NCBI RefSeq assembly: GCF_018780075.1
Contig: NZ_JADMKB010000044.1
Coordinates: forward strand, 1-64,000
Reading direction: 5' to 3'
Length of the DNA: 64,000 nt
Source: Hydrogenophaga sp.
Lineage (GTDB): Bacteria > Pseudomonadota > Gammaproteobacteria > Burkholderiales > Burkholderiaceae_C
The notes beneath the pieces were generated by a model. That model had not been told where the DNA came from and searched no databases. It was given only the letters and a program-made list of their open reading frames with translations. Position numbers and translations under genes: made by a program. Below are positions 1-64,000 of the stretch, one piece after another. Position 1 is the stretch's first letter, and every line of letters begins with the position of its first letter.

Positions 1-185
1 TCGCCCATCTCGCGGAAGATGGCCGGGTCGGTCTTCTCGTGGCGGAAGGCCTCGGTCACGCGGGGCAGCAGCTTTTCCTGGCAGTAGGCGCGGGCGGCGT
101 CCTGCACCTGGCGCTCGTCGTCGGTCAGCTGGGCGCTCAGGTGGAACGGGTCTTCCCAGTTGAAGGTGTTTTTGCTGGTGGCCAT
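1..185 (-). CDS. gcdH: Glutaryl-CoA dehydrogenase, N-terminal fragment (runs off window)
   Basis: This is the first 61 codons of a minus-strand gene whose remainder lies left of base 1. The start is ATG at 185-183. The visible protein starts [13 protein letters not shown] and contains [17 protein letters not shown], which closely resembles the N-terminus of glutaryl-CoA dehydrogenases (FAD acyl-CoA dehydrogenase family). These oxidise and decarboxylate glutaryl-CoA to crotonyl-CoA in lysine and tryptophan breakdown. It is divergent from a LysR regulator 108 bp away, the usual layout for an activator and its target. Only the N-terminal alpha-helical part is visible, so no catalytic residue can be checked. 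Confidence 0.85.
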
Positions 186-256
186 GGGGTGTCTCCGGGG
201 CGGGTTGGAAGAGGGGATGGTGCGCGATTGTCGGCGGCCCATGAATAGCTGTCTAA

Positions 257-279
257 TATTGATTGCCGATTGATCAATA
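257..279. promoter_or_regulatory. Inverted repeat TATTGAT-N9-ATCAATA, likely LysR operator
   Basis: A perfect 7-bp inverted repeat with a 9-bp spacer lies in the gcdH-LysR divergent gap. The right arm is part of a second palindrome, ATTGATCAAT (269-278). LysR-type regulators usually bind an interrupted dyad of the T-N11-A kind between the regulator and its target gene, and this dyad fits in position and form. It ends 14 bp before the chosen regulator start. Binding is inferred. Confidence 0.55.
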
Positions 280-293
280 CAAACCCTGTATTC

Positions 294-1178
294 ATGGAAT
301 TCCGTCACCTGCGCTGTTTCACCGTGCTCGCCGAGGAGCTGCACTTTGGCCGCGCCGCCCAGCGGCTGGCCATGACGCAGCCGCCGCTCTCGCTCAACAT
401 CCAGCAGCTCGAAGCCTCGGTGGGCGCGCGCCTGTTTGAACGCAACAGCCGCGGCGTGGCGCTCACGGCCGCCGGGCTGACCTTTCTGCCGCGCGCGCAG
501 GCGCTCTTGGAACAGGCGGCCACGGCCGCCCGCGAGGCGCGCGACGTGGGGCAGGGCCTGGCGGGGCAGCTGCAGATCGGCTTTGCCGGCACGGTGCTCT
601 ACCGCGGCCTGCCGCAGGTGCTGCGCGACTTCGCCGCGGCGCACCCCAAGCTGCGGCTGGCGCTGCGCGAACTCAGCAGCAGCGAACAGCTGGTGGAGCT
701 GGTGCACGACCGGCTGGACCTGGGCTTCGTGCACACCACGCGCGTGCCAGCGGGCTTCTCTCAGATTCTCGTGTCCAGCCAGCCGTTCATGGCCTGCCTG
801 CCTTCAAGCCATCCGCTGGCGGGCGAGGCGGTGTTGTCGCTGCAGCAGTTGAAGGGCGAGGCCTTCGCCATCGTGATGCGCGCCGTCTCGCCCGACTACC
901 ACGACCGCATCCTCGCCGCCTGTGCGGACGCGGGGTTTGAACCGGCGCTGGCGTTTGAACTGCGGCACTGGCTGAGCGTGGTCTCTGTCATCGCTCAGGG
1001 CCTGGGCGTGGGCCTGGTGCCGGCCGCGCTGCAGCAGGCGGGCCTGCCCGGCGTGGCCTTCGTGCCACTGGCCCAGCCGCTCGCGCCCTACGACACGCAC
1101 TGCCTCTGGCGCACCGGGCGCGATGAAGCGGCGCTGGGGGCGTTCCTGGCGGCGGTGCGTGAGGTGGCTGCGCGCTGA
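294..1178 (+). CDS. LysR-family transcriptional regulator, probably of gcdH
   Basis: A 294-residue LysR regulator. The N-terminus [20 protein letters not shown] followed by [20 protein letters not shown] is the classic winged helix-turn-helix; residues from about 90 onward form the periplasmic-binding-protein-like effector domain. The ATG at 294 is preferred over an in-frame TTG at 270 because MEFRHL is the family's standard start and the TTG lies inside the operator-like palindrome. It is divergent from gcdH. In Pseudomonas a LysR regulator called GcdR controls glutarate use, so the same role is likely but unproven here. It is convergent with the AraC gene, with a GC-rich palindromic element between them. 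Confidence 0.85.
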
Positions 1179-1212
1179 GAACCCACGGCTCCGGCGCGAA
1201 AGCCCTGGCCCA

Positions 1213-1271
1213 GGATGCGGCGGAACCGGCTCCGCCGGGCCGCACCGCATCGCCCCCTGGAGGGGGTCGCG
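1213..1271. repeat. Dispersed GC-rich palindromic element, copy A
   Basis: This intergenic element sits between two convergent genes. It contains GCGGCGGAACCGGC, then CCGGGCCGC, then CCCCCTGGAGGGGG. The same order and near-same sequence occurs at 19298-19356 (reverse orientation) and 21021-21079. It can fold into two GC-rich hairpins and lies just after a stop codon, so it may serve as a bidirectional terminator. There is no U-tract. Confidence 0.6.
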
Positions 1272-1295
1272 CACAGCGCGGCGGGGGTGCTCACT

Positions 1296-2228
1296 TCAAG
1301 CCGGCACAGGCTCCTGCCACCGGAAATCGGCCACGTCTTTCGACGGCGGGGCGCCGAACGAGCGCCGGTACTCTCGGCTGAACTGGGACGGGCTTTCGTA
1401 GCCCACGCGAAACGCCGCGGTGGACGCTTCCATGCCTTCGGAGAGCATGAGGCGGCGCGCTTCGGTCAGGCGCAGCTGCTTCTGGTACTGCAGCGGGCTC
1501 ATGGCCGTCAAGGTCTTGAAATGGTGGTGGAAGGTCGAAAGGCTCATGCCCGATTCGCGGGCGAGCGTCTCGACCCGCAGCGGCTCGGTGAAGCGGGCGT
1601 TCAGGCTGGCGATGGCGCGCGCGACCTGGTGGCTCTGGGTGTCCACCGTGGCGATCTGGCGCAGGCGCGCGCCGGCCTCGCCCGTGAGCAGGCGGTAGTG
1701 GATCTCGCGTTTGATCAGCGGCGCCAGCGCCGGGATGTGTTCGGGCTGGTCCAGCAGGGCGAGCAGGCGGTCGAAGGCTTCGAGCAGGGGCGCGGTGAGG
1801 GCGCCGGTGGTCATGGCGCGGCTGTCGCGGGCCACGGCGCCTGCGGGCGCCGCGGGCGACTCCAGCATCAGCGAGGCGATCTCGCGCCAGTCCAGGCGCA
1901 GGGCCACCCCGAGGTACGGCCGCTCGGCGCTGGCTTCGATCACCGCCGACCTCACCGGGATGTCCATCGAGGTGATCAGGTAACGGTCTTCGCCGTAACA
2001 CAGGGTCTCGTCGCCCAGCTTGAGGCGTTTGCTGCCTTGCACGATCACGGCCACGCAGGGCTCGTAGATGCTGCAGGTGTTCAGGTAGGGCTGCTCGATG
2101 CGCATCAGCATCAGCCCCGGAATCTCCGGCGTCTGCTGCGGCGGGCCGTCGATCACCCGCTCCATCAAACGCCGGATGATGGAGGCGCGCGCGGCGGTGG
2201 CGGGTGGGTGAGAGGAAGGATCGGGCAT
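1296..2228 (-). CDS. AraC-family transcriptional regulator
   Basis: A 310-residue AraC regulator. The N-terminal half (cupin-like AraC_N type) has CSIYEPCVAVIVQGSKRLKLG, a sensor-domain signature. The C-terminal ~100 residues carry two helix-turn-helix units, including LARESGMSLSTFHHHFKTLT and the family signature around AFRVGYESPSQFSREYRRSFG. The start MPDPSS at 2228 is chosen; an upstream in-frame start at 2312 would add a low-complexity leader with no family match. It is divergent from the molybdenum hydroxylase operon and is the likely regulator of that operon, a common pairing. Confidence 0.85.
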   Translation of the reverse strand: MPDPSSHPPATAARASIIRRLMERVIDGPPQQTPEIPGLMLMRIEQPYLNTCSIYEPCVAVIVQGSKRLKLGDETLCYGEDRYLITSMDIPVRSAVIEASAERPYLGVALRLDWREIASLMLESPAAPAGAVARDSRAMTTGALTAPLLEAFDRLLALLDQPEHIPALAPLIKREIHYRLLTGEAGARLRQIATVDTQSHQVARAIASLNARFTEPLRVETLARESGMSLSTFHHHFKTLTAMSPLQYQKQLRLTEARRLMLSEGMEASTAAFRVGYESPSQFSREYRRSFGAPPSKDVADFRWQEPVPA

Positions 2229-2426
2229 GGTGGGGTGCTGGTGTCTGGGCTGCGGGCCATGGTATCGGCCCTTGCCCGTTTGTGCAGCGCGCTCGCAGGA
2301 TTGGGCAAGCATGGCGCAGGTTCAGGCTAACGCCGGGCGGGTGCCCTGGCCGACACTGGCGCCCATCCCGGGGCTCTGGCCGCGGGAACCCCCGCATTCC
2401 CGCCACCCCGTTTCCAGGAACCCCCC

Positions 2427-2900
2427 ATGACCACCTTGCAAGTCAACGGCCGCGCACAGCAGCTGGACGTCGATCCCTCCACGCCCGTGCTCTGGGCGCT
2501 GCGCGATTCGCTGGGCCTGACCGGCACCAAGTTCGGCTGCGGCGCGGCCCTGTGCGGCGCCTGCACCGTGCACCTCGATGGCCAGGCGATCCGCTCCTGC
2601 GTCACGCCGATCTCGGCCGCCGAAGGCAAGAAGATCACGACGGTGGAAGCCATCACCGGCGGCACCGACCGCGTCGGCAAGGCGGTGCACGCGGCCTGGG
2701 TGAAGCACGACGTGGCCCAGTGCGGCTACTGCCAGAGCGGCCAGATCATGAGCGCCACCGCGTTCCTGAAATCGCTGCCGCGCGGCAAGCAACCCAGTGC
2801 CGACGACATCGACGGTGCCATGGCCGGCAACGTCTGCCGCTGTGGCACCTACGCCCGCATCCGCGCCGCCGTGGCCGACGCCGCCCGCACCCTGGCCTGA
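2427..2900 (+). CDS. Molybdenum hydroxylase 2Fe-2S subunit (isoquinoline 1-oxidoreductase alpha type)
   Basis: A 157-residue electron-transfer subunit of a molybdopterin hydroxylase. The plant-ferredoxin-type cluster is held by C38, C43, C46 and C58; the second 2Fe-2S cluster is held by C99-x2-C102 and C137-x-C139 (NVCRCGTY). Length and motif spacing fit the IorA/CoxS family. It passes electrons from the Moco subunit encoded 11 bp downstream to an external acceptor. The neighbouring XdhC completes a typical maturation operon. The substrate cannot be read from sequence: relatives act on N-heterocycles or aldehydes. Confidence 0.88.
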
Positions 2901-2911
2901 AGGAGCACACC

Positions 2912-5164
2912 ATGTTCAACGCCTCCACACACGAACTTCCGCGCGCCCTGCAACTGATGCTGGCGCGCGACCAGGACCCGGCGCCCGTGGCCGAACTGCC
3001 GCGCCGCGCCTTCCTCAAGCTCGGCGCCGCCAGCGGCTTTGCGCTGGGCGTGTTTCCGCTGCTGTCGCAGGCGCAGGGCGCTGCCGCCGCGCCCGTCGCG
3101 CTCAAGCCCACGCAGATGCCTGGCGCCTTCGTCGCCATCGCGGCCGATGGCACCGTGACCGTGACCGTCAACCGCCTCGAATTCGGCCAGGGCGTGCAGA
3201 CCGCGCTGCCCATGATCCTGGCCGAGGAGCTGGACGCCGACTGGTCCAAGGTGCGCGGCCAGCTGGGCACCAACGACATGGCTTACGCCGACCCGCTGTT
3301 CGGCATGCACATCACCGGCGGTTCCAACTCCATCAAGAACAGCTTCGCGCAGTACCGCGAGCTGGGCGCCCGCGCCCGGGCCATGCTGGTGCAGGCCGCG
3401 GCCACGCGCTGGGGGGTGGACGCCGCCGGCCTGCGCACCGAGAACGGCGTGGTCATCGGCGCCGGTGGCCGGCGCGCCACTTACGGCGAACTGGCCGAGG
3501 CCGCGATGGCCCTGCCCGTGCCCGCCAGCGTCACGCTCAAGGACCCGAAGCAGTTCCGCCTGATCGGCAAGCCCACCACGCGGCTGGACGCCGCCGCCAA
3601 GAGCAGCGGCCGGCAGGACTTTGGCATCGACGTGCGCCGCCCCGGGCAGCTCACGGCTGTCATCGCGCGGCCGCCGGTGTTCGGTGCGAAGCTGAAGTCG
3701 GTGGACGACGCCGCGGCGCGCGCCGTCAAGGGTGTGAAGGCGGTGCTGCGCGTGCCGCTGGACCGTGGCGCCGAAGGCGTGGCGGTGATCGCCGACGGCT
3801 ACTGGCCCGCCAAGACCGCGCGCGACGCGCTCAAACTGGAATGGGACACCGCCGCAGCCGAGAAGGTGGACAGCGCCCGCCAGCTGCTGCAGTACCGCGA
3901 GCTGGCCGGCCAGCCCGGTGCGAAACACTTCGACGCCGACATGGCGCCGCTGGAAGATCCGCAGAAGAGGGCCCCGAAAAAGATCGAAGCCGAGTTCGTC
4001 TTCCCCTACCTGGCGCACGCGCCCATGGAGCCGCTGAACTGCACGGTGGAACTGAGCGAACAGGGCGCCACGCTGTGGGTCGGCTCGCAGATGCCCGGCC
4101 TGGACGGCATGGCCGCCGCGCGCACGCTCGGCCTCAAGCCCGAGCAGGTGAAGGTGCTGGTGCAGTCCGCCGGCGGCGGGTTTGGCCGCCGTGCCATCCC
4201 CACCAGCGACTACGTGGTGGAGGCCTGCACCATCGCCAAGGCGGCCCAGGCCGCCGGCCTGCGCGCGCCGGTGCGCACGCTGTGGAGCCGCGAGGACGAC
4301 ATCAAGGGCGGCTACTACCGCCCCATGCACCTGCACCGCGCGCAGGTGGGGTTTGATGCACAAGGCAAGGTGCTGGCCTGGGACCACGTGATCGTCGGCC
4401 AGTCCATCCTCGCCGGTTCACCCTTCGAACCCATGATGGTCAAGAACGGCATCGACGCCACCGCGGTGGAAGGCATGCGCACGCCGTACCCGCTGCCCAT
4501 GCGGCTGACGGTGCACCACCCCAAGGTCAACGTGCCGGTGCTGTGGTGGCGCAGCGTGGGCAGCACGCACACCGCCTTCGTCATGGAAACGCTGATCGAC
4601 CAGATCACCCGCGAAACCAACCAGGACCCGGTGGCCTACCGCATGAAGCTCTTTGGCGCCGAGCACCCGCGTCACCGCGCGGCCCTGCAGCTGGCAGTCG
4701 ACAAGAGCGGCTACGGCAAAAAGAAGCTGCCCGCTGGCCGCGCCTGGGGCGTGGCGGTGCACGAGTCCTTCGAGTCGGTGGTGGCCTACGTGGTTGAAGC
4801 CTCCGTCAAGGACGGCCAGCCCGTGCTGCACCAGGTCACGGCCGGTGTGCACTGCAACCTGGCGGTCAACCCGCGCACGGTGGAGGCGCAGGTGCAGGGC
4901 GCCGCGCTGATGGGCCTGGGCATGTGCCTGCCGGGCGCGGCCATCACCTTCAAGGACGGCGTGGTCGAGCAGCAGAACTTTGGCGACTACACCGTGGCCC
5001 GCATGACCGACATGCCGGCCATCGGCGTGCACATCGTGCCCAGCGCCGAGCCGCCCACCGGCATGGGCGAACCCGGCCTGCCGGCGCTGGCCCCGGCGTT
5101 CGCCAACGCCATCAGCCGCCTGACGGGCAAGCCGCTGCGCGAGCTGCCGTTCAAGCTGGCCTGA
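2912..5164 (+). CDS. Molybdenum hydroxylase Moco-binding subunit (isoquinoline 1-oxidoreductase beta type)
   Basis: A 750-residue catalytic subunit that binds the molybdopterin cofactor. A twin-arginine signal is visible (R31-R32 in RRAFLKLG, then a hydrophobic run ending near AQGAAAAP), so the complex is probably exported folded to the periplasm together with the 2Fe-2S subunit. Family motifs include GGGFGRR and GEPGLPALAPAFANAI near the C-terminus, matching the IorB/aldehyde oxidase type. The ATG at 2912 follows AAGGAG at 2900-2905, which settles the start; the frame is open far upstream but that part overlaps iorA-like in another frame. The substrate is unknown. Confidence 0.85.
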   Translation: MFNASTHELPRALQLMLARDQDPAPVAELPRRAFLKLGAASGFALGVFPLLSQAQGAAAAPVALKPTQMPGAFVAIAADGTVTVTVNRLEFGQGVQTALPMILAEELDADWSKVRGQLGTNDMAYADPLFGMHITGGSNSIKNSFAQYRELGARARAMLVQAAATRWGVDAAGLRTENGVVIGAGGRRATYGELAEAAMALPVPASVTLKDPKQFRLIGKPTTRLDAAAKSSGRQDFGIDVRRPGQLTAVIARPPVFGAKLKSVDDAAARAVKGVKAVLRVPLDRGAEGVAVIADGYWPAKTARDALKLEWDTAAAEKVDSARQLLQYRELAGQPGAKHFDADMAPLEDPQKRAPKKIEAEFVFPYLAHAPMEPLNCTVELSEQGATLWVGSQMPGLDGMAAARTLGLKPEQVKVLVQSAGGGFGRRAIPTSDYVVEACTIAKAAQAAGLRAPVRTLWSREDDIKGGYYRPMHLHRAQVGFDAQGKVLAWDHVIVGQSILAGSPFEPMMVKNGIDATAVEGMRTPYPLPMRLTVHHPKVNVPVLWWRSVGSTHTAFVMETLIDQITRETNQDPVAYRMKLFGAEHPRHRAALQLAVDKSGYGKKKLPAGRAWGVAVHESFESVVAYVVEASVKDGQPVLHQVTAGVHCNLAVNPRTVEAQVQGAALMGLGMCLPGAAITFKDGVVEQQNFGDYTVARMTDMPAIGVHIVPSAEPPTGMGEPGLPALAPAFANAISRLTGKPLRELPFKLA

Positions 5165-5175
5165 GGAGCCCCGCC

Positions 5176-6225
5176 ATGGAAGACCTGGACACCCAAGTCC
5201 TGCGCGGTGCGCAGGCCTGGCACGCGGCGGGCCTGTCGGTGCTGCTGGTGACGGTGATGCGCACCTGGGGCTCGTCGCCGCGGCCGCCGGGCTCGCTCAT
5301 GGCCATCAACGGCCGGGGCGAGACGGTGGGCTCGGTCTCGGGCGGTTGCATCGAGGACGACCTCATCCGCCGCGTGCGCGACGAAGGCCTGGACACGGTC
5401 TGCGCCCAGGGCCGGCCCGCCACGCTGCGCTACGGCATCTCGGCCGACCAGGCGCACCGCTTCGGCCTGCCCTGCGGCGGCACGGTGGAGCTGGTGCTGG
5501 AGCCGGTGGCCGACCACACGCGCCTGCCCGAACTGCTGCAGGCCAACCTGGAACGCCGCAGCACACAGCGCCGGCTGGACCTGCGCAGCGGCGCGGTGGA
5601 GCTGCAGCCGGGCCGGCGCGACGGCGTGCCGGAGCTGAGCGATGACGCGCTGGTGACCCACTTCGGGCCGCGCCACCGGCTGATCCTCATCGGCGCGGGC
5701 GACCTTTCGCGCTTCCTGAGCCAGATGGCGCTGAGCCTGAACTTCGAGGTCTTCGTCTGCGATCCGCGCGAAGAGCAGCGCGCCAGCTGGTCGCTGGACG
5801 GCGTGACCCTCAGCCACGAGATGCCGGACGACCTGGTGCTGCGCCTGCGGCCCGACGCGCGCACGGCGGTGGTGGCGCTCACGCACGACCCCAAGCTCGA
5901 CGACCTGGCGCTGATCGACGCGCTGCAGTCCGAGGCCTTCTATGTCGGCGCCATCGGCTCGCGCCGCCACACCGCGCTGCGGCGCGACCGCCTGCGCGAA
6001 CACTTCGGCCTGGGCGAGGCCGCGCTGGACGCACTGCACGGGCCGGCCGGCCTGTACATCGGCAGCAAGACGCCGGCCGAGATCGCGCTGTCCATCATGG
6101 CCGAGGTGGTGGCGGCGAAGAACGGCCTTCAGCGGGCCGCGCTGGTGCCGGTGGCGGAGGGCAAGGCGGCGCAGCCGGGCGGCGGCGCATCGCCGGTGGA
6201 GCTGCCCGCGAGTTGCGCGGTGTGA
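5176..6225 (+). CDS. XdhC/CoxI-family molybdenum cofactor maturation protein
   Basis: A 349-residue XdhC-family protein. The N-terminal domain has TWGSSPRPPGSLMAI and VSGGCIEDDL, the XdhC_CoxI signature with its conserved Cys. The C-terminal Rossmann domain has LILIGAGDLSRFL and VGAIGSRRH. XdhC proteins bind Moco, promote its sulfuration and insert it into the partner hydroxylase, here the gene ending 11 bp upstream. GAGG upstream of the ATG supports the start. Proline- and glycine-rich residues at the extreme C-terminus look like a poorly conserved tail. Confidence 0.88.
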   Translation: MEDLDTQVLRGAQAWHAAGLSVLLVTVMRTWGSSPRPPGSLMAINGRGETVGSVSGGCIEDDLIRRVRDEGLDTVCAQGRPATLRYGISADQAHRFGLPCGGTVELVLEPVADHTRLPELLQANLERRSTQRRLDLRSGAVELQPGRRDGVPELSDDALVTHFGPRHRLILIGAGDLSRFLSQMALSLNFEVFVCDPREEQRASWSLDGVTLSHEMPDDLVLRLRPDARTAVVALTHDPKLDDLALIDALQSEAFYVGAIGSRRHTALRRDRLREHFGLGEAALDALHGPAGLYIGSKTPAEIALSIMAEVVAAKNGLQRAALVPVAEGKAAQPGGGASPVELPASCAV

Positions 6226-6327
6226 AGCAGGTGTGAGGGGGCGGGCGGCGGGTCGCGCCGCCGAAACCGACCCCGCCCGGCGTGGGTGCTTGCCATGGCC
6301 TGCATACTGCGGGCCAAGGAGTCCACC

Positions 6328-6861
6328 ATGAACCCATCAACCATCGTGCTCGGGGGCGGCTGCTTCTGGTGCACCGAGAGCGTGTACAAGGAAGTGCGCG
6401 GCGTGACGGACGTCGAGTCCGGCTACAGCAACGGCCAGGCGCCCCAGCCCAGCTACGAAGACGTGTGCACCGGCGAGACCGGCTGCAACGAGGTGGTGAA
6501 GCTGACCTACGACCCGGCGGTCATCAGCACCCGCGAGATCCTCGAAATCTTCTTCGTGGTCCACGACCCGACCACGCTGAACCGGCAGGGCAACGACAGC
6601 GGCACCCAGTACCGCAGCGGCATCTACGTCACCAACGAAGAACAGCAGCAGACCGCGCAGGCGCTGATTCACGAGTTGACGGCCGAGAACGCGTTCGGCC
6701 GGCCCATCGTGACCGAGCTGCTGCCGCTGGCGAACTACTGGCCCGCCGAGGACTACCACCAGGACTTCTTCGAGCGCAACCCGCACCAGGGCTACTGCAT
6801 GGCCGTGGCCGCACCCAAGGTGGCGAAGTTCAGGAAGACGTTCGCGCGCCTGGCGAAGTAG
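6328..6861 (+). CDS. msrA: Peptide-methionine (S)-S-oxide reductase MsrA
   Basis: A 177-residue MsrA that reduces the S-epimer of methionine sulfoxide in proteins. The catalytic GCFWC motif is at residues 11-15, with C12 as the nucleophile; further family signatures are GYSNG, HDPTTLNRQGND and YRSGIY. The HQGYC near the C-terminus could supply a recycling Cys. The ATG at 6328 follows AAGGAG (6316-6321), which rules out the in-frame start at 6286. It stands alone, convergent with the exporter gene downstream. Confidence 0.93.
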   Translation: MNPSTIVLGGGCFWCTESVYKEVRGVTDVESGYSNGQAPQPSYEDVCTGETGCNEVVKLTYDPAVISTREILEIFFVVHDPTTLNRQGNDSGTQYRSGIYVTNEEQQQTAQALIHELTAENAFGRPIVTELLPLANYWPAEDYHQDFFERNPHQGYCMAVAAPKVAKFRKTFARLAK

Positions 6862-6950
6862 GGCCCCCACGCTCCGCCGCTGCGCGGGTCGCTGCCCCCC
6901 AAGGGGGCTGATCCGCCTTGGGGCGGCCCGGCGGCGGATCGTGTGGGTGC
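6862..6950. repeat. GC-rich palindromic intergenic element, divergent copy B
   Basis: The gap between the convergent msrA and the exporter gene holds CCCCCCAAGGGGG and CCTTGGGGCGGCCCGG. It shares the C-run/G-run palindrome and the GGCCCGGC motif with copies A, C and D but not their full 59-bp order, so it is a related subtype. A role as a bidirectional terminator is possible. Confidence 0.45.
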
Positions 6951-7829
6951 TCAGGTGCTCAGGCGGGCTCGCAACCTCGGCCAGAGGACGATCACGGCCA
7001 GGCCACCGAGCACCAGCGCCGCCGCGCCCAGCTTCCAGCCCGGCAGGCTTTCGCCCAGCGACAGCGCCGACGCCCCCATGCCGAAGACCGGCACCAGCAG
7101 CGCCAGCGGTGCCACGGTGGCGGCCGGGTGGCGGGCGAGCAGCCAGTTCCACACGCCGTAGCCAAAGAGGGTGTTGCCCAGCGCCTGCCAGAGCACGCTG
7201 GCCCAGACCAGCGGCGTGGCATGGACGACCGCGCTCTGCATCAGCGCAGGGCCCTCGACCAGCCATGAAATCGCCAGCAGCGGCGGCACCGCGAACACGC
7301 TGCTCCAGACCATGAAGTGCAGCATGTTCACCGGCCCGAGCGACTTCACCACCAGGTTGGCGCCGGCCCAGAAGAAGGCGGCCGACATCACCAGGCCCAG
7401 CCCCAGCCAGGTGACCACGGCGGCATCGAGGTGCAAGGCGATCACGCCCAGTCCGGCCAGGGCCAGCACCAGACCCACCACCTGAAAGCCGCGCACGCGC
7501 TCGCCCATGAGCGCGAGCGACAGGCCGATGGTGAAAAACACCTGGATCTGCACCACCAGCGACGCCAGCCCGGGCGAGATGTGGCCCTGCATGGCCAGGA
7601 ACAGCAGGCCGAACTGGCCCACCCCCAGCAGCACCCCGAACGCGGCCATCTTGCGCCACGGCGCGGTGGGCCGCGGCACGAACAGCAGCCAGGGCAGGGC
7701 GGACAACGCGAACCGCAGCGTGGCAAAGAGAAAGGGCGGCAGGCCGTCCAGGCCCCAGCGGATGACCACGAAGTTGGTGCCCCAGACAAACACCACCGCG
7801 AGGGCGAGAAACAGGTGGGTGATCGGCAA
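6951..7829 (-). CDS. eamA: EamA/DMT-family transporter, O-acetylserine/cysteine exporter type
   Basis: A 292-residue inner-membrane protein with about ten transmembrane helices in two EamA repeats. Opening residues VVFVWGTNFVVIRWGLDGLPP and later GLASLVVQIQVFFTIGLS follow the Escherichia coli EamA (YdeD) pattern closely, more than generic DMT members. EamA exports O-acetylserine and cysteine. It is divergent from the giant DUF4347 gene across a 278-bp gap with no obvious functional link. The substrate assignment is by resemblance only. Confidence 0.75.
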   Translation of the reverse strand: MPITHLFLALAVVFVWGTNFVVIRWGLDGLPPFLFATLRFALSALPWLLFVPRPTAPWRKMAAFGVLLGVGQFGLLFLAMQGHISPGLASLVVQIQVFFTIGLSLALMGERVRGFQVVGLVLALAGLGVIALHLDAAVVTWLGLGLVMSAAFFWAGANLVVKSLGPVNMLHFMVWSSVFAVPPLLAISWLVEGPALMQSAVVHATPLVWASVLWQALGNTLFGYGVWNWLLARHPAATVAPLALLVPVFGMGASALSLGESLPGWKLGAAALVLGGLAVIVLWPRLRARLST

Positions 7830-8107
7830 TCGGGGCTCCGGTGGGACAGGGCGTTCAGTGTACCGAGCGGCTGCCGATGGACCCGTGTCACCCGTTTCGG
7901 GCGGGTGTCCCGCATGCCCGGTCAGTCAAGAGGTTTCATCCGGCGGCGGCAAGTTGTAACCAAAGCATTCACTCTTGTTTTTATTGGGTTTTTTCCCCTC
8001 GCAATCGTTCAAGACGGGGCGTGATCTGCCGAAGTGAGGTGTGTACCGGGGCTTTATCCAACGATCTGCAATGAGCAGTGTCGGGCACCGGCGCAGAGGA
8101 CCTGGGC
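7830..8107. promoter_or_regulatory. Divergent intergenic region upstream of the giant surface protein
   Basis: This 278-bp gap separates the divergent exporter and surface-protein genes. The part around 7950-8010 is locally A+T-rich (AAGTTGTAACCAAAGC, then a T-rich run with TTTTTATTGGGTTTTTT) in an otherwise GC-rich region, as expected for a promoter or regulator-binding site. AGAGGA at 8095-8100 is a plausible weak ribosome binding site for the ATG at 8108. I see no clear -35/-10 pair and no known riboswitch fold. Confidence 0.4.
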
Positions 8108-11100
8108 ATGAACAAGACTCACCGATCGATCTGGAACGCCAGCCTGGGTTGTTATGTGGCGGCGCCCGAATGCGCCTCGTCCCACCGCTCAGGCACGTCG
8201 TCCACGCGCGTGGCCCGTTGCCGTGAACCGCTGCGTTCGGGCATCCCGATGGTGCTCGAATCGCGCGTGCTGTTTGACGGTGCCATGGTGACCACCGCGA
8301 TCGAACAGGACAGCGCCAGCGACGCGCCGGTGGTTGACGAGGCCGAGCCGGCAGCGGCCACAGAAGCCGCTGCCGAAGCGCCCGCCGCCACCGAACCGGC
8401 CGAGGTGCCGGAAGAGGCCGCGGCGAGCGAGGGCGAAGCCGAAGCGCCTGTGCCGCCGGCCACCGCCGGAGACGACGAGCCCGCCGCGGACACCGCCACC
8501 GAAGACACCGCGGCCGCAGACGCGGTGGCCGACGGCACCACCGCCGAAGAACCCGACACCCTTGCCAATCCTGAACCCGCCGAGGCACCCAGCGTGGAGG
8601 TGGTGTTTGTCGACGCGCGCGTGCCCGATGTGGCCTCCTTCGAAGCCCCCGGCCGCGAAGTGATCGTGCTGTCGATGGACCAGGACGGCATCGCCCAGAT
8701 CGCCACCGCGCTCAACGGCCGCACCGGCATTGACGCCATCCACATCGTCAGCCACGGTGGCGACGGCTACCTGTCGCTGGGCAGCAGCCAGGTCACAGCC
8801 GACTCCATCCAGACCACGCAGTTGCAGTATTTGCAGGCCATCGGCCAATCGCTCAGCGCCGACGGCGACCTCCTGATCTACGCCTGCGACTACGCCTCGG
8901 GCGCGTCGGGCCTGGAGGCCATGAACCTGCTGGCCGACATCACCGGCGCCGATGTGGCGGCCTCTGTCGATGCCACGGGCGATGCCTCCTTGGGTGCCGA
9001 CTGGTCGCTGGAGAGCACCGTGGGCACGGTAGAGGCGGCCGCACTGGCCCCCACTGGCTGGGTCCATGCGCTGGACTTCGCCTTCACGCCCGTGGGGTCC
9101 ACCGGCGCCATCGGCCTGGCCGAAACCATCATGGGCGCGGGCATCACCGTGACCTCGGCCACCTACCAGGGCGGCTCCAACCAGTCGGGCACCTTCACGG
9201 CTGGTTCTGGCGTGACCTTCGGCAGCAACGTGCTGGGTTTCAGCTCGGGCGCCTTGTTGTCCACCTCCGAGAACGCCGTGGGCGTGGCCGGTCCGAACAC
9301 CATCACGGGGTTTGGCGAAGATGCCGCTTCCGGGGTGGATGGCAACGCCGATCTGAATGCCATGTCCGGTGGTTTCAACACCTTTGATGCCGCGATCCTG
9401 GACATCACCTTCGTGCCAGACGTTCCGCCCGGTGCCCAGGTGGGTGACGTGGTGCGCATGACGATCGAGGTGGTGTTCGGCTCCGAGGAGTACCTGGAGT
9501 ATGTGAACGGTGGCTTCAACGACGTGATGGCCATCATGGTCAACGGCGTCAACCAGTCGCTGGTGCCCAACGCCTCGGGCGGCGAGTCGGCCATCAGCAT
9601 CGACAGCGTCAACAACCTGCAGAACCAGTCGCTGTTCGTGGACAACACGGGTGTCGAGGACTTGAACACAGGGACGACCACTGGCGCCCCCTACAACACC
9701 CAGATGGATGGCTTCACCATCACCATCCCGCTGGTGTTCGACGTGATCATCGGTCAGCAGAACACGCTGCGTCTGGCGATTGCCGACACCGGCGACGCCA
9801 CCTACGACTCCTGGCTCTTCGTGCGTGCCGACTCCGCCCAGACCGCGATCGTGGCGGAAAACGACACCATCACCACCGCCACCAACCTGCCCGCCACGGT
9901 GGACCTGACGGCCAACGACTACAACCTGGCGGCAGCGCCCATCACGCTGACCCACATTCAGGGTCAGGCCGTGACCCAGGGGCAGGTCATCACCCTGGAT
10001 TCGGGCGTTCAACTCACGGTTGGTGCGGGTGGCGAAGTCACCGTCACGGGCGATGGCAGCAGCGCCGTTCACGACACCTTCACCTACCAGATCTCCAACG
10101 GGCTGGGCGGTGTGGCGTCGGCCACGGTGGACGTGGACATCTTGGCACCCAACCTCAATCCGCCGGTGGCCCAGAACGACAGCGAGGCGGTGTCGGCCAA
10201 CGGCACGCTGAGCGACAACGTGCTGCTCAACAACGGCAACGGCGCCGACAGCGACCCCAATGGCAACCCCATGACGGTGACGCAGGTCAACCTGACCTCG
10301 TTCGAACCGGGTGTGCCCGTGGCATTGTCTTCTGGCGCCCTGCTGACCATGAACAGCGACGGCAGTTATGTCTACAACCCCAACGGGCAATTTCAGTTCC
10401 TTGCCGCCGGGGACACCGCGGTCGATACCTTCAGCTACACCGTCAGCGACGGGCAGGGCGGCAACGACACCGCCACCGTCTCGGTGACCGTCACCGGCGT
10501 CAACGACGCGCCTGTTGGCGTGGACGACCACTACGAGACCTCGGAGGACACGGCCATCTTTCTGGGCCTGGTGACCCAGAATGACTGGGACATCGACGGC
10601 GAGGTCACGGGCTACGACTACTACCGCGGTGGCGCACTGGATCCCGCCGACTTCCCCATCCTGTCTTCCGGTCAGGTGCTGGCCAACTGGTCGTCCAATT
10701 CAGGTGACGGCGCCCCAGGCGGCACGGAGGCCCGCCAAGTCGACAGTGGGGTGGTGCAGGGTGTGTCGTCTCTCACCGCAGGCAGCGGCCTCACGATCAC
10801 GGGCAACACCCTTCGCCAGGCGGTCGATGTGTCGGGCCTGACCTCCGCATCACTTTCCGAGGCCCGAAACAACAACGACTACATCGACGTGTCGTTCACA
10901 ACCCTCAATTCGGTCATCGATATCTCCAGCATGGCTTTCGGGGTGCTCGACTCGAACGGTCTGGGCGGTGGCTACACCGTGACGATCGAGCTGCTGCCCG
11001 AAGGCGATTCCGCCCAGGCACTGACGCTGACGGCCAGCCACACATTGCCCGGCAGCCCCGCCCCCGGCGGCTACATCTGGGACCAGTTTGAAGCGGACAG

Positions 11101-13852
11101 CCACCTTCTGAGCCCCCAGACCAGCTACACGGTGCGCATCTACATCTATGGCAACCCCTCGGATGCCACCGCCGAGTTCAACGACCTTCACTTTTTCTAC
11201 AACGATCGTGGCGAACAAGACGTGAACGATCTGGGGGCGGGCGACCAGGGCGGGTTCTTCGGTTTCGACGACTCGGGCGGCTTGATCTTCAACCCCAACG
11301 GTGATTTCGATGATCTCTCTGCGGGCGAGAGCCGCGACACCCGCTTCACCTACACGCTCAATGACTCGCAAGGCGCGAGTTCCACCGCCACCGTGACGGT
11401 GACGGTCAACGGCGCCAACGACAACCCGGTGGCCGTGGGCGACAGCTTCGTGGGCGACGAAGACAGTGTCATGTCCCTGGGCAACCTGCTGGGCAACGAC
11501 AGCGATGTCGACAGCGATGGCCTCTACCTGGACATGAACAGCAGCGCCGGCAGCAACGGCGGCCTGTTCAGCCTGGACGACGGTGGCTCGGTGGTCTTCA
11601 ACCCCAACGGCGATTTCAACGATCTGGCCGTGGGCGAGAGCCGCGACACCAGCTTCAACTACACGGTCCACGACGACCAGGGCGGCAGCGCCTCGACCAC
11701 CGTCACGGTGACCGTCCATGGTCTCAACGACAACCCGACCGGCGTGAACGACCACTTCTTCGCCAGCGAAGACGGGCTCACGACCCTGGGCGGCTTGCTG
11801 GACAACGACAGCGACCTGGAGGGCGACGGCATCCTCCTGAACCTCGACAGCACGCCCGGCGGCAACGGCGGCCTGTTCAGCGTGGACGACGGTGGCGCGG
11901 TGGTCTTCAACCCCAACGGCGATTTCAACGATCTGGCCGTGGGCGAGAGCCGCGACACCAGCTTCAACTACACGGTGTATGACGAACACGGCGCGCAATC
12001 GTCCGCGACCGTGACGGTCACCGTCTTCGGCGCCAACGACAACCCGCTGGGTGTCGATGACGAGGCCCATGTGCTTGAGGACGGTGCCTCGCCACTGGGC
12101 AGCCTGCTGGGCAACGACAGCGACGCGGAAGGCGATGAGCTGTTCGTGGAGCTGCAAGACCCGCAGGGCAACAACGGCGGCGCGCTCAGCACGGGCGATG
12201 CCGGCGAGCTGAGCTTCAACCCCGGCAGCGACTTTGACGATCTGGCCGCCGGCGAGAGCCGCACCACCACCTTCACCTACGCCGTGCACGACAGCGAGGG
12301 CAGCAGTGCCGTGGCCACGGTGACCGTGACCGTGCACGGCGTCAACGACGCCCCATTGGCTGGCGACGATGCCTTCACCGTGCAGGCGGACACCGGCACC
12401 TTGCTCGGCAGCCTGCTGAACAACGACAGCGACGTGGAAAACGACGCCCTCCAGGTCGAGACCATCGACGGCGAGGCGGGCAGCAACGGCGGCATCTTCA
12501 CCCTGAACGCGCTGGGGGAGTTGCACTTCAATCCCAACGGCGAGTTCGACGACCTGATCGTGGGCCAGAGCCGCGACACCACCATCACCTACACCCTGCT
12601 CGACGCGCTCGGTGGCAGCACCACGGGCACCGTGACGGTGACGGTCGAGGGGGTGAACCCGGAGCCGGTGGTTCCGGGCGACACCGGTTCCGGTGAAACC
12701 CCGGTGGACCGCAGCCACGAGATCGTGTTCGTGGACCCGCGGGTGTCCGATCCCGACGCCTTCCAGGCCGGCGGCCGCGAGGTGATCATGCTAACGCTGG
12801 ACGACGACGGTCTGGCGCAGATCGCCGCGGCGCTGTACGGCCGCACGGACATCGAAGCCATCCACGTCATCAGCCACGGCGCCGAGGGAACCCTCATCCT
12901 GGGCAACGGCGTGGTCGACGCGGCGTCGATGCAGGGCGGGCAACTGCAGTCGCTGCAGGCCATCGGTCAATCGCTGACGCTCAACGGCGACATCCTGATC
13001 TATGCCTGCGACTTCGCCGCCGGCGAGATGGGGCTGGACACCATGCGCCTGCTGGCCGACATCACCGTGGCCGATGTGGCCGCGTCGCTGTACACGACCG
13101 GGCACGAAACCCTGGGGGCCGACTGGTCGCTGGAGGCCCAGGTCGGCACGGTGGAAGCCGACGAGGTGGTGCCCAACAACTGGGTGTACGCCCTGAACCA
13201 GGGCTCGCTGGAGAGCGACCCTGTGAACAGCCCGGTGGCCGACACCAGCGCCTCCGACGCGCCGGTGAATGCGGTGGTGGTGGCCCCGGAGGCGATGACC
13301 CCGGTGCTTGCGCCAGTGTCGCCGGTGGTGGTGAGCCACGCGACCGCCGCGGGCGGCGGCGCTGTGGCGCTCACCGGGACCCCGGCCCGTGGGGCCACCG
13401 CGACCGTGCAACTCGGCGAGCCGGTCGCCGACACGGTGGCGGTCGGCGTCGGGCCCGAGGGCCAGCCGCCGCTCCAGGGCGTCAGGATGTTCGATCTGGA
13501 GGCCGCCTTCCGGCTGTCGCTGACCAGCGCGACCCTGGCGGCGCCGGTGCCTGCCGATGCGCTGATCACCGCGGGTGTCGAAACGACCACCGACTGGACC
13601 CAGGACCACGTGGGCGGCGAAACGTCAGGTGCGCAGGCCGCGCACTGGAGCACCCCCATGGCGTCGACCGACGTGTTCGACCTGCTGTCCCTGGAGGCAG
13701 AGACACCGGACGAGGGCGACGACGAGGGTGACGACGAGGGCAGCGAGGTGGCCGTCCTGCCCCACGCCGCCATGGGCTTCAAGGCCCAGCTGGCCAAGTG
13801 GGCCCAGTGGCCCGCACAGCGGCCGATCACGCGGGCCGCGGCGCGCGGCTGA
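8108..13852 (+). CDS. Giant DUF4347 / choice-of-anchor L / VCBS-repeat surface protein
   Basis: A 1914-residue exported protein. Start ATG 8108 is chosen because MNKTHRSIWNASLGCYVAA is an ESPR-type extended signal, as in type V-secreted proteins. LESRVLFDGA (50-59) resembles the LEPRIMFDGA motif of many giant adhesins. An Ala/Glu-rich linker follows to about 160, then DUF4347 at 163-321, choice-of-anchor L at about 326-575 (FGSEEY, DGFTI), VCBS/cadherin-like repeats to about 1530, a second DUF4347 at 1538-1694, and a tail with a DEGDDEGDDEG stretch. Each DUF4347 keeps SHG and YACD (H216/C260 and H1590/C1634). No beta-barrel or obvious type I signal is seen, so the export route is unclear. It is flanked by unrelated genes. 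Confidence 0.85.
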   Translation: MNKTHRSIWNASLGCYVAAPECASSHRSGTSSTRVARCREPLRSGIPMVLESRVLFDGAMVTTAIEQDSASDAPVVDEAEPAAATEAAAEAPAATEPAEVPEEAAASEGEAEAPVPPATAGDDEPAADTATEDTAAADAVADGTTAEEPDTLANPEPAEAPSVEVVFVDARVPDVASFEAPGREVIVLSMDQDGIAQIATALNGRTGIDAIHIVSHGGDGYLSLGSSQVTADSIQTTQLQYLQAIGQSLSADGDLLIYACDYASGASGLEAMNLLADITGADVAASVDATGDASLGADWSLESTVGTVEAAALAPTGWVHALDFAFTPVGSTGAIGLAETIMGAGITVTSATYQGGSNQSGTFTAGSGVTFGSNVLGFSSGALLSTSENAVGVAGPNTITGFGEDAASGVDGNADLNAMSGGFNTFDAAILDITFVPDVPPGAQVGDVVRMTIEVVFGSEEYLEYVNGGFNDVMAIMVNGVNQSLVPNASGGESAISIDSVNNLQNQSLFVDNTGVEDLNTGTTTGAPYNTQMDGFTITIPLVFDVIIGQQNTLRLAIADTGDATYDSWLFVRADSAQTAIVAENDTITTATNLPATVDLTANDYNLAAAPITLTHIQGQAVTQGQVITLDSGVQLTVGAGGEVTVTGDGSSAVHDTFTYQISNGLGGVASATVDVDILAPNLNPPVAQNDSEAVSANGTLSDNVLLNNGNGADSDPNGNPMTVTQVNLTSFEPGVPVALSSGALLTMNSDGSYVYNPNGQFQFLAAGDTAVDTFSYTVSDGQGGNDTATVSVTVTGVNDAPVGVDDHYETSEDTAIFLGLVTQNDWDIDGEVTGYDYYRGGALDPADFPILSSGQVLANWSSNSGDGAPGGTEARQVDSGVVQGVSSLTAGSGLTITGNTLRQAVDVSGLTSASLSEARNNNDYIDVSFTTLNSVIDISSMAFGVLDSNGLGGGYTVTIELLPEGDSAQALTLTASHTLPGSPAPGGYIWDQFEADSHLLSPQTSYTVRIYIYGNPSDATAEFNDLHFFYNDRGEQDVNDLGAGDQGGFFGFDDSGGLIFNPNGDFDDLSAGESRDTRFTYTLNDSQGASSTATVTVTVNGANDNPVAVGDSFVGDEDSVMSLGNLLGNDSDVDSDGLYLDMNSSAGSNGGLFSLDDGGSVVFNPNGDFNDLAVGESRDTSFNYTVHDDQGGSASTTVTVTVHGLNDNPTGVNDHFFASEDGLTTLGGLLDNDSDLEGDGILLNLDSTPGGNGGLFSVDDGGAVVFNPNGDFNDLAVGESRDTSFNYTVYDEHGAQSSATVTVTVFGANDNPLGVDDEAHVLEDGASPLGSLLGNDSDAEGDELFVELQDPQGNNGGALSTGDAGELSFNPGSDFDDLAAGESRTTTFTYAVHDSEGSSAVATVTVTVHGVNDAPLAGDDAFTVQADTGTLLGSLLNNDSDVENDALQVETIDGEAGSNGGIFTLNALGELHFNPNGEFDDLIVGQSRDTTITYTLLDALGGSTTGTVTVTVEGVNPEPVVPGDTGSGETPVDRSHEIVFVDPRVSDPDAFQAGGREVIMLTLDDDGLAQIAAALYGRTDIEAIHVISHGAEGTLILGNGVVDAASMQGGQLQSLQAIGQSLTLNGDILIYACDFAAGEMGLDTMRLLADITVADVAASLYTTGHETLGADWSLEAQVGTVEADEVVPNNWVYALNQGSLESDPVNSPVADTSASDAPVNAVVVAPEAMTPVLAPVSPVVVSHATAAGGGAVALTGTPARGATATVQLGEPVADTVAVGVGPEGQPPLQGVRMFDLEAAFRLSLTSATLAAPVPADALITAGVETTTDWTQDHVGGETSGAQAAHWSTPMASTDVFDLLSLEAETPDEGDDEGDDEGSEVAVLPHAAMGFKAQLAKWAQWPAQRPITRAAARG
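11220..12670 (+). repeat. Five tandem VCBS-like repeats of about 309 bp
   Basis: Five repeat units lie inside the giant gene. The codon for F in the shared FNP motif falls at 11288, 11597, 11906, 12215 and 12527, giving periods of 309, 309, 309 and 312 bp. Each unit encodes FNPxxxFxDL, GxSRxT, an aromatic Y-T run, VTVTV and an ND/NP linker. A 77-bp stretch is identical between 11591-11667 and 11900-11976, so homogenisation by recombination is recent and unit number may vary between strains. Confidence 0.85.
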
Positions 13853-13908
13853 CGGTGGGCCGCTCACCGGCGGAGGCTGAGACCGCTGCCGGACAGCGCC
13901 CTGTGGGC

Positions 13909-15765
<1,857 letters not shown>

Positions 15766-15769
<4 letters not shown>

Positions 15770-16563
15770 GCGAGCGCCTCCGCGACGGCGGTGGGGGCGT
15801 GCGGGTCCGGCGGGGCCGTGCACCGCGGCGCGTGCTCGTCAAACGGCTCCCGCATGCGCTGCGCGCGCGCCCAGTGGGCGTCGGTGAGCGCCTCGGCGGT
15901 GGGGCCGAACGCCACCAGCTCGCGTGCCAGCAGCAGGGTGAGCGGGAAGTGCGCGCGCACCTGCGCCAGGTCGTGCAGCACCACGATCACCGTCTTGCCC
16001 TGGTGCTGCCAGCGCTGCAGCAGGGCCAGCAGGTCGGTGCTGGTGCGGTGGTCCACGGCGGCAAAAGGCTCGTCGAGCAGCATCACCGGCGCGTCCTGCA
16101 GGATCAGCCGGGCAAACAGGGCGCGCTGCAGCTGGCCGCCCGAGAGCGTGTCCAGCCCGCGTGCTTCGAAGCCGGTGAGGCCGACCGTGGCCAGTGCGGC
16201 GTCGCAGCGGTGGCGGTGCTCGGCGGTGAACCAGCCGAGCGCGCCGACGCGGTGCCACAGGCCCATGGACACCATGCCGCGCACGTCGATGGGGAAGCTT
16301 GTGTCCAGCCCGCTGTGCTGCGGCAGCCAGGCGATGCGCTGCCCGGCCAGACCGCTCACCGCGCCGCTGAGGGGGCGCAGCGCGCCCGCCAGCGCCTGGA
16401 TGAGCGTGGACTTGCCCGCGCCATTGGGGCCGACCAGCGCCACCAGCGACCCCGGCGGAATGCGCAGGCTCAGGTGGTGCACGGCGGGGTGGCGGTCGTG
16501 GCCGAGGGTGAGGTCGTGCAGCTCGATGCCCGGGGTTGTGGGGGTTGATTGGGATGGGGGCAT
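15766..16563 (-). CDS. znuC: Metal ABC transporter ATPase, ZnuC type
   Basis: A 265-residue ABC ATPase. Walker A is GPNGAGKST, the signature LSGGQLQRALFA and Walker B VMLLDEPFAAVD, followed by the H-loop VVLHDLAQV. IAWLPQHSGLDTSFPIDVRG is the Q-loop region seen in metal-importer ATPases. Start ATG 16563 is preferred to the in-frame ATG 16611, which would run across the operator-like repeats. The C-terminal tail is His/Pro-rich. It is the first gene of the importer operon and is divergent from the Fur-family regulator. Confidence 0.87.
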
Positions 16564-16585
16564 GTCGATGGGCCGTTTACACTGT

Positions 16586-16640
16586 TGCAACTGAATTGCA
16601 TTAGCTTGCAAGGATGGCGATGTTAACGCAACTTTGTTGC
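16586..16640. promoter_or_regulatory. Candidate Zur operators between the importer operon and zur
   Basis: The 95-bp divergent gap holds two clear dyads: TGCAA-N5-TTGCA at 16586-16600 and GCAAC-TTT-GTTGC at 16628-16640, with a further TTGCA at 16606-16610. Repeated TGCAA half-sites and an A+T-rich background fit Fur-superfamily operators placed to control both directions. Zur binding is inferred from position. Confidence 0.55.
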
Positions 16641-16658
16641 AATAATGGAGGCGCGCCC

Positions 16659-17165
16659 ATGTCCACCCGTCCCACCAAAGAACCCATTGCCGTGCCGCCG
16701 GAGATCCAGACCCGTCTGGAAGCCGCGGGCCTGCGCCGCACCCTGGCGACGCGCGCGGTGCTCGGCCTGTTCCTCGCGAACCCGCAGGGCACGCTGAGCC
16801 ACGCGCAGGCGCTGGTCTCCCTCACCGCGCGGGGGCTGGACATCAACCGCGTCACGCTCTACCGCCTGCTCGACCGCCTGGCCGCCTGCGGCGTGTTGCA
16901 GCGCCACGCCGACGACGGCGCGCGCACCTGGCGCTATGGCCTGGCCGACGCCAGCGAGGGGACGGTGCCGCGGTTCGAATGCGACGCCTGCCACCGCCAG
17001 TTCCGCCTCACCGAGGCCAGCGCGCCGACCCAGGCCGCGACGAACGACCTGTTCCGCACGCTGGCCGGGCTGGGCCACCAGGGCCTGCGCGTCGATGTGT
17101 CGATCCACGGCACCTGTGCCAGCTGCGTGCCGTCCGCAGAGACCGGCGGGAAGCCGTTGCCTTGA
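16659..17165 (+). CDS. zur: Fur-family regulator, probably Zur
   Basis: A 168-residue Fur-superfamily repressor. The N-terminal winged helix includes RRTLATRAVLGLFL and NRVTLYRLLDRLAACGVL; a structural zinc site is formed by FECDACHRQF and the C-terminal CASC. The ATG at 16659 is preferred over 16614, which lies among the operator dyads. Context decides the family member: it is divergent from a zinc-type importer and heads an operon with a second transport system, so Zur is more likely than Fur. Under zinc repletion it should repress both units. Confidence 0.8.
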   Translation: MSTRPTKEPIAVPPEIQTRLEAAGLRRTLATRAVLGLFLANPQGTLSHAQALVSLTARGLDINRVTLYRLLDRLAACGVLQRHADDGARTWRYGLADASEGTVPRFECDACHRQFRLTEASAPTQAATNDLFRTLAGLGHQGLRVDVSIHGTCASCVPSAETGGKPLP

Positions 17166-17821
17166 TCGAGACGCGGGGTTTGGGCCACGCCTACCCGGGT
17201 GGTCCGTCGCTGCCGTTTGGCGATGTGGTGGTGCCGCAGGGTGGCACGTTGCTGCTGCGCGGCCCCTCGGGCAGTGGCAAGTCCACCTGGCTGGCACTGG
17301 CCGCCGGCCTGCTCACGCCACAGGCGGGCGAGATGCTCGTGGCGGGGCAGTCGGTGGCGGCGCTCAGGGCGGGCGAGCGCGACCGCTGGCGAGCTCGCTG
17401 CATCGGCTTCCTGCCGCAGAAGCTGTTCCTGAGCGAGGCGCTCAGCGTGGCCGAGAACCTCGCACTGGTGCACTTCGCCAGCGGCCTGCCCGCGGACCGT
17501 GCAGCGATTGCCCATGCCCTGGAGGCGCTGAACGTGGGCGCGCTCGCCGCGCGAAAGCCTTCACAACTGTCGGGCGGTCAGGCGCAGCGCGTGGCCCTGG
17601 CGCGGGCCTTGTTGCTGCGCCCACCGGTGCTGCTGGTGGACGAGCCCACGGCCAGCCTCGACGACGCGTCCTGCGCCGACGCGCTGGCCCTGTTGCGGCA
17701 GGGGGCGGCCCAGACCGGCGCCACGCTGGTGATCGCCACCCACGACGCGCGGGTGCTTCAGGCATTGCCGGAGACCCAGATGCTGGCCTTCCGGGCAAGC
17801 ACGGCGGAGGCCACCGCATGA
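17162..17821 (+). CDS. ABC transporter ATPase, LolD/MacB-like
   Basis: A 219-residue ATPase with GPSGSGKST (Walker A), LSGGQAQRVALARALL (signature) and VLLVDEPTASLD (Walker B), the LolD/MacB class that works with FtsX-like permeases. The start is taken as TTG 17162, whose TTGA overlaps the zur stop; this coupling and the family N-terminus (IETRGLGHAYPG) support it. The permease gene overlaps its 3' end by 4 bp (ATGA). Such pairs next to zur genes are thought to help zinc handling across the envelope rather than lipoprotein sorting. The role is inferred from location. Confidence 0.8.
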   Translation: MIETRGLGHAYPGGPSLPFGDVVVPQGGTLLLRGPSGSGKSTWLALAAGLLTPQAGEMLVAGQSVAALRAGERDRWRARCIGFLPQKLFLSEALSVAENLALVHFASGLPADRAAIAHALEALNVGALAARKPSQLSGGQAQRVALARALLLRPPVLLVDEPTASLDDASCADALALLRQGAAQTGATLVIATHDARVLQALPETQMLAFRASTAEATA

Positions 17822-19029
17822 ACGTGCTCGGCCTGTCCTGGCGCTACCTCTGGTCGCGGCCGCTGGCCACGGCGCTCAACCTGCTGCTGCTCACGCTGGG
17901 ACTGGCCTCGATGGCCTTTGTGCTGATCGCCCGGGACCAGATCGACCGTGCTTTCGAGCGCGACCTGCAGGGCATCGACGCGGTGGTGGGCGCCAAGGGC
18001 AGCCCCATGCAGTTGATCCTCTCGGGCGTGTTCCACCTGGACGTGCCGCCGGGCAACATCGCGCTGGACGATCTGACGCAGCTGCGGTCGCACCCGCAGG
18101 TGGCGCAGGTGATTCCGCTCAGCCTGGGCGACAACCTGCAGGGCTTTCGCATCGTCGGCACCACCCACGATTACCCCGCTCACTATGGCGCTGCGCTGGC
18201 GCAGGGCGCGCTCTGGACCCAGCCGATGGAGGCGGTGCTGGGCGCTCAGGTCGCCCGCGCCACGGGGCTGGTTGTCGGACAGGATTTCGCGGGGGCCCAC
18301 GGCCTGGGCCAAGGCGGCGCCGAGCACGGCGAGGCGCGCTACCGGGTGACCGGCGTGCTCGCACCCTGCGGCTGTGTGCTCGACCGGCTGGTGCTGACCG
18401 CGACCGAGTCGGTCTGGAAGCTGCACGACGACATGCACGCCACCGACGACATGGACGAAGAAGACCGCGCCGCCATCGCGGCCGACCGCGAGGTCACGAT
18501 GGCGCTGATCCGCTACAACAGCCCGCTCGCGGCCATGGCTTTTCCGCGCTTCATCAACGACAACACCCCCATGCAGGCCGCGTCGCCCGCGCTCGAAATC
18601 ACGCGCCTCTTGAGCATGGTCGGGGTGGGCACGCGCGTGCTGCAGGGGCTGGGCGCGGTGTTGCTCGGCGTGGCCGGCCTGTCGGTCTTCATCGCGCTGT
18701 GGGGCGCGGTGCGCGAGCGCCGCGCCGACCTCGCGATGCTGCGCATGCTGGGCGCGCCGCCGCTGAAGGTGGGGGCGCTGCTGCTGTGCGAGTCGCTCTG
18801 GCTGGCCGCGCTGGCCTGTGCACTGGGCCTGCTGGCCGCACACGGGCTCACGGCCCTGATGGGCTCGATGTTGGTGGCCGAGCAGTCGCTCGCCATCTCG
18901 GGCTGGCAATGGGTGTCCGCCGAAGGGTGGGTGCCGGTGCTGGCCTTTGTCGTGGCGGTGGTGGCGGCGCTGGTGCCCGCCGTCAGCGCCTACCGGGTCG
19001 ATGTGACCCAGCTGTTGAACACGAGGTGA
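17818..19029 (+). CDS. FtsX/MacB-like ABC transporter permease
   Basis: A 403-residue permease with the MacB/LolC layout: one N-terminal transmembrane helix, a large periplasmic domain from about residue 45 to 260, then three C-terminal helices containing the FtsX signature (AVRERRADLAMLRMLGAPP). The periplasmic domain has an acidic, His/Met-containing stretch (KLHDDMHATDDMDEEDR) that could bind metal. A CGC motif (PCGCV) sits in the same domain. ATGA overlaps with the ATPase gene. These transporters use mechanotransmission rather than moving substrate through a membrane pore. Confidence 0.8.
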   Translation: MNVLGLSWRYLWSRPLATALNLLLLTLGLASMAFVLIARDQIDRAFERDLQGIDAVVGAKGSPMQLILSGVFHLDVPPGNIALDDLTQLRSHPQVAQVIPLSLGDNLQGFRIVGTTHDYPAHYGAALAQGALWTQPMEAVLGAQVARATGLVVGQDFAGAHGLGQGGAEHGEARYRVTGVLAPCGCVLDRLVLTATESVWKLHDDMHATDDMDEEDRAAIAADREVTMALIRYNSPLAAMAFPRFINDNTPMQAASPALEITRLLSMVGVGTRVLQGLGAVLLGVAGLSVFIALWGAVRERRADLAMLRMLGAPPLKVGALLLCESLWLAALACALGLLAAHGLTALMGSMLVAEQSLAISGWQWVSAEGWVPVLAFVVAVVAALVPAVSAYRVDVTQLLNTR

Positions 19030-19032
19030 TGC

Positions 19033-19275
19033 ATGAAGAAAAGGTTTGTTTTGTTGGCGATGACCGCCGTCCTGGCCACGACCGCCATGGCCCAGCACTC
19101 CGGCCAGGAGATCAAGGAAGACGTCGCGCGCCACCGCGCCATGGCCGCCGCACACGAAGCCGCCGCCAAATGCATGGAGTCGGGCAAAGGTGAAAAGCTG
19201 TGTCTGGCGGAACTCCAGACCGCCTGCAAGGGTCTGGCGATCGGGAAATACTGCGGGATGAAACACGGGCATTGA
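19033..19275 (+). CDS. Small Cys/His-rich exported protein of the zur operon
   Basis: An 80-residue protein that I do not recognise by family. Residues 1-20 form a Sec signal (MKKRFVLLAMTAVLATTAMA, cut after AMA). The mature 60 residues carry four cysteines (47, 57, 65, 74) and six histidines (22, 34, 41, 78, 80 among them), ending KYCGMKHGH. It starts 3 bp after the permease stop, so it belongs to the same transcript. Spacing of the Cys fits two disulfides or a metal site. A periplasmic zinc-binding partner for the ATPase/FtsX pair is a reasonable inference. Confidence 0.7.
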   Translation: MKKRFVLLAMTAVLATTAMAQHSGQEIKEDVARHRAMAAAHEAAAKCMESGKGEKLCLAELQTACKGLAIGKYCGMKHGH

Positions 19276-19297
19276 GGGCCCCCCCGCGCCGCCTTCG

Positions 19298-19356
19298 GCG
19301 TCACCCCCTCAAGGGGGCAACGCGATGCGGCCCGGCAAAGCCGGTTCCGCCGCGTT
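19298..19356 (-). repeat. Dispersed GC-rich palindromic element, copy C
   Basis: This 59-bp element is the exact reverse complement of 21021-21079. It contains CCCCCTCAAGGGGG and GGCCCGGCAAAGCCGG. It lies between the small exported protein gene and the DUF3299 gene, both plus strand, so it may end the zur transcript. Copies A and B are relatives. Confidence 0.75.
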
Positions 19357-19383
19357 TTGGCAGTGAACTTCCTCTCTTCTGAT

Positions 19384-19950
19384 ATGAATCATTTCTTTCG
19401 TGGCGCCTTGTTGCTGTTGGCTTGTTCTTCCGGGCTGGCTGGCGCTCAGCTGTCTTCGCCGCTGGGTACCGCTCCGGCCAGCAAGCCGTCATCGGAGTCG
19501 GGTTCGGGCGCAACGCCTCCTGTGCCGCATGTGGCGGGGCAGGGGCCGGGGGTGCACAGCCCGCTGTCGCCGTTTGCGCCGCTCGCCGCCCGTGCCGATG
19601 TGGTGGCCTGGTCGGTGCTGACCGACATCAAGACCCAGATCCAGAACCGGCGCATCGTGCCGGTGTACACGCCGGCCGTGGCGGCACTGAACCAGAAGAC
19701 GCAGCGCCTTCAGGGCTTCATGGTGCCGCTCGGCCCGGGCGAGCAGCAGCGCCATTTCCTGCTGGCCTCGGTGCCGCCGACCTGCGCGTTCTGCACGCCC
19801 GGGGGGCCTGAAAGCATGGTCGAGGTGCGCACGCGCGAGCCGGTGAAATACAGCCTCAATGCGGTCGTGGTCGAGGGCAAGTTCCATGTGCTGCAAAACG
19901 ATCCTTACGGTCTGTACTACCGGATCACCGAAGCTGTTGGCGTGAAGTGA
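19384..19950 (+). CDS. DUF3299-family exported protein
   Basis: A 188-residue exported protein. The start MNHFFRG at 19384 is chosen because it begins a good signal peptide (ALLLLACSSGLAGAQ); the in-frame ATG at 19357 touches copy C of the repeat. After a Pro/Ser-rich linker, residues from about 80 form a DUF3299-like domain with VAWSVL, GFMVPLG, HFLLASVPPTCAFCTPGGP and YSLNAVVVEGKF. The CAFC pair could bind metal. DUF3299 genes often accompany FtsX-type ABC pairs and Zur sites in other proteobacteria, which ties this gene to the zinc locus despite the intervening repeat. Confidence 0.75.
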   Translation: MNHFFRGALLLLACSSGLAGAQLSSPLGTAPASKPSSESGSGATPPVPHVAGQGPGVHSPLSPFAPLAARADVVAWSVLTDIKTQIQNRRIVPVYTPAVAALNQKTQRLQGFMVPLGPGEQQRHFLLASVPPTCAFCTPGGPESMVEVRTREPVKYSLNAVVVEGKFHVLQNDPYGLYYRITEAVGVK

Positions 19951-20035
19951 GGCGCCACCGCTGCCGCGCGCAGGGTGGTGCCGGTCCGTCCTCCACAGAG
20001 GTCAAAGCGTCAGGCCCTCAAGGTACGATCCCAGG

Positions 20036-20992
20036 GTGAACTTCAGCACCCACCCCGTCGTCGTCTCCCTCACCCCGGTGTTCCTGCTCATCGCGCTCGG
20101 CTACCTGGCCGGGCGGCTGAACTGGATCCGCGATGTCGCCGTCAAGGACCTGTCCAACCTGGTCTTCCTGCTGCTGATCCCGGCGCTGCTGTTCCGCACC
20201 ATGAGCGCGGTGCATGTGGAGACGCTGGACCTGCGCCCGCTGCTGGCGTATTTCCCGGCGGCCTTGCTGCTGTTGTTCGCCTCGATTGTCTGGCGCGGCT
20301 TCAACCGCAGCAGCGTGGTGATGGCTCTCGGTGGCGTGTTCTCCAACATGGTGATGATCGGCATCACGCTGGTGGAACTGGCCTATGGCAAGGACGCGCT
20401 GGTCACGCTGCTCACGCTCGTGTCCGTGCACGCGCTGATCCTGCTGACCGTGGGCTCGGTGGTGCTGGAACTGGTGGTGGCGCGCGAGGCGCGGGAGGGC
20501 GGTGAGCGCGCCCCGCACGTGCTGGACACCGCGTGGTCCGCGTTCAAGGGCGCGCTGATCCACCCCATTCCCCTGCCCATCATCAGTGGCCTGCTGTTCG
20601 CCCAGACCGGGCTGGCGCTGCCCACTGTGGTGGACAAGCCGCTGCAGCTGCTCGGCAGCGCCTTCGGACCGATCGCGCTGGTGCTGGTGGGCGTCACGCT
20701 GGCGCGCACGCCGCTGGGCGGGCACCTCAAGCCTGCCTTGTTGATCACCGTATCGAAGAACCTGGTGCTGCCCTTGCTGGTGGGTGCCTCGGCCTGGGCC
20801 TGGGGCATCACCGGCCTGCCGTTGACCGTGATGGTCGTGGCCGCCGCGTTGCCGATGGGCGCCAACGTGTTCCTGTTCGCGCAGCGCTACGAGGTGGACC
20901 AGGGGCTGACGACGGCCGCCATGGGGCTGTCCACGGCGCTGGCGCTGTTCACACTGACCCTCGTGATGCTGGTCATGAACCACTTGGGCTGA
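20036..20992 (+). CDS. AEC-family (auxin efflux carrier-like) permease
   Basis: A 318-residue integral membrane protein with about ten helices in the AEC fold. The N-terminus (PVFLLIALGYLAGRLNWI, then LSNLVFLLLIPALLFRTM) and the C-terminal NVFLFAQRYEVD followed by ALALFTLTLVM are typical. Members move small carboxylates or malonate; the substrate here is not evident. Start is GTG at 20036 after CCAGG. It is monocistronic, convergent with the TM2 gene and followed at once by copy D of the GC-rich repeat. Confidence 0.8.
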   Translation: MNFSTHPVVVSLTPVFLLIALGYLAGRLNWIRDVAVKDLSNLVFLLLIPALLFRTMSAVHVETLDLRPLLAYFPAALLLLFASIVWRGFNRSSVVMALGGVFSNMVMIGITLVELAYGKDALVTLLTLVSVHALILLTVGSVVLELVVAREAREGGERAPHVLDTAWSAFKGALIHPIPLPIISGLLFAQTGLALPTVVDKPLQLLGSAFGPIALVLVGVTLARTPLGGHLKPALLITVSKNLVLPLLVGASAWAWGITGLPLTVMVVAAALPMGANVFLFAQRYEVDQGLTTAAMGLSTALALFTLTLVMLVMNHLG

Positions 20993-21020
20993 CCGTCAGA
21001 GCGAGGTGCACCCAGCCCAG

Positions 21021-21079
21021 AACGCGGCGGAACCGGCTTTGCCGGGCCGCATCGCGTTGCCCCCTTGAGGGGGTGACGC
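21021..21079 (+). repeat. Dispersed GC-rich palindromic element, copy D
   Basis: A 59-bp element between convergent genes, identical to the reverse complement of copy C 1.7 kb upstream. It contains CCGGCTTTGCCGG and CCCCCTTGAGGGGG hairpins. Immediately after it, ACCGCAGGTGCGG gives a third short stem. This suggests a REP-like bidirectional terminator or nucleoid-protein site. Confidence 0.75.
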
Positions 21080-21107
21080 ACCGCAGGTGCGGCGCGGGGG
21101 TGGACCT

Positions 21108-21563
21108 CTACTGGCTGATCTTCTTGGCTTCTTCGATCTGGTATTCGAAGTAATGCTGGATGCCAAAGGCCAGGCTGCCCATGAAGGCGGTGGTGCCGAC
21201 GAGCAGCGCCAGCACCAGGGCGCCGATGGTGAGCCAGTTCGTGCCGCCCGCGGCCGCTTCGCTGTCCAGGCCGGGATTGAACCAGCCATTCCACTTCGCA
21301 CGGTCGCTCAGGGCGTAGACGATGGCCGCCAGGCAAGCCACAGCGATGCTCGCACCGAGGAACGGGATCAGCACCCAGGACAGCTGGTCGTCCTGTCCGT
21401 AGGTCTGCACCCGCTCCACACCCCACCATCCCAGCGCTGCCGCGATCGGGTGCAGCCAGCCGAGCCAGTCGCCCAGCCCGCGCAGGTAAAAACGGTGCAG
21501 GCCCATGCTGCCGCCCAGCAACGCAAGCCAGACGGTCAGGGTCTTGTTCCTGGGGCGGCTCAT
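21108..21563 (-). CDS. TM2-domain membrane protein
   Basis: A 151-residue membrane protein. The N-terminal TM2 domain has GGSMGLHRFYLRGLGDWLGW, the diagnostic glycine/aromatic pattern, followed by two more hydrophobic segments (about 68-88 and 112-135). Function of bacterial TM2 proteins is largely unknown. Start ATG 21563 (MSRPRNK) is chosen over a long GC-rich upstream extension. It ends 28 bp from the repeat and is convergent with the AEC permease. Confidence 0.75.
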   Translation of the reverse strand: MSRPRNKTLTVWLALLGGSMGLHRFYLRGLGDWLGWLHPIAAALGWWGVERVQTYGQDDQLSWVLIPFLGASIAVACLAAIVYALSDRAKWNGWFNPGLDSEAAAGGTNWLTIGALVLALLVGTTAFMGSLAFGIQHYFEYQIEEAKKISQ

Positions 21564-21624
21564 AAGAAAACCTCCGCTCTTCGAGCTGCGGTGCGAGCTT
21601 GCTTGGGGCGGCCCGGCGCTGCGC

Positions 21625-22164
21625 TCATGCGACGCGCCCGCTGTCTTCAGGCGGGGTGCTGTCGCCAGCCCCCAGGCTGCGTTGCATGAGCACAATGTCC
21701 AGCCAGCGGCCAAACTTCCAGCCGCAGGAGGGCACCACACCCACCTGTTCAAAGCCCAGCGCGCGGTGCACACCGATCGAGCCGGCGTTGGCGGAGTCGC
21801 CAATCACCGCCATCACCTTGCGCACACCGCTGCGCTCCAGTTGGGCCATCAGCTCCGCGAGCAGTGCCCTGCCCAAGCCTTTGCCGGCGGTCTCCGGCGC
21901 CAGGTAGATCGAATCCTCCACCGAAAAACGGTACGCCGGGCGCGGCTTGAACCAGTTGCCATAGGCAAAGCCCAGCACCTGCCCGCCTTCTTCGATCACC
22001 AGCCAGGGCAGGCCTTTGCCCAGCACGTCGCCGCGCCGCGCCGCCATGTCGGCCACGCTGGGCGGGGTGGTTTCGAAGGTGCCGGTGCCGTGCAGCACGT
22101 GGTGGCCGTAAATGTGGGTGATGGCGTCGAGGTCGTCTTCGCGGCTGGGGCGGATCAGGGGCAT
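21625..22164 (-). CDS. GNAT N-acetyltransferase, phosphinothricin acetyltransferase-like
   Basis: A 179-residue GNAT enzyme. MPLIRPSREDDLDAITHIY opens the fold, HGTGTFETTPPS and GFAYGNWFKPRPAYRFSVEDS are typical of the Pat/MnaT group, and AGKGLGRALL is the acetyl-CoA pyrophosphate loop. Relatives acetylate phosphinothricin, methionine sulfoximine or related amines. Start 22164 is chosen; the extension to 22212 lacks family match. It is divergent from rpsP and 61 bp from the TM2 start. Confidence 0.82.
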   Translation of the reverse strand: MPLIRPSREDDLDAITHIYGHHVLHGTGTFETTPPSVADMAARRGDVLGKGLPWLVIEEGGQVLGFAYGNWFKPRPAYRFSVEDSIYLAPETAGKGLGRALLAELMAQLERSGVRKVMAVIGDSANAGSIGVHRALGFEQVGVVPSCGWKFGRWLDIVLMQRSLGAGDSTPPEDSGRVA

Positions 22165-22218
22165 GTGAGGCAAGGGGATGAATTGAAAAGGTGGCGCTGC
22201 GGGGTGTGCCACACGGGC

Positions 22219-22224
22219 TATAAT
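22219..22224 (+). promoter_or_regulatory. Putative -10 element (TATAAT) for rpsP operon
   Basis: GGGCTATAATCGC lies 134 bp before the rpsP start codon. The same CTATAATC core appears before rplS. No good -35 hexamer is visible at the right spacing. The long leader it implies contains an A-run (AAAAAAACCC near 22303-22312). Confidence 0.5.
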
Positions 22225-22357
22225 CGCGGGTTTTGTGGCGTTTCGCTGGCCGGGTGGTCAGTCGTGTGTCTCAGGCGCCGCAATGAATCGGGTTTATTCA
22301 GCCAAAAAAACCCACTGAAGCTCCGATCTTGGGGCTTCTCCACCCGAAGGATAAATC

Positions 22358-22615
22358 ATGGTCGTCATTCGACTCTCCCGCGGCGGCTCCAAGTCGCGCC
22401 CGTTCTACAACATCGTGGTCGCTGACAAGCGCAACCGTCGCGATGGCCGTTTCATCGAACGCATCGGCTTCTACAACCCGCTGGCCCGCGGTGGTGAAGA
22501 GCCCCTGCGCATCGCCCAGGACCGCCTGACCTACTGGACCGGCGTGGGCGCCGAGCCGTCGGACACCGTGGTCCGCCTGGTCAAGCAAAACGCCGCCAAG
22601 GCCGTCGCCGCCTGA
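22358..22615 (+). CDS. rpsP: 30S ribosomal protein S16
   Basis: An 85-residue S16. [20 protein letters not shown] and [15 protein letters not shown] are diagnostic. S16 is needed for assembly of the 30S body domain. It is the first gene of the conserved rpsP-rimM-trmD-rplS operon. A GC-rich hairpin follows its stop, in the gap before rimM. Confidence 0.97.
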
Positions 22616-22620
22616 TCGGC

Positions 22621-22650
22621 CTGGCCGGCCCCACAGGGCCGGCCGGTTTG
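22621..22650 (+). terminator. GC hairpin between rpsP and rimM (attenuator or 3' stabiliser)
   Basis: GGCCGGCCC-CACA-GGGCCGGCC forms a 9-bp perfect stem (22623-22644) with two more possible pairs, followed by TTTGTCCTCTTTCT. It could partly terminate transcription or protect the rpsP mRNA, letting S16 be made in excess over RimM and TrmD, a known need in this operon. Confidence 0.5.
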
Positions 22651-22662
22651 TCCTCTTTCTGC

Positions 22663-23253
22663 ATGTCCAACAGCCCATTTGCCGCCGCGTCCTTGCCGGA
22701 CGATGCCATCGAACTGGGCCGGATTCAGGAGGCCTGGGGCATCAAAGGCTGGGTTCGCGTCCTGCCGCACAGCGCCGACACCTCGGCGCTGTTTGAAACT
22801 TCCGAATGGTTTCTCCAGCCGCCCGAAGCCCGCTTCGCTCGCGGCTTTTCGGCGTTTTCGGGTGTCGTTCGCATCGGTGTGGCCGAGATCAAGGCCCATT
22901 CCGATGGCATCGTGGCCCGCCTCGAAGGCCTGGACGACCGCACCGGCGCTGAAGCCCTGAAGGGGGTGCGCATCAACGTCCCGCGCAGCGCCTTCCCCGC
23001 CACCCCCGACGGTGAGTACTACTGGGTCGATCTGATCGGTCTGGACGTGGTCAACCGCGAGGGCCTGCACATGGGCGTCGTGCGCGACCTCATGCCCACC
23101 GGGCCGAACTCGGTGCTGGTGATGGAATACACCGACACCGTCGACGGTCAGGAGCAGACCGTCGAACGCATGATTCCTTTTGTCGGCGCCTACGTGGACG
23201 ACGTGGACCTCAAGGCCCGCCGCATCACGGTCGACTGGCAGCCAGACTACTGA
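22663..23253 (+). CDS. rimM: Ribosome maturation factor RimM
   Basis: A 196-residue RimM that binds S19 and aids 16S rRNA 3' domain maturation. The N-terminal RimM domain shows ELGRIQEAWGIKGWVRV; the C-terminal PRC-barrel domain shows YYWVDLIGLDVVN and MIPFVGAYVDDVD. Start ATG 22663 (MSNSPF) is preferred to an in-frame ATG at 22648 that overlaps the hairpin tail. An 11-bp gap separates it from trmD. Confidence 0.93.
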   Translation: MSNSPFAAASLPDDAIELGRIQEAWGIKGWVRVLPHSADTSALFETSEWFLQPPEARFARGFSAFSGVVRIGVAEIKAHSDGIVARLEGLDDRTGAEALKGVRINVPRSAFPATPDGEYYWVDLIGLDVVNREGLHMGVVRDLMPTGPNSVLVMEYTDTVDGQEQTVERMIPFVGAYVDDVDLKARRITVDWQPDY

Positions 23254-23264
23254 CGGAGCGCGTC

Positions 23265-24041
23265 TTGCGCTTTGACGTCATCACGCTGTTTCCGGAGTTG
23301 TTCGAGCCGTTTTTCAAGAGCGGCATCACCCGGAGAGCTTTCGAATCCAGACAGGTGGACGTGCGGCTGTGGACCCCGCGCGATTTCGCCGAAGGCCACT
23401 ACCGCCGGGTGGACGACCGGCCGTTTGGTGGTGGTCCTGGCATGGTGATGATGGCCGAGCCGATGTGGCAGTGCCTCCAGGCCATCCGCGCCGACCGAGA
23501 AGAGCCCGAAGACGCCCAAGCTCCGGTGGTGCTCTTTTCGCCCATCGGTCAGCGACTGGACCATGCCAGTGCCACACAGTGGTCCGCCAGCACTGGCGCG
23601 GTGTTGGTGTGTGGCCGCTACGAGGGCATCGACCAGCGCTTCATCGACACCTGTGTGGACCGGCAGATCAGCCTGGGTGATTTTGTGCTGTCGGGCGGCG
23701 AGATCGCTGCGCTGGCCTTGCTGGATTCGGTGGCCCGCCTGATGCCCGGTGTGCTCAGCGACGAGGGCAGCCATCAGCAGGACAGCTTCAACCCGGCGCT
23801 CGATGGCCTGCTCGACAGCCCGCACCACACCCGCCCCGAGGTCTGGCAGGGCCCACAGGGGCCGATGGCCGTGCCGGAGGTGCTGCTGGGCGGGCACCAC
23901 GAACGCATCGCGCGCTACCGCCGCGAGCAGAGCCTGGCGCTGACCGAGCGCCAGCGTCCGGACCTGCTGGCACAGGCCCGGGAGGCTGGCAGGCTCACCA
24001 AAGCCGACGAGGCTTTTCTGCGCCAGTCAAAAAAGCTATAA
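23265..24041 (+). CDS. trmD: tRNA (guanine37-N1)-methyltransferase
   Basis: A 258-residue SPOUT methyltransferase that makes m1G37 in tRNAs and prevents +1 frameshifting. Key motifs are RFDVITLFPELFEP, DDRPFGGGPGMVM, the knot region VCGRYEGIDQRF and LSGGEIAALALLD, and FNPALDGLLDSPHHTRP. The start is TTG 23265, preceded by CGGAG; no ATG fits. The TAA stop overlaps a TATAAT box for rplS. Confidence 0.94.
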   Translation: MRFDVITLFPELFEPFFKSGITRRAFESRQVDVRLWTPRDFAEGHYRRVDDRPFGGGPGMVMMAEPMWQCLQAIRADREEPEDAQAPVVLFSPIGQRLDHASATQWSASTGAVLVCGRYEGIDQRFIDTCVDRQISLGDFVLSGGEIAALALLDSVARLMPGVLSDEGSHQQDSFNPALDGLLDSPHHTRPEVWQGPQGPMAVPEVLLGGHHERIARYRREQSLALTERQRPDLLAQAREAGRLTKADEAFLRQSKKL

Positions 24042-24043
24042 TC
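24038..24043 (+). promoter_or_regulatory. Putative internal -10 element (TATAAT) for rplS
   Basis: AGCTATAATCC overlaps the trmD stop codon and starts a 145-bp leader before rplS. The leader is GC-rich with complementary blocks (CCGGCCGCC and CCGGGCCAGC), so it may fold. A separate rplS promoter would raise L19 above RimM/TrmD. Confidence 0.45.
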
Positions 24044-24186
24044 CAAGGCTTTTCGATCCTCTGACCGGCCGCCGTGACCGGGCCAGCCCGCAGCAAGCGC
24101 CGATCCGTCGGCCTCCGCTGGACAGGGCCCCTGCCGGATTCGTGGCCTTTAGTGCAGCGCGGGCATGATCGTGAAATCAGGAAACC

Positions 24187-24543
24187 ATGAACCTCATCCA
24201 GACCCTTGAGCAAGAAGAAATTGCTCGCTTGAACAAAACCATCCCGGCGTTTGCCCCTGGCGACACCGTGATCGTCAGCGTGAACGTGATCGAAGGCACC
24301 CGCAAGCGCGTGCAGGCCTACGAAGGTGTGGTGGTGGCCCGCCGCAACCGTGGCCTGAACTCCAGCTTCATCGTGCGCAAGATCTCCAACGGCGAAGGTG
24401 TGGAGCGCACGTTCCCGCTGTACAGCCCGCTGATCTCCGCCATTGAAGTCAAGCGCCGTGGTGCCGTGCGCCGCGCCAAGCTGTACTACCTGCGCGAGCG
24501 CAGCGGCAAGTCGGCCCGCATCAAGGAAAAGCTGGGCGCGTAA
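24187..24543 (+). CDS. rplS: 50S ribosomal protein L19
   Basis: A 118-residue L19. It has [38 protein letters not shown] and the C-terminal [21 protein letters not shown]19 sits at the 30S-50S interface. It is the last gene of the operon and is followed by a strong intrinsic terminator. Confidence 0.97.
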
Positions 24544-24591
24544 GCGAACGGCCAACAGTGGGGCGCCTGATCGCTCCCGTTGCCTTGAAAG

Positions 24592-24617
24592 AAAGCCGCT
24601 CCCTGGAGCGGCTTTTT
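24592..24617 (+). terminator. Rho-independent terminator after rplS
   Basis: AAAGCCGCTCC-CT-GGAGCGGCTTTTTT forms a stem of about 9-11 bp with a T6 tract, 48 bp after the rplS stop. Confidence 0.9.
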
Positions 24618-24663
24618 TGTGTCCGGTCGCTGCGCGTTGTGGCGTGCCCTATGCTTGGAAACC

Positions 24664-25362
24664 ATGTCCGATCCTGTGCCTCAGCGTTTCCCCCCGTCGT
24701 TTGATCCGCGCCAGGTGCCGGTGTTGAACAACCTCGGTGATGAAGGGTTGCGTCCCCCCGAGCCACAACGCCTGACGGAGCCGGGATTGCGCGCGTTGTT
24801 TCACCGCCCGCCGGTCTGGACGCCGGAATTGGTCATGGAGCGGAAGTTTGCCGACCGTGCGCCAGCGCAGGCCGCCGTGTTGTTGCCACTGGTCATGCAC
24901 GAACGCCCGACCTTGTTGTTGACCCAGCGCACGGCCCACCTCTCCACCCACTCCGGGCAGATCGCTTTTCCGGGTGGCAAGCTCGATGACACCGACGCCA
25001 GCGCGACCGCCGCGGCCCTGCGGGAGACGCAGGAGGAAATTGGCCTGTCGGCCGACTGGATCGAGGTTCTGGGGCATCTGCCCGAGTACGTGACCGGGAC
25101 CTCGTTCACCGTCACACCGGTGGTGGCCCTGGTGCGGCCGGGCTTCGTGCTCCGGCCGAACCCGCACGAGGTGGACGACGTGTTTGAGGTGCCGCTGGAC
25201 TTCCTCATGAACCCGGCCAATCACCACAAGCACGGTTTTGAGTGGGACGGTGTGATGCGGGAGTGGTACGCCATGCCTTACCGGGATGGCACCCGCGAAC
25301 GCTTCATCTGGGGTGCCACCGCCGGCATGCTGCGCAACTTCTACCGCCTGCTGGTCGCCTGA
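24664..25362 (+). CDS. CoA pyrophosphatase, Nudix family (NudL-like)
   Basis: A 232-residue Nudix hydrolase. LLLTQRTAHLSTHSGQIAFP then GGKLD is the UPF0035 signature that marks coenzyme A diphosphatases; the Nudix box continues with LRETQEEIGL. It cleaves CoA or oxidised CoA to 4'-phosphopantetheine and 3',5'-ADP. Start ATG 24664 (MSDPVP) is chosen over the in-frame start at 24619. It is followed within 30 bp by the CobD-like gene. Confidence 0.88.
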   Translation: MSDPVPQRFPPSFDPRQVPVLNNLGDEGLRPPEPQRLTEPGLRALFHRPPVWTPELVMERKFADRAPAQAAVLLPLVMHERPTLLLTQRTAHLSTHSGQIAFPGGKLDDTDASATAAALRETQEEIGLSADWIEVLGHLPEYVTGTSFTVTPVVALVRPGFVLRPNPHEVDDVFEVPLDFLMNPANHHKHGFEWDGVMREWYAMPYRDGTRERFIWGATAGMLRNFYRLLVA

Positions 25363-25392
25363 GGCGCCACGCCCCGTCGCTATGATGGCGCC

Positions 25393-26322
25393 ATGAGTTT
25401 TTTCGCCATCCTCATCGCTTTGCTGATCGAGCAGACCCGCCCGCTGGGGTTTGACAACCCGGTGCACGCCGGGCTGCGTGGCTGGGCCCGGATGGTCCGG
25501 CGCAACCTCGACACCGGACAGCCGGGACACGGCTGGCTGGCCTGGGCGCTGGCGGCGGGCGCGCCCGCGCTGGGCGCCGCGCTGGTGTATTGGGGCTTGT
25601 GGCAGTTCAGCAGCGTGTTGGCGTTCGTGTGGCTGGTGATCGTCCTGTACGTGACGTTGGGGTTCCGGCAGTTCAGCCACCACTTCACCGACATTCGCCA
25701 GGCGCTGGAGGAGGGCGACGATGCCCGGGCGCGCGAGAAGCTGGCGCAGTGGTTGCATGTGGACACAGGCAGCTTGCCTCGTACCGAGTTGCTGAGGCAG
25801 GTGATCGAACAGTCGGTGCTGGCCGCCCACCGCCATGTGTTCGGGGTGCTGGCGGCCTTCGTGGTGTTTTGGTTGCTGGGGTTGGGGCCTGCGGGTGCGG
25901 TGCTGTACCGCATGGCGGAGTACCTGTCTCGCAACTGGAAGGCCCGGTCCGACGGGTCACCCAGCGTGCCGCTCCAGAAGGCCAGTGCGCGAGGCTGGGA
26001 GTGGGTGGACCACCTGCCTGCTCGGGCCACCGCACTCGGTTTCGCGGTGGTCGGCAACTTTGAGGAGGCGGTGGCGAGCTGGCGCGGCGAGGCCGAGCTG
26101 TTTGCGCCGGGCAGCGACGGTGTCGTGCTCGCGGCCACCTCGGGCGCGCTCAACGTGCGACTGAGTTCACGCGAAGGGGTCGTTGAGGAAGCGGACGGTG
26201 TCGCTGCACGCCCCGAGCCGCAGCTGGCGCACCTCGCGAGCGCGGTGGGCCTGGTGTGGCGCAGCGTGGTGCTCTGGATGCTGTTGCTGGCGCTGCTGAC
26301 GCTGGCGCGCCTGCTCGGCTGA
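25393..26322 (+). CDS. CobD/CbiB-family membrane protein
   Basis: A 309-residue membrane protein with N-terminal SFFAILIALLIEQTRPLG, several hydrophobic segments and a final C-terminal helix. HRHVFGVLAAFVVFWLLGLGPAG and LYRMAEYLSRNW match CobD/CbiB (adenosylcobinamide-phosphate synthase) family proteins. In this group the gene is usually found here, away from other cobalamin genes, so a true cobalamin role is uncertain. It is convergent with rsgA, with only 8 bp between stops. Confidence 0.75.
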   Translation: MSFFAILIALLIEQTRPLGFDNPVHAGLRGWARMVRRNLDTGQPGHGWLAWALAAGAPALGAALVYWGLWQFSSVLAFVWLVIVLYVTLGFRQFSHHFTDIRQALEEGDDARAREKLAQWLHVDTGSLPRTELLRQVIEQSVLAAHRHVFGVLAAFVVFWLLGLGPAGAVLYRMAEYLSRNWKARSDGSPSVPLQKASARGWEWVDHLPARATALGFAVVGNFEEAVASWRGEAELFAPGSDGVVLAATSGALNVRLSSREGVVEEADGVAARPEPQLAHLASAVGLVWRSVVLWMLLLALLTLARLLG

Positions 26323-26330
26323 GCCTGGGC

Positions 26331-27326
26331 TCAGTAGGCCCTGCGCGCCGAGAGTTCGGCAAACAGTTCCTGATAGATGCGGTATCGGTTGTCGGAGATG
26401 GAACCGCTGCCCTCGACGCCGGATCGCTCCGCAGCTTCCTGCACGTGTGTCAGGACCGAACAACCCGGCTCGTGCAGGTGCGTGCAGTTGTAGAAACGAC
26501 AGTGGCCCAGCGTGGCACGCAGATCGGGCATCAGGTGCGCGAGCTGCATCGGCTCGATGTGGTTCAAACCAAATTCCTGAAAACCGGGCGAGTCGATCAG
26601 CGCCGTGCGCCGTGTGTCGTTCACCCAGTACCAGGTGGTGCTGGTGGTCGTGTGCTTGCCCGAATTGAGCGCGCGGGAGATTTCGCCTGTGAGGGCCTTG
26701 GCATGCGGCACCAACCGGTTCACCAGCGTGCTCTTGCCCACACCCGACGGGCCCAGCACCAGGGTGGTCTTGCCGGCCAGGCGCTCCTGGAGCGCATCCA
26801 GACCGGCTTCGGTGCTGGCGGCGGTGTCGCCCTTGAGGCGCAACGGCAGCACGTCGGTGCCCATGCGACGGTAAGGTTCCAGCCGCGCCCATGCGTGGTC
26901 GAACGCGGGCTGCAGATCGCTCTTGTTGAGCACGATCAAAACCGGAATGCCTTCGGCTTCGGCCGCGATCAGTGAACGCGCCAACTGGCGTTCGGAAAAC
27001 TCCGGATCGGCCGCGACCAGCACCAGGATCTGGTCCAGGTTGGCGGCGAACGACTTGGTGCGCAGTTCGTCCTGGCGGTAAAACAGGTTGCGCCGTGTTT
27101 CCACGCGCTCGATGCTGCCTTCATCGCCGGTGGGCATCCAGCGCACCCGGTCGCCGACGACGGACTGGCTCTTCTTGCCGCGCGGGTGGCAGATGCGTCG
27201 TTGCCCGTCTGGGCTCTCCACGAGGCAATGGCGCCCGTAGGCCGCCACCACCAGCCCCTCATCAAGACCACCGGATGTCCCCGTGGTGTCCACGCCATGG
27301 GCGCCACGGGTCCGGGACTGACTCAT
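26331..27326 (-). CDS. rsgA: Small ribosomal subunit biogenesis GTPase RsgA
   Basis: A 331-residue circularly permuted GTPase that checks late 30S assembly. The N-terminal OB fold ends near residue 90; G4 (VLNKSDL) precedes G1 (GPSGVGKSTLVNRL) and G3 (DSPGF), as expected for the permuted order. The C-terminal zinc site is CRFYNCTHLHEPGC. Its ATG overlaps the stop of the M48 peptidase gene by 4 bp (ATGA). Confidence 0.93.
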   Translation of the reverse strand: MSQSRTRGAHGVDTTGTSGGLDEGLVVAAYGRHCLVESPDGQRRICHPRGKKSQSVVGDRVRWMPTGDEGSIERVETRRNLFYRQDELRTKSFAANLDQILVLVAADPEFSERQLARSLIAAEAEGIPVLIVLNKSDLQPAFDHAWARLEPYRRMGTDVLPLRLKGDTAASTEAGLDALQERLAGKTTLVLGPSGVGKSTLVNRLVPHAKALTGEISRALNSGKHTTTSTTWYWVNDTRRTALIDSPGFQEFGLNHIEPMQLAHLMPDLRATLGHCRFYNCTHLHEPGCSVLTHVQEAAERSGVEGSGSISDNRYRIYQELFAELSARRAY

Positions 27327-28591
27327 GCCGCAGCGCCTTGCAGCCGAGCAATGCGCTCACTGGCGGGCGGATGCGAGTAATAAAAGCGCGCGTAGACCGG
27401 GTCGGGCGTGAGCGTGCTGGCGTTGTCCTTGTAGAGCTTGAGCAGCGCGCTGGCCAGGTCGTTGCCGTCGGTGTGGGCGGTGGCGTAGGCATCGGCCTCG
27501 AACTCGTGGCGGCGCGAGAGCTGAGCCATGAGGGGCGAGAGGAAATAGGTGAACAAAGGCACCACCATCAGAAACAACAGCAGCGCGAGGGCGTCGTTGG
27601 GGGTGTCCATCGAGGGCAGGACGCCCAGGCCGTTGTAGAACCAGGCCTGGCGCGACACCCAGCCGAGAAGGGCAAAGCCCAGAAGGCTCAGGCCGAACAT
27701 CATCACGGTGCGCTGGAGGATGTGGCGGCGTTTGTAGTGACCCAGCTCGTGCGCGAGCACGGCATCGATCTCGGGCGGGCTCAGCTGCCGCAGCAAGGTG
27801 TCGAAAAACACCACGCGCTTGGCGGCACCAAAACCGGTGAAATACGCGTTGGCGTGGGCACTGCGTTTGCTGCCGTCCATCACGAACAGGCCCTTGGCGG
27901 CAAAACCACAACGCTTCATGAGCGCGTTCACCCGGTTCTTCAGCATCTCGTCCTGCAAGGGCTCGAACTTGTTGAACAGCGGGGCGATGACGGTGGGGTA
28001 GAACACCAGCAGCAGCAGGTTGAACGCCATCCACGCGCCCCAGGCCCAGAGCCACCAGGCGGGGCCCGCCGCCCCCATGAGCCAGAGCACCAGCGAGGCG
28101 ATCGGCAAGCCGATGAGCGCACCCACCAGCCCGCCCTTGACCATGTCGGTCAGCCACAGACCCAGGCTCATCTTGTTGAAGCCGAACCGTTCCTCCAGCC
28201 GGAAGGTAGCCCACCAGCCCATCGGCAGCGTGAGCAGGGCACCGATCAGGGTGAAGCTGCCCAGCAGGGCGAGCTGCTGCCACATGCCGGACCCCATCCA
28301 GGCGAGCAGGGTCTGGTTGAGCCAGTGCAGGCCACCCAGCAGCGTCCAGCCCAGCAGCAAGCAGGCCTCCAGCGCCGCTTCCAGCATGCCGAAGCGGGCC
28401 TTGGCCACGGTGTAGTCCGCCGCCTTCCGGTGGGCGTCCGGGTCGATCGTGGTGGCGAACGGTTCGGGCACACGGTCCCGGTGGCGCACCACGTGACGAA
28501 TCTGCCGGCTGGAGAGCACGGTGCGCACGACGAGGCCGAGCACGAGCGCGGCACAGAAGACCGCGGTGAAAGAAAAGGCGCTTGCATCCAT
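27323..28591 (-). CDS. M48-family CAAX-type membrane metallopeptidase (Ste24/HtpX-like)
   Basis: A 422-residue integral membrane protease. The zinc motif is [12 protein letters not shown], with the third ligand Glu in [11 protein letters not shown]; there are about seven transmembrane helices, and [12 protein letters not shown] is typical of Ste24-type members. Bacterial relatives act in membrane protein quality control, since there are no prenylated CAAX substrates here. Start ATG 28591 (MDASAF) follows CTCCTCC on the plus strand (GGAGGAG read on the minus strand), a strong ribosome binding site. It is coupled to rsgA and divergent from orn. Confidence 0.88.
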
Positions 28592-28688
28592 GGGGAGGAG
28601 TCTATCGAAGTGTCGGCTGCGCCCACAAGGCAAGGTCTTGGCGATGAGGGGAGGCGAGTGCGGCCGGCGCATCGGTGAAAATCGGGCC

Positions 28689-29288
28689 ATGAGTCTTCAA
28701 CACACCCACCTGCCGACCGAGGCCACGCCCGCTGACCCATCCCTGCTGACCAAGAGCGACCAGAACCTGATCTGGCTCGACTGCGAGATGAGCGGCCTCG
28801 ACCCCGAGAAAGAGCGACTGCTGGAAATAGCCGTGGTGATCACCGGCCCCCAACTGGAGCCCCGGGTGGAAGGGCCCGTGCTGGTCATTCACCAGAGTGA
28901 CGCGGTGCTGAACGCCATGGACAACTGGAACAAGGGCACACACGGCAAGAGCGGTCTGATCGACAAGGTCAAGGCCAGCACCCTGACCGAGGCCGATGCG
29001 GCCACCGAGTTGCTGGCCTTCATCGCCAAGTACGTGCCGAAGAACGGCTCGCCGATGTGCGGCAACAGCATCGGGCAGGACCGGCGCTTTCTGGTGAAGT
29101 ACATGCCCAAGCTGGAGGCTTATTTCCACTACCGCAACCTGGACGTGAGCACGCTCAAGGAGCTGGCCAAACGCTGGCGCCCGGAGGTGTACGACAGTTT
29201 CAAGAAGCACCAGAAGCACACGGCGCTGGCCGATGTGCACGAGTCCATCGACGAGCTGGTGCACTACCGCACCCACTTTTTGCGTTGA
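28689..29288 (+). CDS. orn: Oligoribonuclease
   Basis: A 199-residue DEDDh exonuclease that degrades 2-5 nt RNAs, including pGpG from cyclic-di-GMP turnover. [20 protein letters not shown] carries the D-x-E pair; [11 protein letters not shown] and the final [14 protein letters not shown] carry the later Asp and His. Start ATG 28689 lies 98 bp from the divergent M48 gene start. Confidence 0.94.
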
Positions 29289-29391
29289 AACGCGGGCGAC
29301 GGAGCCAGGTCCCTCGTCCGCTCGCACCATCTTGCTGCGCCATTTCGCGCCCATGGCCGTGTCAAAATCGTGACGTCCACGAGAAGCCCCA

Positions 29392-30981
29392 ATGACAAAA
29401 AAGACCCGCTCCAGCTTTGTATCCCGTCACATGGACGCCCTGCAGTTGGGCGCCTCGGTTGTTTTTCTTTTGCTGGTGGGTCTTTACGCCTCCCTGACCG
29501 GGGCCAACGTGGCGGGCTTGTCGAGTTCGGCCATCTGGCTGTTGATCGTGGCGGCCGTGGTCGGTGGCTATATGGCGATGAACATCGGTGCCAACGATGT
29601 GGCCAACAACATGGGACCGGCGGTGGGTTCGGGGGCCATGACCATGGGGTGGGCCATTCTGGCGGCCGCGGTGTTCGAGGCCCTGGGTGCCATCATCGCC
29701 GGCGGTGATGTGGTCGGCACCATCAAGGGCGGCATCATCGACATTCAGCAGATCAACGATGCGGCGCAGTTTGCCTGGCTGATGTTCGCGGCCCTGCTGG
29801 CCGGCGCGCTCTGGTTGCACCTGGCCACCGCCATTGGCGCGCCGGTGTCCACCACCCACTCGATCATTGGCGCCGTCATGGGCGCCGGCATTGCTGCCGG
29901 TGGCTGGGATCTGGTGAACTGGGTCACCATCGGCAACATCGTCATCAGCTGGGTGGTCTCGCCCATCTCGGGGGGGCTGGTGGCCGCCGGCTTTCTGTAT
30001 CTCATCAAGCGCAGCATCACCTACCGCAGCGACATGACCGAGGCTGCCACCCGTGTCGTTCCCTGGCTGATCGCGGCCATGGCGTGGGCCTTTGGCACCT
30101 ACATGTTGCTCAAGGGGCTGGGGCAGCTGGTGAAGGTGTCATTCTGGGTGGCCATCGCGGCAGGCGCTGTGCTGGGGCTGATCGCCTGGATGCTGGTGCG
30201 TGGGCCGATTGCGCGCAAGGCGCTGCTGCTGCACAACAGCAAAGATGGCGTCAACCGCCTGTTCACCTGGCCGCTGGTGTGTTCGGCCGCGCTGTTGAGC
30301 TTTGCGCACGGTGCCAACGATGTGGCCAACGCAGTCGGGCCGCTGGCTGCGATCTATGAAGCGGTGAAAGAGGGGGCTGTGGCGAGCAAGGCCTCCACGC
30401 CGCTGTGGATCATGGTGTTGGGGGCCATTGGCCTGGCTGCCGGTCTGGCCCTGTATGGCGCCAAGCTGATCCGGACCGTAGGCAAAGAAATTACCGAGCT
30501 GGACAACATGAGGGCCTACGCCATCGCGATGTCGGCCACGCTGACGGTGATCGTGGCATCGCAGATGGGCATGCCGGTCTCGACCACCCACATCTCCATC
30601 GGTGCCGTGTTTGGCGTGGGCTTCTTGCGTGAGTTGCTCAAAGTCAACTACGCCAAGATGGAGGCGGTGGTGTTCGCCGGCCATCAAGGTGCGGATCGCG
30701 CGGAGGTCGAGGCCTATCTTCAGCGCTTCGAAGCCGCAGAGGTGAGCGAGAAGAAGCGCATGCTCTCAGAGATGAAGAAGCGGGCGAAGGCACGCGAACT
30801 GGCCGTGGGCACCGTGCTGGCCAAGAACGAGCAGAAGGCACTGAAAAAGGCCTACAAGAAAGAGATCGTGAAGCGCTCTGCGGTGCTGCGCATCGTGGCG
30901 GCCTGGATCGTCACCGTGCCGGCCACTGCGGCCCTGGCGGCCGTTCTGTACCAGGTCGTTGCGGCCCTTTTGTCGGTCTGA
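29392..30981 (+). CDS. pit: Inorganic phosphate transporter, PiT family
   Basis: A 529-residue permease for metal-phosphate with proton. The duplicated PiT signatures are GANDVANNMGPAVGSGAMT near residue 66 and GANDVANAVGP in the second half. A hydrophilic Lys/Glu-rich loop (about 425-485) near the C-terminus is longer than in the Escherichia coli enzyme and predicted helical. No PhoU-like gene is adjacent. A 354-bp leader region follows before the helicase. Confidence 0.9.
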   Translation: MTKKTRSSFVSRHMDALQLGASVVFLLLVGLYASLTGANVAGLSSSAIWLLIVAAVVGGYMAMNIGANDVANNMGPAVGSGAMTMGWAILAAAVFEALGAIIAGGDVVGTIKGGIIDIQQINDAAQFAWLMFAALLAGALWLHLATAIGAPVSTTHSIIGAVMGAGIAAGGWDLVNWVTIGNIVISWVVSPISGGLVAAGFLYLIKRSITYRSDMTEAATRVVPWLIAAMAWAFGTYMLLKGLGQLVKVSFWVAIAAGAVLGLIAWMLVRGPIARKALLLHNSKDGVNRLFTWPLVCSAALLSFAHGANDVANAVGPLAAIYEAVKEGAVASKASTPLWIMVLGAIGLAAGLALYGAKLIRTVGKEITELDNMRAYAIAMSATLTVIVASQMGMPVSTTHISIGAVFGVGFLRELLKVNYAKMEAVVFAGHQGADRAEVEAYLQRFEAAEVSEKKRMLSEMKKRAKARELAVGTVLAKNEQKALKKAYKKEIVKRSAVLRIVAAWIVTVPATAALAAVLYQVVAALLSV

Positions 30982-31335
30982 GGTGGCCGGATCAAAAATA
31001 ATTCTAGGGTTTTCCCTGAAACCCTGCGATAATCGCAGGCTGCACAGAAAACTGTGCTGATTTGTGCATCTGCCTCACACACCAGGCCTCCCGGTATTTG
31101 CGCTGTGCTCCTGCAAGGAGCTTCAGCCCACCGCAGTTTCACTGCGGTGCAACGGATGAGGCCGATCGTTCCGGGTGTCTTCGTTTCTTGAAGGCCCCAC
31201 GGCGCGTTGACCGTTTGATGGTTGATGTTTTGTAACCACGAACGGATCAAGCGCCAGGAGCGCACGCCCCACGTTGGGCGCAGCTTTTCCTGACCGTTTT
31301 GCTTCGATCAATTGCGCTGTAGCGCAAGGACGAAC
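30982..31335 (+). promoter_or_regulatory. Long structured leader upstream of the DEAD-box helicase
   Basis: This 354-bp gap has no gene. It holds several perfect hairpins: CTGCGAT-A-ATCGCAG (31024-31038), GCACAG-AAAA-CTGTGC (31042-31057) and CCGCAGT-TTC-ACTGCGG (about 31132-31148). GATAAT at 31028-31033, preceded by TGC, resembles an extended -10 but overlaps the first hairpin. Long structured 5' leaders are typical of cold-induced RNA helicase mRNAs, where they control translation and stability by temperature or by helicase feedback. Confidence 0.5.
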
Positions 31336-33255
31336 ATGAGCGACTCTTTTGAAGCCCGCGGCGAATTCACGCCCGACACCCTGCCCGTTGACGCTGTCGC
31401 GGACGAATCCATCACCATCGTCGAGCCGTCGGCTCCCAACGGCTTCGCGCTGCTGGGTCTGGCGCCCGAGCTGGTGCAAGCCTGTGTGGACCTCGGCTAC
31501 ACCAGCCCGACCCAGGTGCAGAACAACGTGGTGCCCAAAGCCATGCTCGGCGAAGGCGAAAAGCGTTTTGCCGACCTGATGGTGTCCAGCCAGACCGGCA
31601 GCGGCAAGACCGCTGCCTTCCTGCTGCCCGTGCTGCACACCCTGCTGCAACAGCAGGCCCAGGCCGAAGCCAACGAAAAGGCCGAGTTCGAACAGAGCGT
31701 TGCCGACGCCCTGGCCCGCGGCGAAGTCGCTCCCAAGCGCGCCAAGCGCAAGGACCCGACCAACCCGCGCAACTTCAAGGCCGCCACCCCCGGCGCCCTG
31801 ATCCTGTGCCCGACGCGCGAACTCGCCCAGCAGGTGGCCAACGACGCCATCGACCTGGTGCGCCATTGCCGCGGCCTGCGCATCGCCAACGTGGTGGGCG
31901 GCATGCCCTACCAGTTGCAGATCGCCAAACTGCAGAACGCCGACCTCGTGGTCGCCACGCCCGGCCGCCTGCTCGACCTGCAGCGCTCGCAGCAGCTCAA
32001 GCTCGACCAGGTGCAGTTCCTCGTGGTCGACGAAGCCGACCGCATGCTCGACCTCGGCTTTGCCGACGACCTGGCCGATGTCAACGACATGACCAGCCAG
32101 CGCCGCCAGACCATGATGTTCAGCGCCACGTTTGCGCCGCGCATCCAGCAGCTCGCCATGCGCGTGATGCACGACAGTGGCAAGCACGTGCAGAAGGTGC
32201 AGATCGACAGCCCGCAAGAGCAGCACGCCAACATCAAGCAGGTGCTGTTCTGGGCCGACAACGCCGACCACAAGCGCAAGCTGCTCGACCACTGGCTGCG
32301 CGACACCAGCATCAACCAGGCCATCGTGTTCGCCAGCACCCAGATCGAGTGCGACGGCCTCGCCAACGACCTGCAGCAAGAGGGCTTCTCGGCCGTCGCG
32401 CTGCACGGCGCGCTGAGCCAGGGCATCCGCAACCGCCGCCTGATGGCGCTGCGCGCCGGCCAGGTGCAGATCCTGGTGGCCACCGACGTCGCCGCCCGCG
32501 GCATCGACGTGCCCACCATCACCCACGTCTTCAACTTCGGCCTGCCGATGAAGGCCGAGGACTACACGCACCGCATCGGCCGCACCGGCCGTGCCGGCCG
32601 CGACGGCTTGGCCGTGACCTTTGCCGAGCTGCGCGACCGCCGCAAGATCGGTGACATCGAGGCCTACACGCGTCAGCGCATCGCGGTGGAGACCGTGCCC
32701 GGCCTGGAGCCGCGCCAACGCGCCCCGATGGCCGAGCCGTTCGGTCGTGGTGGCCCTGGCGGCCGTCCGCAAGGCCGTGGTGGCAACGACCGTTTTGCCG
32801 ACCGCCGTGGCGCACCCGCTCCGCGCGGCCCGCGTTTTGAAGGCCGTGGCGATGCGCCGCGCTTTGAAGGTCGCGGTGATGCCCCTCGCTTCGAAGGCAA
32901 CCGTTTCGACAACCGGGGCGACGCTCCGCGTGGCGACGGCCGCTTCGAAGGCCGTCCTGCACCCCGCAGCGAGGCGCGTTTTGACAGCCGCCCCGACAAC
33001 CGCTTTGAGCGTGATACCCGTCCTGCTGGCGGTCCTGGCCGTGGTTTTGGTGATCGTCCGCAGGCACCGCGTCCTGGTGCCAAGCCGCAGGGTTTCTCCA
33101 GCTTTGGCCGCAGCGACAACGGTGGTGACCGTGGTGGCGACCGCTTCAGCGACCGTGGCAACTCCGAGCGTGCCGCCCTGCGCGGTGGCGAGTTCCCCCA
33201 GCGCCGCACCGAAGGCGGCCCGGCCCGTCCAGTCGCTCGCCGCCAGCCGCGCTGA
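31336..33255 (+). CDS. DEAD-box ATP-dependent RNA helicase, RhlE/CsdA-like
   Basis: A 639-residue RNA helicase. In order: the Q motif (YTSPTQVQ), motif I SQTGSGKTAAF, Ia PTRELAQQ, II DEAD (VVDEADRMLD), III SATF, IV-V ATDVAARGIDVP, VI HRIGRTGRAGR. An insert of about 45 residues with many Ala/Glu/Lys lies between motifs I and Ia. The tail from about 475 is Arg/Gly-rich with repeats of RFEGRGDAP, an RNA-binding low-complexity region. Start 31336 (MSDSFE) follows AAGGA. Likely roles are ribosome assembly or mRNA decay in the cold. Confidence 0.9.
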   Translation: MSDSFEARGEFTPDTLPVDAVADESITIVEPSAPNGFALLGLAPELVQACVDLGYTSPTQVQNNVVPKAMLGEGEKRFADLMVSSQTGSGKTAAFLLPVLHTLLQQQAQAEANEKAEFEQSVADALARGEVAPKRAKRKDPTNPRNFKAATPGALILCPTRELAQQVANDAIDLVRHCRGLRIANVVGGMPYQLQIAKLQNADLVVATPGRLLDLQRSQQLKLDQVQFLVVDEADRMLDLGFADDLADVNDMTSQRRQTMMFSATFAPRIQQLAMRVMHDSGKHVQKVQIDSPQEQHANIKQVLFWADNADHKRKLLDHWLRDTSINQAIVFASTQIECDGLANDLQQEGFSAVALHGALSQGIRNRRLMALRAGQVQILVATDVAARGIDVPTITHVFNFGLPMKAEDYTHRIGRTGRAGRDGLAVTFAELRDRRKIGDIEAYTRQRIAVETVPGLEPRQRAPMAEPFGRGGPGGRPQGRGGNDRFADRRGAPAPRGPRFEGRGDAPRFEGRGDAPRFEGNRFDNRGDAPRGDGRFEGRPAPRSEARFDSRPDNRFERDTRPAGGPGRGFGDRPQAPRPGAKPQGFSSFGRSDNGGDRGGDRFSDRGNSERAALRGGEFPQRRTEGGPARPVARRQPR

Positions 33256-33304
33256 TTGAAAAGGGGCTTCGCAGAGGCACTTGGGTGCCTCCTGCGCCAC
33301 CCGC

Positions 33305-33333
33305 AAAAAAGCCGCTCCTCGGAGCGGCTTTTT
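33305..33333 (+). terminator. Rho-independent terminator after the DEAD-box helicase
   Basis: AAAAAAGCCGCTCC-T-CGGAGCGGCTTTTTC gives a strong stem with A- and T-tracts on both sides, so it can work for both the helicase and the convergent polysaccharide block that ends at 33387. Confidence 0.9.
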
Positions 33334-33386
33334 CATGTCTGCTGTTTCTCTCTTCTCTCGCTGGCATCAACCCGGCGAGCGGTGCG

Positions 33387-35354
33387 TCAGGGCTGTCTGA
33401 AGATCAGAGGGGCCAACTGTTCCACGTAGTGGACCATGGCACCGGTGGAGAGGTGACCGTAGTCGTAGGACAGCGGTTGAACCGCGTCGTCGGTCATGCG
33501 GGTGAGGCAGCCCTGCGCATTGCAGAAGAAGTCCATGCCGGAAATGAACTCGATGCCCATCTGCTGGGCGCGGGTACGCATCCGGGCGGTCGCTGCTCTG
33601 ACTTCGGGGTCCAGGAACGCTTCGGGCAAACGCAACGGAGGGCGGGCCTGCACTGGGCCCTTTTTCCATTCTTCCAGCAGGATCTGCGGCAGGTGCTTTT
33701 TCCAGTACGGCACGGCGCCCAGCATGATGATGCGGGGCACGCCAGCCTTCTTGATCTCCTGCACCGTGGCTTCGAGGTTGCGAAGGTCGTAGCGCTTGTT
33801 GTGCCACCACGAATAGAGGATCACGACGTCGGGCCTGGCATCGCGGATCGCCTGGATCGTGTCGTCGTTGAGGCTCTTGCACAGCGGTCGCGGTTCGATG
33901 CCCAGGACCGACGGGCAGATCGCGGCAGTGCGCTCCCCCAGGCCGAACGTGTACTTGCCTGATTCCTGCAATGCTTTGAAACCTGGGTACAGCGAGCCTG
34001 CGTGGGAGTCGCCCCAGATGAACACCAGCGGACGCTTCTTTTCGATGCAGAAGGCCTTGTAGTTCGACGGCGGCAGCTTGTAGTCCAGCATGCAGTCCTT
34101 GTCGCGCCAGCCTTCAATGATGGCCGTGCGCCCGCCCTTGGACATCATGTTGCGCACGATGTCGGGGAAACGGTGGTCAAAGCCATCGTTGCGGTAGGTG
34201 GCGTATCCCGAAGCTGCCGCCAGGGTCATGGCGACGCACAGTGACGCCGTCATGGTCTTGCGGTTCAGGCGACCGAACCGGATCGGTTTTTCCACCAGCT
34301 GGTAGGTCAACCAGGCCAGGGCCACCGCGAGCAAGACCCAGCCCGTCTGGTGTTCCCAGCGGGGCAGGTCACCGGTTTCGATGTGGGCAAACGACAGCAG
34401 AGGCCAGTGCCAGAGGTAGAGCGGGTAGCTGATGAGCCCGATCCACACGAACGGCTTGCTGGCCAGCACGTGGCGGTTGAACCAGGCGTGTGGACCCGCC
34501 GCGATGAGGAACACCGATCCGAGGGTGGGCAGCAACGCCCACCAGCCCGGAAAGCGCCGCTCCGGGGTGATGGTGAGCAGCACCAGCAGCAGCAGACCGG
34601 CGCCGGTCCATGCCAGCAGGTTGCTGCGGTTTGGGGTGGACGCGGGCAACGGCGGCCGATCGGTCCAGAGCCCCCGTTTGAACACGGCACCCAGACCGAC
34701 GCGGTGCACGTGCATGGCCGCCAGCATGGCGCCGACCAGCAGTTCCCAGAAACGCGATGCGGGGTTGTAGAACGCGGCCGTGATCTGCCCGCGCACGAGG
34801 TAGAGGTTGATCAGGAAAGAGACCAGCATCAACACGGCGATCCAGCGCATGGCGTTCAGGCGCCAGCGGTGGACCGCCCACAGCGTCAGGGGCCAGAACA
34901 TGTAGAACTGCTCCTCGATCGCCAGCGACCAGAGATGCAGCAGGGGCTTGTTGGCCGACGCGGCGTCGAAGTAGCCCGCTTCGTTCCAGAACGCGAAGTT
35001 GGAGACAAACGCACTGCCCGCCAAGATGTGTTTGCCGACCTGCTTGTAGTCCACCGGGAGCAGCTGGAACCAGCCCATCACGATGACGGTGGTCAGCACC
35101 AGGAGCAGGGCGGGGAAGATGCGTTTGATGCGGCGCGCGTAGAAGTCGATGAAGCTGAAGCGCTGCTTCTGAAGGCCCGCCAGGATGATCGAGCTGATCA
35201 GGTAGCCGGAGATGACGAAGAAGATGTCGACGCCGACGAAGCCGCCCTGGATCTGCTCGGGAAACGCGTGGTGCAGCACCACCGACACCACCGCGATCGC
35301 GCGCAGGCCGTCGATGTCGGGGCGGTAGTGGGAGTGCGTGGAATCGGTGGACAT
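33387..35354 (-). CDS. OafA/YrhL-type acyltransferase with SGNH domain
   Basis: A 655-residue membrane O-acyltransferase. The acyltransferase-3 domain (1-360) starts YRPDIDGLRAIAVVSVVLHH and has FFVISGYLISS and SLAIEEQFYMFWPL, with about ten helices. After another helix, the C-terminal periplasmic SGNH domain carries WGDSHAGSLYPGF (catalytic Ser) and a late H in YDYGHLS. Such fusions acetylate O-antigen sugars in the periplasm. It is the last gene of the minus-strand polysaccharide block, so acetylation of the polysaccharide made there is the likely job. Confidence 0.88.
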   Translation of the reverse strand: MSTDSTHSHYRPDIDGLRAIAVVSVVLHHAFPEQIQGGFVGVDIFFVISGYLISSIILAGLQKQRFSFIDFYARRIKRIFPALLLVLTTVIVMGWFQLLPVDYKQVGKHILAGSAFVSNFAFWNEAGYFDAASANKPLLHLWSLAIEEQFYMFWPLTLWAVHRWRLNAMRWIAVLMLVSFLINLYLVRGQITAAFYNPASRFWELLVGAMLAAMHVHRVGLGAVFKRGLWTDRPPLPASTPNRSNLLAWTGAGLLLLVLLTITPERRFPGWWALLPTLGSVFLIAAGPHAWFNRHVLASKPFVWIGLISYPLYLWHWPLLSFAHIETGDLPRWEHQTGWVLLAVALAWLTYQLVEKPIRFGRLNRKTMTASLCVAMTLAAASGYATYRNDGFDHRFPDIVRNMMSKGGRTAIIEGWRDKDCMLDYKLPPSNYKAFCIEKKRPLVFIWGDSHAGSLYPGFKALQESGKYTFGLGERTAAICPSVLGIEPRPLCKSLNDDTIQAIRDARPDVVILYSWWHNKRYDLRNLEATVQEIKKAGVPRIIMLGAVPYWKKHLPQILLEEWKKGPVQARPPLRLPEAFLDPEVRAATARMRTRAQQMGIEFISGMDFFCNAQGCLTRMTDDAVQPLSYDYGHLSTGAMVHYVEQLAPLIFRQP

Positions 35355-35447
35355 GGGTGGACAGAGGGACGCCAGACAGCCCGATGGGGTGCGTCAGGCG
35401 ATCGAAAGACCGGAACTGGGCACCCGGTGCCCCGTGGGTGTTCCGGC

Positions 35448-36590
35448 TCAGGCGTAGAGTTCGCGCGCGATGCGCAATGCCAGCGTGTCCGGCAAATCAA
35501 CGTCATCGAACGTCAGTGTTTGTCCAGCACTGACCGGGCGCGTGATGACGGCGTCCTGGATCATGCCGATCGGCACGTGTCCGCGCACATCGCTGATGCG
35601 GGCCGCTTCGCCGCGCACCTGAAACCCACCAATCGCACGGTTGATGCGTGTTCCCACCGGCAGGTCGGTCTTGGCAATGCCGACGATGGACACCGTGGGC
35701 TGGCGGGAGTTGTTCAGCAGCACACCGCCGCCATGGAGCACACGGCGCACCGTCTTGATGATCTCGTACTGGCACAGGTGGAACGGGCGGACCAGCACGT
35801 AGTAAGGGCCGTCGCCCAGCTTGAGGTAGTTCAGCGCCTTCCACTCCGATTGGTCGTGGGTGCCGACCACGAACACACCGGCGTTGCCGGGGGACAGCAC
35901 ATAGTCGGAAATGGCCTGCCCAAGCCCGGTCGCCGTGCGGGCGAGCTCGATGGCCGCCTTGGTCACATCGGTCGCCTTGGGGCCTTCCATGCCCTGGCGG
36001 GTGATGGTGCCGCCAAAGCCGTTGGCAACCAGTGCCTGCTCGATCTGGATCTTGGTGCCGTCGGTGAAGGAAGTCGTTTGCTCGACACTGATGCCCTGCT
36101 TTCCCGCCCAGTAGGCCATCTCTTCGGGCTTCGGAAGGTGGTTCAGAAAGCCCTTCATGTTGCCGTAGACCAGTGGCTTGAAGCCCATCATCACGGCTTC
36201 TTCGCGCAAGGCGGCGATGGAGCCGGGCTGATCGCCCTCGGCTTCGGTGAGCAAGCCCTTGTCGGTGAACCAGGAGCCGGTCGTGACGTGAAACTCCGAA
36301 TTCATGGTCACCACCGGCTTGCCGGCGCGCAGGGCGGCGTCGATCACGCTGGTGGCGTGCAGCACGTCGCCGCTGCATTCCACGATGAGGTCCGACTTGT
36401 CCAGCAGTTCCTGGACCGAGTGCGTGAGTTGTTCGGGGAATGGAAATCCGTCCGGTTGTCCCAGAGGGCGGCGCGTGAGCACCGCGCTCAGGGTGAGATC
36501 GGGTGCGTGGTTGTGCACCAGGCGGGCGAAACCGCTGGCGATGAAGCCGGTGCCCACCAGGCCAATGCGTTGCTTGTTCGAACTGTTCAT
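35448..36590 (-). CDS. NAD(P)-binding oxidoreductase with SAF domain (homoserine dehydrogenase-like)
   Basis: A 380-residue protein with an N-terminal Rossmann fold (IGLVGTGFIASGFARL), a central catalytic region (MNSEFHVTTGSWF, VYGNMKGFLNHLP) and a C-terminal SAF domain (LPVGTRINRAIGGFQVRG). It is like proteins labelled as homoserine dehydrogenase or SAF-domain oxidoreductase that occur in polysaccharide loci. The SAF domain is shared with sialic acid synthases. The reaction is unknown; making an unusual sugar or a sugar substituent is plausible. Start MNSSNK at 36590 is chosen. Confidence 0.65.
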   Translation of the reverse strand: MNSSNKQRIGLVGTGFIASGFARLVHNHAPDLTLSAVLTRRPLGQPDGFPFPEQLTHSVQELLDKSDLIVECSGDVLHATSVIDAALRAGKPVVTMNSEFHVTTGSWFTDKGLLTEAEGDQPGSIAALREEAVMMGFKPLVYGNMKGFLNHLPKPEEMAYWAGKQGISVEQTTSFTDGTKIQIEQALVANGFGGTITRQGMEGPKATDVTKAAIELARTATGLGQAISDYVLSPGNAGVFVVGTHDQSEWKALNYLKLGDGPYYVLVRPFHLCQYEIIKTVRRVLHGGGVLLNNSRQPTVSIVGIAKTDLPVGTRINRAIGGFQVRGEAARISDVRGHVPIGMIQDAVITRPVSAGQTLTFDDVDLPDTLALRIARELYA

Positions 36591-36690
36591 GTCTGTCTGA
36601 CCTTTGATCGGTAAGGAGGGGGAAGGGCCTGTGGCGATCGGCGAATGGCCTGGAGCGATCACGCCCCGCCAACAGGACCTGCGGGGATGG

Positions 36691-38625
36691 CTACACGCTG
36701 TAGCGCAGACGGCTGTCGGGGCCGGCGGCTTCCAGGCCCTGATCGGTGGGTGAATAGCCCGCCACCAGCTCGATCAGGAGCTCCTTGGTGCCTTCGACAT
36801 CACGCCGGTCCAGCAGGGCTTCGAGTTGTTGCAGCTTGTCCTGCAGCACAGGCCAGGCGAGGAACTCCTCATGGGCCTTCATGATGCGGGGGTGCGAGGT
36901 GGGCCGCGGGTTGTTGCCGATGAGCAGCTCTTCGAACAGCTTCTCGCCGGGGCGCAAGCCGGTGATCTCGATTTCGATGTCACCGTCAGGGTTGTTCTCG
37001 CTGCGCACACACAGACCCGAGAGCTCGATCATGCGCGTGGCGAGGTCGAAGATCTTGACCGGGTCGCCCATGTCCAGCACAAACACGTCGCCGCCCTTGG
37101 CCATGGCGCCCGCCTGGATGACCAGTTGAGCGGCTTCCGGGATGGTCATGAAGTACCGGGTCATGTCCGGGTGGGTCACCGTGATGGGACCCCCGTCGCG
37201 GATCTGGCGTCGGAACTTGGGCACCACCGAACCCGAGGAGCCCAGCACATTGCCGAACCGCACCATGGAAAAACGGGTCTTGGGCGACGTGGCGGCGAGC
37301 GCCTGCAACGCCATTTCGGCCAGCCGCTTGCTTGCCCCCATGATGTTGGTCGGTCGCACGGCCTTGTCGGTGCTGATCAGCACGAAATCGGTCACGCCTT
37401 CTTCGGCGGCGATGCGGGCGGCGGTCAGGGTGCCGAGCGTGTTGTTCCGGATGCCTTCGATCGGGTTGTGTTCGACCAGTGGCACGTGCTTGTAGGCTGC
37501 GGCGTGATAGACCGTGTCTGGCCTCCAGTCGGACATGATGTCGCGCAGGCGCTGGGCGTCGCGCACCGAAGCGAGCACAGGGACCAGCAGCGTGCGGTCG
37601 TTGTCGGTTCTTTCGGCCAGTTCCTGGTGGATTTCGTACAGCGCGAATTCGCTTTGTTCCACCAGCACCAGCGTGGTGGGAGCCACCGCCAGGATCTGGC
37701 GACACAGCTCGCTGCCGATGGAGCCACCGGCGCCCGTCACCAGCACCACTTTGTCGGAGATGTTTTTGCCCAGCAGGATGTGGTTGGGGCTCACCGGCTC
37801 ACGGCCCAGCAGATCGTCGATGTCCAGTTCGCGCAAATCGGAGGTGCTGACCATGCCCTGAGCGAGTTCGCTCACGGCCGGCAGGGTGCGCACCTGCACG
37901 TGGGCGCGCAGCATCTGCGCGATCATCTCGTTGCGGCGGTGCCGGCTCACCGAGGGAATGGCCAACAACACCGTGCTGACCTGCAGCGAATTCACCAGGC
38001 CCGGCAGATCGGCGGGGCTGTAGATCGACAGCCCGTTGAGCACGTGGCCGTGCAGGCGGTCGTCGTCGTCCAGAAAACCGACCACCCGCATCTCGTGGCT
38101 GTTGGCCATGGCGCCCGCCAGCTGCCGTCCCGCATTGCCCGCGCCGTAGATCAGCACGCGGGGCAGTGCCACCATCTTGAGCTGGTTGCGGTACAACCCG
38201 CCCAGCCAGAAGCGAGCCAGCATGCGCGATGCGCCCACCGTGAGCAACAACAGCATCGGCTGGATCAGGCCCACGGTGCGGGGCACGCCATCGACGCCAA
38301 AGGCCGTGAACACCGACGCGAAGAGCAGGGCGTACACGGCAATGGCCTTCATCACCGTCATCAAGGCGGACAGCCCCGAGTACCGGAAGATGGCGCGGTA
38401 AAAGCCGTTGACCACGAAGATGGGCAAGGCGACCGCCAGCGACACCACCACCGCCCACAGTGGTTGCCAGTAGCTGTCGCCCGCGAGCCTCACCCACTCA
38501 CCGAGCCGCAGGTAGAACGCCAGCCAGACCGTCAACACGCACAGCGCGGCATCGACGGACACCACCACCACACGCTTGGCGGGCCTTGGCATGGCCAGGA
38601 TGGGCAGGGCAAATCGGTTCAGCAT
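36691..38625 (-). CDS. UDP-GlcNAc 4,6-dehydratase, WbpM/CapD/WreV-like membrane protein
   Basis: A 644-residue protein: four N-terminal transmembrane helices, a first Rossmann domain (VLIYGAGNAGRQLAGA) and a C-terminal SDR domain (VTGAGGSIGSELCRQI). The catalytic region shows TDKAVRPTNIMGASKR, with Met where classical SDRs have Tyr, as in WbpM. It makes UDP-4-keto-6-deoxy-GlcNAc, the precursor of QuiNAc, FucNAc or bacillosamine. It lies 28 bp after the sugar transferase stop. An in-frame ATG at 38670 would overlap that gene; 38625 is preferred. Confidence 0.88.
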   Translation of the reverse strand: MLNRFALPILAMPRPAKRVVVVSVDAALCVLTVWLAFYLRLGEWVRLAGDSYWQPLWAVVVSLAVALPIFVVNGFYRAIFRYSGLSALMTVMKAIAVYALLFASVFTAFGVDGVPRTVGLIQPMLLLLTVGASRMLARFWLGGLYRNQLKMVALPRVLIYGAGNAGRQLAGAMANSHEMRVVGFLDDDDRLHGHVLNGLSIYSPADLPGLVNSLQVSTVLLAIPSVSRHRRNEMIAQMLRAHVQVRTLPAVSELAQGMVSTSDLRELDIDDLLGREPVSPNHILLGKNISDKVVLVTGAGGSIGSELCRQILAVAPTTLVLVEQSEFALYEIHQELAERTDNDRTLLVPVLASVRDAQRLRDIMSDWRPDTVYHAAAYKHVPLVEHNPIEGIRNNTLGTLTAARIAAEEGVTDFVLISTDKAVRPTNIMGASKRLAEMALQALAATSPKTRFSMVRFGNVLGSSGSVVPKFRRQIRDGGPITVTHPDMTRYFMTIPEAAQLVIQAGAMAKGGDVFVLDMGDPVKIFDLATRMIELSGLCVRSENNPDGDIEIEITGLRPGEKLFEELLIGNNPRPTSHPRIMKAHEEFLAWPVLQDKLQQLEALLDRRDVEGTKELLIELVAGYSPTDQGLEAAGPDSRLRYSV

Positions 38626-38653
38626 GGGGTCTTTTTCGATTTCTGTCGGTGAT

Positions 38654-39214
38654 TCAATGGTTGACACCATCGCGGCGCAGCACCCGCCACACCGTGAGGA
38701 CAATGATCTTCAGGTCAAACCCAAAGGATTGGCGCCGGAGGTACTCGGCATCCAGGCGGACTTTGTCCGGGATCGGCAACTCGTCGCGTCCGTTGATCTG
38801 GGCCCAGCCCGTCAGGCCGGGCACCAGCCGTTCCACACCCGCCTCCGTGCGCAGCTGGATCAGGTCGTGCTGATTGAACAGCGCGGGGCGGGGGCCCACC
38901 AGACTCATGTCGCCCCTGAAGATGCTCCAGAGTTGCGGCAGTTCGTCCAGACTCGTCCGGCGCAAAAACGGCCCCACCGGCGTCAGGTATTGGTCGGGTT
39001 CCGACAGCAGGTGGGTGGCCACGGCGGGCGTGTCCAGTCGCATGCTTCGAAATTTGGGCATCTTGAAAATGCGGTTGTTCCGACCCACCCGATCACTCCA
39101 GTAAAGCGCTGGCCCGGGGGAGGTCCAGCGGACGAGCAGGGCAATCAGCCCGATGGGCAACAGCAGCAGCAAGCCGGCACAGACCACAAGAAGGAGATCG
39201 AAAGCGCGCTTCAT
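38654..39214 (-). CDS. Initiating sugar-phosphate transferase, small PglC/WreU type
   Basis: A 186-residue monotopic phosphoglycosyl transferase: one N-terminal membrane segment (FDLLLVVCAGLLLLLPIGL), then KMPKFRSMR, TSLDELPQLWSIFRGDMSLV and GPRP, and LVPGLTGWAQINGRDEL. The Asp-Glu of LDEL is the catalytic dyad of the family. It moves a sugar 1-phosphate to undecaprenyl phosphate and so begins the glycan. Its ATG overlaps the stop of the epimerase gene (ATGA). With its two neighbours it forms an initiation trio for a 6-deoxy-HexNAc. Confidence 0.88.
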   Translation of the reverse strand: MKRAFDLLLVVCAGLLLLLPIGLIALLVRWTSPGPALYWSDRVGRNNRIFKMPKFRSMRLDTPAVATHLLSEPDQYLTPVGPFLRRTSLDELPQLWSIFRGDMSLVGPRPALFNQHDLIQLRTEAGVERLVPGLTGWAQINGRDELPIPDKVRLDAEYLRRQSFGFDLKIIVLTVWRVLRRDGVNH

Positions 39215-40158
39215 CCCCTGAGATCCTGTACCGCGAGCTTCAGAGCCTGTTGCACCGTCCATGGGGGCGTCCAGCTCAAAACTTCCCGAGTATGCCCGAT
39301 GTCGACCTGCAGCGACCCGGTCAGCCGCTCGATTTGAGGGGTCTGACCGGTCAGACGGCCGGCCAGACGCAGCCAAGAGACCGGCACCGGCAGCAGTCTC
39401 GCAGGACGTCCCATGGCCGTCGCCAACCCCCGGATCAGTTCGGGGGTGGACATGTCGTGGTCGTCGGACGCGAGAAGGGTTTGACCGGCCGCAGCAGGGT
39501 GGTCGATGCAGATCTGGAGCAAGTCGGTGAGATTGTCCAGGGCCAGCAGGGACCGCCGGTTGTGAATGCCCCCGAGCGGCAGCGGAAGGCCTCTGGCCAC
39601 CCACTGCATCAGCCGCAGGAAATTGGCTTTGGCGCCGGGGCCGTAGACCAGCGGGGGGCGCACGACCACGATCTCCAGCCCCGTGGTCGCCGACACCGCC
39701 CACAGGGCCTGCTCGGCTTCCCATTTGGATTGCCCATACGCATCTTGAGGGGCGGGCGTGGACCTCGCGTGAAATGGGGCACCGGGAAGCGTCTGCTCGC
39801 CATGCACTTTCAGCGAGCTCACGAACACCAGGCGCCTGACGCCGGCGGCTGCCGCGGCCATGGCCAGTGCCCGCGTTCCATCGACGTTGACCCGGCGAAA
39901 CGCGCCCAGTGGATCCGGGTGTTCATCGTGCACCACATGCACCCGCGCCGCGCAATGCACCACGCAGTCCACACCTCGCAGCGCGTGGGTCCAGTCGGTG
40001 TCCGGTCCGATGTCACCGATTGCGCGGGCGCCGGCCGGATGGGTCTGGTCGGCGGTGCGCACCAATGGCACCACGGTGCGCCCTTGCGTTCGCATGCTCG
40101 CGCACAGGGCCCGACCCACGAAGCCGCTGGCGCCGGTGACGGCGATGACTCCAGCCAT
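39211..40158 (-). CDS. NAD-dependent epimerase/reductase, WbpV/WreQ-like
   Basis: A 315-residue SDR with GASGFVG, SSLKVHGE and the YGQSKWEAE catalytic Tyr/Lys. The layout and neighbours (WbpM-like dehydratase, small PGT) match WbpV of Pseudomonas aeruginosa and WreQ of Rhizobium etli, which reduce the 4-keto sugar to D-FucNAc or D-QuiNAc. A UDP-glucose 4-epimerase role is the alternative. It follows the GT2 gene with no gap. Confidence 0.75.
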   Translation of the reverse strand: MAGVIAVTGASGFVGRALCASMRTQGRTVVPLVRTADQTHPAGARAIGDIGPDTDWTHALRGVDCVVHCAARVHVVHDEHPDPLGAFRRVNVDGTRALAMAAAAAGVRRLVFVSSLKVHGEQTLPGAPFHARSTPAPQDAYGQSKWEAEQALWAVSATTGLEIVVVRPPLVYGPGAKANFLRLMQWVARGLPLPLGGIHNRRSLLALDNLTDLLQICIDHPAAAGQTLLASDDHDMSTPELIRGLATAMGRPARLLPVPVSWLRLAGRLTGQTPQIERLTGSLQVDIGHTREVLSWTPPWTVQQALKLAVQDLRG

Positions 40159-41103
40159 TTACCGCTTCTGGTCCCGGTTTTCGAGGGTCAGCGAGCGGAT
40201 TTCCTCCATCAGCTTGCGGTTGGCCGAGAGCAGATCGGCGACGAACGCGATCAGGATGGTGTGGAAGCCCATGATGAGCAGCGAACTGGCCAGGATCAGC
40301 GACTGCACATGACCGTCGTAGTCCTCGGTCAGCCATTTGTAGAGGAAGCGCAGGCCAATGAGAAAACCCAGCGCAAAGAGGGTCAACCCGATGGACGCAA
40401 AAAACCGGAACGGCCGGTAGATCACGAACACGCGGATGATGGTGATGATGCTGCGGCGGATGTACGAAGAGATGCTCTTGACCAGGCGCGAGGGTCGCAG
40501 GTCGCCATTGACCCGGATCGGCACCGAGGTGATGGCCATGTTTTTCTGTCCCGCCTGGATGATGGTCTCCAGGGTGTAGGTGTAGTCGCTGAACACGGCC
40601 AAACGGCGCGCGGCCGAGCGGCTCATCGCGCGAAAGCCGCTCGGGGCGTCGGGGATGTTGGTCTTGCTGGCCACCCGGACCACCCAGCTGCCGAGCTTCT
40701 GCAGCAGCTTCTTGACGGGGCTGAAGTGTTCAATGGCCTCGATGGGGCGGGCGCCCACCACGATGTCGGCCTTGCCGTCCAGAATGGGCCGGGTCAGCGC
40801 GGGGATGTCGTCGGCGTTGTACTGGTTGTCGGCGTCGGTGTTGACGATCACGTCTGCGCCATGCTCAAGGCAGGCCTGCAGACCGTTCATGAAGCCGCGT
40901 GCGAGACCCTGGTTGGTGGTGTGGCGAACCACGTGGTCCACGCCGTGCGCCAGGGCCACCTCGACCGTGTTGTCGGTGCAGCCGTCGTCGATGATCAGCC
41001 ACTCCACCTGGTCGAATCCGGGCACCTGGCGTGGCAATGCGGCCAGGGCGATGCCCAGGGTGGCTGCTTCGTTGTAGCAGGGGATCTGGATGATGAGTTT
41101 CAA
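40159..41103 (-). CDS. Membrane-anchored glycosyltransferase family 2
   Basis: A 314-residue GT2. The GT-A fold starts IQIPCYNEAATLGIALAALP, with IIDDGCTDNT and the metal-binding NTDADNQY, then a GFRAMSR acceptor region; two C-terminal helices (about 235-300) anchor it. It is similar to dolichol-phosphate mannosyltransferase-like enzymes that charge a lipid carrier. The start is TTG 41103, supported by GGAG 7 nt upstream on the minus strand; no ATG is close. Confidence 0.82.
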   Translation of the reverse strand: MKLIIQIPCYNEAATLGIALAALPRQVPGFDQVEWLIIDDGCTDNTVEVALAHGVDHVVRHTTNQGLARGFMNGLQACLEHGADVIVNTDADNQYNADDIPALTRPILDGKADIVVGARPIEAIEHFSPVKKLLQKLGSWVVRVASKTNIPDAPSGFRAMSRSAARRLAVFSDYTYTLETIIQAGQKNMAITSVPIRVNGDLRPSRLVKSISSYIRRSIITIIRVFVIYRPFRFFASIGLTLFALGFLIGLRFLYKWLTEDYDGHVQSLILASSLLIMGFHTILIAFVADLLSANRKLMEEIRSLTLENRDQKR

Positions 41104-41169
41104 ACTGGACTCCGTTGGATGGTGATCTTGTGTAGGGGGAGCTTCAGCAGCCGCGACTGTTGAGCACGT

Positions 41170-42873
41170 TCATGGGGCACACCCGTCGGCCATGAACTGG
41201 CCAAAACTGCCGTCCCGGAACTCCGCCATCAGCCGGATGTCGCAGGCGACCAGCGAGCTGGGGAGGCGGCGGGCGGTGAAAGCGAAGCCTGCGTTCATGG
41301 CCTGTGGGGTCCCCAGGGCCGCGGCGACGTCCTCGCGCTTCACCTGCACCGGCGTCGAGGCGATGAATTGATTCTTCGCGAGAATCCAGAGGCGAGGCAC
41401 CTTGTCGCCGCGCTGTGCATCGAACACCCAGCCTTTGGCTCGCAACTCGCCGTTCGTGAGGGTCAGTGTTTCGAGGCGTCCGGTCACGGTTTCGCGCAAG
41501 GGCATCTGCAGCGGCTGGGTCTGGAGGTTGCTGCGGTCGGTGTAGGCGAGGTTCTGTGGCAGGTCCTGCAGCGCCTGTTGCTGCTTGAGCAGGACGACCG
41601 GCGACGAGACCCAGAAGACCCCGAGCGCACTGGCCGCAAACACGGTGGTCACCGTCTGCTTGAACCAGCCCGGTTGGCACAACACGAAGAACGGGAACCA
41701 GATCACCGGCAGCAGGTATGCGTAATAGCGGGGCTGCAAACCGGACAGCATGCCGTTACCCAGGTAGGCCCGGTAACCGAACACCAGGTGCAAGGTCAGG
41801 GTGGCCAGCGTGGCCAGTGCCAGCGCATCGAAAAAACGGATCGCCGTGCGGTCCGCGGTCAGCAACGGTGTGCTGAACCTCACCACCAGCCAGCCCACCA
41901 GGGGCAGGCAGACCATGGTGTAGAAAACCGGCAACCACCGCTCTTCGATGGGCGCCACGCTCAGGTGCGACAGGATGCCCGGCAAACGCCGCCACATGGT
42001 GTAGACGTATTCCTGGCTGTAGCCCAGAAAATCCAGCGGTGCCTTAGGTGGCACGAGCACGTAGAGATCAGAGGGTTTGGGGAAAAACGAGCCATGCGTC
42101 AGCCGGATGGCGACGTAGTACCCGCCCACAACGGCCGCGAACACCGCGCCATGGCGCCAGGTGCTCTGCAGCAGCATGACGGGGTGGAGACGGCGCAGGT
42201 TCAGCACCGCCAGGGCGCCGAAGAAGAACACCATGAAGGCCAGCCCGGTGGCTTTGGTCAGAAAGACGATCACCAGACCCACCAACAAGGCCGTGTACGA
42301 CCCGGTGTGGCGCCCATGGCGAGCCGGGTTCATGGCACGCGCGAGACCGTAGAACCCCATGGCCATGCCCGTGTACAACAGGGTGTCGTTGGTGACACTG
42401 CCCGCGAGGTAGGCGAACATGGGAATGCCCGCGCAGGCAAACAGCGTGAGCGCGACCGCACCGGGCTGCATCTTGAATTCGCGCGCGGTCAGCACCGTGA
42501 AGACCAGGCCCAGGCCCACAAATCCCACACCGAACAGGCGGAACACCAGGTAGTTTGCTTTGGGGTTGAGGACAAACACCTTGCCCACCACACCCAGGGC
42601 GCTGTAGTACAGCGGCGGATGCGCCAGGTAGTTGGGGGACTGTCCGAAGCCCATGAGCTTGCCGGTCTTGAAATCGGGCAGGGCGGCGGGCGACTGGATG
42701 CTGTCCCGGATGTAAGACAGGTGCGGCACCTCGTCCGGCGGGTAGCTGTAAGGCGTGTTGTAGGCCATCACCACGCTCTGCAGGACGATGAACACGAGCA
42801 TGAACAGCGCCAGCGGCATGTGGGCCCAGGTGCGGTAGCCCTGAGCACAGGCTGAAAGCAGGCGCTTGATCAT
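41170..42873 (-). CDS. Polytopic membrane protein, DUF2142/GT-C-like
   Basis: A 567-residue protein with about twelve transmembrane helices and a C-terminal periplasmic domain of about 130 residues. The first outside loop carries PYSYPPDEVPHLSYI, an acidic motif where GT-C enzymes keep their catalytic Asp, and the DUF2142 family shows a similar pattern. It may transfer sugars from a lipid carrier in the periplasm, perhaps with the GT2 encoded next (40159-41103). Neither ATG 42873 nor GTG 42903 has a strong ribosome binding site; 42873 is chosen. Confidence 0.65.
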   Translation of the reverse strand: MIKRLLSACAQGYRTWAHMPLALFMLVFIVLQSVVMAYNTPYSYPPDEVPHLSYIRDSIQSPAALPDFKTGKLMGFGQSPNYLAHPPLYYSALGVVGKVFVLNPKANYLVFRLFGVGFVGLGLVFTVLTAREFKMQPGAVALTLFACAGIPMFAYLAGSVTNDTLLYTGMAMGFYGLARAMNPARHGRHTGSYTALLVGLVIVFLTKATGLAFMVFFFGALAVLNLRRLHPVMLLQSTWRHGAVFAAVVGGYYVAIRLTHGSFFPKPSDLYVLVPPKAPLDFLGYSQEYVYTMWRRLPGILSHLSVAPIEERWLPVFYTMVCLPLVGWLVVRFSTPLLTADRTAIRFFDALALATLATLTLHLVFGYRAYLGNGMLSGLQPRYYAYLLPVIWFPFFVLCQPGWFKQTVTTVFAASALGVFWVSSPVVLLKQQQALQDLPQNLAYTDRSNLQTQPLQMPLRETVTGRLETLTLTNGELRAKGWVFDAQRGDKVPRLWILAKNQFIASTPVQVKREDVAAALGTPQAMNAGFAFTARRLPSSLVACDIRLMAEFRDGSFGQFMADGCAP

Positions 42874-42906
42874 GCTCGGTCGGTCCGGTGGTGGCGTGGG
42901 CACACG

Positions 42907-45081
42907 TCAGACGGGCTCGGCATGCCGGACGCGGGGTGGCCACGCGAGACCGAAGTCCTCGTGGTCCAGCGATAGGTAGGGGCTGTACGCTGGGTCACGG
43001 GCCATGAGTTCTGGCCAGCGCTTCCACATGTGGTCCACTTCCTTCTGGTAGCGGGCTTTCTTCTCCGGGGTGTCCTCGTAGCCACGGGTGGCCGATTCAT
43101 GGTGAAACAGGAGGGCGTGGGGTGTAAAGAGATTGCGGAGCCCGAGTTCCAAGAGCTTCAGGCAAAGGTCCACATCGTTGCAGGCGACCTTGAGGTTGAC
43201 GGCATCGAATCCGCCCACCTGATCAAAGTGGCTCTTCTGCACGGCCATGCAAGCGCCAGTGACAGCACTGAAGTTGCTGGCCAGAGTCGCCCTGCCAACA
43301 TAGCCATGTGCATACAAGGAAAAGCCTTTGTGGGCGTGGCCTGCCCAGCCGCCGATCCCCAGGACAACACCCGCGTGCTGGATGGTGGTGTTGGGATACA
43401 GCAGCTTGGCTCCGACCGCGCCAATGCCTGGCCGGCAAGCTTGACTCACCAGCTCTTCCATCCAGTCGTGTGCGATGACCTCAATGTCGTTATTGAGGAA
43501 GCACAGCACATCCCCGGACGCCTGCGAAGCCCCGAGATTGTTGATGGCCGAATAACTGAAGGGTGAGTCGTCGCGGATGACACGGAAGTTGTCTGTCATG
43601 GCCAGCTCGGCAAAGTAAGCCATCGCTTCGGGATCGTCCGATCCGTTGTCCATCAGCAGGATCTCGTAGTTTTTGTAGGTGGACTTTTCCCGAATACTTT
43701 CCACGCACATCCGAACAAGCTCGGCCTTGTTGCGTGTCGGAATGATGATGCTGAGCTTCGGTGCCGGTTTGGGCAGGCGGTAACGCACCCGGTAACCATG
43801 GCCCACAAACTGAGCCCTCGCGTTGACCCCGGTGCGCTTGAAGTGGTCGTTGAGGGCTCGCTCGCCCGCCAGCATGGCGTAGGGCTTGATCGTGAGGTCG
43901 GCCGTGGCGGTGCTGCCGGCGTGGGCGCGCCAGTGGTAGAGGATGAAGGGCACGTGCACGATCTGGGCGGGCGTGACGTGCTCGATCACACGCAGCACCA
44001 GGTCGTAGTCCTGCGCTCCGGCATAGGCTTCCCGCAGGCCGCCCACCTGGTTCATCAGGTCGCGCCGGTAGAAGGCGAGGTGCGTGACGAGGTTGTGCGA
44101 ATAGAACAGGTCAAGGTTCCAGTCGCATTTGAAGTAGGGGTCGTAGCGTTTGCCGTCGTCGCCGATCTTGTCTTCGTCCGAGTACAGCAGGCGGGCGTCC
44201 GGGTGCTGGGCGATGGCCTTGACCATGTACAGCAGGGCGTGCGCGGGCAGCACGTCGTCGTGGTCGAGGAAGCTGATCCAGTCGCCGGTGGCCAGTGCCA
44301 GCGCGCTGTTGGTCGCGGCGGAGATGTGGCCGTTCTTCTCGCGGAACACGAGCTTGATGCGGGGGTCGCTCGCTGCGAGCTTTTCCAGAAAGGGGCGCAC
44401 CTCGGGATCGGGCGATGCGTCGTCGGCAATGCACAGCTCCCAGTTCGGGTACAGCTGGTTCTTGACCGACTGGACCGCCTGGTCGAGCCAGTCGAAGTTG
44501 GCGTTGTAGGTGGGCATGATGACCGACACCAGGGGTCCCTCACGCATGGCGTCCGCGTCCATTTTCAGTCGCTTGAGCGCGTCGCCGTCCAGCGTGTCGT
44601 AGCGCCGGACCCACTCCTTGTAGTCTCTGGGGTCGAGCGTCTTGGGGGCGTGATCCGCTGCATCTGCGGGCGCCGCCGCCCCCTCAGCTGCGTTTGCGTG
44701 CATGGCCTGCCTGATGGCCAGCGGCAAGCCCTTGCCTGCCGCTAGTGCTTCGCGAAACACGCGGACCGAGTACTTGACGTCTTGCGCCAGCACGCTGATT
44801 CGCCTGAGCGGCGCTGTCACGCGCCAGCTGGTGGACTGGTACAGGTTATGGATGTGGGCCGTATGCGCCTTGGCCGCTTCTTCGTGCGCCAGAACCCGTT
44901 GGGTCAGCGTCATCACCTGGTGCTGTGCCGACACAAGTTGCAGGTTTCGATCGGTGTAGTCCTGAAGCAAATCCACGAGCTGCTGTTCGCGGTCTTTGAG
45001 CTCTTCGGCCAGTTGCGCAAGTTCGTCTTCAGCGGGCAAAGCGCTGGGGGTGAAGAGGGCGGCGGTGTCGGTGCTTTGCAT
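42907..45081 (-). CDS. Bifunctional glycosyltransferase with two GT2 domains and N-terminal coiled coil
   Basis: A 724-residue protein. Residues about 15-75 are heptad-rich (coiled coil), then STSWRVTAPLRRIS near 84-97. The first GT-A domain is at about 180-410 (VSVIMPTYNANFDWLDQAV, SFLDHDDVLPAHAL), the second at about 435-690 (LSIIIPTRNKAELVRMCVES, CFLNNDIEVI). The pattern matches large rhamnosyl or mannosyl transferases of O-antigen loci that add two linkages. The STSW..TAPLR segment recurs in the WbdD-like protein of this cluster. Confidence 0.85.
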   Translation of the reverse strand: MQSTDTAALFTPSALPAEDELAQLAEELKDREQQLVDLLQDYTDRNLQLVSAQHQVMTLTQRVLAHEEAAKAHTAHIHNLYQSTSWRVTAPLRRISVLAQDVKYSVRVFREALAAGKGLPLAIRQAMHANAAEGAAAPADAADHAPKTLDPRDYKEWVRRYDTLDGDALKRLKMDADAMREGPLVSVIMPTYNANFDWLDQAVQSVKNQLYPNWELCIADDASPDPEVRPFLEKLAASDPRIKLVFREKNGHISAATNSALALATGDWISFLDHDDVLPAHALLYMVKAIAQHPDARLLYSDEDKIGDDGKRYDPYFKCDWNLDLFYSHNLVTHLAFYRRDLMNQVGGLREAYAGAQDYDLVLRVIEHVTPAQIVHVPFILYHWRAHAGSTATADLTIKPYAMLAGERALNDHFKRTGVNARAQFVGHGYRVRYRLPKPAPKLSIIIPTRNKAELVRMCVESIREKSTYKNYEILLMDNGSDDPEAMAYFAELAMTDNFRVIRDDSPFSYSAINNLGASQASGDVLCFLNNDIEVIAHDWMEELVSQACRPGIGAVGAKLLYPNTTIQHAGVVLGIGGWAGHAHKGFSLYAHGYVGRATLASNFSAVTGACMAVQKSHFDQVGGFDAVNLKVACNDVDLCLKLLELGLRNLFTPHALLFHHESATRGYEDTPEKKARYQKEVDHMWKRWPELMARDPAYSPYLSLDHEDFGLAWPPRVRHAEPV

Positions 45082-45090
45082 GTTGTGCGA

Positions 45091-47184
45091 TCAGATCAGG
45101 TCGGCTGTGCGCAGCTCGCGCAGGCGGCTGCGGTACGCCGTTGCCACGGCTTCGATGGAGAAATGTGTCCGGATGTTTTGGCGCGCGGCCTTGGCCACCG
45201 CAATGGCTTCGTCCCGGTGCTCGAACACGCGGCGCAACTGCTGGCGAGCTTGCGCCACATCGGGGTCACACCAGTACTGGCCTTCGTGCAGGATGTAGTC
45301 GTTCGCTGTCAATGACACCAGGGGACCGTCGACGAGGAAGCTGGTCAGTGGCGTGCAGAAGTCCACGTTGCCGGAGAAGTTGGTGGTCACCGTGGGCAGG
45401 CCCAGCAGCATGGCCTCGGCAATGATGCGGCCGAAGCCCTCGGAGCGGTGCAGCGAGACATAGGCGTCGCACGAGGCCATGAGCTGGGTCAGCTCGACAC
45501 GGCCCATCGTGCGGTCGATCACCACCACGCGGTCATCGCCGTTGAGCTCGGCCTCCAGTGCCTGCCAGGTGGCCGACGTGCGGTCCAGGCTGATGGCCTT
45601 GATCACCAGCCCGACGCCGCGCTCGGCACCAAAGGCTGCCTTGAACGCACGCACGGCCGCGATCGGGTTCTTGCGCGACAGCCAGGAGTTGCCGTCAAAC
45701 ATCACGAGGAAGTGGAAGCGGTTGGCCGGCAACCCGAACTGCGCACGGTTGGCGCCGGTCGGTGCGGGCACTTCCACCGCCAGGGGCATTTTGCGCACCG
45801 GCTTGTCGGTGCGCCCGGCAAAAACGTTGCGAACGAATTCGCTGAACACCCAGATTTCGTCCACAGAGCCAATGACGCCCATCAGGTGCTCGGGCCAGAC
45901 GGGCAGCTCCCAGTGCCAGGCTCCAACGTTGTAGGTGCCCGAGTTCAGCAACTGACGCCCGCCCTCCATGCCCAGGCGGATGATTTCCATGGGGGGCAGG
46001 CAGTAGAGCGAAACCGGCCAGCGAGGCTGCTCGACGATCAGCGCTTCGAGCGAGTGGTCCAGCTTGTCGGGCCCTGGGATCGGCACGTCGATCACGGCGT
46101 GTGGAACGCCCGCGAGTTGCGCCGAACGCGCGGCCATGCGCACGTCTTCCGCGATGCCGATCACGCTGCGGGCGTAGCCGACGATGTTGATGCCAGGCGG
46201 CTCCGCAGACGGGTCGGTGAAGAGCTGGGACACACCAGCGTACTCGGTGTTGCCGTACTGTGCCCACCAGGCCAGCAACTGCTCGCAGCCCGCCTTCTGA
46301 CGCAGGTCAAAGGCCTGCTGCAGGTCGCCGCGGGTGGACCACACCATGTAGACCGGGTAGGGCAGGGGCACGGCGCAACCACCGCCCGGCGCCTGCAGGG
46401 CGTTGAATGCGGCGGCCCTCTGGTGCAGCTGCCGGCGCAGGCCGGTGTGGTTCATCAGCGACCACGCCGGCACCGCGAATTCCGCGCAGCCGCTGCGGTG
46501 CCACCACAGCAGACCGTTGAACCAGTTCCTCTCGGACACTGGGGCGAACTGCGACGGGTCCAGGTCGCTGCGCCCTTCGACAATCAGCGAAAGTACATGG
46601 GACCAGGGCCATGGGCCGTCGCCGTGCGCATCGACGGCCAACAGCTCAGGCGCCAGCCGCCAGTCGACACGCAGGTGCTCCTTGTGACCGAAGTTGAACC
46701 ACCAGCGCAGGAAACCGATGCGGCCTTCCGCACTGCCGATGTCGTGTGAGCTTTGCAGATCGGGGCGGTCGCCCCAGATCAGGCGCAGCGGCTGGGGCAG
46801 GTCCACGGTGAAAGCCTCATGGCCGATGACGGCTTCACGGCTGTGTTCCCGGAAACCGGGCATCAGGTCGAGTACGGTGGGCCAGTTGCCCCTCAGCGGG
46901 AAGGACAGACCGGTACCTTGTTCTTCCAGGAAGCGGGAAACGCTGTAGCTGGCGAGGAAAGCACGGTCGGCTTCACTCAGGCGCCACTCAATTTCAGGGT
47001 AGTCAAGATTCAATTGACCTTCCCACCGGGCATAAAGCCCGACACGGTCCTGAACGCGAAGGAGGTCAAAGTGCTTCAATTCCGGGCGAATCGCCACCAC
47101 GACCTGGATGCCCGCCGGCACGCCCATGGGCCAGTCGGTCTGGCCAATGGGCGCCTGAGCAGACCAAGCGGTATGTGATGTCAC
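45091..47184 (-). CDS. Glycosyltransferase, GT4 family with long N-terminal region
   Basis: A 697-residue protein. The C-terminal ~370 residues form a GT-B enzyme: INIVGYARSVIGIAEDVR, an SRKNP phosphate-binding loop, and EGFGRIIAE (E-x7-E) followed by AMLLGLPTVTT. The first ~320 residues, rich in Trp (WWFNFGHKEHLRVDW, WWHRSG), match no family I know and may bind the acceptor. Start is GTG 47184 with AGGA upstream. It is 9 bp from the double GT2. Confidence 0.8.
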   Translation of the reverse strand: MTSHTAWSAQAPIGQTDWPMGVPAGIQVVVAIRPELKHFDLLRVQDRVGLYARWEGQLNLDYPEIEWRLSEADRAFLASYSVSRFLEEQGTGLSFPLRGNWPTVLDLMPGFREHSREAVIGHEAFTVDLPQPLRLIWGDRPDLQSSHDIGSAEGRIGFLRWWFNFGHKEHLRVDWRLAPELLAVDAHGDGPWPWSHVLSLIVEGRSDLDPSQFAPVSERNWFNGLLWWHRSGCAEFAVPAWSLMNHTGLRRQLHQRAAAFNALQAPGGGCAVPLPYPVYMVWSTRGDLQQAFDLRQKAGCEQLLAWWAQYGNTEYAGVSQLFTDPSAEPPGINIVGYARSVIGIAEDVRMAARSAQLAGVPHAVIDVPIPGPDKLDHSLEALIVEQPRWPVSLYCLPPMEIIRLGMEGGRQLLNSGTYNVGAWHWELPVWPEHLMGVIGSVDEIWVFSEFVRNVFAGRTDKPVRKMPLAVEVPAPTGANRAQFGLPANRFHFLVMFDGNSWLSRKNPIAAVRAFKAAFGAERGVGLVIKAISLDRTSATWQALEAELNGDDRVVVIDRTMGRVELTQLMASCDAYVSLHRSEGFGRIIAEAMLLGLPTVTTNFSGNVDFCTPLTSFLVDGPLVSLTANDYILHEGQYWCDPDVAQARQQLRRVFEHRDEAIAVAKAARQNIRTHFSIEAVATAYRSRLRELRTADLI

Positions 47185-47280
47185 CAGTGTTCCTGTCTTC
47201 GAGCGCCCGGCGGGGGCAGGTCAAGTCCGTGGACGAAGACCCCAGCCGGCGCTCCGGCAGCCCGTCCCGGGCAACCCGCA

Positions 47281-47286
47281 ATTATA
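47281..47286 (-). promoter_or_regulatory. Possible -10 element (TATAAT) inside the polysaccharide block
   Basis: The 139-bp gap between rmd and the GT4 gene contains TATAAT on the minus strand in an otherwise GC-rich stretch, so an internal promoter for the downstream glycosyltransferases is possible. No good -35 is visible. Confidence 0.3.
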
Positions 47287-47323
47287 AGTTCGCGGTTTCC
47301 CGGCCTCCCGGGGCTGGTGAGCG

Positions 47324-49242
<1,919 letters not shown>

Positions 49243-50859
49243 TTAATGTGATTGAAGTTTAGACATCTTTTCTGCCAGGTCACGTTCGTAGATCCAAATC
49301 TGATAGCCGTTGGAAGGAATGATTTTTTTAGCCCGCCCAAATTGCCCCTCAATGAATGCCCTGAAGGCAGTTGCTTCTCCATCGGTCAATAAAAGAAATG
49401 ATGGACCTGCTTCTTGTCTATACCAGTCATGGCTGATCATCACTGGATATGGACGAAACGTATTGGACGCTATTTCAATTGGGCGCACTTTGACGGCCTC
49501 TGATGTAAGGATTGTGACCGAGGATGCGTTCCAATACGTGGCATAACCTTTGCTGGTATTCAACTTTATAAGTTCACGTGCAACTCGAATCGTGTTGGTC
49601 TCTGTGATCGATGCTGCAGCCTGGACCTTATAGCGAATGTATGAAATCCAGCAAATGCAAGTCAATAAAAATGCAATGAGCAGTAAGTCAAGCCTACGTT
49701 TGTTAGAAAACCAATTTCCAATGCAAATGGAAGAAACAAGAAAAAGAATCGATACTGGTGTGGTGAAGTACCTAGTAGTCCATGGGTTCACAGCCAGCGG
49801 TACGAAAAACACGTAGAGAACTATTACAGGAATAAATGAGGCAATGAACGCAATGCCCATTGCCCGATAGAAATCAAATTGTGTGTCTTCCGTGCTGTCT
49901 TCTCCAATCCACCAGATGAAGGCGGCCACAGAAAACAATACAACCAAGCTCCCAGATATGGCGAGATATAAACCTGCCAAAGCTGTTCCACTAAAGGCAG
50001 CTGGATCAAGACCTAAATATTCCACCCAGCCATTTAAGAATATGGAAAAATTTGAATGAATTTGCTTGATGTTTGCTAGCTGCAGTGCGGAAGCATGATC
50101 TACGGTTTTTGAAAAACCAAACCTAAAAGAATTGTAATAGATTGCAGATGCGATCAACCAGCCGATCAATACGGCTCCAATTCGCCAAGCCGCAGGTGCA
50201 AGGGTGGGGGCGGTGAAAGGGATGCGCCAGTGGTATGCCGCCAAGAAAGCTAGAGCTGGCAAGGCATACATGAGCATGGATCGGCTAGGATTGCTGAGGC
50301 TAACTGCGGCAGAAATCAACACCGCAAGCAATATTTCTCTAGAGCGAGGACGTGTAAAGCGATTTTTGGCAAAAACAGCAATGGTCAAAAAAAATGCACA
50401 CACCCACCAAAAGTACGTGGTTTGTAAGAGAACCATCTGGGTGTACTTAAAGGAAATGCCACTGGCGAATAGTGCCATTGGCAAAAAATAGGAATTATGG
50501 GAATGAGTTTTCAGCGTCCAGTGAACTGAAAAAAGAAAGACCCCCGTCAATATTACGCTGACGACAGCATGCAATTCAAAGCTATTGGGGAAGAAGTGTA
50601 GCAGAGGTGCAATGATGAGTGTTCCAGAGGGAAGCATTAAATCCCCATTGGCGGTAACCCAATTTTCTGGAAACAGTCTGCCATGCTGATATACTTCGCG
50701 AGCGAGCAAGTTAAGCACGGCATCATCGGAAGTGAAGTTCTGTCTCGACTGGAATGCCAGATACTTGAACAGGAGGGCGCACAAGAACAACAAGGATGCT
50801 GCACCAAAGGCATTTAGCGCTAATTCAGATCTTTTGCTGAAAAATGATTGAAATGTCAT
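49243..50859 (-). CDS. Polytopic membrane protein, GT-C-like (possible GtrC-type transferase)
   Basis: A 538-residue membrane protein with about eleven helices and a C-terminal soluble domain (~ 430-538). The first periplasmic loop has FTSDDAVLNLLAREVYQHG, like the acidic catalytic loop of GT-C enzymes. I do not recognise a named family. Base use is strongly A+T-rich compared with gmd. With the GtrA-like and GtrB-like genes close by, it could be the third, serotype-specific part of a Gtr glycosylation system. Start MTFQSF at 50859 is chosen. Confidence 0.6.
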   Translation of the reverse strand: MTFQSFFSKRSELALNAFGAASLLFLCALLFKYLAFQSRQNFTSDDAVLNLLAREVYQHGRLFPENWVTANGDLMLPSGTLIIAPLLHFFPNSFELHAVVSVILTGVFLFSVHWTLKTHSHNSYFLPMALFASGISFKYTQMVLLQTTYFWWVCAFFLTIAVFAKNRFTRPRSREILLAVLISAAVSLSNPSRSMLMYALPALAFLAAYHWRIPFTAPTLAPAAWRIGAVLIGWLIASAIYYNSFRFGFSKTVDHASALQLANIKQIHSNFSIFLNGWVEYLGLDPAAFSGTALAGLYLAISGSLVVLFSVAAFIWWIGEDSTEDTQFDFYRAMGIAFIASFIPVIVLYVFFVPLAVNPWTTRYFTTPVSILFLVSSICIGNWFSNKRRLDLLLIAFLLTCICWISYIRYKVQAAASITETNTIRVARELIKLNTSKGYATYWNASSVTILTSEAVKVRPIEIASNTFRPYPVMISHDWYRQEAGPSFLLLTDGEATAFRAFIEGQFGRAKKIIPSNGYQIWIYERDLAEKMSKLQSH

Positions 50860-50869
50860 TGTGATGTAT

Positions 50870-51535
50870 TTATTTGATCTGAAGAGCCAAATAATACTGC
50901 GCACCAAGCGGCAACCATCCGAGAAATTTCTCAAGCGGAGCAAGAAATCTAAGTGAGCCAGGGAAGAAGAGAGTGTATTTAGAAGAGCGACTCCCAAACC
51001 CAGCTTTCTTGGCCAGTTCTAAGAAGTTGGCTTGACCAATCATTGTGGCATCTTGGTCAAAAATGCAGCGTTTAAAGACAATGCGAGTTAGCGGGTTAAT
51101 TGGGTTGTGCTCAAAGATTACAACAGTGCCGCCCGGATTCAAAGCTGTCTTAAGTCTGCCCAGCCATAGGAGCTGCTCACCTGGATTAATGTGATGAAAT
51201 ACATTGGATGTAAATATCAGATCAAACTTCTTGACGCGAGCCTCGTTCCAATCATTCGTGAACTTCGCCTGGGGAACGCTTGACCGCGCGATATTCAATG
51301 AATCTTCTGAAACGTCAAATCCAATGATTTCCGATTGTGGGAATTCTTTCGCTAGATGAAGTGAGCATTGTCCGATGCCGCATCCAAAATCTAACACCCG
51401 TGCAGGTGGGGTGTCGGCTATGCGTCTGGCTAGTTTGACTTTGTAAGTCGAAAAATACTCAATGGTTTTAAATCCAACGGGGATAGACCTCTCTAGGTCA
51501 TCAGAGTAAGATCTGGCATGCTTGTCAAAATCCAT
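50870..51535 (-). CDS. SAM-dependent methyltransferase (class I)
   Basis: A 221-residue enzyme with motif I VLDFGCGIGQCSLHLA, IIGFDVSEDSLNIA and FTSNVFHHINPGEQ. Class I methyltransferases of this shape act on sugars, lipids or quinones; here a sugar O-methylation in the polysaccharide is likely by context. It is A+T-rich. Start MDFDKHA at 51535, 4 bp after the GT2 stop, is chosen. Confidence 0.78.
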   Translation of the reverse strand: MDFDKHARSYSDDLERSIPVGFKTIEYFSTYKVKLARRIADTPPARVLDFGCGIGQCSLHLAKEFPQSEIIGFDVSEDSLNIARSSVPQAKFTNDWNEARVKKFDLIFTSNVFHHINPGEQLLWLGRLKTALNPGGTVVIFEHNPINPLTRIVFKRCIFDQDATMIGQANFLELAKKAGFGSRSSKYTLFFPGSLRFLAPLEKFLGWLPLGAQYYLALQIK

Positions 51536-51539
51536 GTTG

Positions 51540-52481
51540 CTAGTCCCCGCTCGACTTTGTAAATCCGGCAATTTCCCGAATGACGTACTGAGGCTTCTTG
51601 TTGGAGCTCAAGTAAAGGCGGCCAATATATTCTCCAATTAGTCCTAAAAATAGTATTTGCACGCCTGAAACGGCTAGGATGATGGCTACGATGGAGGTCC
51701 AGCCTGGTTGAACTGATGGGTTGGACAGTTTTTCCATGACCACATAAATCAATGTTAATAAACTCAGCAGGCCAAGTCCAACTCCCATCATGATGGCCAA
51801 GCGCAGTGGTGCGACCGAAAATCCCGTCGCCATTTTCAAGAGTAGCGAGATAGAGCGTTTGAAGTTATAGTTTCCTTCGCCGGCAAAACGTTCATGGTGA
51901 ACTGCATCAATGACTGCAATTCGATTGGTACTGCGTAAAATTAATCCGTCAATGTAGGGATATGGTCCCTCGTATTGTACTATGGCATTAAGAATGTGCT
52001 TTCGAAATGCTTTGAACGAAGATAGGTACAGCTTTCTTGGCTTATCTACCAAATGGCTTGCTAGCAGGTTGTTGAAATTGCTTCCAGCTACCTTCCATCC
52101 TGGGTGTTGTCGTTTTTCAAAGCGAACGAAACAAACGTCAGCTTCCTTTAATGTATCAATCAACTTGCCGATGTACGTTGGGGAGTGCTGCAAATCGTCA
52201 TCCATTAAAACGATATTATCGCCACTGGCCAATCGAAGTCCCGCCATAATCGCATTGTGCTGTCCAAAGTTTTTCGCCAAGTTTACTGCTTTAAGGTTGG
52301 CATGCAAGTTGGTCAGGGATTGCAGTACCTCCCAGCTGCCATCTGGACTCGCGTCATTGACCAAGATCAGCTCTGACTGATTTCTGAGACCAATTCTTTC
52401 AAGTTCGGTGTTCAATTGCTCCAACAGTTCTGGCAATATATCTTTGCTGTTATAGACGGGTATGACGATTGAGCACTTCAT
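51540..52481 (-). CDS. Polyprenyl-phosphate glycosyltransferase, GtrB/ArnC-like GT2
   Basis: A 313-residue GT2: CSIVIPVYNSKDILPELLEQ, LVNDASPDGSW, LMDDDLQHSP with the metal-binding acidic run, and HHERFAGEGNYNFKRSISLL; two C-terminal helices follow. GtrB-type enzymes attach a sugar to undecaprenyl phosphate on the cytoplasmic side. The GtrA-like flippase lies two genes upstream. Other possibilities are ArnC-like or DPM1-like enzymes with a different sugar. Confidence 0.83.
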   Translation of the reverse strand: MKCSIVIPVYNSKDILPELLEQLNTELERIGLRNQSELILVNDASPDGSWEVLQSLTNLHANLKAVNLAKNFGQHNAIMAGLRLASGDNIVLMDDDLQHSPTYIGKLIDTLKEADVCFVRFEKRQHPGWKVAGSNFNNLLASHLVDKPRKLYLSSFKAFRKHILNAIVQYEGPYPYIDGLILRSTNRIAVIDAVHHERFAGEGNYNFKRSISLLLKMATGFSVAPLRLAIMMGVGLGLLSLLTLIYVVMEKLSNPSVQPGWTSIVAIILAVSGVQILFLGLIGEYIGRLYLSSNKKPQYVIREIAGFTKSSGD

Positions 52482-52497
52482 GATCTATTTTGCGATG

Positions 52498-53148
52498 TTA
52501 TTGCTTGACACAGGTCATCACTATGCCTGTGTAAGGAATTCTTAAAGGGCTTTCTTCAATCAGTACCCGCGAAACTTTGAATTGATTCTCTGCTATTTTG
52601 AAGTAGGCGTCATCTGTTCGCACAGCTTGCCCCCTGTCTTTGCTTACAATGTATTTGGCTGCCAGTGATTGATTTTTTGTGTATACAGGATCTAGCGTCA
52701 AAAGCATTCCACCGGGAGTTAGCGCATCGTATGCAGTTTCAAACAGTTCTTGTGCAGTGGCGTCGTCTAAATGATGGAGTATGCCAATTGCCAATACGAT
52801 TTCGAAACTACCATGTCTCGAGATGGAGTTCTTGTTTACGTCTTCGCAGATGAATTTGGCATCCCTGTTTGTGAAGCGCTTATTTGCGGAGTTGATGTAA
52901 TCCTGATTTCGATCAAATCCAAAATATTGAACTTGAGGTGGAAGGTATGTCAGGATTTCTCCGGTGCCGCAACCGATGTCCAGTATCCGTGTGGCCTTCG
53001 AGCACAGCGGAATAATATGCTTCTCAATTACGCGTCTACGCCATTGATATGCGCCAACCGCATGTTGAAATGAATCATAGAATTTTGATAATGCAAGGAG
53101 ATGACGAATGCCATTCCTTATTTCAGACTCATGACGATTAGTGTGCAT
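52498..53148 (-). CDS. SAM-dependent methyltransferase (class I)
   Basis: A 216-residue enzyme with RILDIGCGTGEILTYL, YFGFDRNQDYI and VLAIGILHHLDDATAQELF. The C-terminus (ESPLRIPYTGIVMTCVK) resembles methyltransferases of polysaccharide and lipid loci. It is A+T-rich and lies between the GtrA-like and GtrB-like genes. It is distinct in sequence from the one at 50870-51535. The substrate is unknown. Confidence 0.75.
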   Translation of the reverse strand: MHTNRHESEIRNGIRHLLALSKFYDSFQHAVGAYQWRRRVIEKHIIPLCSKATRILDIGCGTGEILTYLPPQVQYFGFDRNQDYINSANKRFTNRDAKFICEDVNKNSISRHGSFEIVLAIGILHHLDDATAQELFETAYDALTPGGMLLTLDPVYTKNQSLAAKYIVSKDRGQAVRTDDAYFKIAENQFKVSRVLIEESPLRIPYTGIVMTCVKQ

Positions 53149-53157
53149 GCGCTGTGC

Positions 53158-53553
53158 TTAGGTGCTTTTTTTAAAAATGTAATGCCGCATAAGAATATAC
53201 ATCACTACAACATATGTTGTTATCGATATGGTCTGTGCGATTGCATCGTGCATGCGGTCTTTTATGAGTAGCAGCACAAGGATATTTAGGCCGTATGCGA
53301 GTGCAAAAGAGAGTGCATACCGTTTGATTTGTATTTGGGTATTGTTGCGCTTCTTGAAAACAAAAAACTTTGCTAACGTAAAGCTGAACAGCATCCCAAT
53401 TGAAAATCCGATTATATTGCTAATGACAGGGTTTGCATTCAATGCCGTCAATAGGGCGATGGTGCCAAGGCCAGTAGCGGCGTTGACCATGCCAGCACCA
53501 AAATAGCGGAGCAGATATCCCTTTTCGGAGCCGGTTTGGCTTGCTTCTATCAT
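53158..53553 (-). CDS. GtrA-family membrane protein (putative lipid-linked sugar flippase)
   Basis: A 131-residue protein with four transmembrane helices: LLRYFGAGMVNAATGLGTIA, then NIIGFSIGMLFSFTLAKFFVF and a last segment ending YILMRHYIFKK. This is the GtrA/DPMS fold, thought to move undecaprenyl-phosphate sugars across the membrane for periplasmic transfer. Its start overlaps the epimerase stop by 4 bp (ATGA). Confidence 0.85.
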   Translation of the reverse strand: MIEASQTGSEKGYLLRYFGAGMVNAATGLGTIALLTALNANPVISNIIGFSIGMLFSFTLAKFFVFKKRNNTQIQIKRYALSFALAYGLNILVLLLIKDRMHDAIAQTISITTYVVVMYILMRHYIFKKST

Positions 53554-54260
53554 GGTTTTTTTGAATAGTATTTTCTTAGGGTGTCTTCGAGATAGCTATC
53601 TTTAAATGTCAGACCAATTTCCCTGTAAATTTCTTTGGTGTGATCCAGTGGGATATCGTAAAAACTACCGCCCTCAATATAATTGACGCGGGCGCTTTTA
53701 CCTTTTATTTTTTCCAGCATTCTGACGATGTCCAGAATCTTTGTCGGGCATGGATTGCAAACGTTGGCGATAATGTTTTTATTTTTATGGTTCTTGATAT
53801 AGTGGATGACCGTTCGGGTTGCATCTTCTACATCAATGATGTTGCGTTCTGCCTTGGACCAAATATTGATTGGAGAGCTGCTTTCAATGCTGTTGCTGAG
53901 GAAGTTTAGCAGCGTGGTGGTGTTTTTGCTATTGCCGGCGAGCTGTGGCAAGCGGAAAATATGGGAGTTTTTCCGCTGCAGAATCATAAGCTCAATTTTT
54001 TGCTTGTGTTTGATATATGCAGAGTGTTTTAGAGTGGGGTCGTAAACGCTGCAAGTGCTGAAGTAAGCGAACGACTCATTTAAGCTCAATCCCTCAAATG
54101 TATCTTTCAATAAATTCAGTTCCCGCGCAAATTCTGCTTCATCTGTGCATGATGAATTGGAGACGCCTGAGGCAAAAATACAGATGCCCTGCAATTTATT
54201 TATATGTTTCTCAAATGACGACGCGAGCAGTCCTGTCCCAATGATCATGCCGTCTTTCAT
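53550..54260 (-). CDS. Divergent NAD-dependent epimerase/dehydratase-like protein
   Basis: A 236-residue short SDR-like protein. The nucleotide loop is unusual (MIIGTGLLASSF rather than GxxGxxG) and a Tyr/Lys pair may remain in YIKHKQK. FRLPQLAGNSKNTTTLLNFL and RNIIDVEDATRTVIHYI look like an epimerase's substrate and C-terminal parts. It is strongly A+T-rich. Start 54260 is supported by GGAG 7 nt upstream; the earlier ATG at 54272 overlaps that site. Function: a sugar-nucleotide step is likely; not certain to be active. Confidence 0.6.
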   Translation of the reverse strand: MKDGMIIGTGLLASSFEKHINKLQGICIFASGVSNSSCTDEAEFARELNLLKDTFEGLSLNESFAYFSTCSVYDPTLKHSAYIKHKQKIELMILQRKNSHIFRLPQLAGNSKNTTTLLNFLSNSIESSSPINIWSKAERNIIDVEDATRTVIHYIKNHKNKNIIANVCNPCPTKILDIVRMLEKIKGKSARVNYIEGGSFYDIPLDHTKEIYREIGLTFKDSYLEDTLRKYYSKKP

Positions 54261-54263
54261 TGT

Positions 54264-54389
54264 ATGCTCCATTGATTCAAACTATTTTTTTCTTTGCCTG
54301 TTAATATAGTCTTTACGTCTTCCCAAAAGTAGTTCGCAAGGTGGACGCCGTTTTGGCTGGTGGTGCCGGTGATGATGTTTTTTTTTCAT
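54264..54389 (-). pseudogene. Frameshifted N-terminal remnant of a gmd-like gene
   Basis: On the minus strand, ATG at 54389 is followed by nine A residues. With one A fewer the frame would read MKKNIITGTTSQNGVHLANY, then 24 more residues to a TGA at the start of the next gene. This resembles the start of Gmd here ([16 protein letters not shown]): 9 of 16 residues agree over that stretch. As it stands the ATG leads to an unrelated frame that stops after 35 codons. It is a short broken copy of a GDP-mannose dehydratase-type gene at the edge of the A+T-rich segment. Confidence 0.6.
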
Positions 54390-54436
54390 GCTATTGATCC
54401 CACCCCCTTCCCCAACTGATAGCGCCGGTCTTTAAC

Positions 54437-57400
54437 TTAGGTGACTCTGTCGAAAATAACCTGTAGGAGTTGATTCGAGCTTTGGTTCCAGCTAAGCCAA
54501 GGCATGTTGTCTGACTTGGGTTGCTTATGTTCCTGATAAAGAGTTAACCAATTGCTAATGAATTGTGTCAATTGTTCTGAGGTGATTGCATTGAAATAAA
54601 ACGCATGCTTGCCCGCGACCTCCCGAAACACAGGGATATCTCTTGCAATGATCGGCAGGTTGTGCTGGGCTGCTTCAATTAGAGGTAGGCCAAACCCTTC
54701 GCCGTAGGATCCAGCAATGAGGCAGGTGCTTGATACATAGACATGTTCCAAATATTCGTCGCTAATGCCCTCAAGCCAGATCAGACGTCTCTCTCGTTCG
54801 TTGTGACTGCGCAGCTTTTCCGCAAGTGGTTCGACCATCCATCCTTGTTTTCCGACGATCACAAGATTCACGTCGACGCCGCTTTGCCAAAGAAGCTCGA
54901 ATGCACCAAGCGCTTGGGCGTGGCCCTTGCGTGGTTCCAGCGTTCCGACCATCAGGAAGCTGGGGCGCTGCTTGATGGTTGCAAGAACATGATCTGCATC
55001 TGAGGGCAGACCTCGACTCGGCGCAGAGCCGCTGAAGTCAGCGCCTAGCGGGTTCGAGGTCAGTTGGAATGAACGAAGGCGTTTCCATGTCTTGGCCCTC
55101 ATCCAGTCCTGAAGCTCTAAGGCAACCGCTTTCGAGATGCAGATGGCGCCATCGCTTTCACCTACAACCTGCAACCAGTCGGATAAGACCTCTGCCGCGC
55201 CGGGTTGGAAGTGTTGGGACTGAAGAATGCAGAGCAGATCGTAAACATGGAATTTGACGGTTACGCCTTGGGCGCGCAGATGTTGGTAGAAGCTGGCCTG
55301 TGCCGCTTGCACTTGGGGCTGAAAATCCAACACAAAAAAGATATCGCCAGGCGAGAAGTCGATCACTTCGTCGGCTAACCCTGCACTTGGTATGCTGAGA
55401 AAGGTGGTTGTGTACTGCCTTGCATATCGATAAGGTTCTGAGGCTGTGGCATAGACCGGTTCCACTCGCCAGCCGGCCGGCGGGTTAAGCAACCAGTGCT
55501 TCAATATGCTGCGCACCACACGCTGGATGCCAGTTTTGGCGTCACGCTGCACAAGCTCTGAGATGTCAACCAGCAAGCTCTTCCCTGCTCGCGCGGGTGG
55601 AAACGTGGTTGCCATTGAGTACGCAAGTTGCTCTAGCTCGCATTCAGGCATAGGTGCAGTCGGAATAGCGCTGATCGCGGTTATCAGGTTTTTCAGCGTA
55701 CCTTGGTTTTTGTAGAAGCCTTCGATAGCAACTTTATATTGCTGGGCACAGCGAATGGGGTCATGGTTCTCGAGAATGACGCTTCTTGCTTTTGTGCCGA
55801 TCTGCTTACGCCTGCCTCGATCACGCCACAAGGTTTCCAAAGCATCAATGAGTGCTTGGTCGTCAAACTCATCAGGAAGTTTCCAAACAGCGTCATCGTC
55901 CAAATCTGCCATACTGCCGTTTGCGTTGACTATAGTAGCCAAGCCATAATTCATGCAGTCGAGTGCGGCAGCTGACGTTTCGCCTCGTGAAAACGATCGG
56001 AGTTGTACGCCAAGATCCGCTGCATTGAGGTATTTTTGAAATGTCTCTTTTTCAACCCAGCCGGTGATATCAACAGATGAGCCGTTCGGGTGTCGTTTGA
56101 TCAAGGCAAGAAGTTCGGTTCCATAGTCATCAGCGTGGTTTTCGCCAACAAAGACGAGATGGCAGGTGGCTAACTTTGCAAGGGAGGAATCTAACCAGGC
56201 TTGCAATAAACGATGATTGAGCTTGCTTGGGCCAAGAATACCGAACGAACAGACAAGAAAGTCGTTGTCTGAAAAACCTAAGGCATTGCGCGCCGCAGAA
56301 GCCTTATTTGAACGTTCTTGAACACGCAGCAGCGGAATCACTGAGTACGCCTGTACATCGTGACCATACCAGCGCTGAGCCAATTGAATAGAATTTTCTG
56401 AATGAACGATCGTTCCAATGCCACTTTCGATGACATCTCGGCTGCAGGGATATTCCCAGATGACGTCCGTCTCATTGGTGGCGTGAGCACGGTCCAGTAG
56501 AGCGGCATACCCGTGTGACCGATACAGCTGCTCCGTAAAGCAACCTGGAGAGCGACCCGTGGCATCCATATGGTGGAGTATCCCGGACAGGTAAAAGTCA
56601 TGAAGTACCACGACACCTGGGGCGGCGCTTAGCAGCCCAAACATATGCTGGTGAAATGCAGAGTTGCCGAAATGGTAGAGAACACGGTCGAAGCGTTTGC
56701 TGTTTTCCGCGAACCACTGCAACGACCGAATTGGGCAATTCGCCTTGATCCACGCGTCAGTGACGCTGTCCTGAGCAACCACCACTTCAATCTCGTAGTG
56801 TTGCGCCAATGCGGGTAGCAGCTCAGTGCTGTAGTCGGAAATGCCGGATCGTTCGGGAGGAAGGGGCGACACGTAGGCGAGCCGGAGCCGATTTGGCGGC
56901 GCAGCTTTGGACGCCCGCTGAGCAGTCCTGTCGATGACCAATCTTTCCATCGCATCAATTGCGCGTCGAGCGGTCATGTCCCACGAAAACTTGACTGACT
57001 GCATTTGTCCATGAGCAATCAACTGCGCACGAAACGCCGCGTCTGTGAGAGCGCGTTCTACCGCACGCGTGATTGCCTCATCAGAATGGGGGTCAAATAG
57101 TGCATCAGCCCACCCAACGACCTCGGGCAAACTGGATGTGTCTGCTGCGATCACAGGAGCGCCGCAACGCATTGCCTCCAGAGCAGGCAGACCGAAACCT
57201 TCGTGCCAAGATGGAAAAACGAACAGTGTACAAAGGTTGTAGAGGGCAAGAAGGTCATCTTCAGGGACGAATCCGGTGAGCACCATTTCATCTTTACCTA
57301 ACCCCACTTGCGCAGCCAGTCGTTCCAATAGTTGCTTTCTTCCTGGCTGCATGGAGCAAACGATGGCCAACTGATGGGCGTTGCGCAGTACGGTTGGCAA

Positions 57401-58147
57401 CTTCGAAAATGCGCGAATAAGACCTTCGATGTTCTTCCGATGATCGATGCCGCCGGTGTACATCAGAAAGGGGCGGTGCAAACCATACTGTTGCCGAAGT
57501 GTTTTTTCTGATTCAGCTGAAATTTCGATCCGCTGAAAGGTAGCATCGGCATCGGTAGAGATATTGACCGATCGATCATGCGGTAAACCGAGGTGGTCGA
57601 TGCCTTCCCTTCGGGATGATTCCGAGATGGTCAGCCAGAGATCGGCACGGCGCAGATGCTCTATTTTTCCCAAATACCAAGCCTCGACTGCCGGATCTTC
57701 AAGATAGGGTTTGCGATGAATGTAGGGAATCAGATCAAAGAGTGTCACGGCCGTCGGGTGCGTCCGTGACAGTGCACCAACGCTGGATACGGCATCATCC
57801 CCAAGGCCTTCGAACAGGCTGCATATATGTACCACGTCCGGCCTGAGACTGGTGAGAAATGCCTCCCTCACCAATTCCGCCGAGTGCCGGCGCCAATCGT
57901 TGGTCGTGTTGATGCCGGCAACGGGTGCAACGGCATTCCAGACGCGGATATTTTCTTGCGGCAGTAGGTTGTTGAACGCAGCGCGGATAGGTTCTATGGT
58001 ATCGGGGAAGAGACCATTTAACGCAATCAGGACCTCATGTTCACCCCGTTTGCGCACCATCGCCAAGGCCAGGGACAGCGAATAACGACCAATACCTCGC
58101 AGTCGATTTTCCGCTTGCACCGCCTGAAGGTCGATGACGATGCGCAT
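54437..58147 (-). CDS. Trimodular glycosyltransferase (WbdA-like polymerase)
   Basis: A 1236-residue protein with three GT-B modules. Module 1 (1-~400) begins MRIVIDLQAVQAENRLRGIG and has YTGGIDHRKNIEGL and HEGFGLPALE (E-x7-E). Module 2 (~420-800) begins RLAYVSPLPPERSGISDY and has SRGETSAAALDC, where the second Glu is missing. Module 3 (~855-1236) has VDISELVQRDAKTGIQRVVR, VGTLEPRKGHAQAL and YGEGFGLPLIE (E-x7-E). Multi-module WbdA enzymes polymerise the mannose or rhamnose O-antigens of Escherichia coli O8/O9a. The WbdD-like partner abuts it (TGATG). Confidence 0.85.
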   Translation of the reverse strand: MRIVIDLQAVQAENRLRGIGRYSLSLALAMVRKRGEHEVLIALNGLFPDTIEPIRAAFNNLLPQENIRVWNAVAPVAGINTTNDWRRHSAELVREAFLTSLRPDVVHICSLFEGLGDDAVSSVGALSRTHPTAVTLFDLIPYIHRKPYLEDPAVEAWYLGKIEHLRRADLWLTISESSRREGIDHLGLPHDRSVNISTDADATFQRIEISAESEKTLRQQYGLHRPFLMYTGGIDHRKNIEGLIRAFSKLPTVLRNAHQLAIVCSMQPGRKQLLERLAAQVGLGKDEMVLTGFVPEDDLLALYNLCTLFVFPSWHEGFGLPALEAMRCGAPVIAADTSSLPEVVGWADALFDPHSDEAITRAVERALTDAAFRAQLIAHGQMQSVKFSWDMTARRAIDAMERLVIDRTAQRASKAAPPNRLRLAYVSPLPPERSGISDYSTELLPALAQHYEIEVVVAQDSVTDAWIKANCPIRSLQWFAENSKRFDRVLYHFGNSAFHQHMFGLLSAAPGVVVLHDFYLSGILHHMDATGRSPGCFTEQLYRSHGYAALLDRAHATNETDVIWEYPCSRDVIESGIGTIVHSENSIQLAQRWYGHDVQAYSVIPLLRVQERSNKASAARNALGFSDNDFLVCSFGILGPSKLNHRLLQAWLDSSLAKLATCHLVFVGENHADDYGTELLALIKRHPNGSSVDITGWVEKETFQKYLNAADLGVQLRSFSRGETSAAALDCMNYGLATIVNANGSMADLDDDAVWKLPDEFDDQALIDALETLWRDRGRRKQIGTKARSVILENHDPIRCAQQYKVAIEGFYKNQGTLKNLITAISAIPTAPMPECELEQLAYSMATTFPPARAGKSLLVDISELVQRDAKTGIQRVVRSILKHWLLNPPAGWRVEPVYATASEPYRYARQYTTTFLSIPSAGLADEVIDFSPGDIFFVLDFQPQVQAAQASFYQHLRAQGVTVKFHVYDLLCILQSQHFQPGAAEVLSDWLQVVGESDGAICISKAVALELQDWMRAKTWKRLRSFQLTSNPLGADFSGSAPSRGLPSDADHVLATIKQRPSFLMVGTLEPRKGHAQALGAFELLWQSGVDVNLVIVGKQGWMVEPLAEKLRSHNERERRLIWLEGISDEYLEHVYVSSTCLIAGSYGEGFGLPLIEAAQHNLPIIARDIPVFREVAGKHAFYFNAITSEQLTQFISNWLTLYQEHKQPKSDNMPWLSWNQSSNQLLQVIFDRVT

Positions 58148-60168
58148 CAGCCATTCTCCTTCCGGTGGTGCTCTATGGCGTCTTTGAGATTGATGTAGAT
58201 CTGGCGGGTACGTGGCGATAAGTGATCTTCAGTCATTGCCATGAAATCAGAACGCGGCGGAGTTTGTGCATTTAAGTCCGGCGCAATATTGCTTTCTGGT
58301 TGACCCTGTAAGCGGAAATACAGTTCTCGCATACTGGGGTACAAACCCAACCGGCGTACTCCTTTCACTAGGCGCATGCGCAACTGGGGCCGTGCATTGA
58401 TGGCGACTATTTGCCGCAGAAGAATCTTCTTCAACAGAGCGCGAAAACGCGAGCGACAGCCATATGTGGCCAGCAACTTTCTCTGCAAGCTGAGCCAACG
58501 CAGCGGCGCTGTGATCTGCCATGAGGTGCTGCTGAGCAAGGCATGTATCCGCTGTTCGGATGCCACTGCCAGGCTTTGATACTGCTGCAGCGTCGATTCA
58601 AAACCGGTGATAAGGTCACGTGTTTGCTGTGATGCATCCATGGCCTGTTGCGCGATGGATAAGGCGTTGTCGGCGGAGGCTGTGGCCTGTTGTGCAGGTG
58701 CCACGAAAGCCTTAAGCTCGGTTTGCACTGCGTTCAAGCCCGCTCTGATGTGTTGGCCGAGGTTCTTTTGTGTCTGTATTGCTTCTTCAATCACCTGCAT
58801 CCAGACATCTTGCGGATTGTTTGGAGACGGGCGCGAGTCGCCATCGTCAACGCCTTTCAGCAGCGTCTGATGCATGAGATGGAAGGACCATTCGGTCAAC
58901 GGACGGTGCCATAGGGCCGTGGCCCACGCCTGGTACCTTGCCGGCAGTCGCAGGGGGGTTATGGCGATGGTGCGCAGCGGATCCGGGTCATCGATTTCAC
59001 CGGTGATGACTTCTCGGACGAAGATAAAGAATGCAAAAAATGGATTGGCAGGCCAGACGCAGTCCTGTGCAACAGGAGAGATCGAACCGTAGTCGATGAG
59101 ATGCACAGCGCCATCTTCGGCGACAAGAATATTCCAGGTCCGCACATCGTTGTGAAACAAACCAACCGCTTCGAGCGAAGCGAGTTGATCGAGCACGAAG
59201 AGCAACAATGCATGGGTGTCGAGAGCAACATTTTCACGGAGCAAGTCAAGCAAAAGTCGACCTGGTAGCCGCTGCATCGCGACCCAGGCTTCTGTTTCGT
59301 TGTTGTCGCAAACAATGAGATTTGGGGCGGAAAATCCAATCGGTGGATTCCGCAAAAAAGTCATCTCGTTGGTGAAATGATCTCGATTGACGTCACCCAA
59401 TATGTGATCAAATCGATACAATTTGACAACTTGATCTTCCCCAAAAAAATACCGCCGACTTGATTGATAGAGTCCATGAGCCAATGTGTGGGGATCCATT
59501 GTCCAGCTATGAAACCGGTAGGCTTGGCCACTCAGTATCCAGTACTTATCGCTCGCTACAAGTAGCGGTCGAACGATGTTTGCCAAGTGGGTGCTGTGCC
59601 GAGCCACTTCGTGGATAAAAGGAATGGAATCCAACAATGAGCGTGGGTCCTTTGGTTGCGCGGGGCCCCAGTAGAGAGGTTCTTCGCGCAAGGCCAGCTC
59701 CAGCACAAGCGCTCCACATTGAGCGGCAGCGCGACCCAGCAAAGCCTGGACGACCGCGACACCCTTTTCATGCACGATGTGATGGAAGACGCTTAACCCC
59801 AGCACGAGGTCGTATTGACCAGGCTCCAAGCGAGTGATGACATCTTCAATCCGGCCAGTTTCAAAGCTGACTTGTAGAGCCGCATTCTCCCTGGCGAGAG
59901 CACAGCAAACAGATATGTTTTTGTCAAGATAGTCGACCCCGTGAACGGTTGCACCGCGCTCGGCCAAGTTGAGGCTGAAATAGGCTTGAGCACAACCAAG
60001 GTCCAGCACCCTAAGCGGTCTGCCAAGCAAGCGCTGTATCGCATCGTGGATGCGTGCAATGTGTTCGAGCCGATCCTGGCTGGTGCGGGATACATGGCGA
60101 GACAGTTCTGGATGCCCATAAATGGGCTGATAGACCTCAGGTAGGTCTGCAACAAGGGAGTTAATCAT
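58147..60168 (-). CDS. wbdD: O-antigen chain-terminating kinase/methyltransferase, WbdD-like
   Basis: A 673-residue protein that follows Escherichia coli O9a WbdD along its length. The methyltransferase (1-~215) has LVADLPEVYQPIYGHPE, VLDLGCAQAYFSLNLA and LSVFHHIVHEKG. The kinase (~255-460) has RRYFFGEDQVVKLY, HNDVRTWNIL (catalytic loop) and LIDYGS (in the DFG position). A coiled-coil-like stretch follows (~480-570), then SSTSWQITAPLRWLS and a basic membrane-binding tail. WbdD phosphorylates and methylates the chain end and sets chain length. Start MINSLV at 60168 is chosen by that match; it overlaps wzt by 8 bp. Confidence 0.9.
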   Translation of the reverse strand: MINSLVADLPEVYQPIYGHPELSRHVSRTSQDRLEHIARIHDAIQRLLGRPLRVLDLGCAQAYFSLNLAERGATVHGVDYLDKNISVCCALARENAALQVSFETGRIEDVITRLEPGQYDLVLGLSVFHHIVHEKGVAVVQALLGRAAAQCGALVLELALREEPLYWGPAQPKDPRSLLDSIPFIHEVARHSTHLANIVRPLLVASDKYWILSGQAYRFHSWTMDPHTLAHGLYQSSRRYFFGEDQVVKLYRFDHILGDVNRDHFTNEMTFLRNPPIGFSAPNLIVCDNNETEAWVAMQRLPGRLLLDLLRENVALDTHALLLFVLDQLASLEAVGLFHNDVRTWNILVAEDGAVHLIDYGSISPVAQDCVWPANPFFAFFIFVREVITGEIDDPDPLRTIAITPLRLPARYQAWATALWHRPLTEWSFHLMHQTLLKGVDDGDSRPSPNNPQDVWMQVIEEAIQTQKNLGQHIRAGLNAVQTELKAFVAPAQQATASADNALSIAQQAMDASQQTRDLITGFESTLQQYQSLAVASEQRIHALLSSTSWQITAPLRWLSLQRKLLATYGCRSRFRALLKKILLRQIVAINARPQLRMRLVKGVRRLGLYPSMRELYFRLQGQPESNIAPDLNAQTPPRSDFMAMTEDHLSPRTRQIYINLKDAIEHHRKENG

Positions 60169-61474
60169 GCGTAGTGCTTTGCTGTGGGATGTCCAACCTT
60201 TGAAACGAGGCGCGGAGATCCACAATGCCCCAGAACTGCAAAGTCCGACCCACATGGAGCAGGACTGAGTCATAGCGGCGGTCCAAGGGGGTCAGGTCGT
60301 GCAGTGGGTCGCCAGAAGAAATTCCGAACGATGCAAGGTAATGCCCTTCGTTGAGGTTGAGGGGCAGCGAAAATCGAAATACCTTGATTTCCCCGGCGCG
60401 AGCTGAAATGCGCTCTTTTCCATGTGATGACACAAAGGAGTTGGTGCCGTAGAGAAAAATGCCTTCCAATGTCTTGATTAGAAAACCTGGAACGACATTG
60501 TCGAAATTGGCATCGAATCGCACCTTGAAAACGAAGTCGGTATTGGCATTGGCCTCGATGCGGGAGGGGTATTTTTCACCATCTGCAACCACGAGGTAGT
60601 CGAGGATGACTGCTCCACCCTGACCCCAGCGATGTTCTTGTGGATGGTACCCAGAGCGGGTGTGAAACTCTTCAGCCGCACCATGAAAAAATTGCTGCTC
60701 TTCGGTGGCATTGGCTAGACTGGGTTCATCTTGAGTTTTCCTTCGCTTACCGAACAATTCGTCCATATAGCGGTTAGAAACTGCCCTCGATGAACCGTCC
60801 ATGATCATCTGGCCATTTTTGAGCAAAATCGCCCGGGCACAATGTTTCACCACGTCTGCAGTGCTGTGAGTAACCAGAAGAAGCGTGGTGCCTCGTTCCT
60901 TGAACTCATTGATGCGCTGAAAGCACTTGGCCTGGAAATAGGCGTCACCGACCGAAAGTGCTTCGTCTACGATCAGGATGTCAGGGCGGATGGCGGTGGC
61001 CACGCTAAAAGCCAGGCGCACCTGCATGCCGCTGCTGTAAACGCGCACAGGCTCGTCAATGTAATCACCGATTTCGGCAAAGGCTTCGATTTCGGGAAGC
61101 AACCTTTGAATGTCTTCGACGGCATGGCCAAGTAGTTGCCCGGCCATCATGACGTTTTGACGCCCTGTGAAGTCAGGATGGAAGCCCATGCCGAGCTCCA
61201 GCATGGCAGCGACACGGCCCGTCATGTGCACACTGCCCGTGGTGGGCTGAGTGGTGCCCGTGATCATTTTGAGCAGGGTGCTTTTGCCAGCCCCATTCAC
61301 GCCCATGATTCCCACGGTCTCGCCTGGTTGAATGTTGAAGCTGATGTCCTGCAAAATCCATTTCAGGGTGTGGCGCTGCGGATAAAACGGGACAAGCCAT
61401 TCGGCCAAGCGTGCCCAGCGTGATGGGTATTGCTTGTAGGCCTTGCCCAGGTGAGAAACAGAGATGGTGCCCAT
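60161..61474 (-). CDS. wzt: O-antigen ABC transporter ATPase Wzt with C-terminal carbohydrate-binding domain
   Basis: A 437-residue Wzt. The ATPase has Walker A GVNGAGKST (58-66), YSSGMQVRLAFSVA (signature) and ILIVDEALSVGD (Walker B). Residues about 290-425 form a beta-sandwich binding domain (VVADGEKYPSRIEANANTDF, FLIKTLEGIFLYGTNSF). This domain recognises the capped chain end in O9a-type systems, so export depends on WbdD action. Start ATG 61474 lies 23 bp from wzm. Confidence 0.92.
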   Translation of the reverse strand: MGTISVSHLGKAYKQYPSRWARLAEWLVPFYPQRHTLKWILQDISFNIQPGETVGIMGVNGAGKSTLLKMITGTTQPTTGSVHMTGRVAAMLELGMGFHPDFTGRQNVMMAGQLLGHAVEDIQRLLPEIEAFAEIGDYIDEPVRVYSSGMQVRLAFSVATAIRPDILIVDEALSVGDAYFQAKCFQRINEFKERGTTLLLVTHSTADVVKHCARAILLKNGQMIMDGSSRAVSNRYMDELFGKRRKTQDEPSLANATEEQQFFHGAAEEFHTRSGYHPQEHRWGQGGAVILDYLVVADGEKYPSRIEANANTDFVFKVRFDANFDNVVPGFLIKTLEGIFLYGTNSFVSSHGKERISARAGEIKVFRFSLPLNLNEGHYLASFGISSGDPLHDLTPLDRRYDSVLLHVGRTLQFWGIVDLRASFQRLDIPQQSTTHD

Positions 61475-61497
61475 GGTGTGTAACTGCCGATTCGTCT

Positions 61498-62289
61498 TCA
61501 GAGTTCATCCACCATTTCGCCAGATCGCAGGCGAAACAGACGCAGGCCAAAGATGCAGAGGAAGGCCGTCAGCGCCGCCACGGGCCAGAGGCTGGTCCAG
61601 TGTGGCCACTGACCATGCACGAGAACTCCCTGGCAGGCCACCATGACGCTGGCCATGGGATTGAACTTCATAAGGTACTGCACCTGTTCGGGCAGGATGG
61701 CCACCGGGTAGACGATGGGGGTGAACCAGAACCAAAACGAGAGGAAAATGCCGAAGAACTGCCCCACATCGCGGAAGAAGACGTTTAGCACGCCGAGGGT
61801 GATGCCGATGCCGATGGCGAACAGCACCAGCAGCAGCAGCAGCGGGATCAGCGCCAGAAAGGCCCAGCCCGGGAAGTTGCCGGACAGCAGCAGGAAGAGG
61901 GTGAAGAGGCCGAAGACGATGCCGAAGTTGAGCACCGCGTTGCTGACCACCGTGACCGGCAGGCACAGGCGGGGAAAGCTCAGTTTCTTCAGTAGGTTGG
62001 CATGTTCGAGGAACATGCCAGTGGCCCGCGTCGTGATTTCGGAAAATAGGCCCCAGATCAGGATGCCGGTGCACAGGTAGATGCTGAAGGCGTAGTCACC
62101 CTCGACTCCTGGAAGCCGTGTCTTCATGAGCTGGGAGAAGATGACCGTGTAGACGAAGATCATCGACAGGGGGTTGATGATGTTCCACGCCGCGCCCAGC
62201 AGGGAATTGCGGTATTTGGTCTGGAACTCGCGTTTGACGCTGCCGAGGATGAAGCCCCGGTAAGCCCACAGGGCCCGGATCATGTCCAT
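61498..62289 (-). CDS. wzm: O-antigen ABC transporter permease Wzm
   Basis: A 263-residue ABC-2 permease with six transmembrane helices. REFQTKYRNSLLGAAWNIIN and PLSMIFVYTVIFSQLM are typical of Wzm/KpsM/TagG permeases. It forms the export channel for undecaprenyl-linked polysaccharide with Wzt. Its ATG overlaps the manC stop by one base (TGATG). Confidence 0.92.
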   Translation of the reverse strand: MDMIRALWAYRGFILGSVKREFQTKYRNSLLGAAWNIINPLSMIFVYTVIFSQLMKTRLPGVEGDYAFSIYLCTGILIWGLFSEITTRATGMFLEHANLLKKLSFPRLCLPVTVVSNAVLNFGIVFGLFTLFLLLSGNFPGWAFLALIPLLLLLVLFAIGIGITLGVLNVFFRDVGQFFGIFLSFWFWFTPIVYPVAILPEQVQYLMKFNPMASVMVACQGVLVHGQWPHWTSLWPVAALTAFLCIFGLRLFRLRSGEMVDEL

Positions 62290-63764
62290 CAGATTCGCCC
62301 GTAGGTGTCGGCGAGCCGAACGATGTCGTCTTCGCCCAGGTAGTCACCGCATTGCACCTCGATCATCACCAGTTCGTCGCGCCCCGTGTTGGTCAGGCGG
62401 TGTTTTTCCTGCAATGGAATGTGGCGGTATTCACCCGGGCGCGTGGGGTATTCGGCATCGCCGATCTGGACGATGCCCCGGCCACGCACGACCACCCAGT
62501 GTTCGGCGCGCTGGTGGTGGTATTGCAGGCTCAGGCTTTGCCCCGGCTTGATGGTGATGCGCTTGACCTTGTAACCGTCTTCTTCTTTCAGCGTCGAGTA
62601 GGTGCCCCAGGGCCGGTGCACTTCTGGCGGCAGCAGGGTACTCTGGTGCTGCGGACTGTTGACGTGGCGTTCTTTGAGCGCGTCGACGATCCGTTTGACG
62701 CTTTGTGCTTCCTGTTTGCTCGCGATCAGGAGTGCGTCGGGAGTGTCCACCACCACCAAGTCTTTGACGCCCAACGTTGCCACCACTTTGTGGCAATGGC
62801 TATCGATGTGGACGTGTGTGCCAGTGGTGTTCACGGCCACCCAGTCGGTGTTGTCGGCCGCGCCCAGCGTGTTGCCGCTGGCGTCGGGTGTGTGGGCCTG
62901 GGCGACGGCGGGCCAGGCGCCAACGTCGCTCCAGCCAAAGCGCGCGGGAACCAGCACCACATTGGTGGCGCGTTCCATGACCGCGTAGTCGATGCTGATG
63001 TCGGGCTGTTTGCCGAAAGCGTGTCCGTCGAAGCGTGTGACCAGCGGTGCCGCGGCCTGCTCGGCCAGGGGCAGGGGCTTGGTGGTGGACTGCAACATGG
63101 CCTGCTGGGCTGCGGCAAGGACATCGGGTGCGTGTAGCGCCAGAGCCGCCAGCAAGGTGCCTGCCGTGAAGCAGAACATGCCGCTGTTCCAGTAGAAACG
63201 ACCTGTGGCGAGGTACTCCTGGGCCGTGAGTAAGTCGGGCTTTTCGACGAATTTGAGTACCGGTTGCACCTCCCGTCCAACCTTGGCGACTTCGATGTAG
63301 CCAAAACCGGTTTCCGGGCCGGTGGGATGAATGCCGAACACCACCAGCTGGCCATTCTGTGCTTGGCGGATTGCCTCCAAGGCGTTGGCCACGAAGGTTT
63401 CGGTGTCGGGAATCAGGTGGTCTGCCGGAAGCACAAGCATCACGGCGTCGTCACCCGCAGTGGATTGACAGCTGAGCGCTGCCAACGCGATGGCCGGTGC
63501 GGTGTTCCGGCCCTTGGGTTCCAGGAGGTAGTGCGCTTTTGGGGGGGCCACCATTTCGGCCAACAGACCCTGCGTCAGGAACAGGTGGTCCTGGTTGGTC
63601 ACGATCAAGAGATCATCCGTCCCGCAGGCTTGGCCACGGGTAATCGCTTGCTCCAGCAGCGCGCTGCCCCCGAGCTTCATGAAGGGTTTGGGATGGGCCT
63701 GTCGAGAAACAGGCCACAAGCGTGTGCCGGCCCCGCCGGAAAGAACAACAGAAAACAGTTTCAT
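62289..63764 (-). CDS. manC: Mannose-1-phosphate guanylyltransferase / mannose-6-phosphate isomerase
   Basis: A 491-residue type II PMI/GMP. The N-terminal nucleotidyltransferase has LSGGAGTRLWPVSRQAHPKP and FVEKPD; the C-terminal cupin isomerase has RPWGTYSTLKEEDGYKVKRI and LSLQYHHQRAEHWVVV. It supplies GDP-mannose to gmd/rmd and to mannosyltransferases. No phosphomannomutase is in this window, so that step is encoded elsewhere. Nine bases separate it from rfbC. Confidence 0.94.
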   Translation of the reverse strand: MKLFSVVLSGGAGTRLWPVSRQAHPKPFMKLGGSALLEQAITRGQACGTDDLLIVTNQDHLFLTQGLLAEMVAPPKAHYLLEPKGRNTAPAIALAALSCQSTAGDDAVMLVLPADHLIPDTETFVANALEAIRQAQNGQLVVFGIHPTGPETGFGYIEVAKVGREVQPVLKFVEKPDLLTAQEYLATGRFYWNSGMFCFTAGTLLAALALHAPDVLAAAQQAMLQSTTKPLPLAEQAAAPLVTRFDGHAFGKQPDISIDYAVMERATNVVLVPARFGWSDVGAWPAVAQAHTPDASGNTLGAADNTDWVAVNTTGTHVHIDSHCHKVVATLGVKDLVVVDTPDALLIASKQEAQSVKRIVDALKERHVNSPQHQSTLLPPEVHRPWGTYSTLKEEDGYKVKRITIKPGQSLSLQYHHQRAEHWVVVRGRGIVQIGDAEYPTRPGEYRHIPLQEKHRLTNTGRDELVMIEVQCGDYLGEDDIVRLADTYGRI

Positions 63765-63772
63765 GGAGCGTG

Positions 63773-64000
63773 TCAGGCGAAAACCTCGGCCTGCCTGAAG
63801 GCGGCGCCGGCCTGGTCTTTCGCAGAGAGAAGGGGGGGCGTGCCGGTGTGCCAGTCGATGTCCAGATCAGCGTCGTTCCAGACGATGCAGCGCTCGTGCG
63901 CCGGTGCGTAGTAGTCGGTGGTCTTGTAGAGGAACTCGGCGGTGTCGCTGAGCACCACGAAACCGTGGGCAAAGCCCGGCGGCACCCAGAGCTGGTGCTT
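63773..64000 (-). CDS. rfbC: dTDP-4-dehydrorhamnose 3,5-epimerase, C-terminal part (runs off window)
   Basis: The last 75 codons of a minus-strand gene whose start lies right of base 64000. KHQLWVPPGFAHGF, FLYKTTDYYAP and ERCIVWNDADLDIDW are diagnostic of RmlC/RfbC. It makes dTDP-L-rhamnose precursor, so the locus can probably also make L-rhamnose if rmlA/B/D lie just outside. The catalytic His is outside the visible part. Confidence 0.9.
   Translation of the reverse strand, partial: KHQLWVPPGFAHGFVVLSDTAEFLYKTTDYYAPAHERCIVWNDADLDIDWHTGTPPLLSAKDQAGAAFRQAEVFA

Follow-up and report, generated by a model that had tools for sequence, protein, structure and literature searches.

A Hydrogenophaga locus predicted to cap and export O-polysaccharide in the O9a manner, with a three-module polymerase

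We analysed a 64,000-nucleotide stretch of a Hydrogenophaga sp. contig (here called the window), in which a set of genes for ManC, Wzm, Wzt, a WbdD-type enzyme and a glycosyltransferase (GT) spans positions 54437-63764 on the minus strand. ManC, for GDP-mannose supply (62289..63764; TIGR01479 above cut-off), is followed by the Wzm permease (61498..62289; ABC2_membrane PF01061; 53-54% to O8 and O9 Wzm), Wzt (60161..61474), a WbdD-type methyltransferase-kinase with a coiled coil and C-terminal tail (58147..60168) and a WbdA-like polymerase (54437..58147). The WbdD start is the ATG at 60168, which gives 673 aa; the mechanical open reading frame, of 708 aa, starts further upstream. The original prediction of four adjacent overlapping genes holds as to the open frames, but Wzm and Wzt are separated by 23 bases; one base (TGATG) is shared at each of the ManC/Wzm and WbdD/GT junctions, and 8 bases at Wzt/WbdD. 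The similarity of the locus genes to known systems is far beyond chance. A viral-contig scan gave no match.

Sugar-nucleotide genes surround this set. On the same strand lie gmd (GDP-mannose 4,6-dehydratase, 48184..49218; PF16363, E 2e-139) and an rmd-like reductase gene (47324..48271; PF01370/PF16363; start probably internal; the match to its H. flava counterpart, at 64%, sets in at residue 11), so the predicted trio of manC, gmd and rmd is present. We take the reductase to be Rmd, a putative name given from its neighbourhood. Between gmd and the polymerase is an accessory block (49243..54272, minus strand) encoding an SDR-like protein of 240 aa, GtrA, a methyltransferase, a PgfS/ArnC-like GT2, a second methyltransferase and a multi-TM protein of 584 aa. 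Upstream of manC, from 63773 and past the window edge, are rmlC-, rmlA-, rmlD- and rmlB-type genes; the names Rml and three-component system are putative.

The WbdD-type protein matched solved WbdD over both catalytic domains (E 6e-117), and its residues 2-661 of 673 align to 5-704 of 708 of E. coli O9 WbdD (34%), tail included, as had been proposed. The structure check suggested at the time gave a predicted model with a TM score of 0.94 of target length against 4azw (40% identity). A methyltransferase domain (about residues 1-205; 59554..60168), a eukaryotic-like kinase domain (about 215-440; 58849..59526) and a coiled-coil ruler (helices 452-502 and 510-545; 58534..58815) are fused in one minus-strand frame; the coil is partly of low confidence in the model, and we are not sure that it is continuous because residues 491-510 have pLDDT under 50. 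The tail (58150..58530) begins at the motif STSWQITAPLR (residue 547), is modelled as helices 548-591, 594-607, 610-620 and 652-672, and is present, with its SxSW motif, in the sequence itself. In O9a-type WbdD this membrane tail brings in the polymerase, a role that it may have here too. Kinase residues D341, W345, N346 and D359 correspond to D351, W355, N356 and D369 of WbdD (whose numbering is used below), and K252, which we take to be the ATP lysine, is also kept. The roles of D351, N356 and D369 are known from the E. coli enzyme (PMC3482155), and their retention answers the proposed check for loss of kinase residues. In the methyltransferase, Y13, R33, D79, H129, H130, H194 and R200 correspond to Y16, R36, D82, H132, H133, H197 and R203. 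Mutating Y16, H132, H133 or R203 abolished methyl transfer in E. coli, and these phosphate-specific residues, all kept here, are missing in the O8 enzyme (PMC3482155). O8 WbdD, of 425 aa, matches the window protein only in the tail; neither this genome nor H. flava showed an O8-type methyl-only WbdD, the O8 query matching only the coil/tail part of the WbdD described here. By alignment and model, the window WbdD classes as O9a-type.

Wzt comprises a nucleotide-binding domain (about 60725-61474) and, as predicted, a carbohydrate-binding domain (CBD, about 60164-60724; Wzt_C PF14524), which matched the solved O9a CBD 2r5o at E 9e-64. Taken alone, the CBD shows 54% to O9 and no O8 match at E 1e-3, and thus classes by sequence as O9-type rather than O8-type; the window has neither the methyl-only WbdD nor the CBD of an O8 system. 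The window and O8 CBDs are nevertheless distant kin, because the whole-length alignment with O8 Wzt (48%, residues 1-379 of 437) runs on into the CBD. Of the fetched loci, 45 have a strong wzt, and in every one of them it lies directly upstream of wbdD.

The polymerase (1236 aa, minus strand) contains three GT4 stretches and so is trimodular as predicted. Module 1 (residues 1-405; 56933..58147; motif EGFGLPALE) is 48.5% identical to E. coli O8 WbdA, likewise a large polymerase (1213 aa), and 40.6% to O9 WbdA; module 3 (851-1236; 54440..55597) is of the O9a WbdA C-module type (45% to O9). The middle module (416-835; 55643..56902), searched alone by blastp, had no match in O8 or O9 WbdA, and modules 2 and 3 are not matched full length in O8. 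We considered, and rejected, an equivalence of the middle module with O8 module 3; hhalign on small alignments (probability 84, E 9e-7 against O8 module 3; 95, E 5e-9 against module 1) shows distant GT4 kinship only. The polymerase thus classes as neither O8 nor O9a, so that the logic of O8/O9a originally proposed stands for terminator and CBD, both O9-type, but not for the polymerase.

Compared with E. coli O9/O9a (like Klebsiella O3), the window shares the order wzm-wzt-wbdD-wbdA, a full-length WbdD, the O9-type CBD and the WbdA N- and C-modules; it differs in the additional module of its polymerase (O9/O9a WbdA is bimodular), in carrying gmd, rmd and rml-type genes, in residues 230, 270 and 274 of the acceptor site, and in that wbdB/wbdC-type genes were not found in the window and its flank, where WbdB and WbdC queries only cross-matched GT modules. 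A search for O9 WbdC at E 1e-15, run without a positive-control genome, gave no match in either this genome or H. flava, and calling the machine complete was too strong. Likeness to E. coli O8 (like Klebsiella O5) lies in module 1, Wzm (53%) and the Wzt alignment.

Among 35 congeners the locus was found in one, H. flava NBRC 102514 (loci L015-L017), with the same order manC-wzm-wzt-wbdD-GT; the class sample gave at most 3 scored candidates in the genomes shown. Wzt (85%), Wzm (73%) and the WbdD catalytic domains (77%) are close to those of the window, and gmd (92%) and rmd (64%) are kept in the same block. The H. flava polymerase, in contrast, is a full-length O8-type WbdA (46.8%) beside an O9-type terminator and CBD; it shares 55% with the window polymerase over module 1 and elsewhere only weak generic GT matches, and between it and gmd lie other genes, including two other GT genes. 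The window's three-module polymerase adjoins wbdD in Delftia acidovorans (52% over the full length), Desulfatitalea alkaliphila (47%) and Tepidimonas sp. (48%), of which only the last showed gmd and rmd in the fetched DNA. The middle module is present in these three, in Hafnia and in three purple sulfur bacteria loci (L024, L044 and L054), which have it with module 3 and without module 1; most Xanthomonas loci have none of the three modules at the thresholds used. Module 1 adjoins the terminator gene in O8, O9, H. flava and the window, but we dropped it as a shared condition for WbdD, since it is found in the frame after wbdD in only 21 of 65 fetched loci.

WbdD-type enzymes beyond the enterics are already published. 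Xanthomonas loci have a WbdD-type frame after wzt, with gmd/rmd, as in the window; by genus they are putatively wxcB, and in a WbdD tree of 61 of 67 rows Xanthomonas and Stenotrophomonas make up a separate clade (100/100). WxcB belongs to a poly-rhamnan O-antigen system. An Xcc wxcB mutant lacks O-antigen, but the function is called obscure, a polar effect is not excluded, and no LPS change is reported for an X. euvesicatoria wxcB mutant (PMC4878081). The Klebsiella O7 terminator ORF6 puts methyl-phosphate on a rhamnose-ended chain (PMC11231755); unlike the window WbdD, it has a kinase domain of other sequence and structure and is fused to GT2 modules.

The acceptor site of the window enzyme carries Y230H, R270V and E274H, as well as D350N. 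Among 58 other homologues (the window, the O9a reference and H. flava being counted apart, and the split or truncated WbdD of L043, L068, L074, L076, L080 and L081 and the frameless L082 left out), position 230 is most often His (38/58), position 274 is Glu in 51 and position 350 is Asn in 23. In E. coli WbdD, Y230F abolished activity, E274 is described as a Mg ligand, and D350A was mild in vitro, yet lengthened chains in vivo (PMC3482155). Homologues differ among themselves at 230 and 270, so Y230, R270 and E274 are not family-defining, yet their replacement does set the window enzyme apart from the characterised one; and, judging by the prevalence of His where E. coli has an essential Tyr, the acceptor site of the E. 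coli enzyme seems unrepresentative of the family. We dropped residue 230 as a predictor of sugar supply, as no clear link was seen among 62 loci (strong gmd+rmd seen with His in 20 and with Tyr in 5; lacking with His in 21, Tyr in 10, Asn in 4, Arg in 1 and a gap in 1), whose rows are related, many being Xanthomonas, and for which a lack of gmd/rmd in the roughly 10 kb covered says little.

Measured between D369 and the tail Trp, the ruler spans 191 residues in the window, compared with 226 in E. coli O9; that of H. flava is 42 longer than the window's, and those of Delftia, Desulfatitalea and Tepidimonas measure 258, 370 and 352. Where the catalytic parts of two proteins are about 0.70 or more identical and their rulers unequal, the difference is a multiple of 7 in 14 of 15 pairs, although these pairs come from roughly three lineages (Hydrogenophaga 42, X. 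nasturtii/cucurbitae 77, X. arboricola L052 35); the one pair that does not fit is from Sodalis, and one of its members has a split gene. At identities of 0.60-0.70 and 0.50-0.60 the rule applied to 1/10 and 16/79 pairs. These lengths hint at heptad-preserving changes among the closest relatives.

We conclude that the locus probably directs ABC-transporter-dependent O-polysaccharide synthesis of the O9a (terminator-ruler) type, with capping before export; homology strongly favours the predicted WbdD-capped export and sharpens it to the O9a branch. Very probably the chains end in a chemical cap and only capped chains are exported, as in some E. coli. By analogy with published work on E. coli and A. 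aeolicus, from which reaction, length control and export gating are drawn, the polymerase would extend a lipid-linked chain at the membrane through its three GT4 modules; with its tail as anchor and the coiled coil keeping its active sites off the membrane, WbdD would phosphorylate the terminal sugar and then methylate the phosphate, stopping growth; and the CBD would bind the cap, allowing Wzm/Wzt to export the chain. Of the two caps originally proposed, methyl or phospho-methyl, the latter is favoured because the CBD is O9-type and the phosphate-specific methyltransferase residues are kept. The changed acceptor residues suggest that the kinase reads a terminal sugar or linkage different from that of O9a, and the sugar that carries the cap could therefore be other than mannose; module 1 may supply it, as a residue of manno configuration. 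Gmd and rmd hint that D-rhamnose is a likely constituent, and the rml-type genes make L-rhamnose possible beside D-mannose and D-rhamnose, so the predicted polymer of D-mannose and/or D-rhamnose, both still possible, was too narrow. Titles and the openings of abstracts yielded no Hydrogenophaga LPS chemistry.

Modules 1 and 3 match O9 WbdA, CBD and WbdD are O9-type and manC is adjacent, all as in a plain copy of O9a making a polymannan with 3-O-methyl-phosphate on the terminal mannose, the gmd, rmd and rml-type genes serving other parts of the region. We consider this unlikely, given the unmatched middle module, the changed acceptor residues and the retention of gmd and rmd in the H. flava block. 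Less likely still is a degenerate kinase, with only a methyl group added, as in O8. At the positions of Y230H and E274H, mutations inactivate or impair the E. coli enzyme, and at that of D350N a substitution affects chain length (PMC3482155); however, D351, W355, N356, D369 and K252 are kept, the states at 230 and 350 are common among homologues, the frame is intact and conserved in H. flava, and methyltransferase residues and CBD are those of O9. Comparably improbable is that the polymer is a capsule or exopolysaccharide rather than an LPS O-antigen, although no ligase match was found in the window's contig (Wzy_C-family members, a ligase/polymerase family, are on other contigs) and 13 of the 65 WbdD-type loci have no wzt within the fetched DNA; Wzm and Wzt match the O9 and O8 O-antigen transporters and the O9a CBD.

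What is unusual in the O9a-type reading preferred here is the altered acceptor site, the differently built polymerase, and the O8-type polymerase of H. flava with an O9-type terminator and CBD. Tentatively, and with the odds against it, WbdD and the Wzt CBD might form a portable pair for terminating and exporting chains, one that stays compatible when the polymerase is exchanged, H. flava being a natural O8-polymerase/O9-cap hybrid, with the Hydrogenophaga kinase site retuned (Y230H, R270V/A, E274H) for another terminal sugar, e.g. D-rhamnose, and the rulers of closest relatives changing by whole heptads. Each of the two E. coli types compared pairs its own cap with its own polymerase, which makes it hard to tell what the terminator reads from what the polymerase makes. 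The two Hydrogenophaga loci, whose Wzt and WbdD are closely related while their polymerases differ, and the unmatched middle module, would offer a natural test of whether the terminator recognizes the chain end only.

The locus is transcribed on the minus strand of the window (54437-63764) in the order ManC (62289-63764), Wzm (61498-62289), Wzt (60161-61474), WbdD (58147-60168; 673 aa) and GT polymerase (54437-58147; 1236 aa). This gene set bears out the original prediction of a WbdD-type O-antigen export locus, the interpretation being largely right, but sharpened and partly corrected below. The ManC/Wzm and WbdD/GT junctions both read TGATG, Wzt and WbdD overlap by 8 bases, and 23 bases separate Wzm from Wzt. 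G+C content is 0.43-0.56 across 48-62 kb, in contrast to 0.62-0.73 in the other 2-kb blocks of the window; low G+C is typical of exchanged O-antigen blocks. The best relative in genome comparison was from the same genus, Hydrogenophaga flava NBRC 102514.

Among solved structures, phmmer matched E. coli O9a WbdD (E 6e-117; the alignment takes in residues 34-558 of a mechanical ORF of 708 aa), and blastp aligned residues 2-661 of the 673 with an E. coli O9 WbdD (34% identity), consistent with the proposed match through both catalytic domains and the tail. An AlphaFold2 model built from 39 window and locus sequences (mean pLDDT 86.3; below 50 at residues 491-510 and 624-645) carries a long helical region at its C-terminal end. 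Its top Foldseek matches were 4ax8, 4azs, 4azt, 4azw and 4uw0, 4azw superposing with a TM of 0.94 of target length and 2.1 Å. In the alignment (O9a numbering, anchored on H132/H133), Y16, H132, H133 and R203, whose mutation is reported to abolish methyl transfer (PMC3482155), are all kept, as are the kinase residues D351, N356 and D369. The substitutions are Y230 to H, R270 to V, E274 to H and D350 to N. Among 58 other homologues, position 230 is H in 38, Y in 14, N in 4, R in 1 and a gap in 1; position 350 is N in 23, D in 15 and other residues in 20; and position 274 is E in 51, D in 3, R in 2, A in 1 and K in 1. His is thus the commonest state at 230, whereas H274 is found in both Hydrogenophaga enzymes and in none of the 58, and is the main evidence for an altered or weakened kinase in this pair.

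The cap had been predicted as either methyl or phospho-methyl. O8 WbdD of E. coli has 425 residues, and the window WbdD matches it in the tail alone; with O8 WbdD as the query, matches in the two Hydrogenophaga genomes (this one and H. flava) were confined to the coil/tail part of the O9-type WbdD. The carbohydrate-binding domain (CBD) of the window Wzt, taken alone, is 54% identical to the O9 CBD and gave no match to O8 at E 1e-3. The whole Wzt, however, aligned with O8 Wzt (48%) as far as residue 379, inside the CBD, and the two CBDs are therefore distant kin. For A. aeolicus, a CBD that recognizes methyl-capped chains of rhamnose/mannose has already been described (PMC9445017). Because the O8 terminator was matched in its tail alone, the window CBD on its own matched O9 and not O8, and O8 WbdD is described as having neither kinase nor phosphate-specific residues (PMC3482155), these comparisons favour a methyl-phosphate cap and disfavour methyl only.

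In the polymerase, module 1 (1-409) is 48.5% identical to O8 WbdA and 40.6% to O9 WbdA, module 3 (853-1229) shares 45% identity with the O9 WbdA C-module, and the stretch at about 447-852 was matched by neither. By inference, the window polymer would have three linkage types. In the ORF following wbdD, surveyed in 65 loci (some cut by contig ends), all three modules are present in Delftia, Desulfatitalea and Tepidimonas, modules 1 and 3 in 13 of the 65, and module 1 and the middle module in Hafnia. Three loci of purple sulfur bacteria combine the middle module with module 3, as does an Afipia MAG in which these modules are fused to WbdD, and in H. flava module 1 is joined by modules 2 and 3 of the O8 type. 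The other loci, including most Xanthomonas and those cut by contig ends, had single modules, other positions, or none at the thresholds used. Two Xanthomonas loci carry an additional polymerase-like gene with module 1 and O8-type module 2 (L038:4633-7752 and L076:4632-7757).

The H. flava polymerase is 46.8% identical to O8 WbdA along its whole length, whereas its WbdD and Wzt are O9-type (34% and 61.5% to O9; 48.6% to O8 Wzt over residues 1-385). Between the window and H. flava, identity is 85% for Wzt, 73% for Wzm, 92% for gmd and 64% for rmd, but the polymerases share 55% over module 1 and elsewhere only weak cross-module matches. In its accessory block (49243-53553) the window encodes GtrA, a GT2 resembling PgfS/ArnC, and a multi-TM protein of 584 aa with no family match at E 0.001. 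These three resemble, and possibly form, a three-component periplasmic side-branch glycosylation system; in H. flava the position is taken by two other GT genes.

Genes manC, gmd and rmd are predicted to supply GDP-mannose and GDP-D-rhamnose, in line with the predicted polymer of D-mannose and/or D-rhamnose. Directly upstream of manC, however, Pfam matches reveal four genes, presumably rmlC, rmlA, rmlD and rmlB from gene order (contig 63773-67210, or 774-4211 of fetched locus L014; the first crosses the window edge). These probably supply dTDP-L-rhamnose, leaving the choice of backbone sugar wider.

A full-length WbdD turned up in one of 35 congeners and in none of 24 further genomes from the order, where the remaining matches were short and weak (best E 1.3e-9). 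When genomes were drawn evenly from the class, none of the 368 others, a few of them shared with that sample, matched at E 1e-25. Of 66 loci from a scan of named genomes, 65 have a WbdD-type ORF. Wzt was strong (phmmer score at least 350) in 45 of these, directly upstream of that ORF in every case, weaker in 7 and not found within the fetched DNA in 13; strong gmd and rmd occurred in 25. Betaproteobacterial WbdD is not unique, since such loci occur in H. flava, Delftia, Tepidimonas, Niveibacterium, Caldimonas, Burkholderia, Dechloromonas and one MAG. The two Hydrogenophaga WbdD group at 100/100, near Delftia, Desulfatitalea (88/87), Tepidimonas and Niveibacterium (84/94) with moderate support only, and the enteric O9a enzymes fall in a separate clade (100/100). 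Xanthomonas WxcB has already been likened to WbdD (PMC4878081). Among 40 papers containing 'WbdD', some of which use the letters in another sense, none was about Hydrogenophaga or Betaproteobacteria judging by titles and abstract openings; none combined 'WbdD' and 'betaproteobacteria', and three named Burkholderia as well, one of them a study of the Legionella kinome. This is a weak sign of novelty, as subscription papers lay mostly outside the search.

WbdD-type domains lie inside long ORFs in L021 (1805 aa), L036 (1608 aa; fused to polymerase modules) and L045 (1860 aa), all with Asn at 230. In L043 (Sodalis symbiont), L074 and L076 (Xanthomonas), the wbdD match falls in more than one frame. 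WbdD-type methyltransferase-kinases occur with no wzt within the fetched DNA, which is short in some cases, in L072, L075 and L077-L079 (Actinobacteria, Selenomonadaceae MAGs). An O9-family wzm-wzt-methyltransferase cluster lies at 42457-49555 of NZ_CP100939.1, an E. coli record that, at 74 kb, is apparently a plasmid.

The coiled-coil ruler, counted from D369 to the tail Trp, spans 191 residues in the window, 226 in O9a, 233 in H. flava, 258 in Delftia and 228-365 in Xanthomonas. Altered coil length is reported to change chain length in E. coli (PMC5082667), and the 42 additional residues in H. flava predict longer chains there than in the window organism. WbdD of Xanthomonas nasturtii and X. 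cucurbitae (L042 and L049) are 95% identical in the catalytic part, with a ruler 77 residues longer in X. cucurbitae; this pair is a natural experiment on length.
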